DNA of 64,000 nt. It comes from Ensifer sp. BR816 (GTDB taxonomy: Bacteria; Pseudomonadota; Alphaproteobacteria; Rhizobiales; Rhizobiaceae). The stretch lies in assembly GCF_000378985.1 (NCBI RefSeq), contig NZ_KB905372.1:124001-188000 (forward strand). The letters are read 5' to 3'. The notes under the pieces are model-generated. The model was given only the letters and a program-made list of their open reading frames with translations. It made no database searches and was not told where the DNA came from. Positions 1 to 64,000 of the stretch are shown one piece after another (the stretch's first letter is position 1; each line of letters opens with the position of its first letter). A program made the translations under genes and the position numbers.

Positions 1-237
1 GTCGGTCAGCAGCATCGTGATCTTGACGGTCTTCGAAAGATCAGTGCCAGCAGCCTCGGCGATGGCGGCGAGGTTCTCAAGGCACTGCCTGGCCTGCTCG
101 ACGACGTCAGCGGAACTGAATTCGCCCGTTGCGGGATCGATCGGCAGCTGTCCGGTCACGAGCAACAGATTGCCGAGCTTGGTGGAGTAGGGGTCGACAG
201 CGCCCTGTGCATCGGCGGTGGAAATAGCGGTGATCAA
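1..237 (-). CDS. ridA: RidA/YjgF family enamine-imine deaminase, partial (3' end outside window)
   Basis: The minus strand reads ITAISTADAQGAVDPYSTKL, then GNLLLVTGQLPIDPATGEF. This is the start of a RidA-type protein, a family that hydrolyses reactive enamine/imine intermediates from PLP enzymes. The start is TTG at 237-235: an in-frame TAG stop lies immediately upstream, and a GGAGA ribosome-binding site sits about 6 nt before it. Only the first 79 codons are in the window. It follows acsA and adk on the same strand, but about 315 nt separate it from adk, so co-transcription is uncertain. The family call is firm; the specific substrate is unknown. Confidence 0.85.
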   Translation of the reverse strand, partial: MITAISTADAQGAVDPYSTKLGNLLLVTGQLPIDPATGEFSSADVVEQARQCLENLAAIAEAAGTDLSKTVKITMLLTD

Positions 238-552
238 CTAAGTTCTCCAATTCGTTGGGGGTGCGCCATGCACCGCGGACGACCGCCACTTCAGCGACGC
301 GGTCTGGCATGCCGGGCGCTCACGAGATCGCTAGTGAGCGCCCCGGAGCCGTTAATCATGGTCGGACTGACGTGTCGCAGCCGGTGTTAAGGTAAAACCA
401 GTCCGCCGGGCCAGCGTATCGTCCGGAGTCATCCGCTTCAGGCCCGACCAGAAGGTCGCCTTAGACCGTTGCTACCTTAGCTCCTGTTATGCGATTGGCC
501 CGAGTCCCAACGCACGTGCTTGAACCGCTCATGCCGCAATGCATCCCTGCGC
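238..552. other. Intergenic region between adk and ridA
   Basis: I see no supportable gene here. The only signal is the GGAGA ribosome-binding site of the ridA-like gene at its left edge. Confidence 0.5.
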
Positions 553-1164
553 TCATCGATTAGCGTCCCGCGGCATAGGTGATTTCCGGATGCTGTTGAG
601 AAGGCTTGCGATCTCCTGTGCGACGTCCTCGATCGAAGCAAGTCCGTTTACCTGCTTCAAGAGTCCTCTCATAGCGTAGTGCAGCGACAATGGACGTGTC
701 GCTTCATAGTAAGCACTCAATCGCACCCGCAGTGTTTCCGCATTGTCGTCCGATCGAACCTCCGCTCCTGCGCTGACCGCCTGAGCGGCACGCGCGCGAA
801 TCCGCTCAGACAGGACGTCTTCATTAACGACGAGCTCGATGACCGCAGAAATAGCGCTTCCAACCAGCATTTTGTCCAATGCGTTGGCCTGAGCCAGTGT
901 GCGTGGATAGCCATCAAGTATGAAACCCGACGCCGCATCCGGCTGACTGAGCCGAAGAGCGACGATTTCCGAAATCGTCTCGTCATCGATGAGAATGCCA
1001 GCATCTATCTTCGCCCGGAGCATATTCCCCAGTGATGATCCAGATCGGATTTCGGTCCTGAGCATGTCACCGGTCGAGAGATGTGGAATGCCAAAACACT
1101 CAGAGATGCGGTTGGCTTGCGTACCCTTTCCAGCCCCCGGTGGGCCTAGCAATATCAACTTCAA
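553..1164 (-). CDS. adk: Adenylate kinase, short type
   Basis: A 203-residue adenylate kinase (ATP + AMP to 2 ADP; cytosolic). The P-loop GPPGAGKGT is at residues 7-15, the AMP-binding segment with STGDMLR follows, and LDGYPRT is at about residues 83-89. It is of the short type: the stretch after SERIRARA lacks a zinc-ribbon LID insertion. The gene starts with ATG just downstream of acsA (38 nt gap, same strand), so the two are probably co-transcribed. That makes sense because acetyl-CoA synthetase releases AMP that adenylate kinase recycles. Chromosomal rhizobial adk normally sits in the ribosomal-protein region, so this looks like a second copy. Confidence 0.9.
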   Translation of the reverse strand: MKLILLGPPGAGKGTQANRISECFGIPHLSTGDMLRTEIRSGSSLGNMLRAKIDAGILIDDETISEIVALRLSQPDAASGFILDGYPRTLAQANALDKMLVGSAISAVIELVVNEDVLSERIRARAAQAVSAGAEVRSDDNAETLRVRLSAYYEATRPLSLHYAMRGLLKQVNGLASIEDVAQEIASLLNSIRKSPMPRDANR

Positions 1165-1202
1165 TGTCTTCCCTCACCCTTGATGTGGTTGTTGATTCTT
1201 CG

Positions 1203-3161
1203 TCACGCGGCGTCTGAGCGATTCTGCCGATTGGCGATCAGGTCGTCGACGACCGCCGGGTCGGCGAGCGTCGAGGTATCGTCGAGCGAGCCGAAATCGT
1301 CCTCGGCGATCTTGCGGAGGATCCGGCGCATGATTTTGCCCGAGCGCGTCTTCGGCAGGCCGGGCGCGAACTGGATCTTGTCCGGGGTGGCGATCGGTCC
1401 GATCTCCGCGCGCACATGTTTGACCAGATCCTGGCGCAGCGCATCGTTGCCTTCCTCGCCGGCCATCAGCGAGTCGTAGCAATAGATGCCCTGTCCCTTA
1501 ACATTGTGCGGGTAGCCGACGACAGCGGCTTCGGACACCAGATGGTGCGAGACGAGCGCCGATTCGATCTCCGCCGTGCCGAGGCGGTGGCCGGAAATGT
1601 TGAGCACGTCGTCGACGCGGCCGGTGATCCAGTAATAGCCGTCCTCGTCGCGCCGGCAGCCGTCGCCGGTGAAATACTTGCCCTTGTAGGTGGCGAAATA
1701 GGTCTCGATGAAGCGCTTGTGATCCCCGTAGACCGTGCGCATCTGTCCCGGCCAGCTGTCGATGATGCAGAGATTGCCGTCAGCGGCCCCCTCCAGCACA
1801 TTGCCCTCGTTGTCGACGAGCTGCGGCTTGATGCCGAAGAAGGGGCGTGTCGCAGACCCCGGCTTCAGGTCGGTCGCGCCCGGCAGCGGCGTGATGAGGA
1901 TGCCGCCCGTTTCCGTCTGCCACCAGGTGTCGACGATCGGCGAACGGGCTTCACCGACGACGTTGTAGTACCACTCCCAGGCTTCCGGGTTGATCGGCTC
2001 GCCAACCGAACCGAGAAGCCGCAGCGACGAGCGCGACGAGCGTTTCACGAAGGCATCGCCGGCCCCCATCAGGGCGCGGATCGCGGTGGGCGCGGTGTAG
2101 AAGGTGTTGACCTTGTGCTTTTCGATCACTTCCCAGAAACGGCCGGCATCCGGGAAATTCGGCACGCCCTCGAACATCAGCGTGGTCGCGCGGTTCGCCA
2201 GCGGCCCGTAGACGATGTAGGAATGGCCGGTGACCCAGCCGACATCGGCCGTGCACCAGTAGACGTCGCCGTCCTGGTAGTCAAAGACATATTTGTGCGT
2301 CATCGAGGCATAGACGAGATAGCCGCCCGTCGTGTGCAGGACGCCCTTCGGCTTGCCGGTGGAGCCGGACGTATAAAGAATGAAGAGCGGGTCCTCCGCC
2401 TTCATCTTGGCCGGCGGGCAATCGCGCGGCACGGAGAGCATTTCCTGGTGATACCAGAGGTCGCGGCCCGGCGCCCAGCCGGTCTTGCCGCCGGTGCGGC
2501 GCACGACCAGAACCTTGTTGACGATCACATGCTGCTTGGCCGCGATGTCGATCGCCGTGTCGGTGTTTTCCTTGAGCGGAATCGGCTTGCCGCCGCGCAC
2601 GCCCTCGTCGCAGGTGATGACGAAGGTGGATTCGCAATCGACGATGCGGCCGGCGAGCGCCTCAGGGGAAAAGCCGCCGAAGACGACCGAGTGGATCGCG
2701 CCGACGCGGGCGCAGGCGAGCATCGCAAAAGCCGCCTCGGGGATCATCGGCATATAGATGGTGACGCGATCACCCTTCGTGACGCCATATTTCTTCAGGA
2801 CGTTGGCGAGCCGGCAAACCTTGTCGTAGAGCTCGTTATAGATGATCTTCTTGTCGATATAGGGGTTGTCCCCTTCCCAGATGATCGCGGTCTTCTCGCC
2901 ATGCGTCTTCAGGTGACGGTCGATGCAGTTGTAGGAGACGTTGGTGAGGCCGTCTTCGAACCAGTTGATCGAAACGTCGCCCTCGAAGGAAGTGTTCTTG
3001 AGCTTGGTATAGGGCTGGAACCAGTCGATCCGCTTGCCATGCTCGCCCCAGAACGTCTCGGGATCGGCGACGCTCTCGGCGTACCAATTGTCGTACTTGG
3101 CCTTATCGATCAAAGCGTTTGTACGAATGGATCTGGTGGCCGGATATGCTTTTTCGGACAT
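1203..3161 (-). CDS. acsA: Acetyl-CoA synthetase (acetate-CoA ligase)
   Basis: A 652-residue AMP-forming acetyl-CoA synthetase that makes acetyl-CoA from acetate, ATP and CoA. Visible signatures are the N-terminal [11 protein letters not shown] block, the phosphate-binding loop [12 protein letters not shown], the WWQTETGG adenine-binding motif, and the C-terminal acetylatable-lysine motif TRSGKIMRR. The open frame extends to 3269, but I place the start at the ATG at 3161 ([11 protein letters not shown]), matching the usual start of rhizobial Acs; a GGGGTGG stretch precedes it. It is followed closely by adk. A two-hairpin terminator-like repeat lies just upstream (3219-3285). Confidence 0.93.
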
Positions 3162-3218
3162 GATCAAGTCCACCCCTTTGATTTTGGTGCTCGTGGAAGC
3201 TCGGCTCCGTCGTCTGGG

Positions 3219-3285
3219 AAAAAAGCCCGGTACCGTTGGCACCGGGCTAGTTAGCGGGAAATGGCTCACTTCCCGCGGGAAGCTA
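3219..3285 (-). terminator. Two-hairpin terminator-like repeat, left copy
   Basis: Read on the minus strand, the inner hairpin AGCCCGGT...ACCGGGCT (8-bp stem, 9-nt loop, 3224-3248) is followed by a run of T (3224-3219): a textbook intrinsic terminator. A second hairpin, GCGGGAA/TTCCCGC, lies at 3254-3276 and includes the 12-bp palindrome TTCCCGCGGGAA. A near-identical 67-nt copy lies at 63451-63517, downstream of gltA, in the same orientation. Here it sits 58 nt 5' of acsA, where it would end transcription arriving from a minus-strand gene that is now absent, or act as a leader attenuator. It may belong to the RIME-like mosaic repeats of rhizobia (inference). Confidence 0.7.
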
Positions 3286-4151
3286 TGGGCGTAAGCGACA
3301 AACCAAGCCTTCGCGTTGATCTCGCTAGATTTGATAGAGGGAAGTGCGCTCTTACCTGATCATGTGTCCGTCTCGATTACCTGGCGTAGCAAGCGCCGCC
3401 GCGCCGGACTTGGCGCGTGATGGGCGAGCAGCAGCAAGTTTGATGCAGTGCCCGCACGATCCGCTTCCTAGTAGGGAAGCAGCCTTAGAAAGGAGTTGCG
3501 GCGAAAAAGCACCCAGTGGGCGCAGAAAACCGGCGGAATGTCACAAAGAATGCACTGTTTCGGCGCCTAGCAGTCCAAAGGATAAAATTTCTACTTTAGA
3601 ATGTCCTCGGCCCAGCGTCACCGGCTGGTAATGCTCAGCACGTTTGGGAGCAGTGCCGGAGACTCATCGCGAGTGGTTTCCGCCGCGGCACCTTGGCCGT
3701 CCCTCTGTGCATTTCCGCATCAATCATGAAGGAAAGCTAAACAGCGTGGCTGGATTGAGCCCCGACCGTCGGAAGGAGAGCTCGTGACCGCTAGCGCCCG
3801 TTGACGCTGCAATGAATCAGTCATCAATAAAATGCGGAACGACGCGCGCCCAACCGGCCAGACCAATTTGCTGCGGCTTTAACCCCCGCCTATGGGAAAA
3901 GGCCTGACCGCGCATTTGGCTGTGTATGCTGAAAATTCTTTTTGAGTCCTCCGATATTGCTTCCCGGCTTCATTTAGTTGAGCCGCGCTCTATCGCCATT
4001 TTCAGCGCATCAAGCTCCAGATTCACACGCCCTCGGTACGTGAGGAACCCGTCATCTCCGCCGAGTAGCCGACGGCAGTTAGTGATTTCCAACTCAGATT
4101 ATCCGTGGGCCGACATGCTCGTGAATAGGTCTTACCTCTTTATGCAAAAAC
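3286..4151. other. Gene-free interval between acsA and the EctB-like gene
   Basis: Some short frames are open here, but none resembles a known protein or has a convincing ribosome-binding site. A short frame around 3717-3790 (FRINHEGKLNSVAG) could be the tail of a decayed gene. I make no call. The right edge carries the palindromes described separately. Confidence 0.4.
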
Positions 4152-4168
4152 GCGCAGGATTTGTGCGC
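4152..4168. promoter_or_regulatory. Operator-like palindrome GCGCA-N7-TGCGC (site 1)
   Basis: GCGCA GGATTTG TGCGC is a perfect 5-bp inverted repeat with a 7-nt AT-rich centre, about 180 nt upstream of the EctB-like gene. Similar sequences occur at 17413, 45599, 54127 and 58793, each upstream of a catabolic unit. An Lrp/AsnC-type regulator encoded at 13197-13661 is the obvious candidate to bind it (inference). Confidence 0.55.
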
Positions 4169-4214
4169 AAATCATAAAAAAAAACTGCAATCCGGCACAA
4201 TCGAGCTATTTGAC

Positions 4215-4236
4215 ACGCAAACGACCCGCTTTGCGT
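4215..4236. promoter_or_regulatory. Palindrome ACGCAAA-N8-TTTGCGT
   Basis: A perfect 7-bp inverted repeat with an 8-nt spacer, 113 nt before the EctB-like start and 46 nt after site 1. Its ACGCA/TGCGT half-sites match those of the other operator-like sites but with wider spacing. Paired half-sites on successive helical turns are typical of Lrp-family control regions. Confidence 0.45.
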
Positions 4237-4348
4237 TGTTACATTATTCCCAATCACCAAGTTGTCCGTCGTACAATTTAAGCGGTGCCTGCACTAACTC
4301 GTGCGAATGGCAAGACGAGGAATGAACTCTATGAAGGAGCTTGCGGCT

Positions 4349-5689
4349 ATGAACAAGACATCCGTCGCTACGAGTGATGCAGGCATCGGAATTTTCGAGC
4401 GCCTCGAATCTGAGGTCCGTGGGTATATACGGTCGTTTCCCATCGTCTTCGATCGCGGAATTGGCACGACCCTCATCGACGCCGATGGTCGGGAATTTCT
4501 CGACTTCTTTGCAGGGGCGGGCGCCCTCAATTACGGGCACAACAATCCAGCTTTTAAGAAGCCGTTGCTCGACTACATCCAGCGGGACGGCATCATTCAC
4601 GGACTCGATCTCGCAACGAGCGCGAAAAGGGCATTCATCGAGGCCTTCGAGAAGTATATTCTGAAGCCGCGGGGTTTGAATTACAAACTGCAATTTACCG
4701 GCCCAACCGGCACAAACGCTGTCGAGGCGGCCCTCAAGCTTGCGCGCCAAGTCACAAAAAGATCAAACGTTGTGGCTTTTACCAACGGATTTCATGGCGT
4801 CAGCGCCGGGGCTTTGGCGGCGACCGGGAACAAGAAATACCGGAGTGCGGCGGGGTATGGCCTCGCGCACGTGACGACTTTGCCCTACGACGGCTATCTC
4901 GGTCGTTCGGTTGACACGCTCGACTACTTTGAGAAATTGCTCAACGATCCGAGCAGCGGCCTGGACAAACCTGCCGCCGTCATTTTGGAGGCGATCCAAG
5001 GCGAAGGTGGAATTAGGCCTGCCAGTTTTCAGTGGCTACAGCGGCTGCGTGACCTCACCAAGCGCCACGAAATCCTGCTCATTCTCGACGACATTCAGGC
5101 GGGTGTGGGCCGCTCGGGGAAATTCTTCAGCTTTGAAGCGGCAGGGATCGTTCCAGACATCGTAACTTTGTCGAAGTCGATCTCAGCGGTCGGTACGCCG
5201 ATGGCCCTCGTTCTTTTGAAGCCTGAACTGGACATCTGGTCGCCTGGTGCTCACAGCGGTACGTACCGTGGCAACAATCTTGCATTCGTTGCCGCTCGCG
5301 CAGCTCTCGAGACATACTGGGCCGACAACAAGTTCGAGGATGAGATCGCGGTGAAGTCCGCAATACTGGCGGACGAACTGAAGTCGATCGCCAACGATTT
5401 CCCCAACCTTGGACTGACCGTGCGCGGCCGAGGACTGATGTACGGTCTTGTATCGGAGAAGGATCCGTCGTTGCCAGGCAAGGTTCAGGCGGAAGCTCTT
5501 CGGCGAAGTCTGGTGATCGAGACCTGTGGTGGCCGGGGCGAGGTATTGAAGTTCCTCGTCGCCCTAATCATCACCGAGAATGATTTGCGCCGGGGCCTAT
5601 CGATCGTTCGCGAGAGTATTGGTGCGGTCCAGGCCAGCCTGGACAAGAGGCCCGCCTCAGCAATTCTCGGTGCCGAAGTCAATACGTAG
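4349..5689 (+). CDS. EctB/DoeD-like diaminobutyrate aminotransferase (class III)
   Basis: A 446-residue class III PLP aminotransferase. The opening IFERLESEVRGYIRSFP is the signature of the EctB/DoeD branch, which interconverts L-2,4-diaminobutyrate and aspartate semialdehyde. The central LILDDIQAGVGRSGKFF holds the PLP-contacting Asp, and SLSKSISAVGTPM carries the Schiff-base Lys. I chose the ATG at 4349 because AAGGAG lies 10 nt upstream; the frame is open from a GTG at 4301. It heads a plus-strand series with an aldehyde dehydrogenase, an amidohydrolase and a binding protein. There is no ectA or ectC nearby, so a catabolic (DoeD) role is more likely than ectoine synthesis (inference). Confidence 0.8.
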   Translation: MNKTSVATSDAGIGIFERLESEVRGYIRSFPIVFDRGIGTTLIDADGREFLDFFAGAGALNYGHNNPAFKKPLLDYIQRDGIIHGLDLATSAKRAFIEAFEKYILKPRGLNYKLQFTGPTGTNAVEAALKLARQVTKRSNVVAFTNGFHGVSAGALAATGNKKYRSAAGYGLAHVTTLPYDGYLGRSVDTLDYFEKLLNDPSSGLDKPAAVILEAIQGEGGIRPASFQWLQRLRDLTKRHEILLILDDIQAGVGRSGKFFSFEAAGIVPDIVTLSKSISAVGTPMALVLLKPELDIWSPGAHSGTYRGNNLAFVAARAALETYWADNKFEDEIAVKSAILADELKSIANDFPNLGLTVRGRGLMYGLVSEKDPSLPGKVQAEALRRSLVIETCGGRGEVLKFLVALIITENDLRRGLSIVRESIGAVQASLDKRPASAILGAEVNT

Positions 5690-5824
5690 CTCGTCTTCCA
5701 AGGACCAACGATCAAGCCGGATCGCCTCCTTGCACGCGAGGGGATCCATACTGGCCCGGCCGCCCGCACTAACGGGAGGAGCAGCACCGCTTTGGGCCGA
5801 TCAACGAACGCAAGAGGCATGCAA

Positions 5825-7300
5825 ATGAGAGTCACAAACGCCGAAGTGAACAGTCCGATGAGGGGCGAGCACGTCGATATCTATATCAACGGGAAACTCC
5901 GACCGGCGCATTCGTCGGCCCGGATCCCAGTGATTAACCCGGCTGATGAGCGCGAGTTTGCCACGATTCCGGATGGCGACAAGGAAGACGTAGCTGCAGC
6001 AGTAGACGCTGCGCGGGAAGCGTTCAGAAACTCCGGCTGGCCGCAGCTTCCGCCATCCGAGCGAGCAAAGCATTTGCGCAGGCTTGCCCGCGCAATTGAC
6101 AAACGCGCCGAGCAACTTGGCGCGATTGTCACCGCACAGATTGGCATGCCTTTCGCAGCCTCGGTGCAGTCAAACGGTGGCGGAACGTCGAAACTGTACG
6201 ACTATTACGCCGAGGTCGCCGATCAGTTCGAAGTTGAGTTCGAGCGCGTCGGACACGGCTTGCGTACTGTCATGCGGAGAGAGCCTGTTGGCGTTGCAGC
6301 GTTGATCGTGCCGTGGAATGGACCACAGGGGGCCATCGCGTGGAAGCTGGCTCCGGCACTCGCCGCCGGCTGCACAACTGTAATCAAGCCCCCACCTGAA
6401 GCATCGCTGGATTCATATTTGCTTGCAGGAGCTTTGGACGAGGCCGGTATCCCTCCCGGCGTTGTGAACATCGTTTTCGGTGGCCGCGAAACAGGAGCAT
6501 TGCTTGCCTCGCACCCAGGAGTCGATAAGGTGTCATTTACGGGCTCAACCCAAGCCGGGCGTCAGGTAGCTCTTGCCTGCGCTGAGCGCTTCGCCCGCGT
6601 CACGCTTGAGCTTGGTGGTAAGTCGGGGGCATTGTTACTCGATGACGCTGATCTCGATACGTTTCTTCCACTGGTTGCGCCGGCATGCATTCCGTTCAGC
6701 GGGCAAATTTGTCACGCTCTCACCCGAGTGATTGCACCGCGTGAACGCTACGACAAAGTCGTGGAAGGGATTGTAAGCAAAATGGCCGCTCTCGTCGTGG
6801 GGCATCCCCTGGACCCAACGACGCAGGTCGGCCCCCTGGTGGCGAAACGGCAGAGGGACCGGGTCGAGGAGTACATCGCATCGGGACGTGCACAAGGCGC
6901 AAAAGTCGTGGCAGGTGGAGGCAGGCCGCCAGGCTTGGAAGCTGGCTATTACATTCAACCGACGGTTTTCCGCGACGTCGATAGCTCGATGCGCATTGCC
7001 CAAGAGGAAATCTTTGGGCCGGTGGTGTCCGTGATCCCCTATGACAACGAGGAAGAGGCACTCGCGATTTGCAACGGCACGGCATATGGCCTGGGCGGGG
7101 CAGTGTTTACATCTGATCCTGAGCGGGGAATGGCTGTAGCGCGTCGTATCGAGGCTGGCGTGGTCGGTATCAATCGTTACACACTCCATATTGACGCGCC
7201 GTTTGGGGGCATCAAAGGCAGTGGCATAGGTCGCGAATTGGGGCCTGAGGGGCTGTCGGCATTTCTCGAAGCCAAATCGATATTCCCGCCTCAAGGGTGA
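5825..7300 (+). CDS. NAD(P)-dependent aldehyde dehydrogenase
   Basis: A 491-residue ALDH-superfamily protein that oxidises an aldehyde to the acid. Visible motifs are the VPWNGP nucleotide-binding segment, FTGSTQAGR, the general-base region LELGGKSG, and the catalytic Cys in FSGQICHA. The frame is open from a TTG at 5792, but the ATG at 5825 has AAGAGG 7 nt upstream and is preferred. It lies about 135 nt after the EctB-like aminotransferase. In ectoine degradation the product of that enzyme, aspartate semialdehyde, is oxidised by DoeC, so a DoeC-like role is plausible but not shown. A decayed paralogous fragment lies at 9822-9990. Confidence 0.85.
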   Translation: MRVTNAEVNSPMRGEHVDIYINGKLRPAHSSARIPVINPADEREFATIPDGDKEDVAAAVDAAREAFRNSGWPQLPPSERAKHLRRLARAIDKRAEQLGAIVTAQIGMPFAASVQSNGGGTSKLYDYYAEVADQFEVEFERVGHGLRTVMRREPVGVAALIVPWNGPQGAIAWKLAPALAAGCTTVIKPPPEASLDSYLLAGALDEAGIPPGVVNIVFGGRETGALLASHPGVDKVSFTGSTQAGRQVALACAERFARVTLELGGKSGALLLDDADLDTFLPLVAPACIPFSGQICHALTRVIAPRERYDKVVEGIVSKMAALVVGHPLDPTTQVGPLVAKRQRDRVEEYIASGRAQGAKVVAGGGRPPGLEAGYYIQPTVFRDVDSSMRIAQEEIFGPVVSVIPYDNEEEALAICNGTAYGLGGAVFTSDPERGMAVARRIEAGVVGINRYTLHIDAPFGGIKGSGIGRELGPEGLSAFLEAKSIFPPQG

Positions 7301-7412
7301 ACGCGGTGTAGTGCGAGCGCGCCAAACTCGTCTGTTGTTCTTCGCAGGCTTAACAAAGTCCTGCGGACTTCGAGGGACGAGTTGGCTTAATCCTTCATGA
7401 AGGGAAACTCCG

Positions 7413-8585
7413 ATGGCCATCGTCAAACGAGTCGCCGATCTCCTCCCTGATATCGTATCCTGGCGTCACGGCATCCACGCGTATCCGGAGTTCGGCTTTG
7501 CCGTACACCGCACTTCCGCCTTCGTCGCGGAGCGCCTGCGGGAATTTGGCTGTGATCAGGTCGTGACCGGAGTTGGGAGGACCGGCGTCGTCGGCGTTGT
7601 CACCGGAAAGAGGGCCGCGAGAAACCGCAAGCCTAAGGTCATCGGGCTGCGCAGCGATCTGGATGCGCTGCCGATCGAGGAGGCGACTGAACTGCCCTAT
7701 GCCTCGAAGGTCAATGGCTTCATGCACGCCTGCGGTCATGACGGGCACGCGGCGATGCTGTTGGGTGCAGCACGCTACCTCGCCGAAACCCGCAATTTTG
7801 CCGGCACGGCAGTCTTGATCTTTGAACCTGCGGAAGAGCTGGGTACGGGCGCTCAAGCGATGCTTGAGGACGGCCTGATGGAGCGCTTCGGCATCGAGCA
7901 CGTCTATGGCATGCACAATCTGCCAGGCTTGCCAATCGGTGCCTTTAGCATCCGGCAAGGCCCGGTCATGGCCGCAACCGATAGCATCGAGGTCAAAATC
8001 GAAGGCCGCGGCGGCCATCCCGGAATGCCGCATCAATGCATAGATGCGATCCTGGTCGCCGCTCAGTTAATCATGGCCCTGCAGCAAGTCGTGGCGCAAA
8101 ACGTCAATCCATTGGAGCCGGCGGCGATTTCGTTTCACCAACTGCAATCCGGGGGCTCCCAGAGAGTCATTCCGGAGGTAGCGGAGTTGCGAGGTAGCAT
8201 GCGAACGCTGACGCCGGAGGTGCGTCAGCTGGTCAAAAAGCGGGTGAGCGAGATTGTCGCCGGTATCGCCCTGGTAACTGGCGCCAAGATAGATCTCAAG
8301 ATTGAGAGCAGCGACGCCGTTGTTTTCAACCATGCAATGCAGACCGAACTTGCAATCAGGGCGGCGAAGGACGTGGCCGGCGAGGACAATGTGCTCGAGA
8401 CGCCTCCCGTGTTGGGAGGGGAGGATTTTTCCTACCTGGCGGAGGCGCGACCGGGTGCATTCATCTGGTGCGGAAATGGGGATAGCGCCGGTTTGCATCA
8501 CGCCGCCTATGATTTCAGCGACGAGGCAATACCGTATGGAACGTCGTTCTGGATCAAACTCGTGGAAAACACGCTTGCGGCGTGA
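7413..8585 (+). CDS. M20D amidohydrolase (hippurate / indoleacetyl-amino-acid hydrolase family)
   Basis: A 390-residue metal-dependent amidohydrolase that cleaves N-acyl amino acids. The metal-binding block HACGHDGHAAMLLG is at about residue 107, followed by EPAEELGTGA with the catalytic Glu pair, and the dimerisation-domain segment GRGGHPGMPH. It starts at ATG 7413 with AAGGGA upstream. Its place between the aldehyde dehydrogenase and the EhuB-like binding protein suggests it trims an acylated amino acid entering the pathway. A member of this family (y4tI, from memory) lies in a comparable cluster on the NGR234 symbiotic plasmid. The substrate is unknown. Confidence 0.85.
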   Translation: MAIVKRVADLLPDIVSWRHGIHAYPEFGFAVHRTSAFVAERLREFGCDQVVTGVGRTGVVGVVTGKRAARNRKPKVIGLRSDLDALPIEEATELPYASKVNGFMHACGHDGHAAMLLGAARYLAETRNFAGTAVLIFEPAEELGTGAQAMLEDGLMERFGIEHVYGMHNLPGLPIGAFSIRQGPVMAATDSIEVKIEGRGGHPGMPHQCIDAILVAAQLIMALQQVVAQNVNPLEPAAISFHQLQSGGSQRVIPEVAELRGSMRTLTPEVRQLVKKRVSEIVAGIALVTGAKIDLKIESSDAVVFNHAMQTELAIRAAKDVAGEDNVLETPPVLGGEDFSYLAEARPGAFIWCGNGDSAGLHHAAYDFSDEAIPYGTSFWIKLVENTLAA

Positions 8586-8854
8586 GGTGTTTGACGGGAG
8601 AACACAACCGATGGATATGGGCGGGCTGGTCGTGAGCCGTGGCGCCGGCCAGGCGACGTTCGGTCCGCACATTCCTGAACTCCAGCCCCGCCAAAAGCTC
8701 GTCGAATCCTCCGCAAGAACAAGAAAAGCCGGTTTCCAGCGTTCACGAAGGCCGATTGCGCGGATCGCTCATCTTTCGCTGCTAGATTTACAACGCAGAC
8801 AGATGTGTTTTGGTGGAAGCAGCGAACGAAAACTTGACTTGGGAGGAATTTCAG
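8586..8854. other. Intergenic region before the EhuB-like gene
   Basis: No gene is supportable. A GGGAGG ribosome-binding site for the next gene lies at its right end. I see no clear copy of the recurring GCGCA-N7-TGC palindrome here. Confidence 0.4.
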
Positions 8855-9736
8855 ATGGGTAAGCGGGAACACGACGAAAATAGAGAACTTCCCTCGAGAC
8901 GTGCAATCCTGAGGGGAATGGCTGCACTCGGCATAGCTGCGATGGCGATCCTCTCATTTGCCGGATCGACTTCTGCACGGTCGCTGCTTGATAAGATCAA
9001 GAACGGAGAGACGATCCGGATTGGCTTCTCCAACGAGATTCCCTGGGCCTACCCCGGCGAGAAGAACAAGCCGCTGGGCTTCGTCAATGCAATGACGCTG
9101 GACATTCTGAAGAGGCTGGGCACGACAAACGTCGAGCCGGTCGTCACCGAATGGGGTTCGCTCATCCCGGGCCTGCAGGCGGGCCGCTTCGATATTATTA
9201 CCGGCGGCATGTTTATCCTCCCGGAGCGCTGCCGCAACGTCCTATTCACCGAACCGCTCGGCAAGGCCGCAGACGGGCTGCTCGTGCCGAAGGGCAACCC
9301 GCATGGACTGCACTCCTACGAGGACGTGCGCGACAAAGGCCTCATCTTCGTCACTGCCGCCGGCTACGATTCAGTGGACTATGCGCAAAAAATCGGCATT
9401 TCCGAGGACAAGCTCCTGCAGGTCGCGGGACCGGCGGAGATCCTGCAAGCAGTGAAGGCCGGCCGCGCCGACGCCGGCGCCGGTGACTACTTCACTGTAA
9501 AGAAATTTGCCGATAAGGATGACAGTGTTGAGCTTGCCGATCCGTTTACTCCGCCCGCCATCGGCTATCCCGCCTTCGCCTTTTTGCCCAACCAACAGGG
9601 CGCGGTCGACGCCTTTAATGCGGTGCTCAAAGACTATATCGGTTCCGCCGAGATGATGGCGTCGGTCGGCGAATACGGTTACACAAGAGCCACCCTGCCG
9701 GACGACACCCGGACCGCTGATCTTTGCAAGCATTGA
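8855..9736 (+). CDS. EhuB-like amino-acid/ectoine ABC substrate-binding protein (orphan)
   Basis: A 293-residue family-3 solute-binding protein. The N-terminus SRRAILRGMAALGIAAMAIL is a twin-arginine-like signal ending near TSA. The mature part (IRIGFSNEIPWAYPGE, WGSLIPGLQAGRFDIITGG, ILPERCRNVLFTEP) follows the pattern of the ectoine-binding EhuB family. The start is ATG 8855 with GGGAGG upstream, although the frame is open from 8810. No permease or ATPase gene adjoins it, so it must share a translocator, most simply the one at 55470-57662. It is a clear paralogue of the protein at 57727-58596 and of the fragment at 59757-60297; all three end (T)xxLCK(H/G). Confidence 0.85.
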   Translation: MGKREHDENRELPSRRAILRGMAALGIAAMAILSFAGSTSARSLLDKIKNGETIRIGFSNEIPWAYPGEKNKPLGFVNAMTLDILKRLGTTNVEPVVTEWGSLIPGLQAGRFDIITGGMFILPERCRNVLFTEPLGKAADGLLVPKGNPHGLHSYEDVRDKGLIFVTAAGYDSVDYAQKIGISEDKLLQVAGPAEILQAVKAGRADAGAGDYFTVKKFADKDDSVELADPFTPPAIGYPAFAFLPNQQGAVDAFNAVLKDYIGSAEMMASVGEYGYTRATLPDDTRTADLCKH

Positions 9737-9821
9737 ACCCCCTAGCCGGTATGACTCATGCACCTGGACGCGCACGAGTGCCAGGTTTGTGACTGGTGGT
9801 TTCACTCGGAGGGGCGCAGCC

Positions 9822-9990
9822 GATGGTTTTCCGCGACGTCGACAGCTCGATGCGGGTGGGCACGAAAAGCTCTTTAGCCCGTGGTCGCCGGTGATCCCAT
9901 ACGAGAGCGAAGACGAGGCGTTCGCGATCTTCAACAGCACGACGTACGGCTTTGAGGGGCGGTGTTCACGTATAGCCCAGAGGTAAAGGG
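9822..9990 (+). pseudogene. Aldehyde dehydrogenase fragment
   Basis: The plus strand carries a broken copy of the C-terminal ALDH region: FRDVDSSMR, then (frame-shifted) FSPWSPVIPYESEDEAFAIF and NSTTYGFEG. This corresponds to FRDVDSSMR...FGPVVSVIPYDNEEEALAI of the gene at 5825-7300. About 55 codons remain, with indels and no start. It is a relic of a second aldehyde dehydrogenase that followed the binding protein. Confidence 0.7.
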
Positions 9991-10178
9991 GGAGTTTTGG
10001 TCAGGAAGTTAGCGGAGAACATAATCTCCCGAAGGCGAGAATGCTGCAGAAACTGAGCGGATTGCTGGCGCACGAGTGAAGCTTGCAAAGGCTGGTATTC
10101 GTATCTGACAACATCCATCGAACCACTCCTGCGGACAAGTACTCGATAGTCCGTGCCTAGCTGAATGGGGGTATCAAT

Positions 10179-11864
10179 TTGACGTTCGACTATATTATTG
10201 TCGGCGGCGGCTCTTCTGGCTGCGTCATGGCGAATAGGCTTTCCGCCGATGGGAAACGTGTTCTGCTCGTCGAAGCTGGTCCCGACACGCCTCCTGACGC
10301 CGTCCCCGACGATATACTAGATGGCGACCCCACTCGCGCATATTTCAATCCGGCCTATCAATGGTCATCTCTCAAAGCCCGGGCGGTGCGGGACGGGAGA
10401 AAAGCTCAACATTATGAGCAGGCTCGCGTAATCGGTGGGGGGTCAAGTATTAATGCCCAAGTGGCGAATCGGGGGGGTCCTGGCGACTACGACGAATGGG
10501 CGGCAAATGGCGCTACCGGCTGGAGTTGGGACGAGGTCTTACCTTATTTCCGCCGTCTCGAAACGGACTTAGATTTCGATGGTGAATTTCACGGCAAGGA
10601 TGGCCCGCTGCCAATAAGACGCGTTCGGCAGTCGGAATGGTCGGGCTTCATCAGGGCGGTGTCCGAGGCCTATGAGCTCGCCGGTATTCCCTTTAGGCCC
10701 GATTTCAACGGCGCCTTTGGCGATGGGTATTCCGTGGTACCGTTGACGAATAACGACGGCCACAGAGTGTCTACGGCAATAGCGTACCTGAACGAAACTG
10801 TACGGTCCCGGCCGAACTTGAAGATCTTACCGCACACGACTGTGGTGCAGCTGGTATTCAGGGATAACGTGATCACTGCTGTTGAGGTCGAGAACAGTTC
10901 CGGTCGACAGGTGGTTCACTGCTCCAATGTGGTTCTCTGCGCGGGATCGCTTCATACACCCGCAATTCTGATGCGTTCGGGGGTTGGGCCTGGCGAACAT
11001 CTCACTAGGCTGGGAATTCCCATGGTTGCAGACGTTCCAGGCGTAGGGCAAGGTCTGCAGGAGCATCCCGGCATCGCGATTTCGGCCTATTTGGAGCCGA
11101 GCGGTCGGATGTCACCTAACGTGAGCGGCCATATACAGATGCATGCACGTTATTCGTCGGGGCACGAAGCGTGTCCATCGACGGATATGGCAATATCTGC
11201 AGTTGCAAAGTCAGCATGGCATCCGCTCGGTAAGCGCCTTGGCTCCCTCTTCTTATGGGTGAATCGTAGCTACTCCACCGGAGCGGTCACGCTCAGACAT
11301 TCCTCGCACAACGTAGAGCCAGAGGTGGATTTTAACTGGCTAAGCGACCAACGCGATTTGGCGCGATTGAAAGCAGGCTTCCAGTTCCTGGGGCGGTTAC
11401 TGAAGCAAGATGCTTTGTCGGGAGTTGCACTCGATCCATTCCCTTCGGCTTGGAACTGGCGAGCCAAGCAGATCAGCCAGATCAATCACCTCAACTACGG
11501 ACTGACATCCGTGCTAGCAAAGCTGATGGATAGTTCCCCAAAACTCCGCCGTAGCCTGATAAAGCACCTCATCACAAATGGTCAAACATTCTCAGATCTT
11601 CTTGCCGATGAGGAGGCGTTACATCGTTTCGTGCGCGAAAACGTGACCGGCAATTGGCACCCGACTTCAAGTTGCCGGATGGGAGGTAAGTTGGACTGCA
11701 TGGCTGTGACCGATCCTTCAGGGAGGGTCCGCGGTGTTACGAGAGTTAGGATCGCTGACGCCTCGATCATGCCACACTGCCCACGCGCGAACACTAACAT
11801 TCCAACTGTTATGGTAGCCGAAAAAATGGCGGATACGATCCTGAGAGAAAGGTACAAGGGTTAA
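10179..11864 (+). CDS. GMC-family FAD oxidoreductase (choline-dehydrogenase-like)
   Basis: A 561-residue glucose-methanol-choline oxidoreductase. The N-terminal FDYIIVGGGSSGCVMANRLS is the FAD dinucleotide-binding fold, with the GMC signature near RVIGGGSSINAQV and the C-terminal HPTSSCRMG and NIPTVMVAEKMAD blocks containing the active-site His. These enzymes oxidise alcohols to aldehydes, which fits a cluster with several aldehyde dehydrogenases. The start is TTG at 10179 (TFDYIIV) with a G-rich ribosome-binding site about 8 nt upstream; I see no better ATG. The substrate cannot be told from sequence. Confidence 0.85.
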   Translation: MTFDYIIVGGGSSGCVMANRLSADGKRVLLVEAGPDTPPDAVPDDILDGDPTRAYFNPAYQWSSLKARAVRDGRKAQHYEQARVIGGGSSINAQVANRGGPGDYDEWAANGATGWSWDEVLPYFRRLETDLDFDGEFHGKDGPLPIRRVRQSEWSGFIRAVSEAYELAGIPFRPDFNGAFGDGYSVVPLTNNDGHRVSTAIAYLNETVRSRPNLKILPHTTVVQLVFRDNVITAVEVENSSGRQVVHCSNVVLCAGSLHTPAILMRSGVGPGEHLTRLGIPMVADVPGVGQGLQEHPGIAISAYLEPSGRMSPNVSGHIQMHARYSSGHEACPSTDMAISAVAKSAWHPLGKRLGSLFLWVNRSYSTGAVTLRHSSHNVEPEVDFNWLSDQRDLARLKAGFQFLGRLLKQDALSGVALDPFPSAWNWRAKQISQINHLNYGLTSVLAKLMDSSPKLRRSLIKHLITNGQTFSDLLADEEALHRFVRENVTGNWHPTSSCRMGGKLDCMAVTDPSGRVRGVTRVRIADASIMPHCPRANTNIPTVMVAEKMADTILRERYKG

Positions 11865-11963
11865 TCATGAATCGATTAGTACACATCCGAAGTGGGCCGC
11901 CTTGTCAGAATTGTCGGATTTGGCACTGACTGTCCTTATTGGCGTCAATACGGACAGTGCGGA

Positions 11964-12335
11964 ATGGAACGACTTGAGATTATCGATAACGGCCGGCGGC
12001 GACGCTTCAGCAAAGAGATGAAGCTGCAGATTGTCGCCGAGAGCTATTCGGAACCTGGCTTGTGTGCGACGACGGCGCGGCGACATGGAATATCGCGTTC
12101 GCAGTTATATGAATGTCGCCGGCTCGCACGAGCGTGGCAACTGGATGTTGCGTCGCCTGTCGGTGGCTTTGTCCCGGCGCTGCTTGTCCCAGAGGTAGAG
12201 CCGGCAGCAGGGTCATTGCCGGCCGCCGGTCGGATGGAGGTTGTCAGCGCGAATGGTCGCCGTGTGATCGTGGACCGCGATGTCGACGTTGAAGCGCGGC
12301 TTCGGATCCTGCGTGGACTGGAGGCGCTGCGATGA
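11964..12335 (+). CDS. tnpA: IS66 family TnpA (IS66-G remnant)
   Basis: A 123-residue IS66-type accessory protein with the helix-turn-helix segment FSKEMKLQIVAESYSEPGLCATTARRHGISRSQLY. It overlaps the next gene by 4 nt, the usual IS66 arrangement. The element is decayed: tnpB has an internal stop and tnpC is truncated. Confidence 0.85.
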   Translation: MERLEIIDNGRRRRFSKEMKLQIVAESYSEPGLCATTARRHGISRSQLYECRRLARAWQLDVASPVGGFVPALLVPEVEPAAGSLPAAGRMEVVSANGRRVIVDRDVDVEARLRILRGLEALR

Positions 12336-12686
12336 ATCCGTTTCCGATGGGAACAGGGGTCAAGGTCTGGCTTTCGACGGGCTATACGGACATGCGCTGT
12401 GGCTTTCCCGCCCTGGCGCTTCGGGTGCAGGCGGTTCTGCAGCATGATCCATTCTCAGGGCATCTCTTCGTCTTCCGGGGGCGCAGATCGGATATTTTGA
12501 AGATCATCTGGCATGATGGTCTGGGCGCCTGCCTTTTTACCCGGCGGCTGGAGAAGGGCCGGTTTATCTGGCCGAATATGGAGGGCGGTGTGGTAGCGAT
12601 CTCACCGGCGTAATTGTCTTATCTGTTGTCCGGGATCGACTGGCGCAATCCGCAGGAAACCTGGCGTCCGACACGGGTCGGATAGC
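12332..12686 (+). pseudogene. tnpB: IS66 family TnpB with premature stop
   Basis: The reading KVWLSTGYTDMRCGFPALAL...FVFRGRRSDILKIIWHD is a typical IS66 TnpB. A TAA at 12611-12613 interrupts it at SPA*LSYLLSGIDWRNPQ; the normal C-terminal end continues in frame after the stop. It is inactive as written. Confidence 0.85.
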
Positions 12687-12730
12687 ATTATTGCATTGAA
12701 AATATTGAGTGAATCTGATCGAATGGCTTC

Positions 12731-12976
12731 ATGACTTCGAAGCCTGTGGATCTTCCTGCGGACCTTGCGAGCGCCTATCTGGCGCTGCTTTCCGAACGTG
12801 AGATGTTGCAGGCTGAAGTGATGTCGTTGTTGCCGAGCGCGACACCGTCGTCGCCGAGCGGGACATTGCGGTTGAGAAAGATGCTCAGAACTCGCCGGTC
12901 ATCCACACGCGGCTTGCCGTGGCTTTTGGGAAAATACGGCGCAAGCCGCACCATTTACTCATCTGTTAGCCAGTAG
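12731..12976 (+). pseudogene. tnpC: IS66 family TnpC, N-terminal remnant
   Basis: The start DLPADLASAYLALLSEREMLQAEV matches the N-terminal coiled region of IS66 TnpC. A frameshift follows; the other frame continues AERDTVVAERDIAVEKDAQ and NSPVIHTRLAVAFGKIRRKP. Everything after about residue 80 is gone, replaced by the IS5-type end that follows. Confidence 0.75.
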
Positions 12977-12992
12977 AGGTGCTTCTAATCAA

Positions 12993-13050
12993 TCTCCTTA
13001 CGGAGCCTGAATCACATCAGACGCATCCAATCAATGGATCCTGACCGTAG
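12993..13050. repeat. Orphan IS5-type terminus
   Basis: The sequence CTCCTTACGGAGCCTGAATC...AATCAATGGATCCTGACC closely parallels the right end of the IS5 copy at about 62670-62731 (CTCCTT...GCCTGAATC...AATCAATGGGTCCTGAGCC), in the same orientation. It is a solo terminus left by an IS5-family insertion or deletion. Confidence 0.6.
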
Positions 13051-13196
13051 GTCCGATAGTGATTCTTCTTGTGTCGGCACGATTTGTCAGTTCTTCTGAA
13101 TGTGTGTGAGCGGATCGCTGATGATAATTGGGGCGCCTCGCCTTTATTGGCTACCCACTCGGAACATCGGCCGCACCGACTTTGGACGTGCCCATT

Positions 13197-13661
13197 TTAT
13201 TCATCTATCGGAACGGTGTAGGAGACTTTGGTGCGGTCCATTACCACCATTGTGTTGAAACTTTTGATGTCAGGATTCTCGTAGAAGAAGCGGCGGGTAA
13301 ACATCTCGTACTCTACCATGTCTCGCACGGAGATAATTAGAACAAAATCGGCTTCACCTGTCACATAGAATCCGCTCATGATCTCTGGCGTCTTCCTAAT
13401 CGCTTGCTTAAATCGGTCGATGATATTCGAGCGATCGCGCTCAAGACTGATTGACACCAGCATGACCATGGGTCGCCCGACGGCGTCGGGCGACACGATA
13501 GAGACATCAGCCTCAATCACACCGTCATCGCGAAGCCGCTTGAGACGCCGCTGACAAGCGGTAGCCGAAAGTCCGGCAAGCTCCCCCAATTCTTCTGTGG
13601 TGAGGCGGTTGTTGTGCTGCACTGCATTAAGAATCTTTCGATCTATCCTATCCAGATCCAT
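13197..13661 (-). CDS. Lrp/AsnC-family transcriptional regulator (DoeX-like candidate)
   Basis: A 154-residue Lrp/AsnC regulator. The N-terminal winged helix reads LDRIDRKILNAVQHNNRLTTEELG followed by LSATACQRRLKRLRDDGVIEA, and the C-terminal RAM domain contains GFYVTGEADFVLII and the end VSYTVPIDE. I chose ATG 13661 with AGGA upstream; the frame also allows a TTG at 13667. Regulators of this class (DoeX) control ectoine degradation, and an AsnC-type gene (y4tD, from memory) adjoins the comparable NGR234 cluster. It is the natural candidate to bind the palindromes at 4152, 17413, 45599, 54127 and 58793 (inference). Confidence 0.88.
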   Translation of the reverse strand: MDLDRIDRKILNAVQHNNRLTTEELGELAGLSATACQRRLKRLRDDGVIEADVSIVSPDAVGRPMVMLVSISLERDRSNIIDRFKQAIRKTPEIMSGFYVTGEADFVLIISVRDMVEYEMFTRRFFYENPDIKSFNTMVVMDRTKVSYTVPIDE

Positions 13662-14152
13662 TGCCAAATCCTGCAGGTATGCGCTCGTCGGCGCAGAAAA
13701 AAAGCTCGGAGACGATATTTAGGGCGATTTGCTCCCCGAGGAAAGTCCAAATTGAGGGATTGTAAATGCTTTCCGCTGCATAAAGGCGCTTCCGGGAGCC
13801 TGCTCCATATGACCAGCGCTCCGGTAGCGGTCGCACGAAGTGGTCATCTCGATGCGGCAGGGGAGTGACACATCGGGTTAACTCCGAACTTGGTCCGCAA
13901 GCAGCAGCGTTGATCATAGAGCGCAGCCAGACGTTATCTCAGCACGAGGAAAAACTGCAAAAAAGCGATGCCTGCGCAGCAAAGCCTCAGCGGCATGCCA
14001 AAATAGCCCAGTTTTTGCACCGACAAAAGGATAATGTGAAGACATCAGCGACCGAGCTGGTTCTGCGCAATTGATAGCGCGGATATTCGAGCGAATTCCC
14101 TAACGCTGGACGCCGGTAAAGGTACCATCGTCCACCAATTTGACGAGCCGCT
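13662..14152. promoter_or_regulatory. Divergent intergenic region between the Lrp gene and the class V aminotransferase
   Basis: No gene is supportable in these 490 nt. TGCGC-TCGTCG-GCGCA at about 13680-13695 is an inverted repeat close to the regulator's own start and could serve autoregulation. A degenerate GCGCA-N7-GCGCG lies about 85 nt before the aminotransferase. Both are weaker than the five main sites. Confidence 0.35.
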
Positions 14153-15352
14153 ATGACTGGTACAGAAAGCAGTTTGCTTCCCTTGAACATCCTCCGGCAC
14201 GAGTTTCCCGCAACCCAGAACTACGTTTACATGGACGTTGCAAATCAGGGGCTCATTTCGCGCACTACAAGGACGTCCTTTGAGCAGCATCTAGACAACC
14301 GATTGTACGGTGAAAACGACGAACTCCCTCAGCTGAAGGATGTCGAAAAAACCCGTGCCAGGTTTGCGAAGTTCGTCGGTGCTGACCGAGATGAAGTAGC
14401 GATTACAAAGAATGCGTCGGAGGGCATCAATATTATCGCCAACGCGATCGACTGGCGGCCCGGAGACCGCGTGGTGCTCTGCCCTCAATTGGAGCATGCC
14501 AACAACATCTTGCCCTGGCTGCAGGTTAAAGCGCTGCACAATATCGAGCTGAAAGTCGTTGAGCCGGACAACGGCGCAATCCCGGTCGACGCTATCATCG
14601 ACGCGATCAATTCCAAGACGCGCGTGGTGGCTGTTTCCACTGCGACTATGGTTCCTGGCTTCCGGACGGTGACGAAACCGATAGCCGAAGCCTGCAGGCG
14701 ATCAGGCGCTTTTCTTCTCGCCGATGGAACCCAGTCGGTCGGGATCCTCCACACCGATGTTTCCCAAATGGGGTTGGATGGCTTGGCAGTCTCGACTGTG
14801 AAAGGTCTCATGGGCCTTTATGGATCAGGATTTCTCTATTGCCGCCGGGAGTGGGCCGATCGTTTCAATCCCGCCTATCTTGCCCGTTTCAGCGTTGACC
14901 TTGGAAATGCGCCAGAATCTGCTCCCATCCTCAAAGCGGTCAAGCTGCGGGACGGGGCTCCTCGTTTTGATGTGGGCCATTACAACTTTCCAGGTATGAT
15001 CGCTGCATATGCCTCCATGGGGCAAATGCTGGAGATTGGAACCGAAGCAATCGATAGGCACGTCACAGCGTTGGCCACGCGATTGGCTTCGGGGCTATTG
15101 GAGCTCGGACTGCCTGTCTGCGGGGGAGCCCCGGGCAAGCAAACGGGAAGTATTGTGGCGCTCGGCGACGTCGCCACGCTCTCCGGCGCTCAAGCGGCCG
15201 CACCCTTCGTTCAGGAACTACAGAGCTATCTTAACGAAAACAAAGTTCAAGTATCGTCCCGGCGCGGAATGCTCAGGTTCTCGCTTCATCTCTACAACAC
15301 AGAGGACGAGGTCGATCAAGTTGTCGACCTGACAAGGAACTGGCTGAAGTAG
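14153..15352 (+). CDS. Class V PLP-dependent aminotransferase
   Basis: A 399-residue fold-I enzyme of the cysteine desulfurase / isopenicillin-N epimerase-like class V group. LADGTQSVGILHTDVSQMGLD holds the PLP-binding Asp and Gln, and AVSTVKGLMGLYGSGF the Schiff-base Lys. It starts at ATG 14153; the ribosome-binding site is weak. It is transcribed divergently from the Lrp regulator and followed 34 nt later by an M20 deacetylase, so the two likely form an operon. The reaction (transamination, lyase or epimerisation) cannot be told from sequence. Confidence 0.8.
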   Translation: MTGTESSLLPLNILRHEFPATQNYVYMDVANQGLISRTTRTSFEQHLDNRLYGENDELPQLKDVEKTRARFAKFVGADRDEVAITKNASEGINIIANAIDWRPGDRVVLCPQLEHANNILPWLQVKALHNIELKVVEPDNGAIPVDAIIDAINSKTRVVAVSTATMVPGFRTVTKPIAEACRRSGAFLLADGTQSVGILHTDVSQMGLDGLAVSTVKGLMGLYGSGFLYCRREWADRFNPAYLARFSVDLGNAPESAPILKAVKLRDGAPRFDVGHYNFPGMIAAYASMGQMLEIGTEAIDRHVTALATRLASGLLELGLPVCGGAPGKQTGSIVALGDVATLSGAQAAAPFVQELQSYLNENKVQVSSRRGMLRFSLHLYNTEDEVDQVVDLTRNWLK

Positions 15353-15386
15353 TTCGCCGCGATATTGCACGGAAGCAGGAGAATTT

Positions 15387-16529
15387 ATGTCATCGCTCAG
15401 CACAGATACCGTCGCGCTCCTTCAGGATCTCGTTAAGATTGAGAGCGTGAACCCGTCACTCTCGCCAAAGGGGAGCGGAGAACAGCGGGTTGCCGAATAT
15501 CTCGAAAGGTTCTGTAAGGACCGACAACTTCCGTATGAGCTCCAACATGTAGTTGATGGCCGCTCCAACTTGTTGACTTGGGTGCCAGGAAAGGATCCTG
15601 ATCGCCGCGTTCTTTTTGTAGCCCATATGGACACTGTGCCGACTGACAATTGGGCTTCTGATCCGTTTTCTGGTGAGCAGAGAGACGGTCGAGTCTACGG
15701 TCGAGGGAGTTGCGACACGAAAGGTTCCCTTTCGGCGATGTTGGTTGCCCTCACTAGCCTTGGAGGCCGCCAGCCCAATGCCACCATTGTGGTCGCCGCC
15801 AGTATCGATGAGGAGTATCGTAAGATCGGCGCTCGGGCAATCGCTCTCGCTGGCACGTCATATGATGCCGCAGTTGTGGGCGAACCAACCGAGCTGGAAC
15901 TCGTGGTCGCGCATAAAGGCTCTGTTCGCTGGCAAATCGAAGTTCAGGGTGTCCCGGCACACACTTCGAAACCCCACCTTGGCATCAACGCAATAACGGG
16001 TATGGCCAAGGTCATTTTGGCACTTAACGAACACGGCCAGGACCTTGCCTCTCGCACGCAACCTTTGGTCAGCCCTCCGACTTTGACTGTAAGTCTTATA
16101 GAGGGTGGGCTGGAGCTGACGACCGTTCCTCCGTCGTGTCGCATCTGGGTGGATAGGCGCTTGGTTCCCGGCGAGCGACCAGACCAGGCGTTACAAGAAG
16201 TAGAGGATATATTGCAGACGTTGCGCGACCGAGAAAACATCAGCGTCCGCTCCTTGCTACCCGCGCTTGAAGACCCGGCTCCGGACAGTGCCGAGTCGAG
16301 CAAGATAGCAGCCGTGGCAGCGCAGGCCTGTGCGGATGTAGCCGGGACCGGTACATACGTCGGAGTTCCTTACGGGACAGATGCTAGTCAGCTGTCCCTG
16401 GCGGGAATCCCTTGCATCGTTCTGGGGCCAGGAAGTATCGATCGCGCTCATACGAACGATGAGTTCGTCGAATTGGACCAATTATCCAAGTCAGTAGAAA
16501 TTTATCGACGTATCATGCTCAGTTACTAG
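15387..16529 (+). CDS. M20 family deacetylase (ArgE/DapE type)
   Basis: A 380-residue di-zinc amidohydrolase. Motifs are LFVAHMDTVPTDNW (metal His and catalytic Asp), RVYGRGSCDTKGSL (bridging Asp), SIDEEYRKIGAR (catalytic Glu pair) and the C-terminal HTNDEFVEL (metal His). It starts at ATG 15387 with CAGGAG upstream. Known relatives remove the N-alpha acyl group of acetylornithine or succinyl-diaminopimelate. In a cluster with EutD/DoeA-like and EctB/DoeD-like enzymes, deacetylation of N-alpha-acetyl-2,4-diaminobutyrate is plausible, replacing the AstE-type DoeB that I do not find here (inference). Confidence 0.85.
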   Translation: MSSLSTDTVALLQDLVKIESVNPSLSPKGSGEQRVAEYLERFCKDRQLPYELQHVVDGRSNLLTWVPGKDPDRRVLFVAHMDTVPTDNWASDPFSGEQRDGRVYGRGSCDTKGSLSAMLVALTSLGGRQPNATIVVAASIDEEYRKIGARAIALAGTSYDAAVVGEPTELELVVAHKGSVRWQIEVQGVPAHTSKPHLGINAITGMAKVILALNEHGQDLASRTQPLVSPPTLTVSLIEGGLELTTVPPSCRIWVDRRLVPGERPDQALQEVEDILQTLRDRENISVRSLLPALEDPAPDSAESSKIAAVAAQACADVAGTGTYVGVPYGTDASQLSLAGIPCIVLGPGSIDRAHTNDEFVELDQLSKSVEIYRRIMLSY

Positions 16530-16559
16530 ACGCACACTCGATGCAGATTGGTGCTGTTT

Positions 16560-17170
16560 TCCCACCGCACCAGGTTTTTGACTTGACTTGGCCGGCAGCT
16601 GCTGGCCGAGTTCCGGTATCGAGCATTTGGTCGACTTGAGGTGCTGACCTGCCACGGGTTGTGATGCTGCGCGGCAGCCAGAAGGAAGTGACCGTCTGCT
16701 CGATGGCTTCCTCGACCAGCACCATTTGCCGAGCCCGGCAGCATGGTCGGTCTCGCTTCGGCGAGGTCGCGGCGATCATCGATCCAGCGCAGTTCCTGCA
16801 GGCAATCATCGCCGTGTTTGCGTGGCAAATGATCGAGGGCACGCCTATACACCTTCGCAAGCGTGGCCATTGCGCTCGCTCCGGAGCGCTGGCACCGATC
16901 GGACAACTCGGTGGAGAAGTGCCCGAACGATCCTGCGGCACGCTCAACTCCCGCTTACCGACCGGGCTAATCAGCGTGCGGCTGTAATGGCCGGACCGGT
17001 AGCCGAGCGGCTCGGCGTGCGTTCGCCATCGCTGCGCCCAAAGCCTTGTCTATTTCTGGCTTCCAGCACCTCCTGCATCACCGCCCGGATCACTTCCCGC
17101 AGCCCATAGGGATTTGAAAGCAGAATATCTTTGAGGCGTCGCTGGCGGCCTTATCTTCAGTCTTGGTCAT
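16560..17170 (-). pseudogene. IS256 (mutator) family transposase, decayed
   Basis: Minus-strand fragments in different frames assemble into an IS256-type transposase: MTKTEDKAASDAS at 17170, VIRAVMQEVLEAR, SVPQDRSG, then ATLAKVYRRALDHLPRKHGD and CLQELRW, and VEEAIEQTVTSFWLP. Several frameshifts and a large internal deletion remove most of the catalytic core. Confidence 0.75.
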
Positions 17171-17410
17171 GGTGGCGTCCTCGCGAGGGAAGCAGGTGAC
17201 GTGGACATCACAAGCCTCCATAACCGTCCCTATCAGAGAAATTGCAAAACCTTAAGCACACTATCGCAAACCGCCGCTGAATTCGCATTTTTCTTGTCTA
17301 CCCTTGTATCCGAGTCCCAGGCGCCATTGGTGAAGCACTCAAAGACATGCGACGATCCACACGGTGGGCTTAAGTCCATCGCGCGCAGGAACCATGCGCA
17401 AGGGTGAGCA
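17171..17410. other. Intergenic region upstream of the M24 gene
   Basis: I see no supportable gene. A short open frame at 17201-17407 has no recognisable similarity. The operator-like palindrome lies at the right edge. Confidence 0.35.
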
Positions 17411-17431
17411 TTACGCAGCAATCCTGCGTAA
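17411..17431. promoter_or_regulatory. Operator-like palindrome TTACGCAG-N5-CTGCGTAA (site 2)
   Basis: A perfect 8-bp inverted repeat whose core, ACGCA-N7-TGCGT (17413-17429), has the same half-sites and spacing as the sites at 4152, 45599, 54127 and 58793. It lies 85 nt before the M24 start, a good position for Lrp-type control. Confidence 0.6.
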
Positions 17432-17515
17432 AGCGCCCGTCAATCGCGTCAAGTCTCACTGATATCGCTGCTACTGTTCAGGATATAGCAGCTCCGACAT
17501 CGAGGATGGGGTAAG

Positions 17516-18694
17516 ATGAAAGTTCCTGGAATGAACGACGCCGTTGTGGAAAAAGATCTCGCTTTTCCCGTCGACGAATTTCAACGGCGTCTGAAAGTCG
17601 TCCGCCAAGAAATGACAGAAAGAGGGCTGGACCTTTTGGTCGTGAGCACGCCTGAAAACATCTACTACATGAGCGGCTATCACACCGTTGGATATTTCAG
17701 CAGCCAATTCCTGCTCATCCCCATTTCCGGGGACCCGGTTCACATTACACGCGGCATCGAAGAAACGAACGTCAAAGTGTTGTCTTGGATAGAGCAGTCT
17801 TCCAGCTACATGGACCATGAATCGCCGATCGAACTGCTGACCGACACGATCCGAACAATGGGCTATGCCGATGCGGTGATCGGCATTGAGAAAATCAGCT
17901 GGTTCTTGTCGATTGTCGACTACGAGCGCCTGAAGGAGATGCTCGGTGACGCAAAGTTCAAAGACGGCTCCTTCACCGTGGAAAGCTCGAGGGTCGTCAA
18001 GTCAGACCTCGAGTTGGACTATATTCGCCAAGCTGCACGCATTGCGGAAGTGGGCATGGAGATGGGCATATCTCAGATCCAGGCTGGCGCCAATGAAAAC
18101 GACATTGCGGCGGAGATCCAGCGAGCCGTCACAAGTATGGGAAGCGAATATCCGGGATTGCCTGTTTTTGTCTCATCAGGCGTGCGCACAAGCCAGGCTC
18201 ATGCGACATGGGCCGGGAGAAAGGTCCAAGAGGGTGATCCCGTCCTGCTGGAAATCTCCGGGTGTGTTCATCGCTACAGTGCTGCGCTAATGCGATTCAT
18301 CTTGGTCAAACCGGCCAATCGCGAGATGGAGCGAATGGAAGAGGTGTCGCGTAAGGCGCTTGAAAAAATGATCAACGCCATTCGACCCGGGCGGCCGCTA
18401 GGCGAGGTCTGGAATGTTTGGTCGGCTGCTGTAACCGAGGGTGGCTATGAAGGCCGTTTTAAACGGACCGGGTACTCCATCGGCATCAATTTTCCGCCTG
18501 ACTGGGGCGAAGGCTACATCCTTTCCTTCAAGCGCGGAGAAACGCGAACGTTGCGCCCCAACATGACGTTCCATATTCCTTCTCTGGTGAAGGTGTTCGG
18601 TTTTGCCGACGCGGGCACGAGCGAAACGGTCCGCGTCACGGAAACAGGGTGCGAAATATTAACGAATTTCCCTCGTCAACTTCACGTACGCTAA
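17516..18694 (+). CDS. M24-fold hydrolase, EutD/DoeA (ectoine hydrolase)-like
   Basis: A 392-residue protein with the creatinase/aminopeptidase P two-domain fold. The five M24 metal ligands are all replaced: the D-x-G motif reads EISGCVH, the following Y-x-x-D is YSAAL, the ligand His is Tyr in GYSIGINFPPDWGEG, and both Glu are missing (MTFHIPSLV; GTSETVRV). Loss of metal ligands is typical of creatinase and of the ectoine hydrolase EutD/DoeA rather than metallopeptidases. It starts at ATG 17516 after a G-rich ribosome-binding site, with the operator-like palindrome 85 nt upstream. Ectoine hydrolase is my best guess; another cyclic amidine or amide is possible. Confidence 0.75.
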   Translation: MKVPGMNDAVVEKDLAFPVDEFQRRLKVVRQEMTERGLDLLVVSTPENIYYMSGYHTVGYFSSQFLLIPISGDPVHITRGIEETNVKVLSWIEQSSSYMDHESPIELLTDTIRTMGYADAVIGIEKISWFLSIVDYERLKEMLGDAKFKDGSFTVESSRVVKSDLELDYIRQAARIAEVGMEMGISQIQAGANENDIAAEIQRAVTSMGSEYPGLPVFVSSGVRTSQAHATWAGRKVQEGDPVLLEISGCVHRYSAALMRFILVKPANREMERMEEVSRKALEKMINAIRPGRPLGEVWNVWSAAVTEGGYEGRFKRTGYSIGINFPPDWGEGYILSFKRGETRTLRPNMTFHIPSLVKVFGFADAGTSETVRVTETGCEILTNFPRQLHVR

Positions 18695-18897
18695 CGGCGC
18701 GGACAGACCAGCGGGAAACCGAGGTGAAGCTACCCCAAAGACGCCCAGGAACTGCGCGTGGGCAAGAGGCTCTTGAGGAATGAGGTTGCCCCGGAAAAAT
18801 CGCAGAAATTGTACTCTTAAGGTCACCTGATCTGCGGGCAACGCTTTCGCCAGCCGCTACCCGAGATAGTTCCTGGGTCTATAGAGTAAATGAAAGT

Positions 18898-18916
18898 CTG
18901 CGTTGTGTTGGCGCAG
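18898..18916. promoter_or_regulatory. Inverted repeat CTGCG-N9-CGCAG
   Basis: CTGCG TTGTGTTGG CGCAG lies 17 nt before the class III aminotransferase start. It uses TGCG/CGCA half-sites but in the opposite order from the main palindromes. It could be a variant regulator site or a coincidence. Confidence 0.3.
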
Positions 18917-18933
18917 CTTGAAAGGATGCATAC

Positions 18934-20337
18934 ATGACAATCAATGTCAACGATATTAGCGAGAAGGACCGCAATTCGGTCCTACATCCCTTCACGCAGC
19001 TCAAGGATTTTGCGACCGGCAAGCTTGGCGAACCGACGATCGTAGAGACGGGGAAGGGGATTCGCATTCAGGATGCGCACGGCAAGCAGCTTATCGACGG
19101 CTTCGCCGGCCTCTATTGCGTTAATGTTGGCTACGGCCGCACCGAGGTTGCAGAGGCGATCTCGCGTCAGGCCTATCGGCTTGCCTATTACCATTCCTAT
19201 GCCGCGCACACGACCGATGAACTTGCGCTCCTCTCCGATCGTCTTGTGAAGATGGCGCCGGGCAAGATGAGCAAGGTGTTCTACGGCATGTCCGGCTCAG
19301 ACGCCAACGAGACCCAGGCCAAACTTGTCTGGTACTATAACAACCTGCGCGGCAAGCCAACGAAGAAGAAAATCATTTCGCGTGAGCGCGGCTATCACGG
19401 CTGCAGCGTCGTCTCCGGCTCGATGACCGGGATGAGCTTCTATCACGACCAGATGGACCTGCCGCTGCCGCAAATCGTCCATACCGGGGTGCCGCATCAC
19501 TATTTGGGCGCCAACCCCGGCGAGACCGAACGCGAATTCTCCGCCCGCCGTGCTGCCGAGCTCGACGAGATGATCGAGACACTCGGTCCGGACAATGTCG
19601 GCGCCTTCATTGCTGAGCCGGTGCTTGGCACCGGCGGCATCACCCCGCCGCCGGAAGGCTACTGGGAAGCGATCCAGGCGGTACTTAGGAAGCACGATGT
19701 GCTGCTGATTGCCGACGAAGTGATCACCGGCTTTGGCCGCACCGGCTCAATGTTCGGCTCGCAGCACTACGGCATCGAACCGGACCTGATCACCGTCGCC
19801 AAGGGCCTGACCTCTGCCTATTTCCCGCTGTCGGCCGCGATCGTCGGCGAGAAGGTCTACAAGGTCATGGAAGAGGGAGCCGACAAGGTCGGCGCCTTCT
19901 CGCACGGCTACACCTATTCCGGCCATCCGATCGGCGCTGCTGCCGCCAATGCGGTTCTTGACATCGTCGAGAAGGAAAACCTGCCCGGTAACGCCCGTGA
20001 GGTCGGCGGCTATTTCCAGGCCCAGCTCAAGGAAAAGTTCGCGCAGCTGCCGATCGTCGGTGAAGTGCGTGGCGTTGGCCTGATGGGCGCCATCGAATTC
20101 GTCGGCGATCGCGACAACAAGAAGCGCTTCGATCCGTCGCTGAAGGTCGGTGCTCGCGTGTCCAAGGCCGCCCGCGACCGCAGTCTCATTGCCCGCGCGA
20201 TGCCACATGGCGACATCCTTGGCTTTGCGCCGCCGCTCGTCACCACCAAGGCGGAGATCGACGAGATCGTCACCATTGCAGAAAAGGCGGTGCGCTCTGT
20301 CATGGACGAGCTCGTACGCGACGGCCAGAAGGTCTGA
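18934..20337 (+). CDS. Class III omega-aminotransferase
   Basis: A 467-residue class III PLP aminotransferase. GMSGSDANETQAKLVWYY lies at the phosphate-binding region, LLIADEVITGFGRTGSMFG holds the PLP Asp, and LITVAKGLTSAYFPLSA the Schiff-base Lys; FSHGYTYSGHP is the PLP-phosphate Thr loop. Members move an amino group from omega-amino acids or diamines to pyruvate. Length and context match the y4uB aminotransferase of NGR234 (recalled, not checked), there also followed by an aldehyde dehydrogenase. It starts at ATG 18934. Its GC-rich codon use differs from the lower-GC genes upstream, suggesting a separate origin. Confidence 0.87.
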   Translation: MTINVNDISEKDRNSVLHPFTQLKDFATGKLGEPTIVETGKGIRIQDAHGKQLIDGFAGLYCVNVGYGRTEVAEAISRQAYRLAYYHSYAAHTTDELALLSDRLVKMAPGKMSKVFYGMSGSDANETQAKLVWYYNNLRGKPTKKKIISRERGYHGCSVVSGSMTGMSFYHDQMDLPLPQIVHTGVPHHYLGANPGETEREFSARRAAELDEMIETLGPDNVGAFIAEPVLGTGGITPPPEGYWEAIQAVLRKHDVLLIADEVITGFGRTGSMFGSQHYGIEPDLITVAKGLTSAYFPLSAAIVGEKVYKVMEEGADKVGAFSHGYTYSGHPIGAAAANAVLDIVEKENLPGNAREVGGYFQAQLKEKFAQLPIVGEVRGVGLMGAIEFVGDRDNKKRFDPSLKVGARVSKAARDRSLIARAMPHGDILGFAPPLVTTKAEIDEIVTIAEKAVRSVMDELVRDGQKV

Positions 20338-20479
20338 GTGAAGACGGCCGGGTCGCCTCGGCCGCACTATTCGCATCAAACGCATTCGGAACAGGGCAGG
20401 GGACCACCCCTTGCCCTGACCGATAAGCTCAACCGTCGCGCAGCACTGCTGCCACCATCAGGGAAGAGGAAGCCGGCCT

Positions 20480-21889
20480 ATGACCGCTGCCAAACTTCAT
20501 ATCACGACCAGCTTGGCGCCGATCACCGTCCATAGCCCCTATGACGGATCTGTCCTCGGAACGATTGACGCGACGGATGCCAGCGAGATCGGTGAACTCA
20601 TCGCCCGCGCCCGGCGCGGCGCCGAGCTGTCGCGGAACCTGCCACGGCACAAGCGGGCAAGCATTCTTGAGGAGGCAGCTCAGCTCATCGAGCGCCGTCG
20701 CGACGTCTTTGCCGAAACCATCGTGCGCGAGGCCGGAAAGACGATCGTCCAGGCGCGCAAGGAAGTGCTGCGCTGCGTCAATACGCTAAAGCTGTCGGCG
20801 GAAGAGGCCAAGCGCAACGCCGGCGAGATCGTGCCTTTCGACGCCTATACCGGATCGGAGCAGCGCCAGGGCTGGTTCACCCGCGAGCCGCTCGGCATCA
20901 TCACGGCCATTACCCCCTACAACGATCCGCTCAATCTCGTCGCCCACAAGCTTGGCCCGGCGATTGCCGGCGGCAATGCGGTGCTGCTGAAGCCGTCGAA
21001 CCTGTCGCCGTTTTCCGCGATCAGGCTCGTCGAGGTGCTTGTGGAAGCGGGCTTGCCGAAGGAGATCATCACCACCGTTCACGGTGACCGGGAATTGGTG
21101 ACGGCTCTGATCTCTGAACGCGATGTGCGCATGGTCTCGTTCACCGGCGGCTTTGCCACCGGCGAGGCGATTAGCCGAAAGGCCGGCCTCAAGAAGCTCG
21201 CGATGGAACTCGGCGGTAATGCTCCTGTCATCATCATGGATGATTGCGATTTCGACAAAGCCGTCGAAGGCTGCGTCTCTGGCGCCTTCTGGGCCGCCGG
21301 CCAGAATTGCATCGGCGCCCAGCGTGTTCTCGTCCAGGCAGGACTTTACCAGCGGTTCCGCGACGCCTTTGTCACCGCCACGAAGAAGCTCAATGCCGGC
21401 GATCCGCTGCTTGAGGGTACCGATGTCGGTCCGATGATCTCGAAGGAGGTGGCCGAGCGCACCGAAGCCGCCGTCAATGACGCGATCGCCGTTGGTGCGA
21501 AACTGCTCTGTGGCCACAAGCGCGAGGGATCGCTCTACCACCCGACGGTTCTCGAAGGCACGCCGATGACTTGCCGCCTGTGGCAGGAAGAAGTGTTCGC
21601 CCCTGTCGTCATGCTCGCCCCGTTCGAGACGCTCGACGAAGCGATCGCAATGGCCAACGCTCCGGACTACAGCCTGCATGCCGGCATCTTCACCAGCAAC
21701 CTCAATGTTGCGCTCGAGGCGGCGAACAGGATCGAGGCCGGGGGCGTCATGATCAACGACTCGTCGGATTATCGGTTCGACGCGATGCCCTTCGGCGGTT
21801 TCAAATATGGCAGCATGGGCAGGGAAGGCGTGCGCTTCGCCTACGAAGAAATGACCCAGCCAAAGGTGGTTTGCATCAATCGCGGGTGA
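20480..21889 (+). CDS. Aldehyde dehydrogenase (semialdehyde-type)
   Basis: A 469-residue ALDH-superfamily enzyme. ITPYNDPLN is the nucleotide-binding segment, FTGGFATGE replaces the usual [14 protein letters not shown] carries the base Glu, and [13 protein letters not shown] holds the catalytic Cys. It starts at ATG 20480 with GGAAGAGGAAG upstream, 142 nt after the aminotransferase. The pair forms a classical deaminate-then-oxidise module for an omega-amino acid or diamine. The family resembles lactaldehyde, succinate-semialdehyde and phosphonoacetaldehyde dehydrogenases; the exact substrate is unknown. Confidence 0.87.
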
Positions 21890-22104
21890 ACGAATTCACC
21901 CACCTTTAGGAGACAGGAAGCGACTGTCAAAACTCGGGTATAACGACTGAACTGTTCCAATTTAGGCCTCCCAAGGCAACCAGGCTGTCGCCGAACATAG
22001 TTTCTGCGCCAGCCATTTTCGCTTGCTGATAACGGCTTGTCAGAAATGGTTCAGGCAGCAAGTGTGCCTTTGAGCGGAATAACCCTTAGATGCGGTAGAA
22101 AGTC

Positions 22105-22240
22105 ATGCGGGACGAAAGTCACTCTGCAACCAGTTCAAGGACTTTGGCGCCTTTCGATAACGGGGTGTTTCGTTCAATCTGGACAACCACACTAGTTTTA
22201 AGTGTGGGCTGGCTCGTCCACACAACCGCTTTCAGTTGGT
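22105..22240 (+). pseudogene. Possible MFS transporter N-terminal remnant
   Basis: The frame LAPFDNGVFRSIWTTTLVLSVGWLVH resembles the first transmembrane segment of MFS exporters (P-x-x-N-x-x-F-R-x-x-W pattern). It breaks down after about 45 codons. The rest of 21890-22349 holds nothing I can call. Confidence 0.35.
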
Positions 22241-22349
22241 TTGCTCAGCACGCTGCTATTCGAGATAAAGGGCCGGGACATCAAGAAGGGCTTGGCCACG
22301 CCTTGCATCGACAGCGGCATGGATCTGGCTTGAGGGGAAGAAAAGAGTG

Positions 22350-22889
22350 ATGGCCGATACCACCTTCCAGCTTTGCGATGTCGCGCTTGAGGGCTCGTTC
22401 GGCAGCCGCAACATCCACATCGAACGGGAACGCGCGATCGCGGTCTATGATTTACTCGAGAAGAACACCTTCATTCCGGTCGGACATGACGGCGGTCCCT
22501 ATCGTCTCAGCCTGGCGCTGGCGGACACAAGATTGGTAATGCATATCGCCACGGAGGAGGGGGCGCATGTCATGAGCCATTATTTGTCACTCACTCCTTT
22601 CCGCCGGCTCATCAAGGACTATACCCTCACCTGCGAGACCTTCTACGACGCCTTGGCGCTGGCGAGCCCCACCCGGTTCGAGGCCATCGACATGGGCCGG
22701 CGCGCCATACACAACGACGCCTCCGAACTTCTGAGAGAGCGACTTGCAGCGAAGGTGACAATCGACAAAGACACGGCCCGGCGATTATTTACTTTGATTT
22801 ACGTGTTGCTCACCGCGGGCTACTGTAGCCTTGCGGGGATGGACACAACGGGTGCGACATCTCCTCACTCGCCAAAGGACTGGATCTGA
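22350..22889 (+). CDS. UPF0262 family protein, altered C-terminus
   Basis: A 179-residue protein of the uncharacterised alphaproteobacterial family UPF0262. Conserved blocks are [49 protein letters not shown], and the [17 protein letters not shown] segment. ATG 22350 follows a G-rich ribosome-binding site. Normal members stop just after the FTLIYVLL region (about 160 residues); here the last 20-25 residues run into recombinase-fragment DNA, so the tail is probably acquired at a rearrangement junction. The function of the family is unknown. Confidence 0.8.
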
Positions 22890-22969
22890 AAAGCGAATCA
22901 GCCTTGTGGCCCTGCAGCATGCCGCGCCACGACAGCTTGCGGCAATCAATGGCACGTTGAAAAGGGGTA

Positions 22970-23280
22970 AGGCGGTGTGAACGACCAAAGGTCGCGGTCT
23001 CGGGGAACTCGGTGTCGGGATCGAGCCTGGCCAGATACCTCGCGAACGGGCGAAGGACCTTGAGGCGCCAGGCCCATGAGAAGGGACTGGCCCGTCTGGC
23101 CCGGCCTTGCACCCAGTTCAGGACGATATCGTTGGTGAGCGGGCCACTATGGCCGCGCTCGTCGGCGAACAAGGCGAAAGAGGTGATTTGGTGGCCCTCC
23201 ATTCTGAGGGCGAAACCAAGGGCGCGGCGTTCGGACAAATAGTCCTTTGCCAGCGAGAGCATAGTGCGCGCGCCGGTCAT
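22970..23280 (-). pseudogene. Tyrosine recombinase, N-terminal part (recombinase-trio type)
   Basis: MTGARTMLSLAKDYLSERRA continues as GFALRMEGHQITSFALFADE, the SAM-like N-terminal domain of a phage-type integrase. Its ATG overlaps the TGA of the preceding recombinase fragment (ATGA), the overlapping arrangement of the three-recombinase (RIT) elements of rhizobia. The catalytic domain is absent after FPETATFGRSHRLTP. Confidence 0.7.
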
Positions 23281-23462
23281 TGTGCGCTCCCCGGCCAGGG
23301 TAGGGCCACGGCCGCAAGATTGGTCAGATCGACCTTTGCGTAGATGGCAGACGTGTCGAGGCTTCGATGCCGCAGGATGTCCGCAATCTCCTTCATCGGC
23401 GCGCCGGCGCGCAGAAGTCGGCTCGCCATGCTGTGGCGGAGAATGTGGACACCTGTCCCCGT
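23277..23462 (-). pseudogene. Tyrosine recombinase, C-terminal catalytic fragment
   Basis: GTGVHILRHSMASRLLRAG then MKEIADILRHRSLDTSAIYAK holds the H-x-x-R box, the second His and the nucleophile Tyr of a tyrosine recombinase. Only the last 60 or so residues remain. It was the upstream member of an overlapping recombinase pair. Confidence 0.75.
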
Positions 23463-23467
23463 CCATC

Positions 23468-23635
23468 CACATCTTCGGTAGCCGGCCAACCTACGCGACG
23501 ATCTTCGGCCTGATCGCCGCTACGGGTCTGCGCCGATCAGAAGCGCTCCACCTGCGCTGCAGCGATGTACAATCTCGACGGAGCGTTCCTTACGGTTCGG
23601 AACACCAAGTTCCGCAAGTCCAGGCATCTGCCCAA
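23468..23635 (+). pseudogene. Tyrosine recombinase catalytic fragment, inverted
   Basis: The plus strand reads RPTYATIFGLIAATGLRRSE and ALHLRCSDV, then after a 1-nt shift LDGAFLTVRNTKFRKSRHLP: the R-containing box I of a tyrosine recombinase. It points opposite to the neighbouring fragments, so the trio has been split by an inversion or a second insertion. Confidence 0.65.
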
Positions 23636-23708
23636 CCGACAAGACAATCTCGAGCTTCTGTTCGTCGCGCCACCGGCGCCGACGTTCCTGCCCAAGAATC
23701 TCGACACG
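23635..23708 (-). pseudogene. IS66 TnpA N-terminal scrap (IS66-B)
   Basis: MRVEILGQERRRRWRDEQKL then EIVLSVG is the start of an IS66-type TnpA. Only about 25 codons survive between the recombinase scraps. Confidence 0.55.
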
Positions 23709-23748
23709 CATCGCATACCTCGCCCAAGACACGTCGCTAGCGACGTCG

Positions 23749-24282
23749 TTAAAGCCCCGCCTCTCGATGCCAAATGTAGCCGAACGGAACGGAAAGTCGC
23801 AGTTCGCCACGGCGCGCCTTCGATCTGGCGGCATCGAGCATCCGTGCTCTCAGCACGCCCAGTTCGAACTCGCTGATACTGCCCTTCATTCCCAGCAGCA
23901 GCCGATCGTTGGGTCGACACGGATTGTAGACGCCGTCATGGTCAATGACGCGGGCTTCGACCAGGCCGCAGAGTTCGAGCAGGTGATGCCAGTCCCGACC
24001 GTTGCGCGCAAGCCGTGAAGCATCGAAGCATAAGACGGCACCAACTTGGCCAGCGCATAAAAGGGCGACAAGACGGTCGAAACCAGGGCGCGCGACAGTT
24101 CCGCTGGCAGAGCGCCCGAGGTCGTCGTCGATGGTCTCGATGTCGCTGAAGCCGTGTTGTCGCGCAACGTCAACAAGATGATATTGCCGTCGCTGGCTTT
24201 CCAGATTTGTCATGACCTGCGATTGCGAGGACTGCCGTACGTAGACGATGGCTTTGCGCGTGAGCAGCGCTGTCGGAATCAA
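23749..24282 (-). pseudogene. Serine recombinase of element E2, truncated
   Basis: The N-terminal 178 residues of a large serine recombinase: KAIVYVRQSSQSQVMTNLES (catalytic Ser region), DDDLGRSASG, DASRLARNGRDWHHLL and GMKGSISEFELGVLRARM. It is nearly identical to the start of the intact E1 recombinase (25330-27399) and stops at YIWHREAGL, where foreign DNA begins. The start is TTG 24282, overlapping the stop of the E2 small ORF once IS66-A is removed. IS66-A therefore inserted at the junction of the small ORF and the recombinase gene of E2; the other half of E2 is at 29717-30203. Confidence 0.85.
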
Positions 24283-24292
24283 ATTAGTTGTT

Positions 24293-24300
24293 GCTCATCG
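24293..24300. repeat. 8-bp target duplication of IS66-A (left)
   Basis: GCTCATCG here is repeated at 29717-29724, immediately outside the two IS66-A termini. An 8-bp duplication is standard for IS66. Confidence 0.9.
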
Positions 24301-24327
24301 GTAACCATCCGGCCAAGGCCGCGGGGC

Positions 24328-24627
24328 TTATGATTTCGGCTCATCTGCCATGATGCGTTCGATCTTTTCCGGATCACATTGCTCATCGAGAAGGAATTGG
24401 CGAATGCCGCCTTCCCAGGAGCGCACGTCGGCGAGGAACTCCTGCAGGCTCTCGATGCCGCGGTCGGTAAAGGTTGTGCTGCCCTCGTCGGTGCCGTCGT
24501 AGATATGGATCATCTCGCCGTAGTCGATGTTGTCGGAGTTGCTGGCGATTTCTTCAAGCAACTCGAGGTTCTCACCGATCACCGTGGCGACATATTCGAT
24601 CGTGTAGACATGCGTCGGGCGCGCCAT
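24328..24627 (-). CDS. 99-residue passenger protein of IS66-A
   Basis: An acidic 99-residue protein, MARPTHVYTIEYVATVIGEN, continuing LELLEEIASNSDNIDYGEMI, with a C-terminal E-K-I-E-R-I-M-A-D-E-P-K-S. Its ATG overlaps the TGA of tnpC (TGATG), so it is translationally coupled to the transposase. I do not recognise the family. It lies inside the IS66-A boundaries, so it is cargo or an accessory or regulatory protein of the IS rather than a host gene. Confidence 0.7.
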   Translation of the reverse strand: MARPTHVYTIEYVATVIGENLELLEEIASNSDNIDYGEMIHIYDGTDEGSTTFTDRGIESLQEFLADVRSWEGGIRQFLLDEQCDPEKIERIMADEPKS

Positions 24628-24848
24628 CAGGCCGCCACCTGCCGGGCGCTTCCGGCGGACCAGTTCCACGGCAATAGTTCCGGCAGCCTTGATACTGGAA
24701 GGCTGGGCATGCGGGCGAGCACGTCCGCCAGCCAGGCCTGCGGATCGATATCGTTCATCTTTGCCGAGACGATCAGGGAATACATGAAGGCAGCTCGTTC
24801 GCCTCCGCGCTGTGAACCGGCGAATAGCCATGCCTTTCTTCCCAGAGC
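24627..24848 (-). pseudogene. tnpC: IS66-A tnpC, 3' part (split by E1)
   Basis: The last 74 codons of TnpC: ALGRKAWLFAGSQRGGERAA, then FMYSLIVSAKMNDIDPQAWL and the end LPELLPWNWSAGSARQVAA. The matching 5' part is at 27430-28842. Joined at the Ala codon, they give a 545-codon frame with R-G-I-A-L-G-R-K restored. Confidence 0.9.
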
Positions 24849-24850
24849 CA

Positions 24851-25333
24851 TTGCCCGTTCATTCTGCCCATGTCGGTCAGGAATTGGAGGTTCATTACCG
24901 TTGGCATCCCTATTTTGGCCGCAAGGTCAGTGTGCGGCGGGTAGAGCATCGAGCGACGGGCCAATTTTTTAAGGTGCAAGGTCCATCGGGTCTCGTAGTT
25001 TCGATGGCTGCCTGGATGCTTGATCCGGTGGTTTGCGCCGGGATGACGCTGGGCGCGCCACAGGTCGATCTCTTGGCATTGTCCGATCTGAAGAGGCTGG
25101 TCACGGTAGCCGCTGCTCCCCCAAACTCCCAACGCGATAATGGAATCGCTTGGGAGAAAGTCGATGAAACAGCACGACGCGCCCGCGCTGACCTCGGGCA
25201 GACAGATGAGCCTGATATTCGAACCTCGCCGGCTGGACGGGATGAACGAAGCGGACCGGGCGAAGGTCGTTTTGACGCTTGCCCAAGTCCTGATGCAAGC
25301 CGCCGGCATCCGGGTCGAGGAGCTTGCCGATGA
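24851..25333 (+). CDS. DUF5372-like protein of element E1
   Basis: A frame starting at TTG 24851 (LPVHSAHVGQELEVHYRWHP, then YFGRKVSVRRVEHRATGQFF). The N-terminal 85 or so residues match the first ORF of E2 (VHSAHVGDEVEVLYRWHPYF) and, more distantly, that of E3 (THQFHPLFGRQL). Some databases name this family DUF5372; I recall that rather than confirm it. The C-terminal third overlaps the next ORF and may not be functional. A small beta-rich DNA- or recombinase-binding accessory is possible. Confidence 0.65.
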   Translation: MPVHSAHVGQELEVHYRWHPYFGRKVSVRRVEHRATGQFFKVQGPSGLVVSMAAWMLDPVVCAGMTLGAPQVDLLALSDLKRLVTVAAAPPNSQRDNGIAWEKVDETARRARADLGQTDEPDIRTSPAGRDERSGPGEGRFDACPSPDASRRHPGRGACR

Positions 25334-25343
25334 CAAGCGCTGA
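25164..25343 (+). CDS. Small conserved ORF of element E1
   Basis: A 59-residue protein, MKQHDAPALTSGRQMSLIFE, then PRRLDGMNEADRAKVVLTLA and QVLMQAAGIRVEELADDKR. The block L-I-F-x-x-R-x-L-D-G-(M/L)-x-x-x-D-R-x-K-x-x-x-x-L-A-x-x-L-M-Q-A-A-G is conserved in E2, so the gene is real. GGAGAAAG precedes ATG 25164. It overlaps the start of the recombinase gene. The predicted helical pattern suggests a recombination directionality or accessory factor; this is a guess. Confidence 0.7.
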   Translation: MKQHDAPALTSGRQMSLIFEPRRLDGMNEADRAKVVLTLAQVLMQAAGIRVEELADDKR

Positions 25344-27399
25344 TCTGCTCCCGGCGACCGTGCTCCAGCGTAAGGCAGTCGTCTATGTGCGCCAGTCGTC
25401 GCAGTCCCAGGTCATGACCAATCTGGAAAGCCAGCGACGCCAGTATGATCTGGTCGACATCGCGCGCAAGTACGGCTTTGCCGACATCGAGGTCATAGAC
25501 GACGATCTCGGGCGATCCGCGAGCGGAACGGTGGCGCGGCCCGGCTTCGACCGTCTGGTCGCTTGGCTCTGCGCGGGTAAGGTCGGGGCCGTCCTGTGCT
25601 TCGACGCGTCGAGGCTCGCGCGCAACGGGCGCGACTGGCATCATTTGCTTGAACTGTGCGGACTTGTCGAAGCCCGCGTCATCGATCATGACGGTGTGTA
25701 CAACGCCTGCCATCCGAATGATCGCCTGCTCCTGGGCATGAAAGGCAGCATCAGCGAGTTCGAGCTGGGTGTGTTGCGGGCAAGAATGTACGAAGCCGCC
25801 AGGTCGAAGGCGCATCGGGGTGAGCTGCGCCTGTCGGTTCCGTTCGGCTATATATGGCATCGCGAAGCAGGACTGGGGCTCGACCCCGACATCCGTCTGC
25901 AAGAGGTGATCCGGCTTATCTTCGCCCGCTTTCGCGAACTTGGTAGTGCCCGCCAGGTGCTGTTGTCGATGAAGGCCGCGCAAATCCACTTCCCCCGGCC
26001 TGCAGATGAAGGCCGCATGACCAACTGCATCTGGCAGCCGGTCCGCTACCGCAATGTGATCAGTGCGCTAAAAAATCCATTCTATGCGGGCGCTTATGTC
26101 TACGGCAAAAGCGAGAAGCGAACTTCAATCGTTGAGGGGCGAGCGCGGCGAACCTACGGACATTACAAGCCTGCGGGCACCTGGGAAGTGATGATCAAGG
26201 ATCATCACGAAGGGTACATCGGCTGGGAGGAATATGAACGCAACCAGAAGCAGCTGGCGCTCAATGCCTACGGTCGCTCGGATGGTGTAAAGTCAGGCCG
26301 TGGGGGCAAGGCGCTGTTATCGAGCCTCCTGACGTGCGCCCGTTGCGCCCAACGTCTGAGTGTTTGCTATAGGGGCGGCCCGATAGGCCAGCCGGTCTAC
26401 CGCTGCGACAAGGGCAATCTGGCTGGGCTGCCTCGTTGTATGATCTTCGGTGCTCCGAAGATTGACACGGCGGTTGCACGAGAGCTGTTGCGAGCGGTAG
26501 AACCCTTGGCGATCGAAGCCGCGATCGAGGCGGAACGGATGCACCGGAAACAGCAAGATGATCAGCGCCAGATCCTTGATCTGGAGCTCCAGCAGGCCCG
26601 CTACGAGACCGGCCTTGCCGAGCGGCGCTACGCGGCATGTGATCCCGACAATCGTCTGATCGCCGCACAGTTGGAGAAAAACTGGGAAATCGCGTTGCGC
26701 CGCGTGCGTGATCTTGAGACGCGCCAGCCTGCCGAAAACCCGACGACCATCGAGGTTGATCCAGGTGCTTTCGCCAACCTGGCGGAAAACCTGTCAGCGG
26801 CCTGGAATGCTCCTGATGTGACGATGCGCGCCCGCCAGCAGCTTCTTCGAACGCTGATCGCCGACATCATCGTCGATGTCGACGATGCCATACGTGATGT
26901 CGTGCTCACAATTCATTGGCGGGGTGGCCAGCACTCGGAGCTGCGTGTTCGCAAGCCGCGCTCCGGCGAACACGGCAGCGCGACAGCCGAAGATGCACTG
27001 GAAGTCATGCGCAGCATGGCCGGCCGCTGGTCTGACGAGCACATCGCCGCCACACTCAACCGAATGGGCTTTCCCACCGGCCAGGGAAAGACCTGGACAG
27101 CCCATCGGGTCCGTTCTGTTCGTTACGTGCGTGGCATCGATGCCTACCGTTCAGCGGACAAAAATGGCGAATGGCTCACGCAGACCGAGGCCGCGACAGC
27201 GTTGGGTGTCTCAAGCCATATGATACGCAAGCTTGTTTCCACGGGCGTTCTTCCTGCAGTCCAGGTTGTTCCGCGGGCGCCCTATCAGATCCGAGCCATC
27301 GATTTGACGTCCGAGCCGGTCAGAGCGGCGATTGCCCGGAAAGGTCGCCCGTTGCGCGATGTTGATGCGGACACGCTTCCAATGTTTACAGACACTTAA
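25330..27399 (+). CDS. Large serine recombinase of element E1
   Basis: A 689-residue serine recombinase. The catalytic domain is at about residues 13-160 (YVRQSSQSQ with the nucleophile Ser, DASRLARNGRDW, GSISEFELGVLRARM). The recombinase DNA-binding domain follows (FRELGSARQVL, NPFYAGAYVYG), then a zinc ribbon (CARCAQRL...YRCDKG...RC), a coiled coil rich in Arg/Glu, and a C-terminal helix-turn-helix (TEAATALGVSSHMIRKLV). ATG 25330 is preferred over the in-frame TTG at 25324. It should catalyse insertion and excision of the element. The frame is intact, so E1 may be active. Confidence 0.92.
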   Translation: MTSADLLPATVLQRKAVVYVRQSSQSQVMTNLESQRRQYDLVDIARKYGFADIEVIDDDLGRSASGTVARPGFDRLVAWLCAGKVGAVLCFDASRLARNGRDWHHLLELCGLVEARVIDHDGVYNACHPNDRLLLGMKGSISEFELGVLRARMYEAARSKAHRGELRLSVPFGYIWHREAGLGLDPDIRLQEVIRLIFARFRELGSARQVLLSMKAAQIHFPRPADEGRMTNCIWQPVRYRNVISALKNPFYAGAYVYGKSEKRTSIVEGRARRTYGHYKPAGTWEVMIKDHHEGYIGWEEYERNQKQLALNAYGRSDGVKSGRGGKALLSSLLTCARCAQRLSVCYRGGPIGQPVYRCDKGNLAGLPRCMIFGAPKIDTAVARELLRAVEPLAIEAAIEAERMHRKQQDDQRQILDLELQQARYETGLAERRYAACDPDNRLIAAQLEKNWEIALRRVRDLETRQPAENPTTIEVDPGAFANLAENLSAAWNAPDVTMRARQQLLRTLIADIIVDVDDAIRDVVLTIHWRGGQHSELRVRKPRSGEHGSATAEDALEVMRSMAGRWSDEHIAATLNRMGFPTGQGKTWTAHRVRSVRYVRGIDAYRSADKNGEWLTQTEAATALGVSSHMIRKLVSTGVLPAVQVVPRAPYQIRAIDLTSEPVRAAIARKGRPLRDVDADTLPMFTDT

Positions 27400-27427
27400 C
27401 GAAGGGGTGCATAATGAAACACGTCTC

Positions 27428-28842
27428 GCAATGCCGCGCAGGGCGCGTTCGGCGGCATTGTTCGAAAGGCAAAGCCTGCCGTCGTCGAGGAAGCGGGTGA
27501 ACGCGTCCCAGCGACCCTCCTTCTCGAACATGTAGTTGATCGCCTTGGCGACGGGATTGTGCTTGGACATCTGGGAACGCTGGGCCATGAGCCATTGATG
27601 CAATTCCTCGACGCGCGGGCGAGCATGCTGCTGCCGCGCCGCGAGACGTTCTTCGACGGACATGCCGTTTATGCCGCGCTCGATCTCGAAGAGCGCGTCA
27701 ATGCGGGCGACGGCCTCAAGTGCGACGGGCGATATCTCGTGGGCAGGCTTGCCCTTGCGCACGTTGCCGGCGATGTCGGCCAGTTCGAAGAACTTGCGCC
27801 TGGCATGGCTCCAGCAGAGTGCGCTCTTGACCGGCGCAGGGCCGCGGTCCGCACGGTAGAGGTCGTTGTAGCCACCATAGGCATCGGTCTGGAGAGTGCC
27901 ATGCCACCCCACGAGATGCCTGTTTGGATGGGTCTTCTCGCGATCGGGTGAGAAGTGGAAGAGTGCCGCGGGAGGCGCGCCGCCCGCGAAGGGGCGGTCG
28001 TCGCGGACGTAAGTCCATAATCTTGCCTGCCGCGTTGCACCCCGTGCCAGAAGCGGCACGGTGGTATCGTCGCCATGCAGGCGAACGGCTGCCAGAACAT
28101 GGGCGCGGATCAGATCATGGATCGGCTGCAGCGCCGTCGCGCAAGCCCCGACCTGATCGGCCAAAGTGGAGAGGCTGAGATCGACGCCTTCCCTGGCGTA
28201 GCGCTCGGCCTGGCGGTTCAAGGGCTGATGCTGGCCAAACTTCTCGAACAGGATCGTCGCCAGAAGGTTCGGCCCCGCCCATCCGCGCGGCGTGGCATGG
28301 AAAGGTGCCGGTGACTGGCTGATCTTCTCGCAATCCCGGCAGGTGAACTTCTCGCGAACCGTCTGGATCACCTTCCACTGGCGCGGGATCGCCTCCAGCG
28401 TCTCGGTGACGTCTTCGCCCATCTTCACGATCCGGTCCGAGCCGCAGCAGGTGCAGGTCGACGGAGCTTCGATGATCAAGCGCTCGCGCGGCAGGTGCGC
28501 GGGAAACGGCTTGCGGGCCGGCCGGCGGCGTTCGAAGGCGGAGACATTCGTGATCTTCGCTGCCACGCGTTCCGCCGCGATCTCGTCCTCGGTGGCGTCG
28601 GCCTCAAGTTCTTCGAGTTGCAGTTCCATCTGGTCGATCAGCCGGGCGCGGCGTTCGGAGCTCTGGCCATACTGCTCGCGGCGCATTTTGGCGATCTCAA
28701 GCTTGAGGTGTCGGATCATCGCCTCGGACGTCGTCACGATGGCGCGCACCTGCGCGAGATCGGCCTCGGCGGAGGCAGCACGTGCTTCCGATGCCGCTAG
28801 CGCGGCACGCAGTCTGGATATCTCCGAAGCAGCATCATCCAT
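27428..28842 (-). pseudogene. tnpC: IS66-A tnpC, 5' part (split by E1)
   Basis: The first 471 codons of an IS66 transposase: an N-terminal coiled coil (MDDAASEISRLRAALAASEA), the zinc-binding CTCCGSD region, the central catalytic domain (HGDDTTVPLLA, DAYGGYND, WSHARRKFFE) and NNAAERALRGIA, where E1 begins. The open frame continues through E1 antisense DNA for about 70 more codons, which is artificial. The 3' part is at 24627-24848. Confidence 0.9.
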
Positions 28843-28901
28843 GGCCGAAAGCTACCATGCACCATGCTAAAAGCCCAACAAAAACAGAGGAATGCAGTCG
28901 A

Positions 28902-29252
28902 TTAGCCTGCCTTGGAAGGCCGCTGCGTCCAGCGTGGATTGCGCCAGTCGATCCCTTCCAGGAGATAGCCGAGTTGCGCCGCCGACACTGGCACGGTGGA
29001 GCCATTTTGACTGACCGGCCAGATGAACTTTCCGGCTTCAAGCCGCTTCAGGTAAAGCGACATGCCGATCCCGTCGTGCCACAGAACCTTGATCAGGTCA
29101 CCCTTGCGACCGCGGAAGCAGAAGACTTCGCCGCCATGAGGATCGCGGCCAAGACCCTGTTGCACCTTCAGCGCCAGGCTGTTCATGCCGCAGCGCATGT
29201 CCGTCACACCGCCCGCAATCCACACCTTCACACCAGCCGGAAAGGCGATCAT
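28902..29252 (-). CDS. tnpB: IS66 family TnpB (IS66-A)
   Basis: A 116-residue intact IS66 accessory protein: FPAGVKVWIAGGVTDMRCGM, CFRGRKGDLIKVLWHDG, GKFIWPVSQ, and LLEGIDWRNPRWTQRP at the end. It overlaps tnpA by 4 nt. Confidence 0.9.
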   Translation of the reverse strand: MIAFPAGVKVWIAGGVTDMRCGMNSLALKVQQGLGRDPHGGEVFCFRGRKGDLIKVLWHDGIGMSLYLKRLEAGKFIWPVSQNGSTVPVSAAQLGYLLEGIDWRNPRWTQRPSKAG

Positions 29253-29656
29253 GACGCATCCAGAACCGGCAACAGCCGGGCGAGAATGATCGGATCAAGC
29301 GACGCCGGGATTATCAACCGTCGACCGTTCGGCAGGCCGATCTCGATCCTTTTGTCATCTTCCGGCCGGGGCGGCGAGACCTTCTCGCAAGATGCCGCCG
29401 CCGGTGACGAAATCGAAAGCGGCACGAAGCCCGTTGAAGCCGAACCGCTCAGAAGGCCACTACGGAACTCCCGACGCCAACGGGTCAACAATGACCGCGA
29501 CAAACCATATCGCCGCGCCGTCGCGGACCCCTGCCGAAAGCCTTGCAGGCTCTCCTCGACGATCCGAACCTTCTCTTCGTCCGACCAATCCCGCCGGCGA
29601 CCAAGATCATCGGAGGAAAGGACCTCAATGGGGGAAATGATTGTAGCGCATGACAT
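29249..29656 (-). CDS. tnpA: IS66 family TnpA (IS66-A)
   Basis: A 135-residue IS66 TnpA with the helix-turn-helix WSDEEKVRIVEESLQGFRQG continuing SATARRYGLSRSLLTRWRR, and the C-terminal IEIGLPNGRRLIIP. I start it at ATG 29656, 60 nt inside the right terminus; an upstream TTG at 29677 is also in frame. Confidence 0.85.
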   Translation of the reverse strand: MSCATIISPIEVLSSDDLGRRRDWSDEEKVRIVEESLQGFRQGSATARRYGLSRSLLTRWRREFRSGLLSGSASTGFVPLSISSPAAASCEKVSPPRPEDDKRIEIGLPNGRRLIIPASLDPIILARLLPVLDAS

Positions 29657-29716
29657 AAGCCATGGACTTAAAGCCAATCAGCAAATCAGGGCAGACGGCC
29701 TTCGGCGGAGGGTTAC

Positions 29717-29918
29717 GCTCATCGTTGAACTCCTCGACGACGAGGCCTGCGGCCTGCATCAGCAGGCAAGCCAGCGTTGAAATCGCCTTCTTGCGATCCT
29801 TGTCGCTCAGTCCGTCGAGCATCCGGGTTTTGAATATCAGGTCGAGCTGCCGGCCCGACGCCGGCACCAGCGTATTGCGGGATCTCATCATGGTCCTCCT
29901 GAGTGATTCTACGTCCAC
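29717..29918 (-). CDS. Small conserved ORF of element E2, cut by IS66-A
   Basis: It reads SRNTLVPASGRQLDLIFKTR, MLDGLSDKDRKKAISTLACL, LMQAAGLVVEEFNDER, matching the E1 small ORF. With IS66-A removed it ends VEEFNDEQQLI and its TGA overlaps the TTG of the E2 recombinase. As written, the frame runs on into IS66-A to 29625. Confidence 0.65.
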
Positions 29919-30203
29919 TTCGGAAGGGTGCCGCTTTGCTGCCGCCAGAGACCAGCCTGTTCAATTCGATTAGCGTCGCAAGATCGACGCGTGGCGTTCC
30001 CATGGTCATACCGCGGCAAACCAAGGGATCGATCATCCACCCTGAGATCGCGATCACGACACCTGTCGGCCCCAGAACCTTCAAAAACCGGCCTGTCGCT
30101 CGTTCTTCAACACGGCGAATGGAAACCCTCTGGCCAAAATAAGGATGCCAGCGATAAAGAACCTCAACTTCATCGCCGACATGGGCAGAATGAACGGGGC
30201 ATT
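29717..30203 (-). mobile_element. Serine-recombinase element E2, left part
   Basis: The 5' portion of an E1-like element, inserted antisense in tnpC of IS66-D. Its left junction GGGGCATT-GC-AACTGG shares the dinucleotide GC at the same Ala codon used by E1. The end sequence GTTCATTCTGCCCATGTCGG is identical to that of E1. IS66-A cuts it at 29717-29724; the recombinase part continues at 24300-23749, where E2 is itself truncated. Confidence 0.85.
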
Positions 30204-30207
30204 GCAA
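29719..30207 (-). CDS. DUF5372-like protein of element E2
   Basis: A frame from TTG 30207: QCPVHSAHVGDEVEVLYRWH, PYFGQRVSIRRVEERATGRF, GWMIDPLVCRGMTMGTPRVD. It is the counterpart of the E1 ORF at 24851 (about 60 per cent similar over 90 residues by eye). The start codon lies in flanking IS66-D sequence. The C-terminal part overlaps the small ORF and its 3' end is altered by the IS66-A junction. Confidence 0.6.
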   Translation of the reverse strand: MQCPVHSAHVGDEVEVLYRWHPYFGQRVSIRRVEERATGRFLKVLGPTGVVIAISGWMIDPLVCRGMTMGTPRVDLATLIELNRLVSGGSKAAPFRSGRRITQEDHDEIPQYAGAGVGPAARPDIQNPDARRTERQGSQEGDFNAGLPADAGRRPRRRGVQR

Positions 30208-30416
30208 CTGGAAGAAAGAGTTGGCTGTTCAGTGACACCGTCGATGGAGCAAGAGCCAGCGCCGTTGTCTACAGCATCATGCTGACCTGCCGGGCTTGCG
30301 GCATAGAACCCTTGGCCTACTTGCGCTACGTCCTCACCGAATTGCCTCAGCGCGACGGCGACGCAGACATCTCTGACCTCCTGCCATTCAACTTTCCAAA
30401 GGCCCTAGCGGCCTGA
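30204..30416 (+). pseudogene. tnpC: IS66-D tnpC, C-terminal part
   Basis: ATGRKSWLFSDTVDGARASA continues VVYSIMLTCRACGIEPLAYL and ends LPFNFPKALAA: the last 70 codons of a TnpC closely related to that of IS66-C. The upstream part was displaced by E2 and later rearrangements. The tail of IS66-D is split by IS66-C; its terminal repeat lies at 40625-40645. Confidence 0.85.
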
Positions 30417-30458
30417 TCCGATGCACCCGTCTGATAGCGATCCACGTCAAATGGGCCA

Positions 30459-30466
30459 CGTCAACG
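30459..30466. repeat. 8-bp target duplication of IS66-C (left)
   Basis: CGTCAACG, repeated at 40617-40624, immediately outside both IS66-C termini. Confidence 0.9.
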
Positions 30467-30542
30467 GTAAGCGCACAATTCCCTGCACCTGTTCATTGAA
30501 AAGCGAATGAGGGATTCTGTGTCCACAACGGAGACTGTGGAC

Positions 30543-30986
30543 ATAATGGCATTGGATATCTTGAATGGATCAGGGGCTCTTCGGGCTGTGAAGGTTCTTG
30601 CGAACGGGAAGCGGCGTTTCGATCCCGTCGAGAAAGACCGCCTGATCGACGCGGCAATGAAGCCCGGGGTATCGGTCGCCCGTCTGGCACTCGCGCACGG
30701 GGTCAATGCCAATCAGTTACGCAACTGGGTGAAGCTTCGCCGAGATGGGCAGGCCCAGGGTGCTTTGACGGTTGTTGCAGGGCAGGAAACGTCGGCCTTT
30801 GTTCCGGTGGTTGCAGCGTCGCCGATTGCGCGGCAGCCCGACATGCCGGCCCGGCCATCCTTGGCAGGAATGCGGCTGATGGCGTCTTTGCCAAATGGTG
30901 TGCGGCTTGAGCTTGAGAATGTGGATGAGCGGGCCCTTTCCGCGATGATCGACGTTCTGGGGCGGTGCAATGTTCCGGCTGGCTGA
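30543..30986 (+). CDS. tnpA: IS66 family TnpA (IS66-C)
   Basis: A 147-residue TnpA with the helix-turn-helix FDPVEKDRLIDAAMKPGVSV continuing ARLALAHGVNANQLRNWV, and the C-terminal SLPNGVRLELENVDER. The frame is also open from ATG 30507. It overlaps tnpB by 17 nt. Confidence 0.87.
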   Translation: MMALDILNGSGALRAVKVLANGKRRFDPVEKDRLIDAAMKPGVSVARLALAHGVNANQLRNWVKLRRDGQAQGALTVVAGQETSAFVPVVAASPIARQPDMPARPSLAGMRLMASLPNGVRLELENVDERALSAMIDVLGRCNVPAG

Positions 30987-31323
30987 CGATCTTCGTGTCT
31001 ATCTTCACCGGGACCCGATCGACTTTCGTGCGGGGATCAACAGCCTGGCGATCCTGGTCGAGCAGTCGATGGGCCTGAGCCCGTTCGAGCGTGCTGTCTT
31101 CGTCTTTTGCAACCGCCGGCGCACCCGGATGAAGCTCCTGTTCTTCGAGCGGTCAGGGTTCGTGCTCGTATTGAAAGCCTTGTCCGAAGACCGGTTTCGC
31201 TGGCCCCGCCGCGAGGCGCCGGTCGTGACGCTCGATACCGAACAGTTGCGCTGGCTGCTTGACGGCATCGATCTCGACGCGATGGTGCGCCATCCTGTTC
31301 GGCAATATGAGTTTGTCGGCTGA
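30970..31323 (+). CDS. tnpB: IS66 family TnpB (IS66-C)
   Basis: A 117-residue TnpB: LADDLRVYLHRDPIDFRAGI, FVFCNRRRTRMKLLFFERSG, and LRWLLDGIDLDAMVRHP. It is intact and lies between tnpA and tnpC in normal IS66 order. Confidence 0.9.
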   Translation: MFRLADDLRVYLHRDPIDFRAGINSLAILVEQSMGLSPFERAVFVFCNRRRTRMKLLFFERSGFVLVLKALSEDRFRWPRREAPVVTLDTEQLRWLLDGIDLDAMVRHPVRQYEFVG

Positions 31324-31364
31324 AGGCTGTTGACGCAGCGGGGCGGCTCAGATTCAAAGCTACG

Positions 31365-32016
31365 ATGACACGAGCCGGCACCCCTGATGTTGCGGAACTG
31401 ATGGCGCTTCTGGCGGCGAATGCTGCCGAGAACGCCGCGCTGCGGGCTGAGAGGGACGCCCTTGAGCAGCGTGTCTTCAAGCTCGAGGAAGAACTGGCGC
31501 TTGCACAACTGCATCGTTTTGCGCCGCGCAGCGAAAAGCATATGGATCGCGTCTTCAACGAAGCCGAGAACGCCGCTCTCGAGGCCGATGCTGATGAGGG
31601 CTTGGCCGACTGTGACGAGACCGACGCCACTGAGCTTCCCGACACGGGATTGCCAGAGGTGGAAACGCCCGAAGGCCGCAAGCGCGGGCGTAAACCTCTT
31701 CCGGCAAATTTGCCACGCCAACGCGTTGAATATGACCTTGCCGACGATCAGAAGACCTGTCCGTGCTGCCGCCATCCGTTGCATCGCATGGGCGAACTCG
31801 TCACCGAGCAGCTGCATATCGAGGTGAAGGCCACGGTGCTGCAGAATGCCCGGGCCAAGTATGCTTGCCGCAACTGCGAGCGCACCGATATCAGCACTCC
31901 CGTTATCATCGCGCCGATGCCCGCACAGCCCTTGCCGGGCAGTATTGCCACGGCCTCGACGCTGGCCTTTGCTCTTGTTCATAAATATGTCGACGGCACA
32001 CCGCTCTATCGCCTGG
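31365..32016 (+). pseudogene. tnpC: IS66-C tnpC, segment 1
   Basis: The N-terminal third of TnpC: a coiled coil (AAENAALRAERDALEQRVFK), the zinc-binding CPCCRHPLHRMGE region, and NARAKYACRNCERTDIS, ending at GTPLYRL where IS21-1 is inserted. Segment 2 is at 36979-37157 and segment 3 at 39780-40567. Confidence 0.9.
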
Positions 32017-32154
32017 TGTCAGTACCGGAGCAATACTCCCCAATAGTGCCGTTTGAATCTTCCCCAAGTGCTGCGGTTGCCGGTCTTCCGGGGCGCGCCC
32101 CGGAAGACCGGCGGCGCATCATCGCTGATATTCCTTCCGATGGTCGGAAGGGGG

Positions 32155-33420
32155 ATGTTGGTGATCAAGCTGAGGGAGACGATCATGATCCTGGATCTGC
32201 ATCAGCAGGGGCTGACGGTGTCGGCTATTTCCAGAGAAACAGGCATCGATCGCAAGACGGTGCGCAAATATATTGAGCGGGGCCTTGAGGCTCCGGCTTA
32301 TGGACCGAGAAAGCCTCGCGCGACGGTTATCGATCCGTTCGCTTCATACCTGCGGGAGCGGGTGAAGACCTATCCCGGCCTCACCGGCAGTCGTCTGCTT
32401 CGAGAACTCCGAGATCGAGGTTATAACGGCGGTTACACCGCCGTCACGGATTTTCTCCGTGATGTGCGGCCTCCGGCTAACCAGGGTTTTGAAGTTCGTT
32501 TCGAGACGCCACCTGGCGACCAAGCTCAGGTCGATTTCGCCCAGTTTCATGTCGTCTTCACCGACGAGCCGATGACGCCACGGATCGTCTGGTTATTCTC
32601 GATGGTGTTGGGTCACAGCCGCCTTATCTGGGCTCGTTTCGTCATGCATCAGAACCTGCCGACCGTCCTGCGTTGCCACATCGCCGCTTTCGAGGCGATT
32701 GGTGGTGCGCCGCGGGAGGTGCTTTACGACCGGATGAAGACTGCCGTCATCGGCGAAGGTCAGACAGAGGGCATCATCTACAACCGTGCTCTCATCGATC
32801 TGGCCCGCCACTATGGATTCCATCCCAAAGCATGCAAGGCGTACCGAGCCAAGACAAAGGGCAAGGTCGAGCGGCCGTTTCGCTATATCCGTGAAGACTT
32901 CTTCCTCGCCCGTTCGTTCCGCAATCTCGACGACATGAACGCCCAGCTCCGGCACTGGCTAGACACCGTCGCCAATCCAAGGAAGCACGCCACGACCCAG
33001 CGGGTCGTCAACGAGGCCTTCGCCGAGGAACGACCGCATTTGCGACCACTACCGCTGGCACCGTTCAAATCCGTTCTGAAGCTGGAACGCCGCGTCTCTC
33101 GGGAGGGCATGGTCAGTGTCGGTGGCAATACCTACAGCGTACCGGATGCGACCCGCAGCCGAATGGTGGAAGTCCATTCTCTCGCCGACGAGGTCCGCAT
33201 CTTTGAGAATGGCATCTTGATCGCGGCTCATCTTGTGTTGGAAGGCCGCAAACAGCGCCGCATCCATCCCGATCATCGACGATCGATGTCATCACCACAC
33301 CGGTCCAGAACACGGGATGAATCGCATGTCGTCAAACCCGCCGGCGACACCGTGTTGCAGCGGTCGCTCGCCTTCTATGACGCCGTCGGCAAGGTTCTGG
33401 CGCAGGAGAACCGCCCATGA
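32155..33420 (+). CDS. istA: IS21 transposase IstA (IS21-1)
   Basis: A DDE transposase of 421 residues from ATG 32155 (the frame is open from 32053; ATG 32185 with a GAGGGAGA site is an alternative). The N-terminal helix-turn-helix is DLHQQGLTVSAISRETGIDR, then the integrase core (PPGDQAQVDFAQFHVVF with the first Asp, EVLYDRMKTAV with the second, KGKVERPFRYIRED with the Glu), and a C-terminal beta domain. It overlaps istB by 4 nt. Confidence 0.9.
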   Translation: MLVIKLRETIMILDLHQQGLTVSAISRETGIDRKTVRKYIERGLEAPAYGPRKPRATVIDPFASYLRERVKTYPGLTGSRLLRELRDRGYNGGYTAVTDFLRDVRPPANQGFEVRFETPPGDQAQVDFAQFHVVFTDEPMTPRIVWLFSMVLGHSRLIWARFVMHQNLPTVLRCHIAAFEAIGGAPREVLYDRMKTAVIGEGQTEGIIYNRALIDLARHYGFHPKACKAYRAKTKGKVERPFRYIREDFFLARSFRNLDDMNAQLRHWLDTVANPRKHATTQRVVNEAFAEERPHLRPLPLAPFKSVLKLERRVSREGMVSVGGNTYSVPDATRSRMVEVHSLADEVRIFENGILIAAHLVLEGRKQRRIHPDHRRSMSSPHRSRTRDESHVVKPAGDTVLQRSLAFYDAVGKVLAQENRP

Positions 33421-33762
33421 GCGCGGCCCTCGATGCCACTCCGTCCATGATCGACCGTATTCGCCATGATCTTGTGGGCCTGAAGATGCCACGGGCATTG
33501 GAAGCACTCGACCATGTTGTGCGACGCCTCGAACACGGCGAGCTATCTGCCCTCGAAGCGATCGATATCCTCCTTTCCGAGGAGCTGACGCTGCGCGAGA
33601 ACAGCCGCATCAAAACAGCGCTGCGAATGGGCAGGCTTGCGACGATCAAGACGCTCGCCGGTTTCGACTTTACCTTCCAGCCTTCGCTCGACCGAGACCG
33701 CATCTTCACCCTGGCGCAGCTCGGCTTCGTCGATCGTCACGAGGCCGTCCATTTCCTCGGCC
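33417..33762 (+). pseudogene. istB: IS21-1 istB, 5' part
   Basis: The N-terminal region of the IstB helper ATPase: IDRIRHDLVGLKMPRALEAL and FDFTFQPSLDRDRIFTLAQL, ending HFLG just before the Walker A loop. IS21-2 follows, with target CTCGGCC duplicated at 33756-33762 and 36385-36391. Rejoined with 36392-36927, the frame is 294 codons. Confidence 0.9.
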
Positions 33763-33911
33763 TGCGTATTCCGACGAAGCCGGCCAGTGATTCCAATCAA
33801 TCACCGGCCACCCATTCCGATTTCATTCCGGCCGGGGTTCCGATTTGAAGCCGGCCACCTTTGGACATCACCTGGGTCGTTGTTGAGGTTTGGTTCGAGT
33901 TTCGTTTCGGG

Positions 33912-34667
33912 TCAAGCCTGAGCGTTTTCCGGCATGGCGATGGGGCGCTGTTTTCGCATGCTCTCGCCGGTCAGCTCGATGCGGTAGGCGTTGTGAACGA
34001 GGCGATCGAGGATGGCGTCGGCGATGGTGGGATTTCCGACGATCTCGTACCATTGATCGACGGGAACCTGGCTGGTGACGATGGTCGAGCGCCGCTCGTA
34101 GCGGTCCTCGATGATCTCGAGGAGGTCACGGCGCTGATCGTCGGTGAGTTTTTCGGGGCCCCAGTCGTCGAGGATGAGCAGGTCGGTCCGGGCCAGCGCC
34201 TTCAGCATCCTGGCATATCGGCCGTCGCCCCTTGCCAGGGCAAGGGCGGCGAAGAGCCGTGGCGCGCGATGATAGGCGACGGAGAAGTCCTCGCGGCATG
34301 CCTTGTGGCCCAGCGCACAGGCAAGCCAGCTCTTGCCGACACCGGCCGGGCCGGTCAACAGGAGCCCATGTCGCTGGCGGATCCAGTCGCAGCCAGCGAG
34401 CTTGAGGAACAGGGAGCGGTCGAGGCCGCGCTCGGCGCGGAAGTCGACATCCTCGACCTGCGCATCATGACGAAGTCTGGCGGCACGGGCACGGGCCTCG
34501 AAGCGCTTCTGGCGTCGCAATGTCGATTCCTGCTCGAGCAGGATGGCGAGCCATTCGCCATGATCGAGGGTGCGCGCTTCCGGCTGGACGTCGAGGTCCT
34601 GGAAGCCTTTTGCCATGCCGTGCAGGCCAAGATCGCGCAGCATGTCGAGAGTGGGATGGGTCAGCAT
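33912..34667 (-). CDS. istB: IS21 helper ATPase IstB (IS21-2)
   Basis: A 251-residue AAA-type ATPase: Walker [16 protein letters not shown], Walker B DLLILDDWGPEKL, sensor region STIVTSQVP. I start it at ATG 34667 (MLTHPTLDMLRDLGLHGMAK), the family's usual start, although the frame is open from 34781. It licenses target choice by IstA. Confidence 0.9.
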   Translation of the reverse strand: MLTHPTLDMLRDLGLHGMAKGFQDLDVQPEARTLDHGEWLAILLEQESTLRRQKRFEARARAARLRHDAQVEDVDFRAERGLDRSLFLKLAGCDWIRQRHGLLLTGPAGVGKSWLACALGHKACREDFSVAYHRAPRLFAALALARGDGRYARMLKALARTDLLILDDWGPEKLTDDQRRDLLEIIEDRYERRSTIVTSQVPVDQWYEIVGNPTIADAILDRLVHNAYRIELTGESMRKQRPIAMPENAQA

Positions 34668-34680
34668 GATCTTTATCTCC

Positions 34681-36216
34681 TCAATGGAAGTAGCCGGGTC
34701 CACGCAGATTGGCGTGGTCGATGATGGCGCCGGGACTGCCGGCAGGCTGGGCGGCCTTGTGATTGGCGATGAGAGCGGCAATGCTCTTGCAGGTCAGCCC
34801 GCCGATCTCGACGGCGCGGGCCGACACCGCCTCGGCGCGATCACGACTGAGGTCGCGATAAAGCCGCAGGATGCCCAGGCATGTTCTGAAGCCCTGCTCG
34901 GGATGAGGGCGGCTGGCCAGAATGGCGATGATCAGCCCCTCGGTCTGCGGCCCGATCGAAGTCGCCCACCGGCGGAAGCGTGCCGGCGTCCACTCGGCAT
35001 AGCGGCGGTGGGAACTGGGCATGTGCTCAGGGTTCGTGCCGTAACGGCGTCCGCCATGGCGGCGCTGATGAACGGCGATGCGCTCGCCGCGGTGGAATAT
35101 CTCGATCGTCCTGGCCGTGGCGCGGATGTCGACCTGCTGGCGGATGAGGCCATGCGGCACGGAATAGAAGAACGCCTTGAACTCGACATGATAGTCGGTG
35201 GCGACGCGGGCCAGACGCCATTCGGCGAACTCGTAGTCCTTCTCCGGCAGGCTGGCCAGCGCTGGTCGTTCCACGGTCTCGAACAGATGACGACGGCTGA
35301 CGCCGAGACGGCGCATGACATGGTCGTTGATGCGATCGAGCGCCCCGGCAATCGCGGCATTGGCCTCGGCCAGCGAGAAGAAGGTCTGCCGGCGCAGCCG
35401 GCCGAGAATGCAGGTCTGGGCGAAGCGCACGCCGTTCTCCACCTTGGCCTTGTCCTTCGGCCGCCGCGGCCGGGCCGGCAGAACGCCAACGCCATAATGG
35501 GAGGCCATCATGCCGTAGCTGCGGTTGATCTCCGGGTCGTAGAAGGAGGCGTGGTTGACGCCAGACTTCAGATTGTCGGGGACGATGAGGCGCGGGACGC
35601 CACCGAAGAAGCTGAACATGCGCACATGCGCGCCGATCCAGTCCGGCAGCGCCTGCGTCCAGGTCGCTTCCGCATAGGTGTAACCGGAGGCGCCTAGGAC
35701 GCCGACGAAGATCTCCGCCTCGCGAACCTCGCCCGTCAACGGATCGACGATGGCGAGCTTCTTGCCGGAATAATCCACGAAGACCTTGTCGCCGGCGATA
35801 TGCTCCTGGCGCATCGTCGGCGACAGCCGCTTCTCGAAGCCGCGAAACAGGTCGCAGAAACGGCTGTAGCCGTAGCCGCCGGGATGAACGGCGCGGTACT
35901 CCTCCCACAGCAGCATCAGCGTAACGCCGGGCTTCTTCAACTCCAGCGCCAGGTCCGCCCAGTTCGGTTCCGGCAGCCGGCGCAGGCCCTGGTTCACACC
36001 GGCGCGAGCGAATAGCCGGTTCTCCAGAGCGTCGTCGGTCAGGTCGCCAGGAAGCGGCCAGCTCAATCCTGAAGCCGCCGCCCGCTGCAGATTATCCTGC
36101 ACGGTGCTGCGCGCGATCCCCAGCCTCTGTGCGATCTCGCGGGCGCTGGTTCCGTCACCGGCAAGCCGCAGCATCTGTCGTAGTTGTCTCATGGTCAGCC
36201 TTCTCTTTGCCGGCAT
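34681..36216 (-). CDS. istA: IS21 transposase IstA (IS21-2)
   Basis: A 511-residue DDE transposase: N-terminal helix-turn-helix MRQLRQMLRLAGDGTSAREI then AQRLGIARSTV, catalytic-core segments GDKVFVDYSGKKLAIVD, LIVPDNLKSGVNHAS and KDKAKVENGVRFAQ, and the C-terminal RPHPEQGFRTCLGI. The start is ATG 36216. Confidence 0.92.
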   Translation of the reverse strand: MPAKRRLTMRQLRQMLRLAGDGTSAREIAQRLGIARSTVQDNLQRAAASGLSWPLPGDLTDDALENRLFARAGVNQGLRRLPEPNWADLALELKKPGVTLMLLWEEYRAVHPGGYGYSRFCDLFRGFEKRLSPTMRQEHIAGDKVFVDYSGKKLAIVDPLTGEVREAEIFVGVLGASGYTYAEATWTQALPDWIGAHVRMFSFFGGVPRLIVPDNLKSGVNHASFYDPEINRSYGMMASHYGVGVLPARPRRPKDKAKVENGVRFAQTCILGRLRRQTFFSLAEANAAIAGALDRINDHVMRRLGVSRRHLFETVERPALASLPEKDYEFAEWRLARVATDYHVEFKAFFYSVPHGLIRQQVDIRATARTIEIFHRGERIAVHQRRHGGRRYGTNPEHMPSSHRRYAEWTPARFRRWATSIGPQTEGLIIAILASRPHPEQGFRTCLGILRLYRDLSRDRAEAVSARAVEIGGLTCKSIAALIANHKAAQPAGSPGAIIDHANLRGPGYFH

Positions 36217-36303
36217 TACGCGTCCCTTGTTCAAAAGGACCGTCATGCCAAAGTTGCTGACCCAGGTGCTCTTGCTCAGGCCCTCAAAGTGGCCGGATAT
36301 TGA

Positions 36304-36927
<624 letters not shown>

Positions 36928-36978
36928 GTGGGGAATTTTACTTCGGCGCTTCTGAGGAAAATTCACGCGGCATTGACA

Positions 36979-37157
36979 CCTGGCACAGGCCTTCGAGCGC
37001 GCTGGCGTCCCTGTCAGCCGTGGTGCTCTTGGCCATTGGGTGATCGGCTCCAGCGAAAAGCACCTCGTTCACATCTACAATGCACTGAAGCAGCGGCTCC
37101 TGTCGCAGAACGTCATTCACGGTGACGAGACCACGGTGCAGGTGCTGAAGGAAAAGG
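36979..37157 (+). pseudogene. tnpC: IS66-C tnpC, segment 2
   Basis: About 60 codons between the two IS21 insertions: LAQAFERAGVPVSRGALGHW, VIGSSEKHLVHIYNALKQRL and NVIHGDETTVQVLKEK. GDETTVQVLKE holds the first catalytic Asp of TnpC. IS21-3 begins at 37158. Confidence 0.9.
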
Positions 37158-37263
37158 TGCGCGCTTCGCAAAAGTTGGACAGGATTTCCGCCAATTCCCG
37201 GACAGCAGTTTCACTAAAGTCCGGACAGTTTGACGAGGTTGGTCCTCGGCAGCCTGGTTTCTG

Positions 37264-38040
37264 TCAGGGCTGATTGATTTCGCCGTTTTCGGCACCCGTC
37301 AAGAGGGGTGCGCTTTTTTGCTTTCGCATACTCTCGCCCCGGAGAGTGATGCGGTGAGCATTGTGCACGATACGATCGAGTATGGCGTCGGCGACCGTGC
37401 TGTCGGCAATAAGGTCGTGCCAACTCGCCACGGGGACCTGGGCTGTGATCAGGGTAGATTTTCTTTGATAACGCTCCTCGACAATTTCGAAGAGGTGGAA
37501 GCGCTGCTGATCGGAGAGCGTATGTGTTCCAAAGTCGTCGAGGATGAGTAGCTGGACGCGGGTGAGCTTGTCGATGAGGCGGGGAAAGGAGCCATCGAGG
37601 CGGGCAAGCGCGAGATCCTCGAACATGCGCGGCACGCGCACATAGAGCACGGAGTGACCGAGCCTGGCCGCTTGCCTGCCGAAGGCACAGGCCAGCCATG
37701 ACTTTCCGGTGCCGGTGTGGCCGGTGATGATCAGGCCCTCATGGGCGGTGAGCCATTGCCCCTGGGCTAGCGCCATGGTGTTGCGCCGGTCGAGACCGCG
37801 GGCGGCGGCGAAGTCGATATCTTCGATACAGGCCTGGGCAAAGCGTAGCTTGGCGGAGGCGAGCCGGTTACGGATGCGCTTGTCGGCACGCAGGCTGACT
37901 TCGCGGTCGAGCATCAGGCCGAGCCACTCATCGCGGCTGAGCTCATTGGTGCCGGACTGCTCGGTCAATTCGCGCCAGGCGGCGGCCATGCCGGTGAGCC
38001 CGAGGGCTTGCATCTGGTCGAGGGTGGGGTTTGTCAGCAT
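37264..38040 (-). CDS. istB: IS21 helper ATPase IstB (IS21-3)
   Basis: A 258-residue AAA-type ATPase: [20 protein letters not shown] (Walker A), [19 protein letters not shown] (Walker B), [17 protein letters not shown]. It starts at ATG 38040 ([20 protein letters not shown]); an in-frame start at 38055 would overlap istA by 4 nt. Confidence 0.9.
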
Positions 38041-38051
38041 TCTTGCTTCCT

Positions 38052-39602
38052 TCACTGATAGTAGGATCGGCCACGGATATTGGTATGCGCAGGCGTGGGG
38101 GCCGCATGTTCAGCCTGCGGTCTTTCCCGGTCGAGGCCGGATTTGAGGATGGAGGCGACGGAGGAATAGGTGATGGCATTGATGGTGAGCGCCCGCTCAC
38201 AGGCCGCATCGAGGCGCTGCGATCCATAGCGCGGCGCCAGCGACAGAATACCCATGGCCGAGCGGTATCCCTGTTCCGGATGCGGCCTGTCGCGCATCAT
38301 GCGTTCAACCAGGATGGCGGCATTGGGGCCGATCTGGGTTGCACGGCCGATCAGATTGGCCGGCGTGGTGTTGGCATAGCGCTGATGCGCCTTGGGCATA
38401 TGGTCATTGATGGTGACGTGGCCGGACCGCTGGGAGCGGCGAACATGGCTGGCGACACGCTGGTGATCATGGAAGATCTCGACCACCCGGTGGGTGAGCC
38501 GCACCTGCAGAGTGCATCCGATCAACCGATGTGGCACCGAGTAGAAGGTCTTGTCGACCTCGACATGATAGTCCGGATGAACCTTCGCCGACTTCCATTC
38601 CGCATATTCGAACGGCACCGCCGGCAAGGGTTTCAAGGCTGCCCGTTCGATCTCCTCGAACAGTTCGCGGCGGCTTTTACCGACGTGGCGCATCGTTCGA
38701 TTGTTCAGCTCCTCGAGCAATTCGGCAATCGCCGTGTTGAGGGCGGCAAGCGAGAAGAAGGTGCGGTTCCTCAGCCGGGCCAGAATCCAGCGTTCCACGA
38801 TCAATACCGCGCCTTCGACCCGGCCCTTGTCGCGCGGTTTCCTGCTGCGTGTCGGCAGGATCGTGGTGTCGTAATGCTCCGCCATGGCGGCGAACGTCGC
38901 AGTCAACGTCGGCTCGAACCAAAGGGCCTTGGCCACCCCTGATTTGAGGTTGTCGCACACGATTGCCTTGGTGACCCCGCCATAGAAGGTCAGAGCACGC
39001 ACCTGGCCGTCGATCCAATCCGGCAACTGCTGACTAAAGCTGGCATGGGCGAAGGTCAGGTTGGAGGCGCCCAGCACCGCGACAAAGATTTGGGCCGGAT
39101 GGATGACACCGGTCGCCGGATCGATCACCGGCACCGTCGGCCCGGCATAGTCGGTCTGCATCACGGCGCCCGCCGCGTGCCGATTGCGGAACGCTACACT
39201 CGTGCGCTGCCGAAAGGCGGCAACCTGCTCGCAAAACCACGTGAAGCCGTAACCATCGGGATGGTTGGCACGGTATTCCTGCCACAAAAGCGTCAGCGTC
39301 ACGCCTTTGCGCTTCAGCTCCCGAACCACCAGCGCCCAGTCCGGCTCGCTGAGATCGCGCGGCGGTCGACCGGCTCGGCCGAACAGCCGCCGCTCCAGCT
39401 TTGCATCCTCGTCCGCACCGACTGGCAACGGCCACGAAAGCCCGGCCTCCCGCGCTCGTAGCAAATAGGTCGATACCGAGCTCTTGCCGATCTTCAGCCG
39501 CTCGGCAATCTCGCGCACCGAAAGACCCTCTTCATGGGTCAGGCGCAGAATCGTCCGGATATCCCTCACTGTCGTTCGTCTTGCTTGCTTCCGTCTCGGC
39601 AT
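38052..39602 (-). CDS. istA: IS21 transposase IstA (IS21-3)
   Basis: A 516-residue DDE transposase. The N-terminal helix-turn-helix is [20 protein letters not shown] then [14 protein letters not shown]; core segments are [36 protein letters not shown] and [16 protein letters not shown]. The end is [11 protein letters not shown]. It is related to the IS21-2 IstA but clearly distinct. Confidence 0.92.
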
Positions 39603-39779
39603 CGGCCCCTCTCAACGTTGTCGTGAGAGGGGTAACAACCAAGACGGCGCAGCCGCGAACCAACCGTCAAACCGCCGCCGGAAACTGTCCGGGATTTAGC
39701 GGAATCGCTGTCCGGGAATTACTGAAAACTGTGTCCGGAGATTACCGGAAACCCTGTCCGGACGTTGCCGAAACCCGCA

Positions 39780-40567
39780 AAAAGGACAGGAAAGCAACTG
39801 ACGCGTCCTACATCTGGGCCTATCGCAGCGGAAAGGATAGTGTCGAGCCGGTTGTGCTGCTTGAATATCAGCCCGGTCGTGGGCAGGTGCATCCGCAGAC
39901 TTTCCTTGGTGACTATCGCGGCATCCTGATGAGCGACGGCTATCAGGGCTGGCGCACCCTGAAGGGCGCAACGCATGTCGGGTGTATGGCTCACGCCAGG
40001 CGACGCTTCGTCAACGCCTTCAAGGCCGGGAAGAAACAAAGCGGGCCGCCCGCGCAGGCATTGAAGTTCTTCGACCAGCTCTATCGGATTGAAAGGCAGG
40101 TGCGGGACGAAATGCCGGATGACGGCGAAACGCAGGCCGATTGCATCCGGCGCTTGCGCCAGAAGCATAGCGTTCCAGTCCTTGACGCCCTGAAGGAGTG
40201 GCTCGACAGGATGGCCCCCAAGGTCGTGCCCGACACCAAGCTCGGCGATGCGATCTCCTATACGCGAAACCAGTGGCAATATCTGACCCGCTACACCGAA
40301 GACGGCAGGATGCCGATCGACAACAATTTATTGGAACGCGATATCAGAGTTTTTGCCACTGGAAGGAAGAGCTGGCTATTTTGCGACACTGTCGACGGGG
40401 CCAAGGCAAGCGCCGTCATCTACAGCCTTATGCTGACCTGTCGCGCCTGTGGCGTCGAGCCATTCGCCTGGTTGCGACACGTCTTCGCCGAATTGCCGCA
40501 GCGTCCCGACGGCGCCGATATCGACGATCTGCTCCCATTTAACTTCGCCAAATCCACTGCCGCATAA
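39780..40567 (+). pseudogene. tnpC: IS66-C tnpC, segment 3
   Basis: The C-terminal half of TnpC: DASYIWAYRSGKDSVEPVVL, MSDGYQGWRTLKGATHVGCM, AHARRRFVNAF, PIDNNLLERDIRVFATGRKS, and the end PFNFAKSTAA. It includes the intact F-A-T-G-R-K-S-W-L-F motif that E2 disrupted in the sister element IS66-D, and so serves as the uninterrupted reference. Confidence 0.9.
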
Positions 40568-40616
40568 GCCGCTGCGGGCCTCACAAGCCACTGCGTGCAG
40601 CGAAATGAGCGCTTAC

Positions 40617-40645
40617 CGTCAACGCGCACGGAAATGAGCGCTTAC
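40617..40645. repeat. Target duplication of IS66-C and terminal repeat of IS66-D
   Basis: CGTCAACG (40617-40624) is the right target duplication of IS66-C. It is followed by CGCACGGAAATGAGCGCTTAC (40625-40645), an IS66 terminus reading GTAAGCGCTCATTTCC inward, which is the right end of the older IS66-D. Confidence 0.85.
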
Positions 40646-40812
40646 GACCGATCCACGACGCGTGACACTCCGTCAATTCCAGTGGCGTTTCAGGGTCGTT
40701 TCCCTGTTAAGGAACACGCGTCAGCCGATAAGCGTAAGATTTGAAGTTCTGAGCGGACAAACGCGCCCTGTTCGTCCAGGTCTGCCCGCTGTGGCAGTTG
40801 CAAGCCGAGCGC

Positions 40813-41556
40813 TTAGACAGTGAGGTAGCCACCATCCACCGGCAAGGTCACTCCATTTATGAAACTGGCTGCTTTCGATGCTAGGAACACAACCGGGGCC
40901 GCGACCTCATCTGGTTGTCCGAAACGCCCCATTGGGCAATGCCATCCCAACCACTCGTCCATGCTGCTGTCGCCTCCTCTCCCCATTTCAGTGTCGATAT
41001 AACCAGGCGCGACAGCGTTGACCCGGATCGAATATGGGGCGAGTTCCCGACACATGATCTGGGTTAAGGATCGAACACCACCTTTCGAAGCCGTGTAGCT
41101 AACGTGCGCGAATCCGCTAGTGAACGCAACCACAGAAGAGATGTTAATGACTGTACCGCGCGTGGCCTTGAGGCTCGGCAAAAGCGCTCGAGTCATGTCG
41201 AAGGCTCCAGTCAAATTGACCGCGATATTTCGGTCCCATGCAGCCGCCGACGTAGGATCATCCATACGTTCATTGCCACCTATACCAGCATTATTCACAA
41301 GAATAGCGACGTGTCCGAGCCACGCGGGAAGGCGCGCTGCAAGCGCCTCGATTGCGGCTCTATCAGTCACATCAAGTACGTCATGGTGTGCATTAAAGCC
41401 ATCTGCTTGAAGCGATCTTGCAACCTCATGCGCCTTCGTACCGTCCAGATCAATTACCAGAACACGGGCTCCGGCTTGCGCCAATGAACGAGATATCGCG
41501 GCTCCAATACCTCTACCCGCGCCCGTCACCAAGGCAAGCGGGTTATTGTCAAACAT
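40813..41556 (-). CDS. Short-chain dehydrogenase/reductase (SDR)
   Basis: A 247-residue classical SDR. The NAD(P)-binding motif TGAGRGIGAAI is at about residues 11-21, then NNAG, INISSVVAF with the catalytic Ser, and YTASKGG with the catalytic Tyr and Lys; the end FINGVTLPVDGGYLTV is typical. It is the last gene of the minus-strand operon that begins at 45487. In acetoin-type operons an SDR commonly interconverts acetoin, diacetyl and butanediol, so that is a reasonable guess; 3-oxoacyl reductase is an alternative. Confidence 0.87.
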   Translation of the reverse strand: MFDNNPLALVTGAGRGIGAAISRSLAQAGARVLVIDLDGTKAHEVARSLQADGFNAHHDVLDVTDRAAIEALAARLPAWLGHVAILVNNAGIGGNERMDDPTSAAAWDRNIAVNLTGAFDMTRALLPSLKATRGTVINISSVVAFTSGFAHVSYTASKGGVRSLTQIMCRELAPYSIRVNAVAPGYIDTEMGRGGDSSMDEWLGWHCPMGRFGQPDEVAAPVVFLASKAASFINGVTLPVDGGYLTV

Positions 41557-41612
41557 CGTAAATCTCCTTGAATGGGTTCCTCAGCGGAGGTTGCGCTCCA
41601 TCGATGTGATCG

Positions 41613-42443
41613 CTACGGGGTGTCCCATGCTGGAGCGTAATCCCGATCATAAATTCGAATGTTCCGTGACCGGAGTTGTGCAATAGCCGCCATCTCTTCA
41701 TTGGAAAGTTCAAAATCGAAGATGTCGATGTTCTCCGCTAGCCATTCTCTACGTTCGGCACGCGGAATCGCCACGACATTCTCCTGCTGGATATGCCAGC
41801 GTAAAACGATTTGCACCGGGCTTTTCTGATGGCGTTTCGAGACTTCTTCGATAACTGGCTCCTGAAAAAGCGCCTGACCGCTTCCTAAAGGTGCATAGGC
41901 GACCATTGCCATACCAGCCTTGCGACAACTAGCATACACCTTGCTCTGATCTAGATAGGGGTGATACTCTACTTGGTTTGCCACAAGAGGTCCGTCGGAC
42001 AGACCCACAGCATCAGCTACCATGTGGCTGGGAAAATTCGACACACCGATATGTCGCGCGATTCCCAGATTACGTGCCCTGTTCAGTGCTTTGATCGAAT
42101 CTGCCAGTGGAATCGCGGGATTGGGCCAGTGAATGAGAAGCAGGTCAATTACGTCAAGACCAAGTCGCTCCAAACTTCTCTCTGCGGACTTCTCCAAATC
42201 ACCCGGTCCAATATCCGTGAGCCAGACCTTAGTTGTCACGAAAACATCGTCGCGCGGCACTCCTGAGTGCCGCAGCCCCTCGCCGACCGCATCCTCATTT
42301 TCATAAGTGGAGCCCGTGTCCAGGTGACGGTATCCCAGGGATAACGCGTCGGCTACCAGCTCGGCGCACGCCTCGCCCTTGAGGGTCCAAGTTCCACATC
42401 CGATCACGGGAATAGCCGCGCCGTTCACTAATACCTTTCTCAA
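41613..42443 (-). CDS. Aldo/keto reductase
   Basis: A 276-residue AKR-family NADPH oxidoreductase. The tetrad is visible: Asp and Tyr in YRHLDTGSTYENE, Lys in VTTKVW, and His in LLLIHWPNP; the cofactor-binding IPRAERREWLAEN lies near the C-terminus. It lies 57 nt upstream of the SDR in the same operon. It is a close paralogue (about two-thirds identical by eye) of the reductase at 53261-54100, which is linked to the Ehu-like transporter. The shared reductase hints that both units act in one pathway. Confidence 0.88.
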   Translation of the reverse strand: MRKVLVNGAAIPVIGCGTWTLKGEACAELVADALSLGYRHLDTGSTYENEDAVGEGLRHSGVPRDDVFVTTKVWLTDIGPGDLEKSAERSLERLGLDVIDLLLIHWPNPAIPLADSIKALNRARNLGIARHIGVSNFPSHMVADAVGLSDGPLVANQVEYHPYLDQSKVYASCRKAGMAMVAYAPLGSGQALFQEPVIEEVSKRHQKSPVQIVLRWHIQQENVVAIPRAERREWLAENIDIFDFELSNEEMAAIAQLRSRNIRIYDRDYAPAWDTP

Positions 42444-42510
42444 TCAAAGCCTCCAGCATAATCCGTTACAATTTTCTCGCATAGTCATCAATTCAGGAGC
42501 CGGACTTCAG

Positions 42511-43200
42511 CTATGCCAAGCGCTCAGGATGAGTGATAACTTCGCGCAACGTCTGTAAAAATCTGCCTGCTTCCGCGCCATCGATGGCGCGATGATCAAC
42601 AGATAGTGTGAAGGTCACGACGGTCGCGACTTTGACTGCCCCGTCAGTGGCCGGTACAACGATAGGAGTAGCCTTCCCAACCGCTAGGATCGCGCATTGG
42701 GGGACGTTAATAATGGCATCAAACTGTTCGACGCCGTATCCGCCAAGGTTCGAAATGCTGAACGATCCGCCCGAAATTTCGTTCATCTTCAAGGCGTTTC
42801 GTCCCGCTCTTTCAGTGAAACCCTTTACCTCGGCGGCAATAGCCCTGAGAGACTTCTTTTCCGCCCCCCGAACAACTGGCGTCGCGAGACCTCCCTGAAC
42901 AGCAATCACGACAGAAATGTCCGCAGTGTGAACCCTCTCAATATGTTTTTCAGCCATCCGGCTATTGATGGCTGGGTTCTCTATCAAAGACAACGCAACC
43001 GCTCTTATGATGCAATCATTGATTGACACCTTCGACGCCGGATCAGCTTCATTGAATGCGGTTCGCCAAGCCATCAGCTTGTCAACTTCGATCTTCGCAA
43101 TCAGACGGAAATGGGGAACCGTCTGCTTAGCCTGGGTCATGCGCGCGGCTATCGCTTTCCGCAGTGGTGTGAGTGGAACTTCTGTGAATGAAACGGGCAT
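42511..43200 (-). CDS. 2-oxo acid dehydrogenase E2, stand-alone acyltransferase domain
   Basis: A 229-residue protein consisting only of the E2 catalytic domain: EVPLTPLRKAIAARMTQAKQ at the start, SFSISNLGGYGVEQFDAIIN, and the active-site SVDHRAIDGAEAGRFL. A normal AcoC or PdhC carries lipoyl and peripheral-subunit-binding domains before it. Here the lipoyl domain is a separate gene whose TGA overlaps this ATG (TGATG), and the peripheral-subunit-binding domain is missing. The reaction is transfer of the acyl group from lipoyl to CoA. Confidence 0.87.
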   Translation of the reverse strand: MPVSFTEVPLTPLRKAIAARMTQAKQTVPHFRLIAKIEVDKLMAWRTAFNEADPASKVSINDCIIRAVALSLIENPAINSRMAEKHIERVHTADISVVIAVQGGLATPVVRGAEKKSLRAIAAEVKGFTERAGRNALKMNEISGGSFSISNLGGYGVEQFDAIINVPQCAILAVGKATPIVVPATDGAVKVATVVTFTLSVDHRAIDGAEAGRFLQTLREVITHPERLA

Positions 43201-43436
43201 CACTCTTCTATCATTCCAATGACAGCATTGACCTCAACCGTGGCACCTTCGTCCGCCACGATGCTCGCCAAGGTTCCTGAAGCTGGTGCTTCTACCTCAA
43301 CAGTTGCTTTCGCTGTTTCAACTTCAGCAATGACCTCGCCTTCGTTCACTTGGTCACCGACATTTTTCAGCCACTTCACTACAGTGGCCTCTTCAATACC
43401 CATCCCACTCGATGGCATGATTACTTCTGTTGTCAT
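43200..43436 (-). CDS. Stand-alone lipoyl-carrier protein
   Basis: A 78-residue biotinyl/lipoyl domain: MPSSGMGIEEATVVKWLKNV, then GEVIAEVETAKATVEVEAPA with the lipoylated Lys in ETAKA, and a final GMIEE. It is exactly one domain long and overlaps the E2 catalytic gene by 4 nt in a different frame, so it is a genuine separate protein rather than a frameshifted AcoC: no linker or peripheral-subunit-binding domain is encoded between the two. Confidence 0.85.
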   Translation of the reverse strand: MTTEVIMPSSGMGIEEATVVKWLKNVGDQVNEGEVIAEVETAKATVEVEAPASGTLASIVADEGATVEVNAVIGMIEE

Positions 43437-43465
43437 TTTCTAACTCCGTTTCCGCATCCAAAGTG

Positions 43466-44467
43466 TCAAAGCAAGCGGCGGACCGCAGCGATGATGTCGT
43501 TCTTAGAAGGGAAGAAGTCCTTCTCCAAAGCCGGGCTAAAGGGCACGTGAATGTCAGGAGCACAAACGCGAAGGATGGGCTTCTTCAGAAGGTCAAATGC
43601 TTCCTCCGCCATCACAGCAGAAATCTCACTGCCAACGTTGCAAACCTGATGGGCGTTTTCAACAATCAACAGCCGACCCGTCTTCGCGACCGACTTCTTA
43701 AACGTCTGGTGATCTAGTGGTTTTAGCGTTCGCGGGTCGATCACCTCGACAGAGATCCCTTCAGCTGAAAGAGCATTCACAGCTTCCATGGTTGGGCGGA
43801 TAGCGCCAGCGATTGCGATAAGCGTCACGTCTGTGCCTTCTCGCTTGATATCTGCTTTTCCGATCGGCACGAGGAAGTCTGGGTCGGTGGGCACGTCACC
43901 TTTGAGCGGCCACAAGCGGGTGTCTTCAAATACAAGAACGGGATTTCCGTCGCGCACAGCTGACTTCATCAAGCCTTTGATATCAGCTGGACTCGTTGGA
44001 CTAATAATTTTGAGCCCAGGCACGTTCATAAAAAACGGATACGGTCGGTCGGCATGTTGGGCCGCCTTGGATCCAACTGAGAACATGCAGCACCGGAATA
44101 CAATTGGGATGTCAATCTGTCCGCCCGTCATATAACGCAACTTAGCAGCTTGATTGATAATCTGATCTGAGGCGAGGTACACAAAGCTCGCAATTGAAAG
44201 ATCTACGATGGGACGGGAGCCATTAATTGCGGCGCCAATGCCGAGACCCGTGAAACTACCCTCCGAGATCGGCATGTTCCAAACTCGGTTCTTGCCAAAA
44301 CGCTCGACGAGCTTGTCACCACCATAAACGGAAATGTCCTCCCCCATCAGGAATACGCGTTCATCACGCTCCATTTCCTCGAACTGAGCTTGCATTAGCG
44401 CGTCCAGATAAGTCATCTGGACGGAAGCGCCGGTCGCCGGCTCAGTCTTCTGCTTTAAGTTTTCCAT
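43466..44467 (-). CDS. 2-oxo acid / acetoin dehydrogenase E1 beta subunit
   Basis: A 333-residue transketolase-like E1 beta: MTYLDALMQAQFEEMERDER, VFLMGEDISVYGG, ISEGSFTGLGIGAAINGSRP, and the C-terminal VCAPDIHVPFSPALEKDFFP. It is encoded 3 nt after E1 alpha. Together they form the thiamine-diphosphate decarboxylase or acetoin-cleaving component that passes the acyl group to the lipoyl protein. Confidence 0.9.
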   Translation of the reverse strand: MENLKQKTEPATGASVQMTYLDALMQAQFEEMERDERVFLMGEDISVYGGDKLVERFGKNRVWNMPISEGSFTGLGIGAAINGSRPIVDLSIASFVYLASDQIINQAAKLRYMTGGQIDIPIVFRCCMFSVGSKAAQHADRPYPFFMNVPGLKIISPTSPADIKGLMKSAVRDGNPVLVFEDTRLWPLKGDVPTDPDFLVPIGKADIKREGTDVTLIAIAGAIRPTMEAVNALSAEGISVEVIDPRTLKPLDHQTFKKSVAKTGRLLIVENAHQVCNVGSEISAVMAEEAFDLLKKPILRVCAPDIHVPFSPALEKDFFPSKNDIIAAVRRLL

Positions 44468-44470
44468 CCT

Positions 44471-45487
44471 TCAGTTCCTCTCCAGCCCTGCTGCAAAACT
44501 GTTGTGGCCTACAAGAGGCGAATTGAACATATAATCGGACAGCGTCTCAGGTTTAGGCATCGGGCTTTCGAGCGCGAATTGGACGGCCTGCTTTATAGCC
44601 GCTGTGACTTCGGCCTCAATGTCCGCGAGTTGTTGTTCTGACAGCCCTTCAGCCAAAAGATGGGTACGGTACAGTTTGATAGGATCACGATCCCGTTTGT
44701 AAGCCTCCACTTCTTCGACTGGCCGGTATGGCTGCCCTGGAATGACGAGTCCAAAGTTATGTTCGTCGAAGCGGTAAGTGTTCGCGACTATGAGGGTGGG
44801 ACCTTCTCCTGCCCGTGCACGCCTGACGGCTTCAGCAGCAGCACCGAATACGGCAACAACGTCTTGCCCGTCGACCGTCACCCCGGGCATCCCATAGCCA
44901 CCGGCTCGAAGAGCGATGTCTGGTTGGCCATGGCTTTGCGCAACGGACGTCGAGATTGCATAGCCGTTATTTTCGCAGAGAAATATCACGGGAAGCTTCC
45001 ACAGCGACGCCATATTCAAGCTTTCGTGGAACGTGCCCTGGTTGACCGCCCCATCTCCAAAGAAACAAAGCGTAACCTGGTCGATATCGCGGATTTTGGC
45101 GCTGAAAGCGCATCCTATAGCGAGGGGCAAGCCACCGCCGACAATAGCGGATTCACTGATGATCCCGACGGACTTATCGGCAAGGTGCATCGAACCGCCG
45201 CGGCCCTTGCAGATGCCACCTTCTTTGCCCATCAATTCGGCCATCAGCGCATCCAGATGCGCACCTTTCCCAATTGGATGGCCATGTGAACGATGGGTTC
45301 CCGTCATGGCGTCTTTATCGCTAAGGGCCAAACAGGCGCCTACGATAGCTGCCTCCTGCCCGATACTTGCATGGAAGGAACCGGGTATCCTCCCAGCTTT
45401 GGACTGGCGCATACCTTCTTCCTCGAAACGTCGGATGCGCAACATCCGTCTATACGCTTCAAACTTCTGATCATCGCTTAAGTGCAT
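44471..45487 (-). CDS. 2-oxo acid / acetoin dehydrogenase E1 alpha subunit
   Basis: A 338-residue E1 alpha: RRMLRIRRFEEEGMRQSKAG, GTHRSHGHPIGKG, and the thiamine-diphosphate motif GDGAVNQGTFHESLNMASLW ending FLCENN. It resembles AcoA more than PdhA (short N-terminus, GKGAHLDALMAELMGKEGG). The start is ATG 45487 with a TTG at 45493 in frame. It heads an operon of E1 alpha, E1 beta, lipoyl, E2, AKR and SDR. No dihydrolipoamide dehydrogenase gene is present, so E3 must come from elsewhere. Confidence 0.9.
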   Translation of the reverse strand: MHLSDDQKFEAYRRMLRIRRFEEEGMRQSKAGRIPGSFHASIGQEAAIVGACLALSDKDAMTGTHRSHGHPIGKGAHLDALMAELMGKEGGICKGRGGSMHLADKSVGIISESAIVGGGLPLAIGCAFSAKIRDIDQVTLCFFGDGAVNQGTFHESLNMASLWKLPVIFLCENNGYAISTSVAQSHGQPDIALRAGGYGMPGVTVDGQDVVAVFGAAAEAVRRARAGEGPTLIVANTYRFDEHNFGLVIPGQPYRPVEEVEAYKRDRDPIKLYRTHLLAEGLSEQQLADIEAEVTAAIKQAVQFALESPMPKPETLSDYMFNSPLVGHNSFAAGLERN

Positions 45488-45598
45488 AGTCAATCAACGC
45501 TCCAACGTCTGAATGGGAGTATTCTAGCTCCCCGAAAAAGACAGTTTGCGACGAACTTACGGCACTATGTGTGGAATACCTGCTTTTGATGACAAAAT

Positions 45599-45615
45599 GC
45601 GCAGAAATTGTGCGT
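45599..45615. promoter_or_regulatory. Operator-like palindrome GCGCA-N7-TGCGT (site 3)
   Basis: GCGCA GAAATTG TGCGT lies 111 nt upstream of the E1 alpha start. It has the same half-sites, spacing and AT-rich centre as sites 1, 2, 4 and 5. Confidence 0.6.
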
Positions 45616-45777
45616 GACGGAGCCGTAGCTCTCGTCAAGCTAAACTGCGAGTCGTTATCTGCAACGGCCACAGTGCACTGTATGCGCCGTCTACGCCCCA
45701 TTGATTTTACAATTTAGGCTACGGGGTAAAGCTACCTGCGGGCCGGATGTGAGCTCACCGGATAGTATCTGACGAGC

Positions 45778-47430
45778 TCATTGTGAGGCTTTGATGCGGG
45801 CGGCGTATGCCCATGGCATCAGGGCATCGATGTCCTTGGCGAGGTGGCCGTTTGCGAGACGGGTGAAGAGGTCGCACAGGTAGGCGTAGGGCTCGACGCC
45901 GTTCATTTTGCACGTGCCGATCAGGCTGGCAAAGCGGGCCCAATTTCGCCCCCCTTCATCGTGCCCGGCAAAGAGCGCATTGCGGCGGTTCATGGCGGGG
46001 CGGCGGATGGCGTTTTCCACCAGGTTGGAGTCAATATCGACGTGGCCGTCGCCCAGGAACAGCCGGAAGCCCTCCTGTCGCGTCAGCATATAGGCCAGGG
46101 CTTTTCCGAGATCAGACTTGCGTGAGACACGCGAAGCCTGTGCTGCGATCCAGGTAAAGAACTCGTCCACCAGCGGAAGGGAAAGGTCCTGTCGGACCGC
46201 CCGGCGATGTTCGGGATCTGAACTGCGGATACTGTCTTCGATCTTGTAGAGGGCGGCGATCCGCACCAGCGCCTCGTCGACGATAGGTGATCCGCTCTTT
46301 GGCGTGGCCTTGATCAGCTTTCTGCGCCCGTGCGCCCAACAGAAAGCCAGCTTCAATGGGTCGCCACCCACCCGGTCTGGCGTGGCGAGGTGAGAGTAAC
46401 CGCCATAGGCATCAACCTGGATTGTGCCGTTGAACCCATTGAGGATCTCGGCGGCATATTCGCCTTTACGCCCGGGCCGATAATGGAACACCACGCCCGG
46501 CGGCGCTAAGCCGTTCCAGCCGCGGTCGTCGCGTAGCACGGCCCATAGATAACCCGTCTTCGTCTTGCCTCGCCCCGGATCCAGAACCGGAGCGGTGGTC
46601 TCGTCGACATAGAGCCTTGTGCTCTCCCAAAGCAGCCGTTTGGCCATATGGTCGACCACCGGTGCGATTTCGCAACCCGTGCGCCCCATCCAGTCGGAAA
46701 GGACAGTGCGGTCGATCGGCACTCCATGTCGCGCCATGACCTCGGCCTGCCGGTTGAGCGGCATATGTTCGGAATGCTTGGAGACGGCAATCTCCGCCAG
46801 AAGGGCTTCCGTCGGCCAGCTTGCCTCCAAAAGATGCGCCGGCGCTTTGGCCTGGACGACGCCGGTTCGACCCTTTGGGCATGCGTATTTCGGGCGGATC
46901 GTGACGATCACCTCGTAGCGCGCCGGGACCCGGTCGAGCCGTTCCGTCCGATCCTCGCCGATCCGGACCATGTTGCCGCAACCGCAGGGACAAACGATGC
47001 TCTCGGGCTCGATCACTCTCTCGACCCGCGGCAGGTGTTCGGGCAGTGCACGGGCCTTACGCTCCTTGCGAGGAGCGACTTTTTCCGGATCGGATGTGCT
47101 GGCTTCGATCTTCTTCTCGACGGCGGCGATCCGTGCCTGTGTTTCGGCGATCGCCGTTTCAAGGTCTTCCAGCGCCAGTTCCATCTGCGCCGGATCGAGC
47201 TTTTCCGATTTCGGCCCGAACTTCGTGCGCCGATAGTCGTGAACCTGCCCCTCAAGCTTCTCGATCAGTTCCTTCAGCTCGGCGATGAAGGCGTCCTTTT
47301 CGACAACCACAGCCTGCTCATGCTGACGTGCGGCACGCTCGACCGACAGCTCGACCTGCATCGCCGCAAAGGCTTTGACAACCTCTGGCGGAAGGTCCGG
47401 AAACTGGCTGAGATCAAGCGGCGGCGACAT
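45778..47430 (-). CDS. tnpC: IS66 transposase TnpC (IS66-F)
   Basis: A 550-residue intact transposase. It has an N-terminal coiled coil (ELKELIEKLEGQVHDYRRTK), zinc-binding CPCGCGNMVRIGEDRTER, the catalytic core (YVDETTAPVLDPG, DAYGGYSHL, CWAHGRRKLI) and the end DALMPWAYAARIKASQ. Its sequence at the E1/E2 target region is PAMNRRNALFAGHDEGG, not G-R-K-S-W-L-F, and this tnpC is uninterrupted. Confidence 0.92.
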   Translation of the reverse strand: MSPPLDLSQFPDLPPEVVKAFAAMQVELSVERAARQHEQAVVVEKDAFIAELKELIEKLEGQVHDYRRTKFGPKSEKLDPAQMELALEDLETAIAETQARIAAVEKKIEASTSDPEKVAPRKERKARALPEHLPRVERVIEPESIVCPCGCGNMVRIGEDRTERLDRVPARYEVIVTIRPKYACPKGRTGVVQAKAPAHLLEASWPTEALLAEIAVSKHSEHMPLNRQAEVMARHGVPIDRTVLSDWMGRTGCEIAPVVDHMAKRLLWESTRLYVDETTAPVLDPGRGKTKTGYLWAVLRDDRGWNGLAPPGVVFHYRPGRKGEYAAEILNGFNGTIQVDAYGGYSHLATPDRVGGDPLKLAFCWAHGRRKLIKATPKSGSPIVDEALVRIAALYKIEDSIRSSDPEHRRAVRQDLSLPLVDEFFTWIAAQASRVSRKSDLGKALAYMLTRQEGFRLFLGDGHVDIDSNLVENAIRRPAMNRRNALFAGHDEGGRNWARFASLIGTCKMNGVEPYAYLCDLFTRLANGHLAKDIDALMPWAYAARIKASQ

Positions 47431-47492
47431 GCGGCCTTATAGCAAGGCAGTACAAAAAAGCCAAATAAAACAATGCAAAGACGGCCGGATAT

Positions 47493-47642
47493 TTACCCTG
47501 CCGCCGACGGCGCGCTCATCCGTTGCGCCATCACCCGTCGCCAGTCAAGACCTTCGAACAAAGCCTCATATTGACCCCTGGAAAGACGCATCGTCCCATC
47601 CTGAACCTTGGGCCAGGCAAAGTTTCCATGCTCAAGAATTTT
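47493..47642 (-). pseudogene. tnpB: IS66-F tnpB, C-terminal part
   Basis: The minus strand reads ILEHGNFAWPKVQDGTMRLS then RGQYEALFEGLDWRRVM and a short tail. The N-terminal part lies beyond E3 at 51026-51090. Joined through AA, they give C-L-Y-A-K-I-L-E-H-G, a normal TnpB sequence. Confidence 0.85.
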
Positions 47643-47689
47643 GTACCTTATCTGAGAATGCAGCCCCTTCCGGCGCAGATCAGCAGCTA

Positions 47690-48019
47690 GTGCTGGTTAC
47701 CCATCAGTTTCATCCTCTTTTCGGCCGGCAGCTGCCCTGCGTTGGGAAGCGAGGTAACTTGCAGGGCGACCGTCTGCTTTTGCAGACCGAGGATGGCGCC
47801 ATATGGCCGCTTCCCCCTCAATGGACTGATCTTGTGAGCATTGATCCAGAAGTTGTCGCGAGCAACGGGCGCGCGCTCTTGCTGGTTTCGAACTTGATGG
47901 AACTAGCCAGCATGGTGGAACACCTCTGTGGCAGGTTGGCAGCGCGGTCGGGAGCGGAGTGTAAGGATAATTATGCCGCTAGTGTAAACCAGATTATGCC
48001 GCAAGAGGCCCCGCAATGA
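47690..48019 (+). CDS. DUF5372-like protein of element E3
   Basis: A 109-residue protein from GTG 47690: VLVTHQFHPLFGRQLPCVGK, LLQTEDGAIWPLPPQWTDLV. The pattern (V)-x-H-x-x-H-P-(Y/L)-F-G-(R/Q)-x-(L/V) is shared with the first ORFs of E1 and E2. The start codon is my choice; the frame is open from 47375 through IS66-F antisense DNA. Confidence 0.6.
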   Translation: MLVTHQFHPLFGRQLPCVGKRGNLQGDRLLLQTEDGAIWPLPPQWTDLVSIDPEVVASNGRALLLVSNLMELASMVEHLCGRLAARSGAECKDNYAASVNQIMPQEAPQ

Positions 48020-48142
48020 GCGGTAAATCCTGTAATATCTGCCAATTTCTGGTGATACAATGTGGAATCGCTCTTGATTTAAACGAGAATGGCGGTATAA
48101 ATAGATTTACATTAACACTCGATCTTGCACCCGGAACCTACA

Positions 48143-48604
48143 ATGCCTGCGAAGTACGGCGGCAAGCGATCAAAGATGGATACCCTCCTCGACGAGGGCA
48201 CCTTCAATCCAAATCCCGAGAAGGTGCGCGACCCGAAGTTCCAGGGAAGCGAGTTCTTCGATCCGCACGACGCCGTCCAGGTCAAATACGAGATGCTGCG
48301 GCGCGTCTCCATCGACAATGTCTCGGTAACGGACGCTTCCGACGAGTATGGTGTTTCCAGGCCAACCTACTACCAGGCCAAGGCAAACTTCGACACGAGT
48401 GGGATTGCCGGACTGGTACCGGCAAAGCCGGGACCCCGCGGTCCCCACAAGGTCGACGACGAAGTCCTGGCATTTCTCCAGGCGCGGCTGGTACCGGGCG
48501 AGCCCGTTCGTGCGCGCGAACTCGCCAAGCTGGTCCGCAACGAACTCGATGTCGCACTTCATCCCAGGACGATCGAGCGGCTGTTAAAAGAAACGATCCG
48601 CTAG
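48143..48604 (+). CDS. Helix-turn-helix protein of element E3
   Basis: A 153-residue basic protein: MPAKYGGKRSKMDTLLDEGT, then a transposase-like helix-turn-helix (DNVSVTDASDEYGVSRPTYY), GLVPAKPGPRGPHKVDDEVL and LHPRTIERLLKE. The architecture resembles the N-terminal DNA-binding region of winged transposases. GGAAC precedes ATG 48143. E1 and E2 lack an equivalent gene. A role in DNA binding or regulation of the element is likely (inference). Confidence 0.7.
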   Translation: MPAKYGGKRSKMDTLLDEGTFNPNPEKVRDPKFQGSEFFDPHDAVQVKYEMLRRVSIDNVSVTDASDEYGVSRPTYYQAKANFDTSGIAGLVPAKPGPRGPHKVDDEVLAFLQARLVPGEPVRARELAKLVRNELDVALHPRTIERLLKETIR

Positions 48605-48630
48605 AAGTTGCCACGGCATCGGCATGTTCA

Positions 48631-48894
48631 TTGCCGGCCACCGCGGACCAGTACGAGGTGCTGCGCAGCGCAGCTCTCGGCGAAGTTCTGCCGCTCAAGG
48701 CCCGTAGCGGCCTCATGCTTTTTCTGCGCCGCGGCATGTGGGGATGGGCCCGCGCACTGCCTGCAGCGGCATGCCCTGATCAAGGCCAGTTTTACCTGTC
48801 ATCGGCCACCCGACCGGCGCACGGCGAACTCAGCGCCGTCGTTCATGTCCTGGCGACCATCGCCATGAGCATCCACCAACGGAGAGCACCATGA
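48631..48894 (+). CDS. Small ORF of element E3
   Basis: An 87-residue frame from TTG 48631: PATADQYEVLRSAALGEVLP, LKARSGLMLFLRRGMWGWAR, ending MSIHQRRAP. Its TGA overlaps the ATG of the recombinase (ATGA), as in E1 and E2, where a small ORF also precedes the recombinase. I do not recognise the family, and it is not obviously related to the E1/E2 small ORF. Confidence 0.55.
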   Translation: MPATADQYEVLRSAALGEVLPLKARSGLMLFLRRGMWGWARALPAAACPDQGQFYLSSATRPAHGELSAVVHVLATIAMSIHQRRAP

Positions 48895-50991
48895 ATGTAC
48901 ACCTCAAAGTCCAGTCTCATCACCGTGAACGCAGCGCCTACCTCTACATCCGCCAATCTTCGATGCGGCAAGTCATCGACAATACCGAGAGCGCCATGCG
49001 CCAATATGCGCTTCGCGGCCGTGCTATCGCCCTTGGTTGGCGCGAGGAGCAGATTATCGTCATCGATAATGATCAAGGCGAATCCGGCGCATCGGCGGTC
49101 TGGCGCGAGGGATTTCAGCGGCTGGTCAGCGATGTCGGCATGGGGCATGCCGGGATCGTCATGGGCCTGGAGGTCTCTCGTCTGGCGCGCAACAATGCCG
49201 ATTGGCAGCGGCTGCTCGAGATCTGTGCTCTCGCCGATACCCTGATCCTCGACGAGGACGGCGTCTATGACCCGGGTAGTTTCAACGACCGGCTCCTGCT
49301 CGGCCTCAAGGGAACAATGAGTGAGGCCGAACTGCATGTGATCAAGGCACGGCTGCGCGGCGGCATCCTCAATAAGGCCCGGCGTGGCGAGTTCCGTTGC
49401 CCCTCCCGACCGGGCTGGTCTATGACCATTCCGGCAACGTGACGCTTGATCCGGACATGCAAGTCAGAGAGACGATCGCCCATTTCTTCGAGACATTCTC
49501 TCGCGTCGGATCCGCCTCCCAGACCGTCAAGGCCTTTCGTCAAGAGGGCATTCTCTTTCCCTCCCGTCTGCACGGCAGCCAGACGGTTTTCCGGCCGCTG
49601 ACGCCTTCGACGGCGATGCGCGTCCTGCACAATCCACGTTACGCCGGAGCCTATGCCTATGGCCGCCGCCGCTATCGACGCACCATTGATGGCAAGAGGA
49701 TTGTGCGTGAACAAGATAATGATGATTGGACGGCATGCATTCCAGATGCCCATCCCGGCTACATCAGTTGGGAGCAGCATCAGGAGAACTTGAAGATTCT
49801 GAAGTCGAACATCTGCCACAAATGGAACGCGGCGGTCGCATCACCTCCGCGCGAAGGCCCGGCACTGCTGCAGGGGCGGGCCGTGTGTGGGCAATGCGGC
49901 AGGCATTTTCGCATGCGCTACGCCGCCCGACGCGGCCGGCAGGAAGCCTGGTACGTTTGTGATCGCGCCCGTAGCGATCGCGGTGAACCCCTATGCCAGG
50001 CGATTGCTGCACCTCCCGTCGACGAAGCCATCGGTATCCTGATCGCCGAGCAGATGACGCCGGCAGCCATCGAACTGGCGATTGAAGTCCGCAAAGAGAT
50101 CGAAGCGCGACATGAAGAGGCGGATCGGCTGCGCTGTCGCGCAATCGAGCGCGCCCAAACGGAAGCCGATCTCGCCCAGCGCCGTTTCATGCTCGTCGAT
50201 CCCAATAACCGCCTCGTCGCCGACACGCTCGAAGGCGAATGGAACGAGAAGCTCCGCATCTTAGCCAATGCCCGCGAAGAGCGCGAGCGCGGCCAGGAGC
50301 ACGATCAATTCATCCTTGATAAGGCCGTCCGCGAGCGGTTGGTCGCAATGACGGCGGACTTCAAAAAACTCTGGACCAACCCAGAAACCCCGAACCGCGA
50401 ACGAAAGCGTCTGCTTGCCCACATCATTGAGGACGTCACCCTCCTCAAACTACCGAAGAGAGGCACAACCAAGGCTCATATTCGCACTTCAAGGGCGGTA
50501 AAACCCAGACGCTCGTCACCATCAGCCCAAAATCGCCAAGCCAGCAGGTCAAGACGAACCCCGACGTCATCCAACTGATCGATAAACTCCTCGACGATCA
50601 TATTTTTTCCGAGATCGCCGACATTCTCAATAATCAGGGACACCGTCCGGGCTCGGTGACGCGCCGTGACCAGCGCGACGCCCGCTTCACAACCAAACGC
50701 GTCACCTATCTTGTTCGCGAATACAAGCTGAGATCACGCTATGACCGGCTCCGGGATCGTGGGATGTTGACAAAGAAGGAGGCGGCTGCACACCTCAATA
50801 TCCATGAGCATACCCTCGCCAGATGGGCCGAACATGGCCTCGTCACCAGCCATGCCTACAACGGACACTACTACCTGTACGAGCTTCCGAAGACAGATTT
50901 ACCGCAAAAGCAATCCAGTCGATGGAACCAGCTCGTCGATCGCGTGGCCGCCCATAAGGAAAATGCCAGACACGCCAAAACCTTCAACTGA
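48891..50991 (+). pseudogene. Serine recombinase of element E3, two frameshifts
   Basis: The N-terminal catalytic domain is open from ATG 48891 (RSAYLYIRQSSMRQVIDNTE, VSRLARNNADWQRLLEIC, GTMSEAELHVIKARL). At about 49400 a missing C in a C-run (CGTTGCCCCTCCC) shifts the frame; the next frame carries the recombinase domain (NPRYAGAYAYGRRR), the zinc ribbon (CGQCGRHFRMRY) and the coiled coil. A second shift near 50485 leads to the C-terminal part (IFSEIADILNNQGHRPGSVT, MLTKKEAAAHLNIHEHTLAR). Rejoined it is about 700 residues. Inactive as written, unless these are sequencing errors. Confidence 0.85.
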
Positions 50992-51025
50992 ACCCGAAAG
51001 AGAGATGCAGTATGAATGCAGATCG

Positions 51026-51090
51026 TTGGCGTAAAGGCAGACGCCGGAGCCGCCCCACCAGACGATCTTAATTCTGTCCGCTCGTTTGAA
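51026..51090 (-). pseudogene. tnpB: IS66-F tnpB, N-terminal part
   Basis: The minus strand reads KRADRIKIVWWGGSGVCLYA(N/K), the middle of an IS66 TnpB. It breaks at 51026 where E3 begins and is truncated on the other side. Its continuation is at 47493-47642. Confidence 0.75.
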
Positions 51091-51206
51091 GGAAGTCTGA
51101 TGCGCAGCCATATCGCAATCCTTGTAGAGCTTCGAACAAATCTAAGGCCGATGCTCCGCCACAGGCAATGCTGAATGGTTCCCGTCCCCGGCATTCTGAC
51201 TATCAG

Positions 51207-52813
51207 CTATGCCGCCATTAGAACGCGACTGCGCAGCAGTGCGTAGCCGGCACGACCATACATCTGCCGCTTCAGTGTCTTCAGGCGGTTGATCTGACCC
51301 TCGACGGGGCTGGTCGTCCATCGATGATTGATCGCGCCGCGGACGGCCTCGATGTCGCGGCTAATTCCGGCAGCCAAAGAGGCCAGTTCGCTGTCCCCGG
51401 CCTCAGCGATCCATCCCTCCAGGAGGGAGGCATCATCACCCCGCAATATTGCTGCTAATCGGCGAGAAAGATGCCCGGCAACCGAAAGCTGCGGCGCATG
51501 TTCGTAAACATGCTTCAGGAAACACGCGGCCTTCGCATCACAGGATTGCGGGTCCTGACCCAGAAGCCATGCACATCTTCGCCGGGATGGCGGTCGCCAG
51601 GGACGGCTCTTTTCTCGTTTGGAGGATTGTTGCTGTTTCTTCAGGTCTGCGGTCCATCGGTAAACAGTGGCACGGCTTCCTTTAAATCCCTGGGCTTTGA
51701 TCTCGGACAGAAGCTGTCGACCATTGTGACATCCTTCGTTCCAACGTCGAAGAAGATAATCCTCGAACGCCAGAAGGGTATGGTATTGAACCGAAGGGCG
51801 GTGGTGTTCGGGTTCACCGCCCGCTGCCAGCCACCGTTCAATTGTACGCACACTCATGCCGACCTGCGGCGCAATCTGCCTCGCAGAGGTGATCCCGGCA
51901 TCACGCAGGCGCATCACCTCCTCATACAGATCACGACGTTGCAGCTTTCGCTGGTGCCGCAAGCTTTGCAGCGATGTTTGCTTCTGCGATGGGTGTTCGG
52001 GGACCTCATGACTTTCTGCGGCGATCTCATTCATCGCGGCGACGCCGGCAAGACGGACAGCTTTGCGATGACGACCGACCGCCAGACGAAGAGCCTCACC
52101 CAAATTCGCGAGAAGATGCCATCGATCCGCGATCTGAGCGGCATCAGGGGCGCCTCGTCGTGCCCCTTCTGCATAAACGCCAGCACGGTCGCGGGCGATG
52201 ATTTCTACGCCAGGATGACGGGCCAGCCATTCGGCTACAACATCAGCATTTCGTTCGGGAAGCAGATCAAGAACGCGGTTGCGTTCCAGATCGCAGACAA
52301 TCGTGCCGTAACGCTGGCCCTTGCGCCAGGCCCAATCGTCGATACCAACGATCCGAGGGGCAGGATAGGATTCGTGCACCGATGAGCTCACCATTCGCAG
52401 AAGTGTATCGCCGCTCACAGGAATGGTCAGCTTTTGCGATAAGCGACCGCCGGGCTCGCCTCCTGCCGTAAGTCCGACCGCCGTTTGCGCCGCTCTGAGG
52501 CGGTTCGACGGGCCTTGGCCGAAACCAATCCCGGAAATCGTTCGGTGAAGATACGCGTTACGCATTGTCTGTCGACACAACGAAAACGCCTGGCGCGAAG
52601 TCGGATCGCCGCAGCTTGATCCTGGAAAGGCAGATCGGCAAGCCGGCGCAGGTAATGACTGTGAACGCGCCCGCTGGATCGGTCGCAAGTGGGGCAATTG
52701 GACGAGGCCGAAATCGACCGCGCCGAAATAACGACAGCGCCACATTGGCGCACGATCTCCACGACCTCGAAATTCGAGGGAAGCAACGAGTTGAAAAAGT
52801 GAAGCACGAGCAA
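51207..52813 (-). pseudogene. ISL3 family transposase, frameshifted
   Basis: The N-terminal zinc-finger part lies in one frame (NCPTCDRSSGRVHSHYLRRL, ERFPGLVSAKARRT) and the catalytic part in another (APRIVGIDDWAWRKGQRYGT, DRAGVYAEGARRGAPDAAQI, DRWHLLANLGEAL, and TTSPVEGQINRLKTLKRQMY). The shift lies near 52490. The joined product would be about 535 residues. The catalytic Asp residues are visible, but the gene needs one frame correction. Confidence 0.85.
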
Positions 52814-53260
52814 ATCACTGCATAGACTACGATTCCGAATCTATGACCGTATTCGCGCCACACGTGGATCCTCCTGCACCAAATATGCGGAAGAACCCTT
52901 GATTGCCGCTATGCAGCTCACCCCTTCCGCCAGACGGGGTCTGCTTGCCGCTTACCAACTGCTTCTTTGCGCTTGTCCTTATTCGCGGCGGTGGATTAGC
53001 GACCCCAGATCGCATTGGCGAGTTCCCATACGCATCGCGCGCGTCATCTTCGTCGTCATGATACCCCCCTAGCGATGAGGGCGCCATATGCCGTCGCCGT
53101 CACGGTCCCATTCTAGGTGAGGCAACGAACTCGCTCAGTAACAATCTGCCTGAGGCAATGTGACAAGCATGCACAAACACAAGGACCTGCCAGTCACGGA
53201 CGCAACTCCCGCATCATAGTAGATGTCTTCGGAAGGCGGGCCATCCCATAACCAGGGATC
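52814..53260. other. Gene-free interval with an IS66-like terminus
   Basis: I see no intact gene. GTAAGCGGCAAGCAGACC, read on the minus strand from about 52961, has the GTAAGCG tip of an IS66 end, so this is probably residual IS DNA. The rest, up to the aldo/keto reductase stop, shows nothing recognisable. Confidence 0.4.
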
Positions 53261-54100
53261 TCAACTGTTGGCGTCCCATTCCGGAACGTCGTATCCCTCA
53301 TTCACGTAGAATCGCGCATTTCGCACTCTGAGGCCTGAAATGCTTGCCATTTCATCAGCTGCGAGTTCGAAATCGAAAACGTCGAAATTCTCGCGGAGCC
53401 ATTCCACACGCTCGGCACGCGGTATGGCCACCACTCCTTCTTGCTGAACCTGCCATCTTAGCAATATCTGTACCGGCTTCTTGGAATGCTTACTCGCAGC
53501 TGTCAATACTGCAGGTTCGTTGAGCAAATCACCGCCGCGCCCTAAGGGGCTGTAAGCCACCATTGCCATGTCCGCGTCCCGGCATCCGCGGTGAACCTTA
53601 GCTTGGCTCAGGTAAGGATGATATTCGACCTGGTTGGCCGCCAGCGGTGATTCTGAAAGGCGCACTGCATCAGCTAGCAAGTAACTCGGAAAATTGGATA
53701 CACCAATATTTCGCGTGAGGCCGGAAGAACGCGCACGGTTCAATGCACGCATCGACTCCGCAAGCGGAATTGTCGGGTGCGGCCAGTGGATTAGGAGTAG
53801 GTCGATTGTATCAAGACCCAGTCTACGAAGGCTTGCCTCTGCCGAGCGCTCAAGATCGCCTTCAGCGATGTCGGTGTACCAGACCTTGGTTGAAACGAAG
53901 TACTCCTCTCGGGACACTCCTGAATAGCGGAGACCCTCGCCGACAGCAGCCTCGTTCTCGTAAATAGGGGCGGTATCAACGTGACGGTAGCCAATTTGTA
54001 ATGCTTGTGCTACTAGCTCCGAGCAGGTTTCTCCCAATAACGTGTAAGTACCCAAGCCGATGGAAGGAATTCTCGCAGTTTTAGTTTCAACATACAACAT
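53261..54100 (-). CDS. Aldo/keto reductase, paralogue of 41613-42443
   Basis: A 279-residue AKR with the same tetrad: YRHVDTAPIYENE, VSTKVW, LLLIHWPHP, and the cofactor segment IPRAERVEWLREN. It is the nearest visible relative of the reductase in the acetoin-dehydrogenase-like operon. An operator-like palindrome lies 27 nt upstream of its start, so it probably has its own promoter despite following the racemase and transporter genes on the same strand. The substrate is unknown. Confidence 0.88.
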   Translation of the reverse strand: MLYVETKTARIPSIGLGTYTLLGETCSELVAQALQIGYRHVDTAPIYENEAAVGEGLRYSGVSREEYFVSTKVWYTDIAEGDLERSAEASLRRLGLDTIDLLLIHWPHPTIPLAESMRALNRARSSGLTRNIGVSNFPSYLLADAVRLSESPLAANQVEYHPYLSQAKVHRGCRDADMAMVAYSPLGRGGDLLNEPAVLTAASKHSKKPVQILLRWQVQQEGVVAIPRAERVEWLRENFDVFDFELAADEMASISGLRVRNARFYVNEGYDVPEWDANS

Positions 54101-54126
54101 GATCGTGGAAACCCCAAAGTTTCAGA

Positions 54127-54142
54127 GCGCAAGATTTATGCA
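54127..54142. promoter_or_regulatory. Operator-like palindrome GCGCA-N7-TGCA (site 4)
   Basis: GCGCA AGATTTA TGCA lies 27 nt before the aldo/keto reductase start. It matches site 1 (GCGCA GGATTTG TGCG) at 13 of 16 positions. Its closeness to the start fits either repression or overlap with a core promoter. Confidence 0.55.
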
Positions 54143-54284
54143 GCTGGCTTGGATCTGTGATGATCTCCATCAGACTTCTCAAGAATATTCCGGCTGATGC
54201 GAGAGGGGGAGGTATTTCGAGGTATCCAACTGCGACCAGCTTGCCAACCGGGAATAGAGAACTCCCGGGGACGTCATCGTGTCC

Positions 54285-54480
54285 GTGACAAGTCTCCAAC
54301 AGAAACGGCGAGAGAAGCGCTTTTCAACTGGTATGTTGGAAAAGGTGCTCGGCGGCGAAGATGATCAACGTCGATATGCTTGCCTAGCTCACGCAATCCC
54401 TCGAGCGCCTTGCCAAGGGCTGGTCGGGCAGCGAAATCGACGCGCTCATGCCGTGAACCTTCGCCTGCTAAACGGCCTCA
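54285..54480 (+). pseudogene. Decayed IS66 tnpC tail
   Basis: The frame INVDMLA*LTQSLERLAKGWSG then SEIDALMP*TFAC keeps the ending typical of IS66 TnpC (N-x-x-P-L-A-x-L...E-I-D-x-L-M-P-W), with two internal stops. It is an old scrap in the gap between the reductase and racemase genes. Confidence 0.45.
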
Positions 54481-54514
54481 TTGCCGCTTACGGTCTTTCC
54501 ATACACCGATGGCA

Positions 54515-55246
54515 TTATTCCTTGGTGACTAAGTTGCGCAAAGGGGCTCGCGCCAGCCGGCCGGCCCCGTCCGTTCCGTCGTAACCAGCAATGCGACAGG
54601 CGTGCCAAATCGTGGCCTGGTTTGCTGTGATAACTGGCTTGCCTAGAGCTTGTTCAAGATCAGAAATTATGGAGTACGTGTTTAGGTCCGTGCATGCGAG
54701 AACCACCGCCTCTGCTTCTGAGGTGTCTGCCTGCTGAGCGAGTTTAAAGATCCTGTCCGTTTCAATTCTGCCGACGGCCTGAGCCACCCCCAAGCTTCGA
54801 CTGGACATGGGTTCCAGTCCGGATTCAGCGAGATACTTCTGGAACTGTGATGTGATTTCTGCAGGATAGGGTGCACCTATTGCGATCCGCTTGACACCCA
54901 GCGCATTGCACGCTGCAACGATAGCGCTAGAAGTAGTGGTAGCCCGCGAGTCCGCACCTTTTTCAATTTTTTGCTTGATGGAGTTGTCTCCTGATAAGCC
55001 CCTCGCAAAGCTAATTGACGTACAGGCGTAGGCAACTGCTGCAGGTCGAATCGGACGTAGCGCTTCCGCAGCTAAATCCAAGTCCTCATCATCGACCAGC
55101 CCCTGCACGAGTTCAAGCGTGGCTGGCGCTTCGGGAAAGCGAACCCTGGTAACATGGATCGTTGCTTCGGGTGGGGCAAATTGCCAAAATTCCCGGTCAA
55201 GGGTTCCGTCAGACGGATAGATGACTCCAATGCGAAAAGTACTCAT
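54515..55246 (-). CDS. Asp/Glu racemase-fold protein, EutA/maleate isomerase-like
   Basis: A 243-residue protein of the aspartate/glutamate racemase, arylmalonate decarboxylase and maleate isomerase group. The two active-site Cys are in VAYACTSISFARG and VVLACTDLNTYS. I start at ATG 55246 (MSTFRIGVIYPSDG), with AAGGAT upstream; the frame is open to 55447. It follows the Ehu-like ATPase gene. In S. meliloti the ectoine operon runs ehuABCD-eutABCDE, with EutA of this family right after the transporter, so synteny supports an EutA-like assignment. GCGCA-ATGC-TGCGC (55344-55357), with a shorter spacer, lies upstream. Confidence 0.8.
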   Translation of the reverse strand: MSTFRIGVIYPSDGTLDREFWQFAPPEATIHVTRVRFPEAPATLELVQGLVDDEDLDLAAEALRPIRPAAVAYACTSISFARGLSGDNSIKQKIEKGADSRATTTSSAIVAACNALGVKRIAIGAPYPAEITSQFQKYLAESGLEPMSSRSLGVAQAVGRIETDRIFKLAQQADTSEAEAVVLACTDLNTYSIISDLEQALGKPVITANQATIWHACRIAGYDGTDGAGRLARAPLRNLVTKE

Positions 55247-55469
55247 GTCAATCCTTTCAAGCGCGAGCCGCACTGGCTGCGTACTAGAGTTAAACGATCT
55301 GCGCCAAGCTCCCGCGTCATACTTGTTAAATCCCACCGAGCATGCGCAATGCTGCGCTAATCGACCCGTCATGGTTCGCGGGAGCTGTAACTTTTGCAAC
55401 GGCTGGCTATCTCTGCACCGTCGGGAGGTGAACCCTGCACATAGCAATAGGTGGTCGTAGGTTTCCCGA

Positions 55470-56324
55470 TTAGCCGGCCTCCAGCACCGCGCTCAGAAAT
55501 TGACGAGTTCGCTCATTTTGTGGGTTGCCGAAGAGTTGGTCAGGTGGGCCCTGCTCAGTAATCTTCCCCCCGTAAAAGAAGCATACGCGGTCAGAGAACT
55601 CCTTTGCAAAACCCATTTGATGGGTGACCATGAGCATCGTGAGGTCGTGCTCTGCACCCAGCTTGCGTATAACGTTTAGGACTTCCCCAACGAGTTCAGG
55701 ATCAAGCGCGGAAGTGACCTCGTCAAACAACATCACCTTCGGTCGCATGGCAAGCGCGCGGGCAATCGCCACACGCTGTTTTTGCCCGCCAGAAAGCTGG
55801 ATTGGATAGTGTTTCTTTTTATCGCCGAGGCCCACCATGTCGAGCAATTCAGCGGCCCGTGCTTCGGCTTCTTGCTTGCTGAGGCCCAACACAGATATTG
55901 GCGCTTCCATACAGTTTTGGAGGGCGGTCATATGTGGGAAGAGGTTAAAGTGTTGAAACACCATTCCAATTTTGCCCCGGACGCGCCGCATGTGCGCGTT
56001 GGTTGCGGGGACCATCTTGCCATTCTTTTGCATGTGCGTGAGTGGCTCATCATCCACCCAGATTATGCCGTCATTAATTCGCTCTAAAGTCATTAACATC
56101 CTGAGAACGGTCGTTTTTCCTGACCCTGACGGGCCGATTATCGATACCTTCTCGTTCCGCGCGATGTCGAGGTTAAGGTTATCAAGCACGGTATATGTGC
56201 CGTAGCGCTTCGAGACATTTTCGAATCGGACAAAGGGCTTCGCCGGTGAAAGCTCCGGATTGACGGGTAGATTACTTGGTTTGAGTGCCATGACATTTCC
56301 AATGCGGCTGATCGAGTCGCTCAT
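55470..56324 (-). CDS. Polar amino acid ABC transporter ATPase (EhuA-like)
   Basis: A 284-residue ABC ATPase: Walker A IGPSGSGKTTVLRML, Q-loop MVFQHFNLFPHMTAL, signature LSGGQKQRVAIARAL, Walker B VMLFDEVTSALDPEL, and the H-loop MVTHQMGFAKEF. The start is ATG 56324 with AGGAGGT upstream, 10 nt after the permease gene. It energises import with the two permeases and the binding protein at 57727. GlnQ/HisP-type; ectoine-type import is inferred from the binding protein. Confidence 0.9.
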   Translation of the reverse strand: MSDSISRIGNVMALKPSNLPVNPELSPAKPFVRFENVSKRYGTYTVLDNLNLDIARNEKVSIIGPSGSGKTTVLRMLMTLERINDGIIWVDDEPLTHMQKNGKMVPATNAHMRRVRGKIGMVFQHFNLFPHMTALQNCMEAPISVLGLSKQEAEARAAELLDMVGLGDKKKHYPIQLSGGQKQRVAIARALAMRPKVMLFDEVTSALDPELVGEVLNVIRKLGAEHDLTMLMVTHQMGFAKEFSDRVCFFYGGKITEQGPPDQLFGNPQNERTRQFLSAVLEAG

Positions 56325-56334
56325 ATTGGACCTC

Positions 56335-57000
56335 CTACAGTAGGTGATAGCGGCGGTTCAGCCAATAGCTAACCGCCTGTACGATTGCAGACGCGATCAA
56401 ACTAAAAACCAAGTAAAAGAAACCTGACATAGTGATGACTTCGAGGTATCGGTAGTTATCGGAGCCAAAATTCTTGGCCTGCTGCAGCATTTCCAGTATC
56501 GCAATCGCAGCGAGCACTGGTGTGTCCTTGAACATACTGATCAAGTAATTGCCTAAGCTGGGCACGATAGGAGGGATCGCCTGGGGTAGTATGATTACCC
56601 GCCAGCTGCGTATCGGTGAGAGATTGAGAGCGGTGCAAGCTTCCCACTGACCCTGCTCGACATTCTCAATTCCGGCTCGATAGCACTCTGAACAGAAGGC
56701 GGCGTAATGAATTCCCAAAACTCCAACCCCAGCGACCCATGCGGAAATATTCAGCCCAAACTGCGGTCCGACGAAGTACACAAAAAACACCTGCAGCAGG
56801 AGGGGTGTTGATCGGATAAACTCGACGATTTCGGTTACGCTGGCGGAAACAATGCGGTTTGGGGATTGGCGGATTAATGCAAAGCAGAGACCGAGGATGA
56901 GCGCGATTGCGAAACCGAGGATCGTTGCCTGGATAGTGACGATCGCGCCACGATATAGATATGGGAAAGCTTCCCAAACGACAGACCAGTCCCAAGTCAT
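56335..57000 (-). CDS. Amino acid ABC transporter permease (EhuD-like)
   Basis: A 221-residue HisM/EhuD-type permease with about five transmembrane helices (TIQATILGFAIALILGLCFA, VFFVYFVGPQFG, YLVFSLIASAIVQAVSYWL). The EAA coupling loop is EQGQWEACTALNLSPIRSWR and VILPQAIPPIVPSLGN. Its start overlaps the stop of the upstream permease gene by 4 nt. Confidence 0.9.
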   Translation of the reverse strand: MTWDWSVVWEAFPYLYRGAIVTIQATILGFAIALILGLCFALIRQSPNRIVSASVTEIVEFIRSTPLLLQVFFVYFVGPQFGLNISAWVAGVGVLGIHYAAFCSECYRAGIENVEQGQWEACTALNLSPIRSWRVIILPQAIPPIVPSLGNYLISMFKDTPVLAAIAILEMLQQAKNFGSDNYRYLEVITMSGFFYLVFSLIASAIVQAVSYWLNRRYHLL

Positions 57001-57662
57001 GCTACCGCCTCACGAACGAAGCCGCGGGAAAACCGGCGTTCCGACAACCGAACGAACGGTGTTACAAGAAGTCGCGCTATCAGGTAATAGCTGAACAGCG
57101 CTACTGCGAAAAAGAGCAAGTAATTCCCCGTGGTGTCTGCGGCCTGCTTCGAAGCGCTGGTCAGTTCGGGTATTGTGATGAAGAAGACTAGCGAGGTGGC
57201 TTTAAGCAGATCGACTAGTAGGTTTCCCCAGGCCGGCAACATAGCACGTATTGCTTGAGGAAGGAGTATCCGGCGCATCATGGCAAACCGGGAAAAATTC
57301 AGTGCCACGCTGGCTTCATATTGACCCCGATCAACACTTTGGATTGCCGCTCGAACTACCTCAGCGCCATATCCGGAAACGTTCATTCCGATGCCAAGAA
57401 TCCCTACGGTCCACGGCGAAAGCGTAACGCCGAAAAATGGCAACACGAAAAACCAGAGATAAAGCTGCACCAGGAGAGATGTCCCTCGAAAGAACTCAAT
57501 GTATATGATCGCTAGGCAGCGGAAGGCCCAGAACGAGGACACGCGAATGTAGCCGATTGTGATTCCGAGAATGATGGCCACCGCAGATGCGCCTAACGTT
57601 ATGACAAGCGTCGTCAACAACCCGTCGGCAAGCGCGGTAGCAATGAATGTGCTACTATTCAT
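56997..57662 (-). CDS. Amino acid ABC transporter permease (EhuC-like)
   Basis: A 221-residue permease, partner of the gene at 56335. The EAA loop is DRGQYEASVALNFSRFAMMR and ILLPQAIRAMLPAWGN; hydrophobic helices include TALADGLLTTLVITLGASAV and LFFAVALFSYYLIARLLV. The start codon ATG at 57662 lies 65 nt after the binding-protein stop, with a stable hairpin between them. Confidence 0.9.
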   Translation of the reverse strand: MNSSTFIATALADGLLTTLVITLGASAVAIILGITIGYIRVSSFWAFRCLAIIYIEFFRGTSLLVQLYLWFFVLPFFGVTLSPWTVGILGIGMNVSGYGAEVVRAAIQSVDRGQYEASVALNFSRFAMMRRILLPQAIRAMLPAWGNLLVDLLKATSLVFFITIPELTSASKQAADTTGNYLLFFAVALFSYYLIARLLVTPFVRLSERRFSRGFVREAVA

Positions 57663-57682
57663 CTCTATTTCCTGCAGAAAGC

Positions 57683-57705
57683 TCTCCGGCTATTGGCCGG
57701 AGAGA
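57683..57705. promoter_or_regulatory. Intra-operon hairpin after the binding-protein gene
   Basis: CTCTCCGGC-TATTG-GCCGGAGAG is a perfect 9-bp stem with a 5-nt loop, between the binding-protein stop (57727) and the permease start (57662). It has no T-run, so it is more likely a 3'-end mRNA stabiliser or partial terminator that keeps binding-protein levels above permease levels, as in many ABC operons. Confidence 0.65.
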
Positions 57706-57726
57706 CAGCTCCGATAAGCGGAGCGT

Positions 57727-58596
57727 TTAACCCTTGCAGAGGTCGGCTGTGGTCTTGCTTCCTGGCAGGTGCTCCTTCGTGTATCCGTATTTTGCAACTC
57801 GTGCCAGCATTTCATCGGAGCCAAGATAATCCTTCAATACGGCATTGAAAGCGTCCACCTCTTCCTGCTGACTTGGCAAGAAGGCCAGCGCAGGATACCC
57901 CTCGGGCATGATTTGCTGAAACGGATCGGCCAGTTCTAGTGAATTATCGTTGTCAACGAACCTTTTCATAACGAAGTAGTCGCCCGAGCCTGCCGCTGCG
58001 CGGCCGCTCTTAACAGCCTGTACAACCTCAGGTGCGCCGGCGACCTGCAGGATCTTGTCATCAGGGATGCCTGCCTGCCTCGCGGCCTTGACAGACAACC
58101 ATCCTGCTCCGGTCACGATCGACAGGCCCTTGTCACGGATATCATGGAAAGAATGGAGCGCCTGAGGATTTCCTTTCGCCACAAGGAAAGCATCGCCAAA
58201 CTTTCCCAACGGCTCTGTGAAAAGCATGTTCTTGCAGCGGTCTGGAAGCACAAACATGCCTCCAGTGATAACATCAAACCGGCCAGCTTGGAGGCCAGGA
58301 ACCAGAGAACCCCACTCAGTTTGAATAGGCTCAATTTTGGTCGTACCGAGCTTCTTAAGCACCTGGATGGTTATGTCATTGATAAAGCCGAGCGGTTCGC
58401 CTTTGTCACCCGGATACCCGTATGGGTTTTCATTTGCGAAACCGAGCTTAACAACGTCTCCCGCTTTTATTCGCTCAAGAAGTGACTGCGCCGCGTACGC
58501 TGACTTAGCGAGCGAGACGAACGGCGAGACGATGCCGATTGCTGCAATCGTTTTGAGCAGAGAGCGCCGCGAGGAGGTGAATACGCGATCATTCAT
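57727..58596 (-). CDS. EhuB-like ABC substrate-binding protein
   Basis: A 289-residue family-3 solute-binding protein. SSRRSLLKTIAAIGIVSPFV is a twin-arginine-type signal ending near KSAYA. The mature part (VVKLGFANENPYGYPGDKGE, EWGSLVPGLQAGRFDVITGG, VLPDRCKNMLFTEP) follows the EhuB pattern. It heads the transporter operon, with the operator-like palindrome about 200 nt upstream. It is paralogous to the orphan at 8855-9736 and the fragment at 59757-60297. Ectoine or a related cyclic or acylated amino acid is the likely ligand (inference). Confidence 0.88.
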   Translation of the reverse strand: MNDRVFTSSRRSLLKTIAAIGIVSPFVSLAKSAYAAQSLLERIKAGDVVKLGFANENPYGYPGDKGEPLGFINDITIQVLKKLGTTKIEPIQTEWGSLVPGLQAGRFDVITGGMFVLPDRCKNMLFTEPLGKFGDAFLVAKGNPQALHSFHDIRDKGLSIVTGAGWLSVKAARQAGIPDDKILQVAGAPEVVQAVKSGRAAAGSGDYFVMKRFVDNDNSLELADPFQQIMPEGYPALAFLPSQQEEVDAFNAVLKDYLGSDEMLARVAKYGYTKEHLPGSKTTADLCKG

Positions 58597-58792
58597 TTCT
58601 AGATCTCCACTTGTTAGCCGCCGCCTCGAAAAGCATTTTATTAGTTACGACGTTGCGGCAGTTCCCCTTGTTAAACGGCTGCAAGGTGCAAACCTTGAGT
58701 GAGCTCCTTTTTTGCTCCCAAGGGATACCTGCTGCCGTACTGTCACATTAGCAAGGACGTCATTGCCGCTTTTGTTAAATAAAGGACTGTTG

Positions 58793-58809
58793 GCGCAGGA
58801 GTTATGCGT
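58793..58809. promoter_or_regulatory. Operator-like palindrome GCGCA-N7-TGCGT (site 5)
   Basis: GCGCA GGAGTTA TGCGT lies 197 nt upstream of the EhuB-like start, with the same half-sites and spacing as sites 1-4. Confidence 0.58.
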
Positions 58810-59350
58810 TCTGGGCTTTCTTATTGCACGAATGCTGCACAAGACGGCAAAACTGGCGGAGGGCGTAACGGAAATCTCCTAAGCAGCGGTGTTTTGTGGC
58901 GAAATCCATAGATCATCGGCGAGCGAAGGAAACCCTTGAACTGTTTGTGTGCATCGAATGCACCGGAGTGTGTGTCGCCCAGCACCGAGTTCGTGAAGCC
59001 GATGATGCAGACGATGATGACCAAGTTCCAGAGAGGCTTCATACGAGCATGCCGTGCTTCGTCGCTGCTCGGCGCGATGGTATCCGACGGGACAGCCGTG
59101 ACGACCACTTCCTGGGTAATTTCTTCCCAGCGCCAATCAACGGGTAAGTGGCCGCTGAACAGCTGAACATGAGATTAGGCAAACTCGATCTAAATGCGTT
59201 CCCGCTGCCCCTTATGCTCCTACAGCCGAACTTGGCCGGATGGTTACACAAAGCCAGTAGTCGCGGCAATTGGTGCCCGCTTTTGAGAGACTGCCTCCTG
59301 TCCGAGAGGATTTGGGTGTTACCAACCCACCCTTCAGACAGGAGATCCGA
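58810..59350. other. Gene-free interval left of the recombinase relic
   Basis: Short frames exist on both strands, one with a hydrophobic stretch (NLVIIVCIIGFTNSVLG, minus strand near 59020). None has a convincing start or recognisable family, so I make no call. Confidence 0.35.
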
Positions 59351-59731
59351 ATGGCCGAGATGAGCCCTCTGCGTCGCCGGATGATCGAGGACATGACGGT
59401 GCGCAATCTATCTCCGGCCACGCAGCAATCCTATCTTTAACAGTCGCAGAGTTTAGCCGCCATTTCGGCCGGTCGCCGGATCGGTGGGCCTTGATGATGT
59501 CCATGCCTTCCAGGTTCACCTCGTGTCGACTGGCACCTCCTGGTGGGGTTGAACCAGCTGCGCGCTCAGATTCCTTTATGGCGTAACGCTCGGCCAGGAC
59601 CACAATCCCGGAGCATATTCCCTATGCGCGAGCCTTGCCTGTTGCCCGTCGTTCTTTCCAGCGACGAGGTCGCGGAATTCCTGCAAGCCCTCTCCAGCTT
59701 GAAGGCGCGGGTGGCGCTGAAAACGGCTTAA
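59351..59731 (+). pseudogene. Tyrosine recombinase N-terminal relic (IS91-associated integrase type)
   Basis: The pieces MAEMSPLRRRMIEDMTVRNL then SPATQQSYL*, EFSRHFGRSPDR, GLDDVHAFQVHLVSTG and PVVLSSDEVAEFLQALSSLK (reading on as ARVALKTA) are the successive N-terminal blocks of an integrase, in three frames with an early stop. The catalytic domain is missing; the sequence switches to a binding-protein fragment at about 59757. Confidence 0.65.
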
Positions 59732-59756
59732 TATAAATCGTCGAATCTGCAGGAAA

Positions 59757-60297
59757 TCGGTGCGGCATGTTCATCCTGCCCGACCGCTGCCGCAATGTAC
59801 TATTTGCGCAGCCGCTCGCTAAGGCTCCTGACGCGCTGATCGTGCGGAAAGGGAATCCTGATAACATCCATTCTTACCAAGACATTCGGGATAAAGGACT
59901 AACAATGGCGACGGGCGCCGGCTACATTAGCGTAAAATGGGCAAAAGAAGTCGGTATCCCTGACGATAAAGTCCTGCAGGTGGCCACGGCAGTCGAGATT
60001 GCGCTAGCCGTCAAGGTCGGCCGCGCCGCCGCCGGGACTATCGACTACTTCGGCTTTAAGGGACTTGTCGAGAAGGATAACAGCGTCGAGACAGCGAGTC
60101 CGTATACACCATGGGGCAAACCCGGATATCCCTCCGTCGCTTTCGCATCCAATGAACAGGCCACCGTCGATGCGTTCAACGCCGCTTTGAAGGACTATAT
60201 GGGTTCCGATGAAATGTTGAAGGCAGTCAGCCAGTATGGTTACACCAAAGGCCACTTACCCGGCAATGTCACGACGGACGAACTTTGCAAGGGCTGA
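59757..60297 (+). pseudogene. EhuB-like binding protein, 5'-truncated
   Basis: About 176 C-terminal residues of a third EhuB-like protein: GMFILPDRCRNVLFAQPLAK, GNPDNIHSYQDIRDKGLTMA, GIPDDKVLQVATAVEIALAV, and the end VTTDELCKG. The signal peptide and first lobe are missing, and homology starts abruptly at the recombinase relic. The remaining part is undamaged, so truncation was recent. It cannot be secreted as it stands. Confidence 0.8.
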
Positions 60298-60778
60298 ATG
60301 CTAGGCGAGTAAGCGCAAGCCTCGCGGTCGTTTCAACAACGGGCGCGAGGAGTGGCCCACCCTACCATGAGCGAACCAAGCCGTTTGACGCGGTTCGGAC
60401 AAGCAGTGAAGAACGACAGCAACGTTCCCGCCTGATGCCGTGGCACCGTGGCGCAAAGAGGTAACGTGGCATTCCGATTGGAGCATTCGGTTGTCTAGGC
60501 TCAGGACTTCTGTGGTTGCCGCCCGTGATGCAAGAGGGTTTCTGACCTTCTGAACTGGTGATCGAATGCGGTCTTCTGTCAGGCCTTGATTGCGGCGCTT
60601 TCGGAGGCCGCTGGCCGGTATGGTGATCCGCGGGTCAGGTCCAAATCTCATTGCCGAGCTCAAGTGGCTCGGAGTCCTGAACTGGTTTTCCTGATCCAGA
60701 TCTGTTCGATCATTTTGCCCATTCGGGTCGTCGCCTTCTCACACCCCTTTCATCCAGCCTGCCTGGGTTTGCCTCACT
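60298..60778. ncRNA. Non-coding end of the IS110-family element; possible bridge-RNA region
   Basis: No protein gene is supportable in this 480-nt stretch. An inverted repeat CCTCGCG...CGCGAGG (about 60325-60354) follows the binding-protein fragment. The segment adjoining the 3' end of the IS110 transposase gene (roughly 60560-60778) is where IS1111-type members carry a structured guide (bridge) RNA. I infer that possibility from position only; I have not folded it. Confidence 0.3.
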
Positions 60779-61810
60779 TTAGGCAGCCATGACCGGCATC
60801 GGATTCTTGTAGTCCTCGTTCTTTGTCAGCATGGCCCAGATCTGACGCGCCATCTTGTTGGCCAGCGCAATGGCGACCAGCATGCGCGGCTTTCGGGCCA
60901 TCATGCGAGCCAGCCATGAGCTTTCCGGGATCGACTTGCGTCCCATCCAGTTCAATCGCGACATGGCGCCAATGATCAGCATCTGCCGGATGTCGGCTTG
61001 GCCGGCCTTGGAGACCCGCCCGAGCCGCTCCTTACCACCTGATGAAAACTGTCGCGGCACCAATCCAAGCCAGGCCGCAAAGCCACGGCCATTGTGGAAG
61101 CACGCCATGTCAGGCGCAAAGGTCTCCACGGCCATCGCCACCACGGGGCCGATACCTGGCATGGTCTGCAATCGCTTCGATACCGGTGTGGCGGCTGCGA
61201 GTTCCTTGATCTTTGCTGTCTTCCTATCAATCCAGCCATTGAGCACAGCGATCTGCTCGAGCATCGCTACGCACTCCTCGCGCATCAAAGTCGGCAGATC
61301 GCTGTTGGGCGCCTCCAGGATCGCGCGGATGGGGCCGACTTGCTGGATGCCCTGAGGGATAACGTGCCCGAACTCATACAAAGCCGCCCGCAAGGCGTTC
61401 ACCGTCTCGGTCCGCTGACGCACAAGGCGCTGGCGTGATCGATACAGGATCGCAGCGCTTTGCTGAGACTCGCTTTTGGGCTCAACAAAGCGCATCTCGG
61501 GCCGCTGGGCCGCCACCACAATCGCCTCAGCATCGGCTGCGTCGTTCTTCTGGCGCTTCACAAATGGGCGGACGTAGCGCGGCGCGATCAGCCTGACCTC
61601 GTGGCCAAATCCGCTCAACACACGGGACCAGTAATGGGCGCTACCGCACGCCTCCATTACGACCGCGGCGGCCGGATGTCGGGCCATAAGCGTGCGAAAT
61701 GCCTGCCGCGAAAGCTTGCGTTGAAACTGAACCTCGCCGTTCATCGACGCCCCGTGAACCTGAAAAACAGACTTTGCCAGATCCACGCCAATCATCGTAT
61801 CGATACTCAT
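60779..61810 (-). CDS. IS110 family transposase
   Basis: A 343-residue DEDD-type transposase. The N-terminal RuvC-like domain is MIGVDLAKSVFQVHG (first Asp), VVMEACGSAHYWSRVL (Glu) and KNDAADAEAIVVAAQ (Asp pair). The C-terminal transposase-20 domain is MPGIGPVVAMAVETFAPDMA, FHNGRGFAAWLGLVPRQFSS and GRVSKAGQADIRQMLI, with the conserved Ser. The frame is intact, so the element may be active. Confidence 0.92.
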   Translation of the reverse strand: MSIDTMIGVDLAKSVFQVHGASMNGEVQFQRKLSRQAFRTLMARHPAAAVVMEACGSAHYWSRVLSGFGHEVRLIAPRYVRPFVKRQKNDAADAEAIVVAAQRPEMRFVEPKSESQQSAAILYRSRQRLVRQRTETVNALRAALYEFGHVIPQGIQQVGPIRAILEAPNSDLPTLMREECVAMLEQIAVLNGWIDRKTAKIKELAAATPVSKRLQTMPGIGPVVAMAVETFAPDMACFHNGRGFAAWLGLVPRQFSSGGKERLGRVSKAGQADIRQMLIIGAMSRLNWMGRKSIPESSWLARMMARKPRMLVAIALANKMARQIWAMLTKNEDYKNPMPVMAA

Positions 61811-61903
61811 GGTCGCCGTCCTCTCCGTTCGTAGCTTGAACCAACGCTACGCTGGCACAGCTTGATGCCGTCAGGGAGGGCGGCAACCACCCCATCTCGT
61901 TGA

Positions 61904-62664
61904 TCAGAGCCAGAAGATAACGGTAGCAGCGAGAGCGATTGCGGAGAGGAAGGCCATTGGGCACCTGTCATAGCGCGTCGCTACCCGCCGCCAGTCTTTG
62001 AGACGCCCGAACATGATCTCGATCCGGTTGCGCCGTTTGTAGCGGCGTTTGTCGTATTTGATGGCCTTGTTGCGGGATTTGCGACCCGGAATGCAGGGAG
62101 TGATCCCCTTCGCCTGTAAAGCGTCACGATACCAGTCGGCATCATAGCCACGGTCGGCCAGCAGCCATTTGGCCCTGGGAAGTTCATCAAGCAAGGCGGC
62201 AGCACCGGTATAATCGCTGACCTGACCGGCTGTTATGAAGAAACTGATCGGTCGACCATTCGCATCCGTTACGGCATGAAGCTTGGTGTTCATGCCGCCT
62301 TTCGTGCGGCCGATCAGGCGGCCCGCGCCCCCTTTTTTACCCGCAGGCTGGAAGCCGTGCGGTGGGCCTTGAGATAGGTCGCATCGATCATGATGGTCTT
62401 GTGCTCTGCAGCTTCAGGCACAGCCAGGCCTTCCATCATCTGGATAAAGATGCCTTTGTCGCCCCAGCGTTTCCAGCGGTTATAAAGCGTCTTCGCCGGA
62501 CCGTATTCCTTCGGCGCATCACACCACCTGAGCCCGTTGCGGTTGACGAAGATGATGCCGCTCAGGACACGTCGATCGTCAACGCGCTGGCGGCCATGGC
62601 TCTTGGGAAAGTAGGGCCGAAGGCGAGCCATTTGCTCGTCCGACAGCCAAAACAAATTACTCAT
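61904..62664 (-). CDS. IS5 family (IS427 group) transposase in two frames
   Basis: OrfA (62664-62314, 116 residues; SDEQMARLRPYFPKSHGRQR, IIFVNRNGLRWCDAPKEYGP, IMIDATYLKAHRTASSL) and OrfB (62293-61904, 129 residues; MNTKLHAVTDANGRPISFFI, LLADRGYDADWYRDALQAKG, RRNRIEIMFGRLKDWRRVAT) together make one DDE transposase. OrfA ends just after the run AAAAAAGGGGG, the slippery site at which IS427-group elements shift frame to make the fusion. The right terminus CAATGGGTCCTGAGCC is near 62731; I cannot place the left terminus. A solo copy of this end lies at 12993-13050. Confidence 0.9.
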
Positions 62665-62731
62665 AATTCAGGCTCCTTCGCAGCCGCCTGAATCATAGAT
62701 ATCACTTCAAATCAATGGGTCCTGAGCCTAG

Positions 62732-62980
62732 AGTCTTTTCATGTGTTTACGGCAGCGTATCCAGCATTGCCGAATAGCTGTTCCATTCGCATGCCTCTAT
62801 GGTTTGGACGACGCGATGTGTCGCCAGGTGTTCTCGACGGTGCGTTTCTGGGCCTGGCGAACTGTGTTTGATCTTGGCGAAGGCCTGCTCGATTGATGGT
62901 GTAGATGGCTCCTGCTCCCGGCGTCGCATTGTGCCATAGTTGGGATAGAACTTCGAATAAAAGCACGGAGGTAATAGTGA
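62732..62980. other. Short interval before the beta-lactamase-like fragment
   Basis: Probably IS-derived DNA; no gene is supportable. The ACGGAGG ribosome-binding site of the next gene is at 62966-62972. Confidence 0.35.
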
Positions 62981-63255
62981 TGATCAAAGGTTCGTGTGAT
63001 CCGCATTTTTCAGCCGTACGCGATGCATTCGCTTGCTGCTTCGATCAGGGCATCGAGCACGGTGGTGGCGTGGCCGTTGTGGTCGATGGCAAGGCTGTTG
63101 TCGACCTTTGGGGCGGTTATGAAGATCCTCAGCGTACTCGCCCGTGGCGTCAAAGCACACTGGTCAATGTCTGGTCTTCCAGCAAGGGGGTTGTAGCCTT
63201 GGCGATGGCCATGCTGGTCGATAAGGGAAAAGGCTTATCCCTTTCGCTCAGGTAA
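62981..63255 (+). pseudogene. Beta-lactamase-fold serine hydrolase (EstB type), truncated
   Basis: The first 90 codons of a class C beta-lactamase-like esterase: GCFDQGIEHGGGVAVVVDGK-like sequence, VVDLWGGYEDPQRTRPWRQS, and VWSSSKGVVALAMAMLVDKG with the S-x-x-K catalytic motif. It starts at ATG 62981 with ACGGAGG upstream. The normal length is about 380-400 residues; the frame ends at 63255, where similarity stops after LVDKGKG. The rest of the gene is absent. Confidence 0.75.
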
Positions 63256-63450
63256 CCGCAACATCTTGTGACTTTGGGCAGTGGGATGGCGAATGGAAAA
63301 ATCGCCCGCGCAATCCATGGTGGTGGCATGCTGCGTGCATTGTCAATGCAGACTTCGATCAGATTCGCAGGGGAGAGTCTTCGATTACTCGATTAATCGA
63401 CCATAGGCGCTGAATTCTAAACCGTGGATGAACAGCCGTCCGACCATGGC
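63256..63450. other. Interval between the truncated hydrolase and the terminator repeat
   Basis: Nothing recognisable. It marks the right edge of the accessory block before the gltA terminator. Confidence 0.35.
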
Positions 63451-63517
63451 AAAAAGGGGCCCGGCATCTGTGATACCGGGCGTGAGCGGGAAAATGGCAG
63501 CTTCCCGCGGGAAGCTA
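63451..63517 (-). terminator. Two-hairpin terminator repeat downstream of gltA, right copy
   Basis: Read on the minus strand, GCCCGGTATCACAGATGCCGGGC followed by CCCTTTTT is an intrinsic terminator about 95 nt after the gltA stop. A second hairpin, GCGGGAA/TTCCCGC with the palindrome TTCCCGCGGGAA, precedes it. The whole unit matches 3219-3285 in sequence, order and orientation. Confidence 0.8.
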
Positions 63518-63609
63518 GTAGGTCAGCTCAATTTCTTTTCGATTCAGGGGACGGGGAGGAGCGCAACAGTGCTGGCGACAAGGCTTATCGTTCAGACATC
63601 GGCACGTAA

Positions 63610-64000
63610 TCAATCGCGCAGCGGTGCGCCGATATAGAGCTGACGCGGACGACCGATGCGCTGTTCCGGATCCTCGATCATCTCTTTCCATTGCGCGATC
63701 CAGCCGACGGTGCGGGCAAGCGCGAAGAGCACCGTGAACATCGTGGTGGGGAAGCCTAGCGCCTTCAGCGTGATTCCAGAATAGAAGTCGATGTTAGGAT
63801 AGAGCTTCTTTTCGATGAAATATTCGTCGGTCAGGGCAATGCGCTCGAGTTCCATCGCGGCTTCGTTGGCGCCGCCGTGCGCCTGACCCCAGAGGCAGGC
63901 GATGCCGGCCGCGATGCAGGGGTTCGCGCCCGACGAACCGGCGAGCCGCACGGTCGAGGTCGATGCATTCTGCTCGTGGTCGGCGTGCAGGACGAAGGTG
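63610..64000 (-). CDS. gltA: Citrate synthase, partial (C-terminal part only)
   Basis: The minus strand gives the C-terminal 130 or so residues of a type II citrate synthase: [20 protein letters not shown] with the catalytic His, [47 protein letters not shown]-like [20 protein letters not shown], and the end [12 protein letters not shown]. It condenses acetyl-CoA and oxaloacetate. The start lies outside the window. Some rhizobia carry a second citrate synthase gene on the symbiotic plasmid (pcsA of R. tropici), which fits this setting. It is followed by the two-hairpin terminator. Confidence 0.92.

Follow-up and report, generated by a model that had tools for sequence, protein, structure and literature searches.

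The window, that is the whole stretch of DNA that was analysed (64,000 nucleotides of Ensifer sp. BR816, contig NZ_KB905372.1, positions 124,001 to 188,000), contains three related units named here E1, E2 and E3 (Table 1). E1 lies antisense in the tnpC gene of an IS66 insertion sequence, at the Ala codon of GIA/LGRK (the slash marks the insertion), with a 2-bp GC overlap. The part of this gene with the N-terminus is assigned to IS66 by Pfam (PF03050, PF13007, PF13005). A DUF5372-like ORF, a small ORF and a large serine recombinase are found within E1, and a 180-nt ORF is annotated directly 5' of the recombinase in several plasmid records. The recombinase matches PF00239 and PF07508 above the cut-off, while the zinc ribbon PF13408 (23.8 bits, cut-off 25.3) and a C-terminal HTH_17 fall just below theirs; the criterion for a large serine recombinase element, namely Resolvase, Recombinase and zinc-ribbon domains, was judged to be met. 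The curated cut-offs for XisF of the fdxN element (80 bits against 375) and for Ccr of SCCmec (52 bits against 700) were not reached. No close phage relative of the recombinase was found among the 29 matching phage records, none of which covers 80% of the protein and all of which are below 60% identity.

Table 1. Features of E1, E2, E3 and the IS66 copies around them (positions in the window)
Feature	Position	Strand	Basis or remark
Element E1	24849..27429	+	2581 bp; comparison with natural empty sites L096 and L067
E1 crossover dinucleotide GC	24847-24848 (left), 27428-27429 (right)	+	Empty sites L096 and L067
DUF5372-like ORF without conserved start codon of its own	24857..25330	+	Predicted to be joined to ATG 27414 in the circle
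Small ORF, 59 aa	25164..25343	+	
Large serine recombinase, 691 aa	25324..27399	+	Pfam: Resolvase, Recombinase
Shine-Dalgarno-like GAAGGGG and ATG (27414-27416), pointing outwards, then right inner arm	27401..27427	+	
IS66 tnpC, N-terminal part, interrupted by E1	27430..28842	-	
IS66 tnpC, C-terminal part of the same gene	24627..24846	-	
Whole IS66 (tnpA, tnpB, tnpC) carrying E1, inserted in E2	24301..29716	-	Pfam, inverted repeats
E2, left part with DUF5372-like ORF	29717..30203	-	
E2 recombinase, N-terminal part only	23749..24300	-	
IS66 tnpC, C-terminal part, interrupted by E2	30206..30416	+	
E3: PF17342 ORF and broken serine recombinase, in IS66 tnpB	47650..51012	+	Ends approximate

Natural uninterrupted copies of the host tnpC served as reference empty sites: L096, which is 97% identical in DNA over 1433 nt, and L067, which is 94% identical. 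The empty site reads GGCATT-GC-TCTGGG in L096, with GGTATT in place of GGCATT in L067, and the flanks of E1 read GGCATT-GC and GC-TCTGGG. The empty site has a single GC, and E1 is bordered by one GC on each side; a short identical core at the ends, present once in the empty site, is thereby demonstrated. The IS66 that carries E1 has inverted repeats (GTAACC.TCCG.C.AAGGCC) and an 8-bp target duplication, GCTCATCG, at 24293-24300 and 29717-29724. It splits the body of E2, a second copy whose left end (30203) falls within the C-terminal portion of another IS66 tnpC. The E2 recombinase breaks off at 23749 and the right end is absent, therefore only the left junction of E2 can be used as evidence. 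E3 is a more distant relative; a letter-by-letter reading of its end joining was dropped, as only the frame fits. An earlier note on this locus had given the coordinates, ends, gene order and target of E1 and E2, all of which held, as did the antisense insertion of E1 at the Ala codon before the GRK motif with a shared GC. Its claim that removal of E1 restores a tnpC of 545 codons agrees with L096, where the coding sequence has 1635 nt (545 codons including the stop), and its claim of E2 as a second event in a different IS66 held for the left junction only.

The target was then mapped, as the earlier note had proposed, with a profile from 17 intact TnpC in 60 places where the recombinase is at least 55% identical to that of E1. 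At least one end falls at the Ala codon in 51 of these 60. Left ends could be recognised in 51 cases: 40 are antisense and four sense at the codon, two are in IS66 by other evidence, one is in IS110 (L027, inside the E1 clade) and four are unresolved (L143, L047, L035 and L037, with no IS66 sequence at their left ends). Right ends over the 60 places are antisense in 33 and sense in four, the other 23 being without such an end. At the IS66 codon the sense orientation was noted for L103, for L101/L102 (two genomes sharing one sequence), on the left side of L031 and on the right side of L036. Left and right core dinucleotides are equal in 31 of 43 distinct rows, against a mean of 18.7 and a maximum of 27 in 20,000 re-pairings, and also in 9 of the 13 rows with a left core other than GC (CC, AC, CA). 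Three of the 12 mismatches (L058, L059, L063) have no true right end and nine stand. The loci share common descent and the counts are not independent events. A side observation is that some tblastn stretches run from TnpC residue 476 to about 499 into the element, which is assumed to be chance. The wider sample supports a recombinase with an attachment site inside IS66 transposase genes; its catalytic role is inferred.

Movement of the element by itself between IS66 copies is shown by sequence comparison. On three plasmids of Microvirga ossetica the elements are 98.7-99.8% identical and the surrounding tnpC pieces are of different type, judged from translations; copies 99.8% identical occur in different genes of one strain. 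E1 and L008 have recombinases 98% identical and host TnpC fragments only 57% identical, and across 22 loci the TnpC fragments are below 50% identity in 72 of the 89 pairs whose recombinases are at least 80% identical. There is a weak correlation between recombinase and TnpC identity (Mantel r 0.33, P 0.0026). The idea that the unit belongs to IS66 was dropped because near-identical elements sit in different IS66 types. Two identical 5134-bp copies of IS66 with the element lie on one plasmid with different 8-bp duplications; a third, on another plasmid, has no difference in the element and seven in IS66, which favours separate insertion or gene conversion. A proof of hitchhiking by copies in R. 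phaseoli was likewise abandoned, as the comparison of one pair speaks against it.

A distant sample comprised 36 places more remote than the E1 clade, many of these sister loci being hand-picked from plasmid hits. In 28 of them other mobile-element genes flank the unit, with IstA, IstB, TnpB, IS3, ISNCY, IS4/5/701, IS630, IS982 and group II intron reverse transcriptase as targets; seven are unresolved and L100 is in a peptidase M15 gene. The cuts of sister clades fall at conserved motifs of these other families. On a tree of 64 rows clade follows target, the TnpC group needing 2 changes against 19.2 in shuffles. Viral contigs scanned with two sister recombinases gave no match. The evidence thus supports IS66 tnpC as the target of one clade only, with sister clades in other mobile-element genes. 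Of the earlier claims, the attachment site inside IS66 transposase genes held, the antisense insertion held in part (not always), IS66 as target held for one clade, and the ability to hitchhike on the transposase was not shown.

The second feature of E1 concerns its ends. If they were circularised, the ATG at the right end would join the DUF5372-like ORF at the left end in frame. When the ends are joined with the spacing of E1, the frame stays open for 28 codons in all 38 distinct loci, and a Shine-Dalgarno-like motif precedes the ATG in all 38. A frame test independent of spacing, which uses the target frames on both sides, finds that ATG and ORF share a frame at 30 of 32 places of the E1 clade and at 12 of 12 testable sister loci (4 expected by chance; some of the 12 are close relatives). 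The reading frame across the ends is thus demonstrated. In the integrated state no in-frame start lies upstream of the ORF in 17 of 38 loci; some in-frame ATG, GTG or TTG lies there in 21 (within 8 codons in nine), and therefore the inferred switch may leak. The ORF of E1 matches no Pfam family, PF17342 included, and is tied to PF17342 only by profile comparison with seven sister ORFs (hhalign probability 98.1, E 7.8e-14), four of which are above the PF17342 cut-off and three below. A DUF5372 match was seen in only 16 of 35 sister places examined, so that a split gene has not been demonstrated in the groups of IS5/701, IS630 and IS982. The modelled protein (mean pLDDT 79.7, pTM 0.59) matches no PDB or viral entry at E 0.001 and weakly resembles SH3/Tudor-like barrels (best PDB E 0.03). 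A joined attP of E1 type, sought as one exact pattern, was absent from 385 genomes of the class, viral contigs and 180 loci, and therefore no circle or tandem copy was seen.

The explanation we consider likely (about 0.83 as a whole) is that E1 is a minimal autonomous integrative element with a split gene; catalysis, circle, expression switch and protein function remain inferences. Its recombinase would recombine attP of the excised circle with attB in IS66 tnpC, the latter being the conserved DNA for the catalytic-Glu region of TnpC (NNAAERALRGIA followed by LGRKxWLF). Cleavage would occur at a 2-bp core, mostly the GC of the Ala codon, and either orientation would be possible because GC is a palindrome. 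Related clades would have moved on to other mobile-element genes, again at conserved motifs. The attP would lie inside the 5' end of the DUF5372-like gene, with ribosome-binding site and ATG at the right end and the body at the left, so that integration would disconnect the gene and excision reconnect it. The protein may act in the circular phase, for example as an integration cofactor, and its shut-off on integration may help to lock the element in.

Several other explanations were weighed. The unit could be an accessory module of some IS66, inherited with them and not separately mobile, as the weak identity correlation and the two identical copies with different duplications on one plasmid could suggest; this can practically be ruled out, given near-identical elements in different IS66 types (the Microvirga copies contradict it), 17 intact TnpC genes without the element and relatives in IS110, IS21, IS3 and group II introns. 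It is also improbable that the ends owe their start codon and frame merely to recombinase binding sites, with no gene being assembled in the circle. A palindrome GTGCAC at the E1-clade right end in many loci, maybe a binding site, and the common descent of the loci speak for it. Against it, sister clades keep the purine-rich stretch, the ATG and the frame while the letters between differ (GGAGGCATC, GAGGTGGGCATC, GAGGTGCATT), and the 12 in-frame sister loci, some closely related, exceed the chance expectation.

A general recombinase, with mobile-gene matches merely reflecting how densely such plasmids are packed with insertion sequences, would agree with the hand-picking of many sister loci, the seven unresolved targets and L100, but single-codon precision in IS66, cuts at conserved motifs in other families and a tree on which clade follows target make it highly improbable. 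Equally hard to maintain is the view that the units are ancient remnants that no longer move and were recombined by homologous exchange. Truncated copies (E2, E3, L004, L059, L063) and chimeric flanks in L149 favour it; against it speak 64 places whose recombinase frame is open over 560 aa or more, and the 99.8% identical copies that one strain carries in different genes.

Large serine recombinase elements and phages were surveyed by Durrant et al. 2022 (PMC10083194). Their elements resemble E1 in having a large serine recombinase, attL/attR, a 2-bp core and a conserved coding site per cluster, but the targets of section 6 (magnesium chelatase, prolyl isomerase, competence genes) include no transposase, and prophages account for about half of the carriers. 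Serine-recombinase elements in transposase genes were not found treated in the open-access literature searched (titles and abstract starts; subscription papers were mostly outside the search). A sister element of E1 is the unit of pNGR234a (NC_000914) annotated as DUF5372, helix-turn-helix, transposase and recombinase, with genes named y4bA-D; no paper on it was found in the literature searched. Its insertion is antisense and lies directly before GRVE of an ISNCY-type transposase. Its ends would join in frame as those of E1 would, but the target is another, and the recombinase of its close relative L002 is 37% identical to that of E1. The archaeal 'suicidal' SSV-type integrases, where integration splits an element gene at attP that is whole only in the circle (PMC8371274), share this gene-splitting with E1, for which the circle is inferred. 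In that case it is the tyrosine recombinase's own gene that is split, and the system is described as exclusively archaeal; E1, in bacteria, has a serine recombinase and a split accessory ORF, and does not qualify as a self-splitting integrase of that type. The group II intron RmInt1 reportedly homes into ISRm2011-2 and likewise has an insertion sequence as home in rhizobia, but its homing is RNA-based, without a recombinase. The IS66 family, with tnpA, tnpB, tnpC, inverted repeats and 8-bp duplication, is only the carrier of E1. What is new is the outward Shine-Dalgarno-like site and ATG at the right end, joinable in frame to the left-end ORF; the reading frame across the ends is shown by sequence, and their joining and the assembly of a gene are inferred.

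Transposase genes are among the commonest bacterial genes. An element living in them finds a widespread target that is not essential, and puts a competitor out of action. We hold a bolder reading, taken as one joint claim, to be more likely than not: minimal serine-recombinase elements would form a large superfamily that crosses phyla and parasitises other mobile elements. Each clade would have as attB those codons of one transposition protein that are conserved best (in DDE transposases the catalytic Glu, in IstB the Walker A motif, in group II introns the reverse transcriptase), and the DUF5372 clades would use their own attP as a switch, their DUF5372 gene being assembled only in the circle. 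The change of target from clade to clade offers a natural series for specificity change in serine recombinases and a source of recombinases whose attB sites are conserved and predictable. The split accessory gene would be a simple, testable genetic switch whose nearest precedent, described as exclusively archaeal, concerns the recombinase gene itself (PMC8371274).

The 217 kb contig that contains the window carries E1, a serine-recombinase element comprising a DUF5372-like (hereafter DUF-like) ORF, an ORF of 59 aa and a large serine recombinase of 691 aa. Read on the opposite strand, the flanks of E1 belong to a single IS66 tnpC, one to its N-terminal and the other to its C-terminal part, and intact natural versions of this gene were found in L096 (a Shinella plasmid, 97%) and L067 (94%). 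The empty site in L096 is GGCATTGCTCTGGG and the sides of E1 are GGCATTGC and GCTCTGGG, a comparison which sets the size of the element at 2581 bp and leaves one GC on each side after insertion. The second copy, E2, has the same left end as E1 in a different IS66 tnpC, and the E1-bearing IS66 has been inserted within it with an 8-bp duplication. The tnpB entered by the sister element E3 likely belongs to the IS66 whose tnpC lies beside it. A third E1-clade copy of the same genome (L004 and L007) keeps the left end, while its recombinase breaks off near residue 106 and runs into tnpC, with the look of a deletion derivative; L004 and L007 appear to be one sequence at both contig ends, from which it may be inferred, as a possibility only, that this contig is circular.

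Scanning a single genome for each species yielded 58 loci; with those of other searches, 102 recombinase places were examined, 60 of which are at least 55% identical to the E1 recombinase in the best stretch and make up the E1 clade; a sample of 297 genomes of its own order held such a recombinase in 4. Site position was judged by a profile of 17 intact TnpC proteins. Left ends are recognisable in 51 of the 60 places, and 40 antisense and 4 sense ones fall at one profile position; the left end of L028 was assigned to IS66 by tblastn and that of L043 by eye, L027 lies inside an IS110-family transposase, and at the recognisable left ends of L143, L047, L035 and L037 no IS66 sequence was found. 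Right ends reach the same position in 33 antisense and 4 sense places out of 60 (those of L101/L102 read four codons off because the recombinase match stops early), while in the remaining 23 the recombinase is truncated, the contig ends or a different sequence follows. At least one end is at this codon in 51/60 places, the nine without being L027, L035, L043, L050, L060, L062, L087, L007 and E2, whose parts were too distant for the script. Insertion occurs at the Ala of the TnpC consensus DNNAAERALRGIALGRKSWLF, seven residues past a Glu which we take to be the catalytic one, as in DDE transposases.

The crossover core was defined as the flanking dinucleotides at a fixed distance from the element ends, as in E1. 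Left and right dinucleotides are equal in 31/43 distinct rows, three rows lacking a true right end being counted as mismatches; 20,000 left/right re-pairings gave a mean of 18.7 equal rows and a maximum of 27. Where the left core is other than GC, 9 of 13 rows are equal too, with CC, AC and CA among the matching cores. The dinucleotide GC reads alike on the two strands, in agreement with the sense insertions L103 and L101/L102, each of which has a GC core; L031, which is rearranged, and L036, whose left end is absent, are no test of this idea.

The DUF-like ORF lacks a conserved start codon and begins at the left end; at the right end a purine-rich stretch and an ATG stand a few bases ahead of the core, pointing outwards. 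When right end, core and left end are joined with the spacing of E1, the frame is open for 28 codons in all of the 38 distinct loci of the E1 clade that have both ends (excluded beforehand were L037, which is frameshifted, and three places that lack a true right end, L058, L059 and L063), and the N-terminus predicted for E1 is MKHVSPLPVHSAHVGQELEV. In the integrated state an in-frame upstream start is absent in 17 of the 38 and lies within eight codons in 9. An independent test, based solely on the target-gene reading frames on both sides, fits in 30/32 E1-clade places, the misfits L040 and L042 having flanks that appear frameshifted, and in 12/12 sister loci across seven target genes; the 12 comprise every such locus whose target frame was known on either side of the element, four DUF5372 loci (L098, L105, L109, L131) being left out. 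Among 35 sister places, the search returned a DUF5372-type match in 16. No Pfam family matches the ORF of the E1 clade, but profile alignment links it to seven sister ORFs (probability 98.1), four of them above and three below the cut-off for PF17342. A small barrel with a helix, weakly resembling SH3/Tudor, is the fold predicted by a model.

The simplest account, held likely at about 0.83, takes the unit for a minimal serine-recombinase element: its attB (target site) would be a conserved codon block of a transposase, and its attP (site on the excised circle) would sit inside its own accessory DUF-like gene. Circle, catalysis, expression switch and protein function are inferred. The accessory protein would be present in the circle and absent or low once integrated, hence most likely an integration aid or circle-phase factor. 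The joined E1-type attP, sought as a single exact pattern, was not found in the stored sequence searched.

Movement independent of IS66 is indicated by several comparisons. On three plasmids of Microvirga ossetica the elements share 98.7-99.8% identity across 2.6-2.7 kb; matching sequence ends at the element ends or about 130 bp past the right end, and translations place L150 and L151 in different tnpC types. E1 and L008 have recombinases 98% and TnpC fragments 57% identical. Across 22 loci, 89 pairs share at least 80% recombinase identity, and in 72 of them the TnpC fragments fall under 50%; a weak overall correlation is still present (r 0.33, P 0.0026). The earlier note held the element able to hitchhike with IS66, which remains unproven. 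An R. phaseoli plasmid carries two identical 5134-bp IS66::element copies with differing 8-bp duplications, which could have arisen when the composite transposed or when the element entered two identical IS66 copies; a third copy, on another plasmid, has 7 differences in IS66 and 0 in the element. The flanks of L149, the third of the Microvirga elements, look as after rearrangement, and recombination between element copies may possibly rearrange replicons.

Matches to the E1 recombinase occur in 536 plasmid records and, at a stricter limit, to a sister recombinase in 471, cyanobacteria and Streptomyces among them. Sixteen sister regions were hand-picked from the plasmid hits and further places came from other searches; 42 places lay outside the E1 clade, and with 4 unrelated recombinases (23-29%) and 2 short fragments dropped, 36 remained. 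At least one flank is in a mobile-element gene in 28/36. Cuts at conserved motifs were read from translations, with a single flank resolved for many, and target families were named by Pfam on fragments or split-alignment partners, or by record annotation; the labels of L002, L051, L052, L064, IS982 and IS630 rest on our own reading. L100 is located in a peptidase M15 gene, and L098, L105, L107, L137, L109, L083 and L108 have no resolved target. In a quick tree of 64 recombinases, clades follow the target (TnpC group 2 changes versus 19.2 in shuffles), the exceptions being L140 (IS3) within the ISNCY pair and two separate IS701 rows; several long branches are uncertain. The extra ORF of Nostoc L131 is possibly cargo.

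Features and targets of E1-type and sister elements
Feature	Locus	Position	Remark
E1	window	24849-27429 (+)	antisense in tnpC
E3	window	47650-51012	broken recombinase; in IS66 tnpB
E3 recombinase ORFs	window	48891-49442, 49397-50578	two pieces
IS66 tnpC near E3	window	45778-47430	
Third own-genome copy	L004	992-3148	
Right side of element	L030	7064-7338	leads into another serine recombinase gene, not tnpC
Element	L149	3940-6640	flanked by N-terminal tnpC parts that belong to two different IS66
DUF5372/recombinase unit	L145 (pNGR234a)	13954-17259	within ISNCY-type transposase; DUF5372 CDS annotated with internal start
Extra helix-turn-helix protein	L002, L145	725-1195, 14450-14899	ISNCY-targeting sisters; between DUF5372 and recombinase
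Extra 329-aa ORF	L131	4669-5655	between recombinase and N-terminal group II intron reverse transcriptase piece
IstB target	L134, L135		Walker A
IstB target	L132, L138		FGD
IstA target	L136, L099		before KVE
IS3 target	L140, L106, L142		
ISNCY target	L002, L145		before GRVE
IS66 TnpB target	L139, E3		
IS4/IS5/IS701-type target	L051, L052, L057, L061, L064, L127, L128, L129, L130		mostly RW.IE
IS630 target	L141		NPIE
IS982-like target	L054-L056		
Group II intron reverse transcriptase target	L133, L131		

No account of such elements was met in the literature searched, judged on titles and abstract openings, with subscription papers mostly outside. The targets named in a survey of large serine recombinases (PMC10083194) differ, in the section bearing on targets, and for the split gene archaeal self-splitting integrases (PMC8371274) come closest. 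A bolder reading, towards which we lean only slightly, is that these elements represent a superfamily of minimal serine-recombinase elements parasitising mobile elements.
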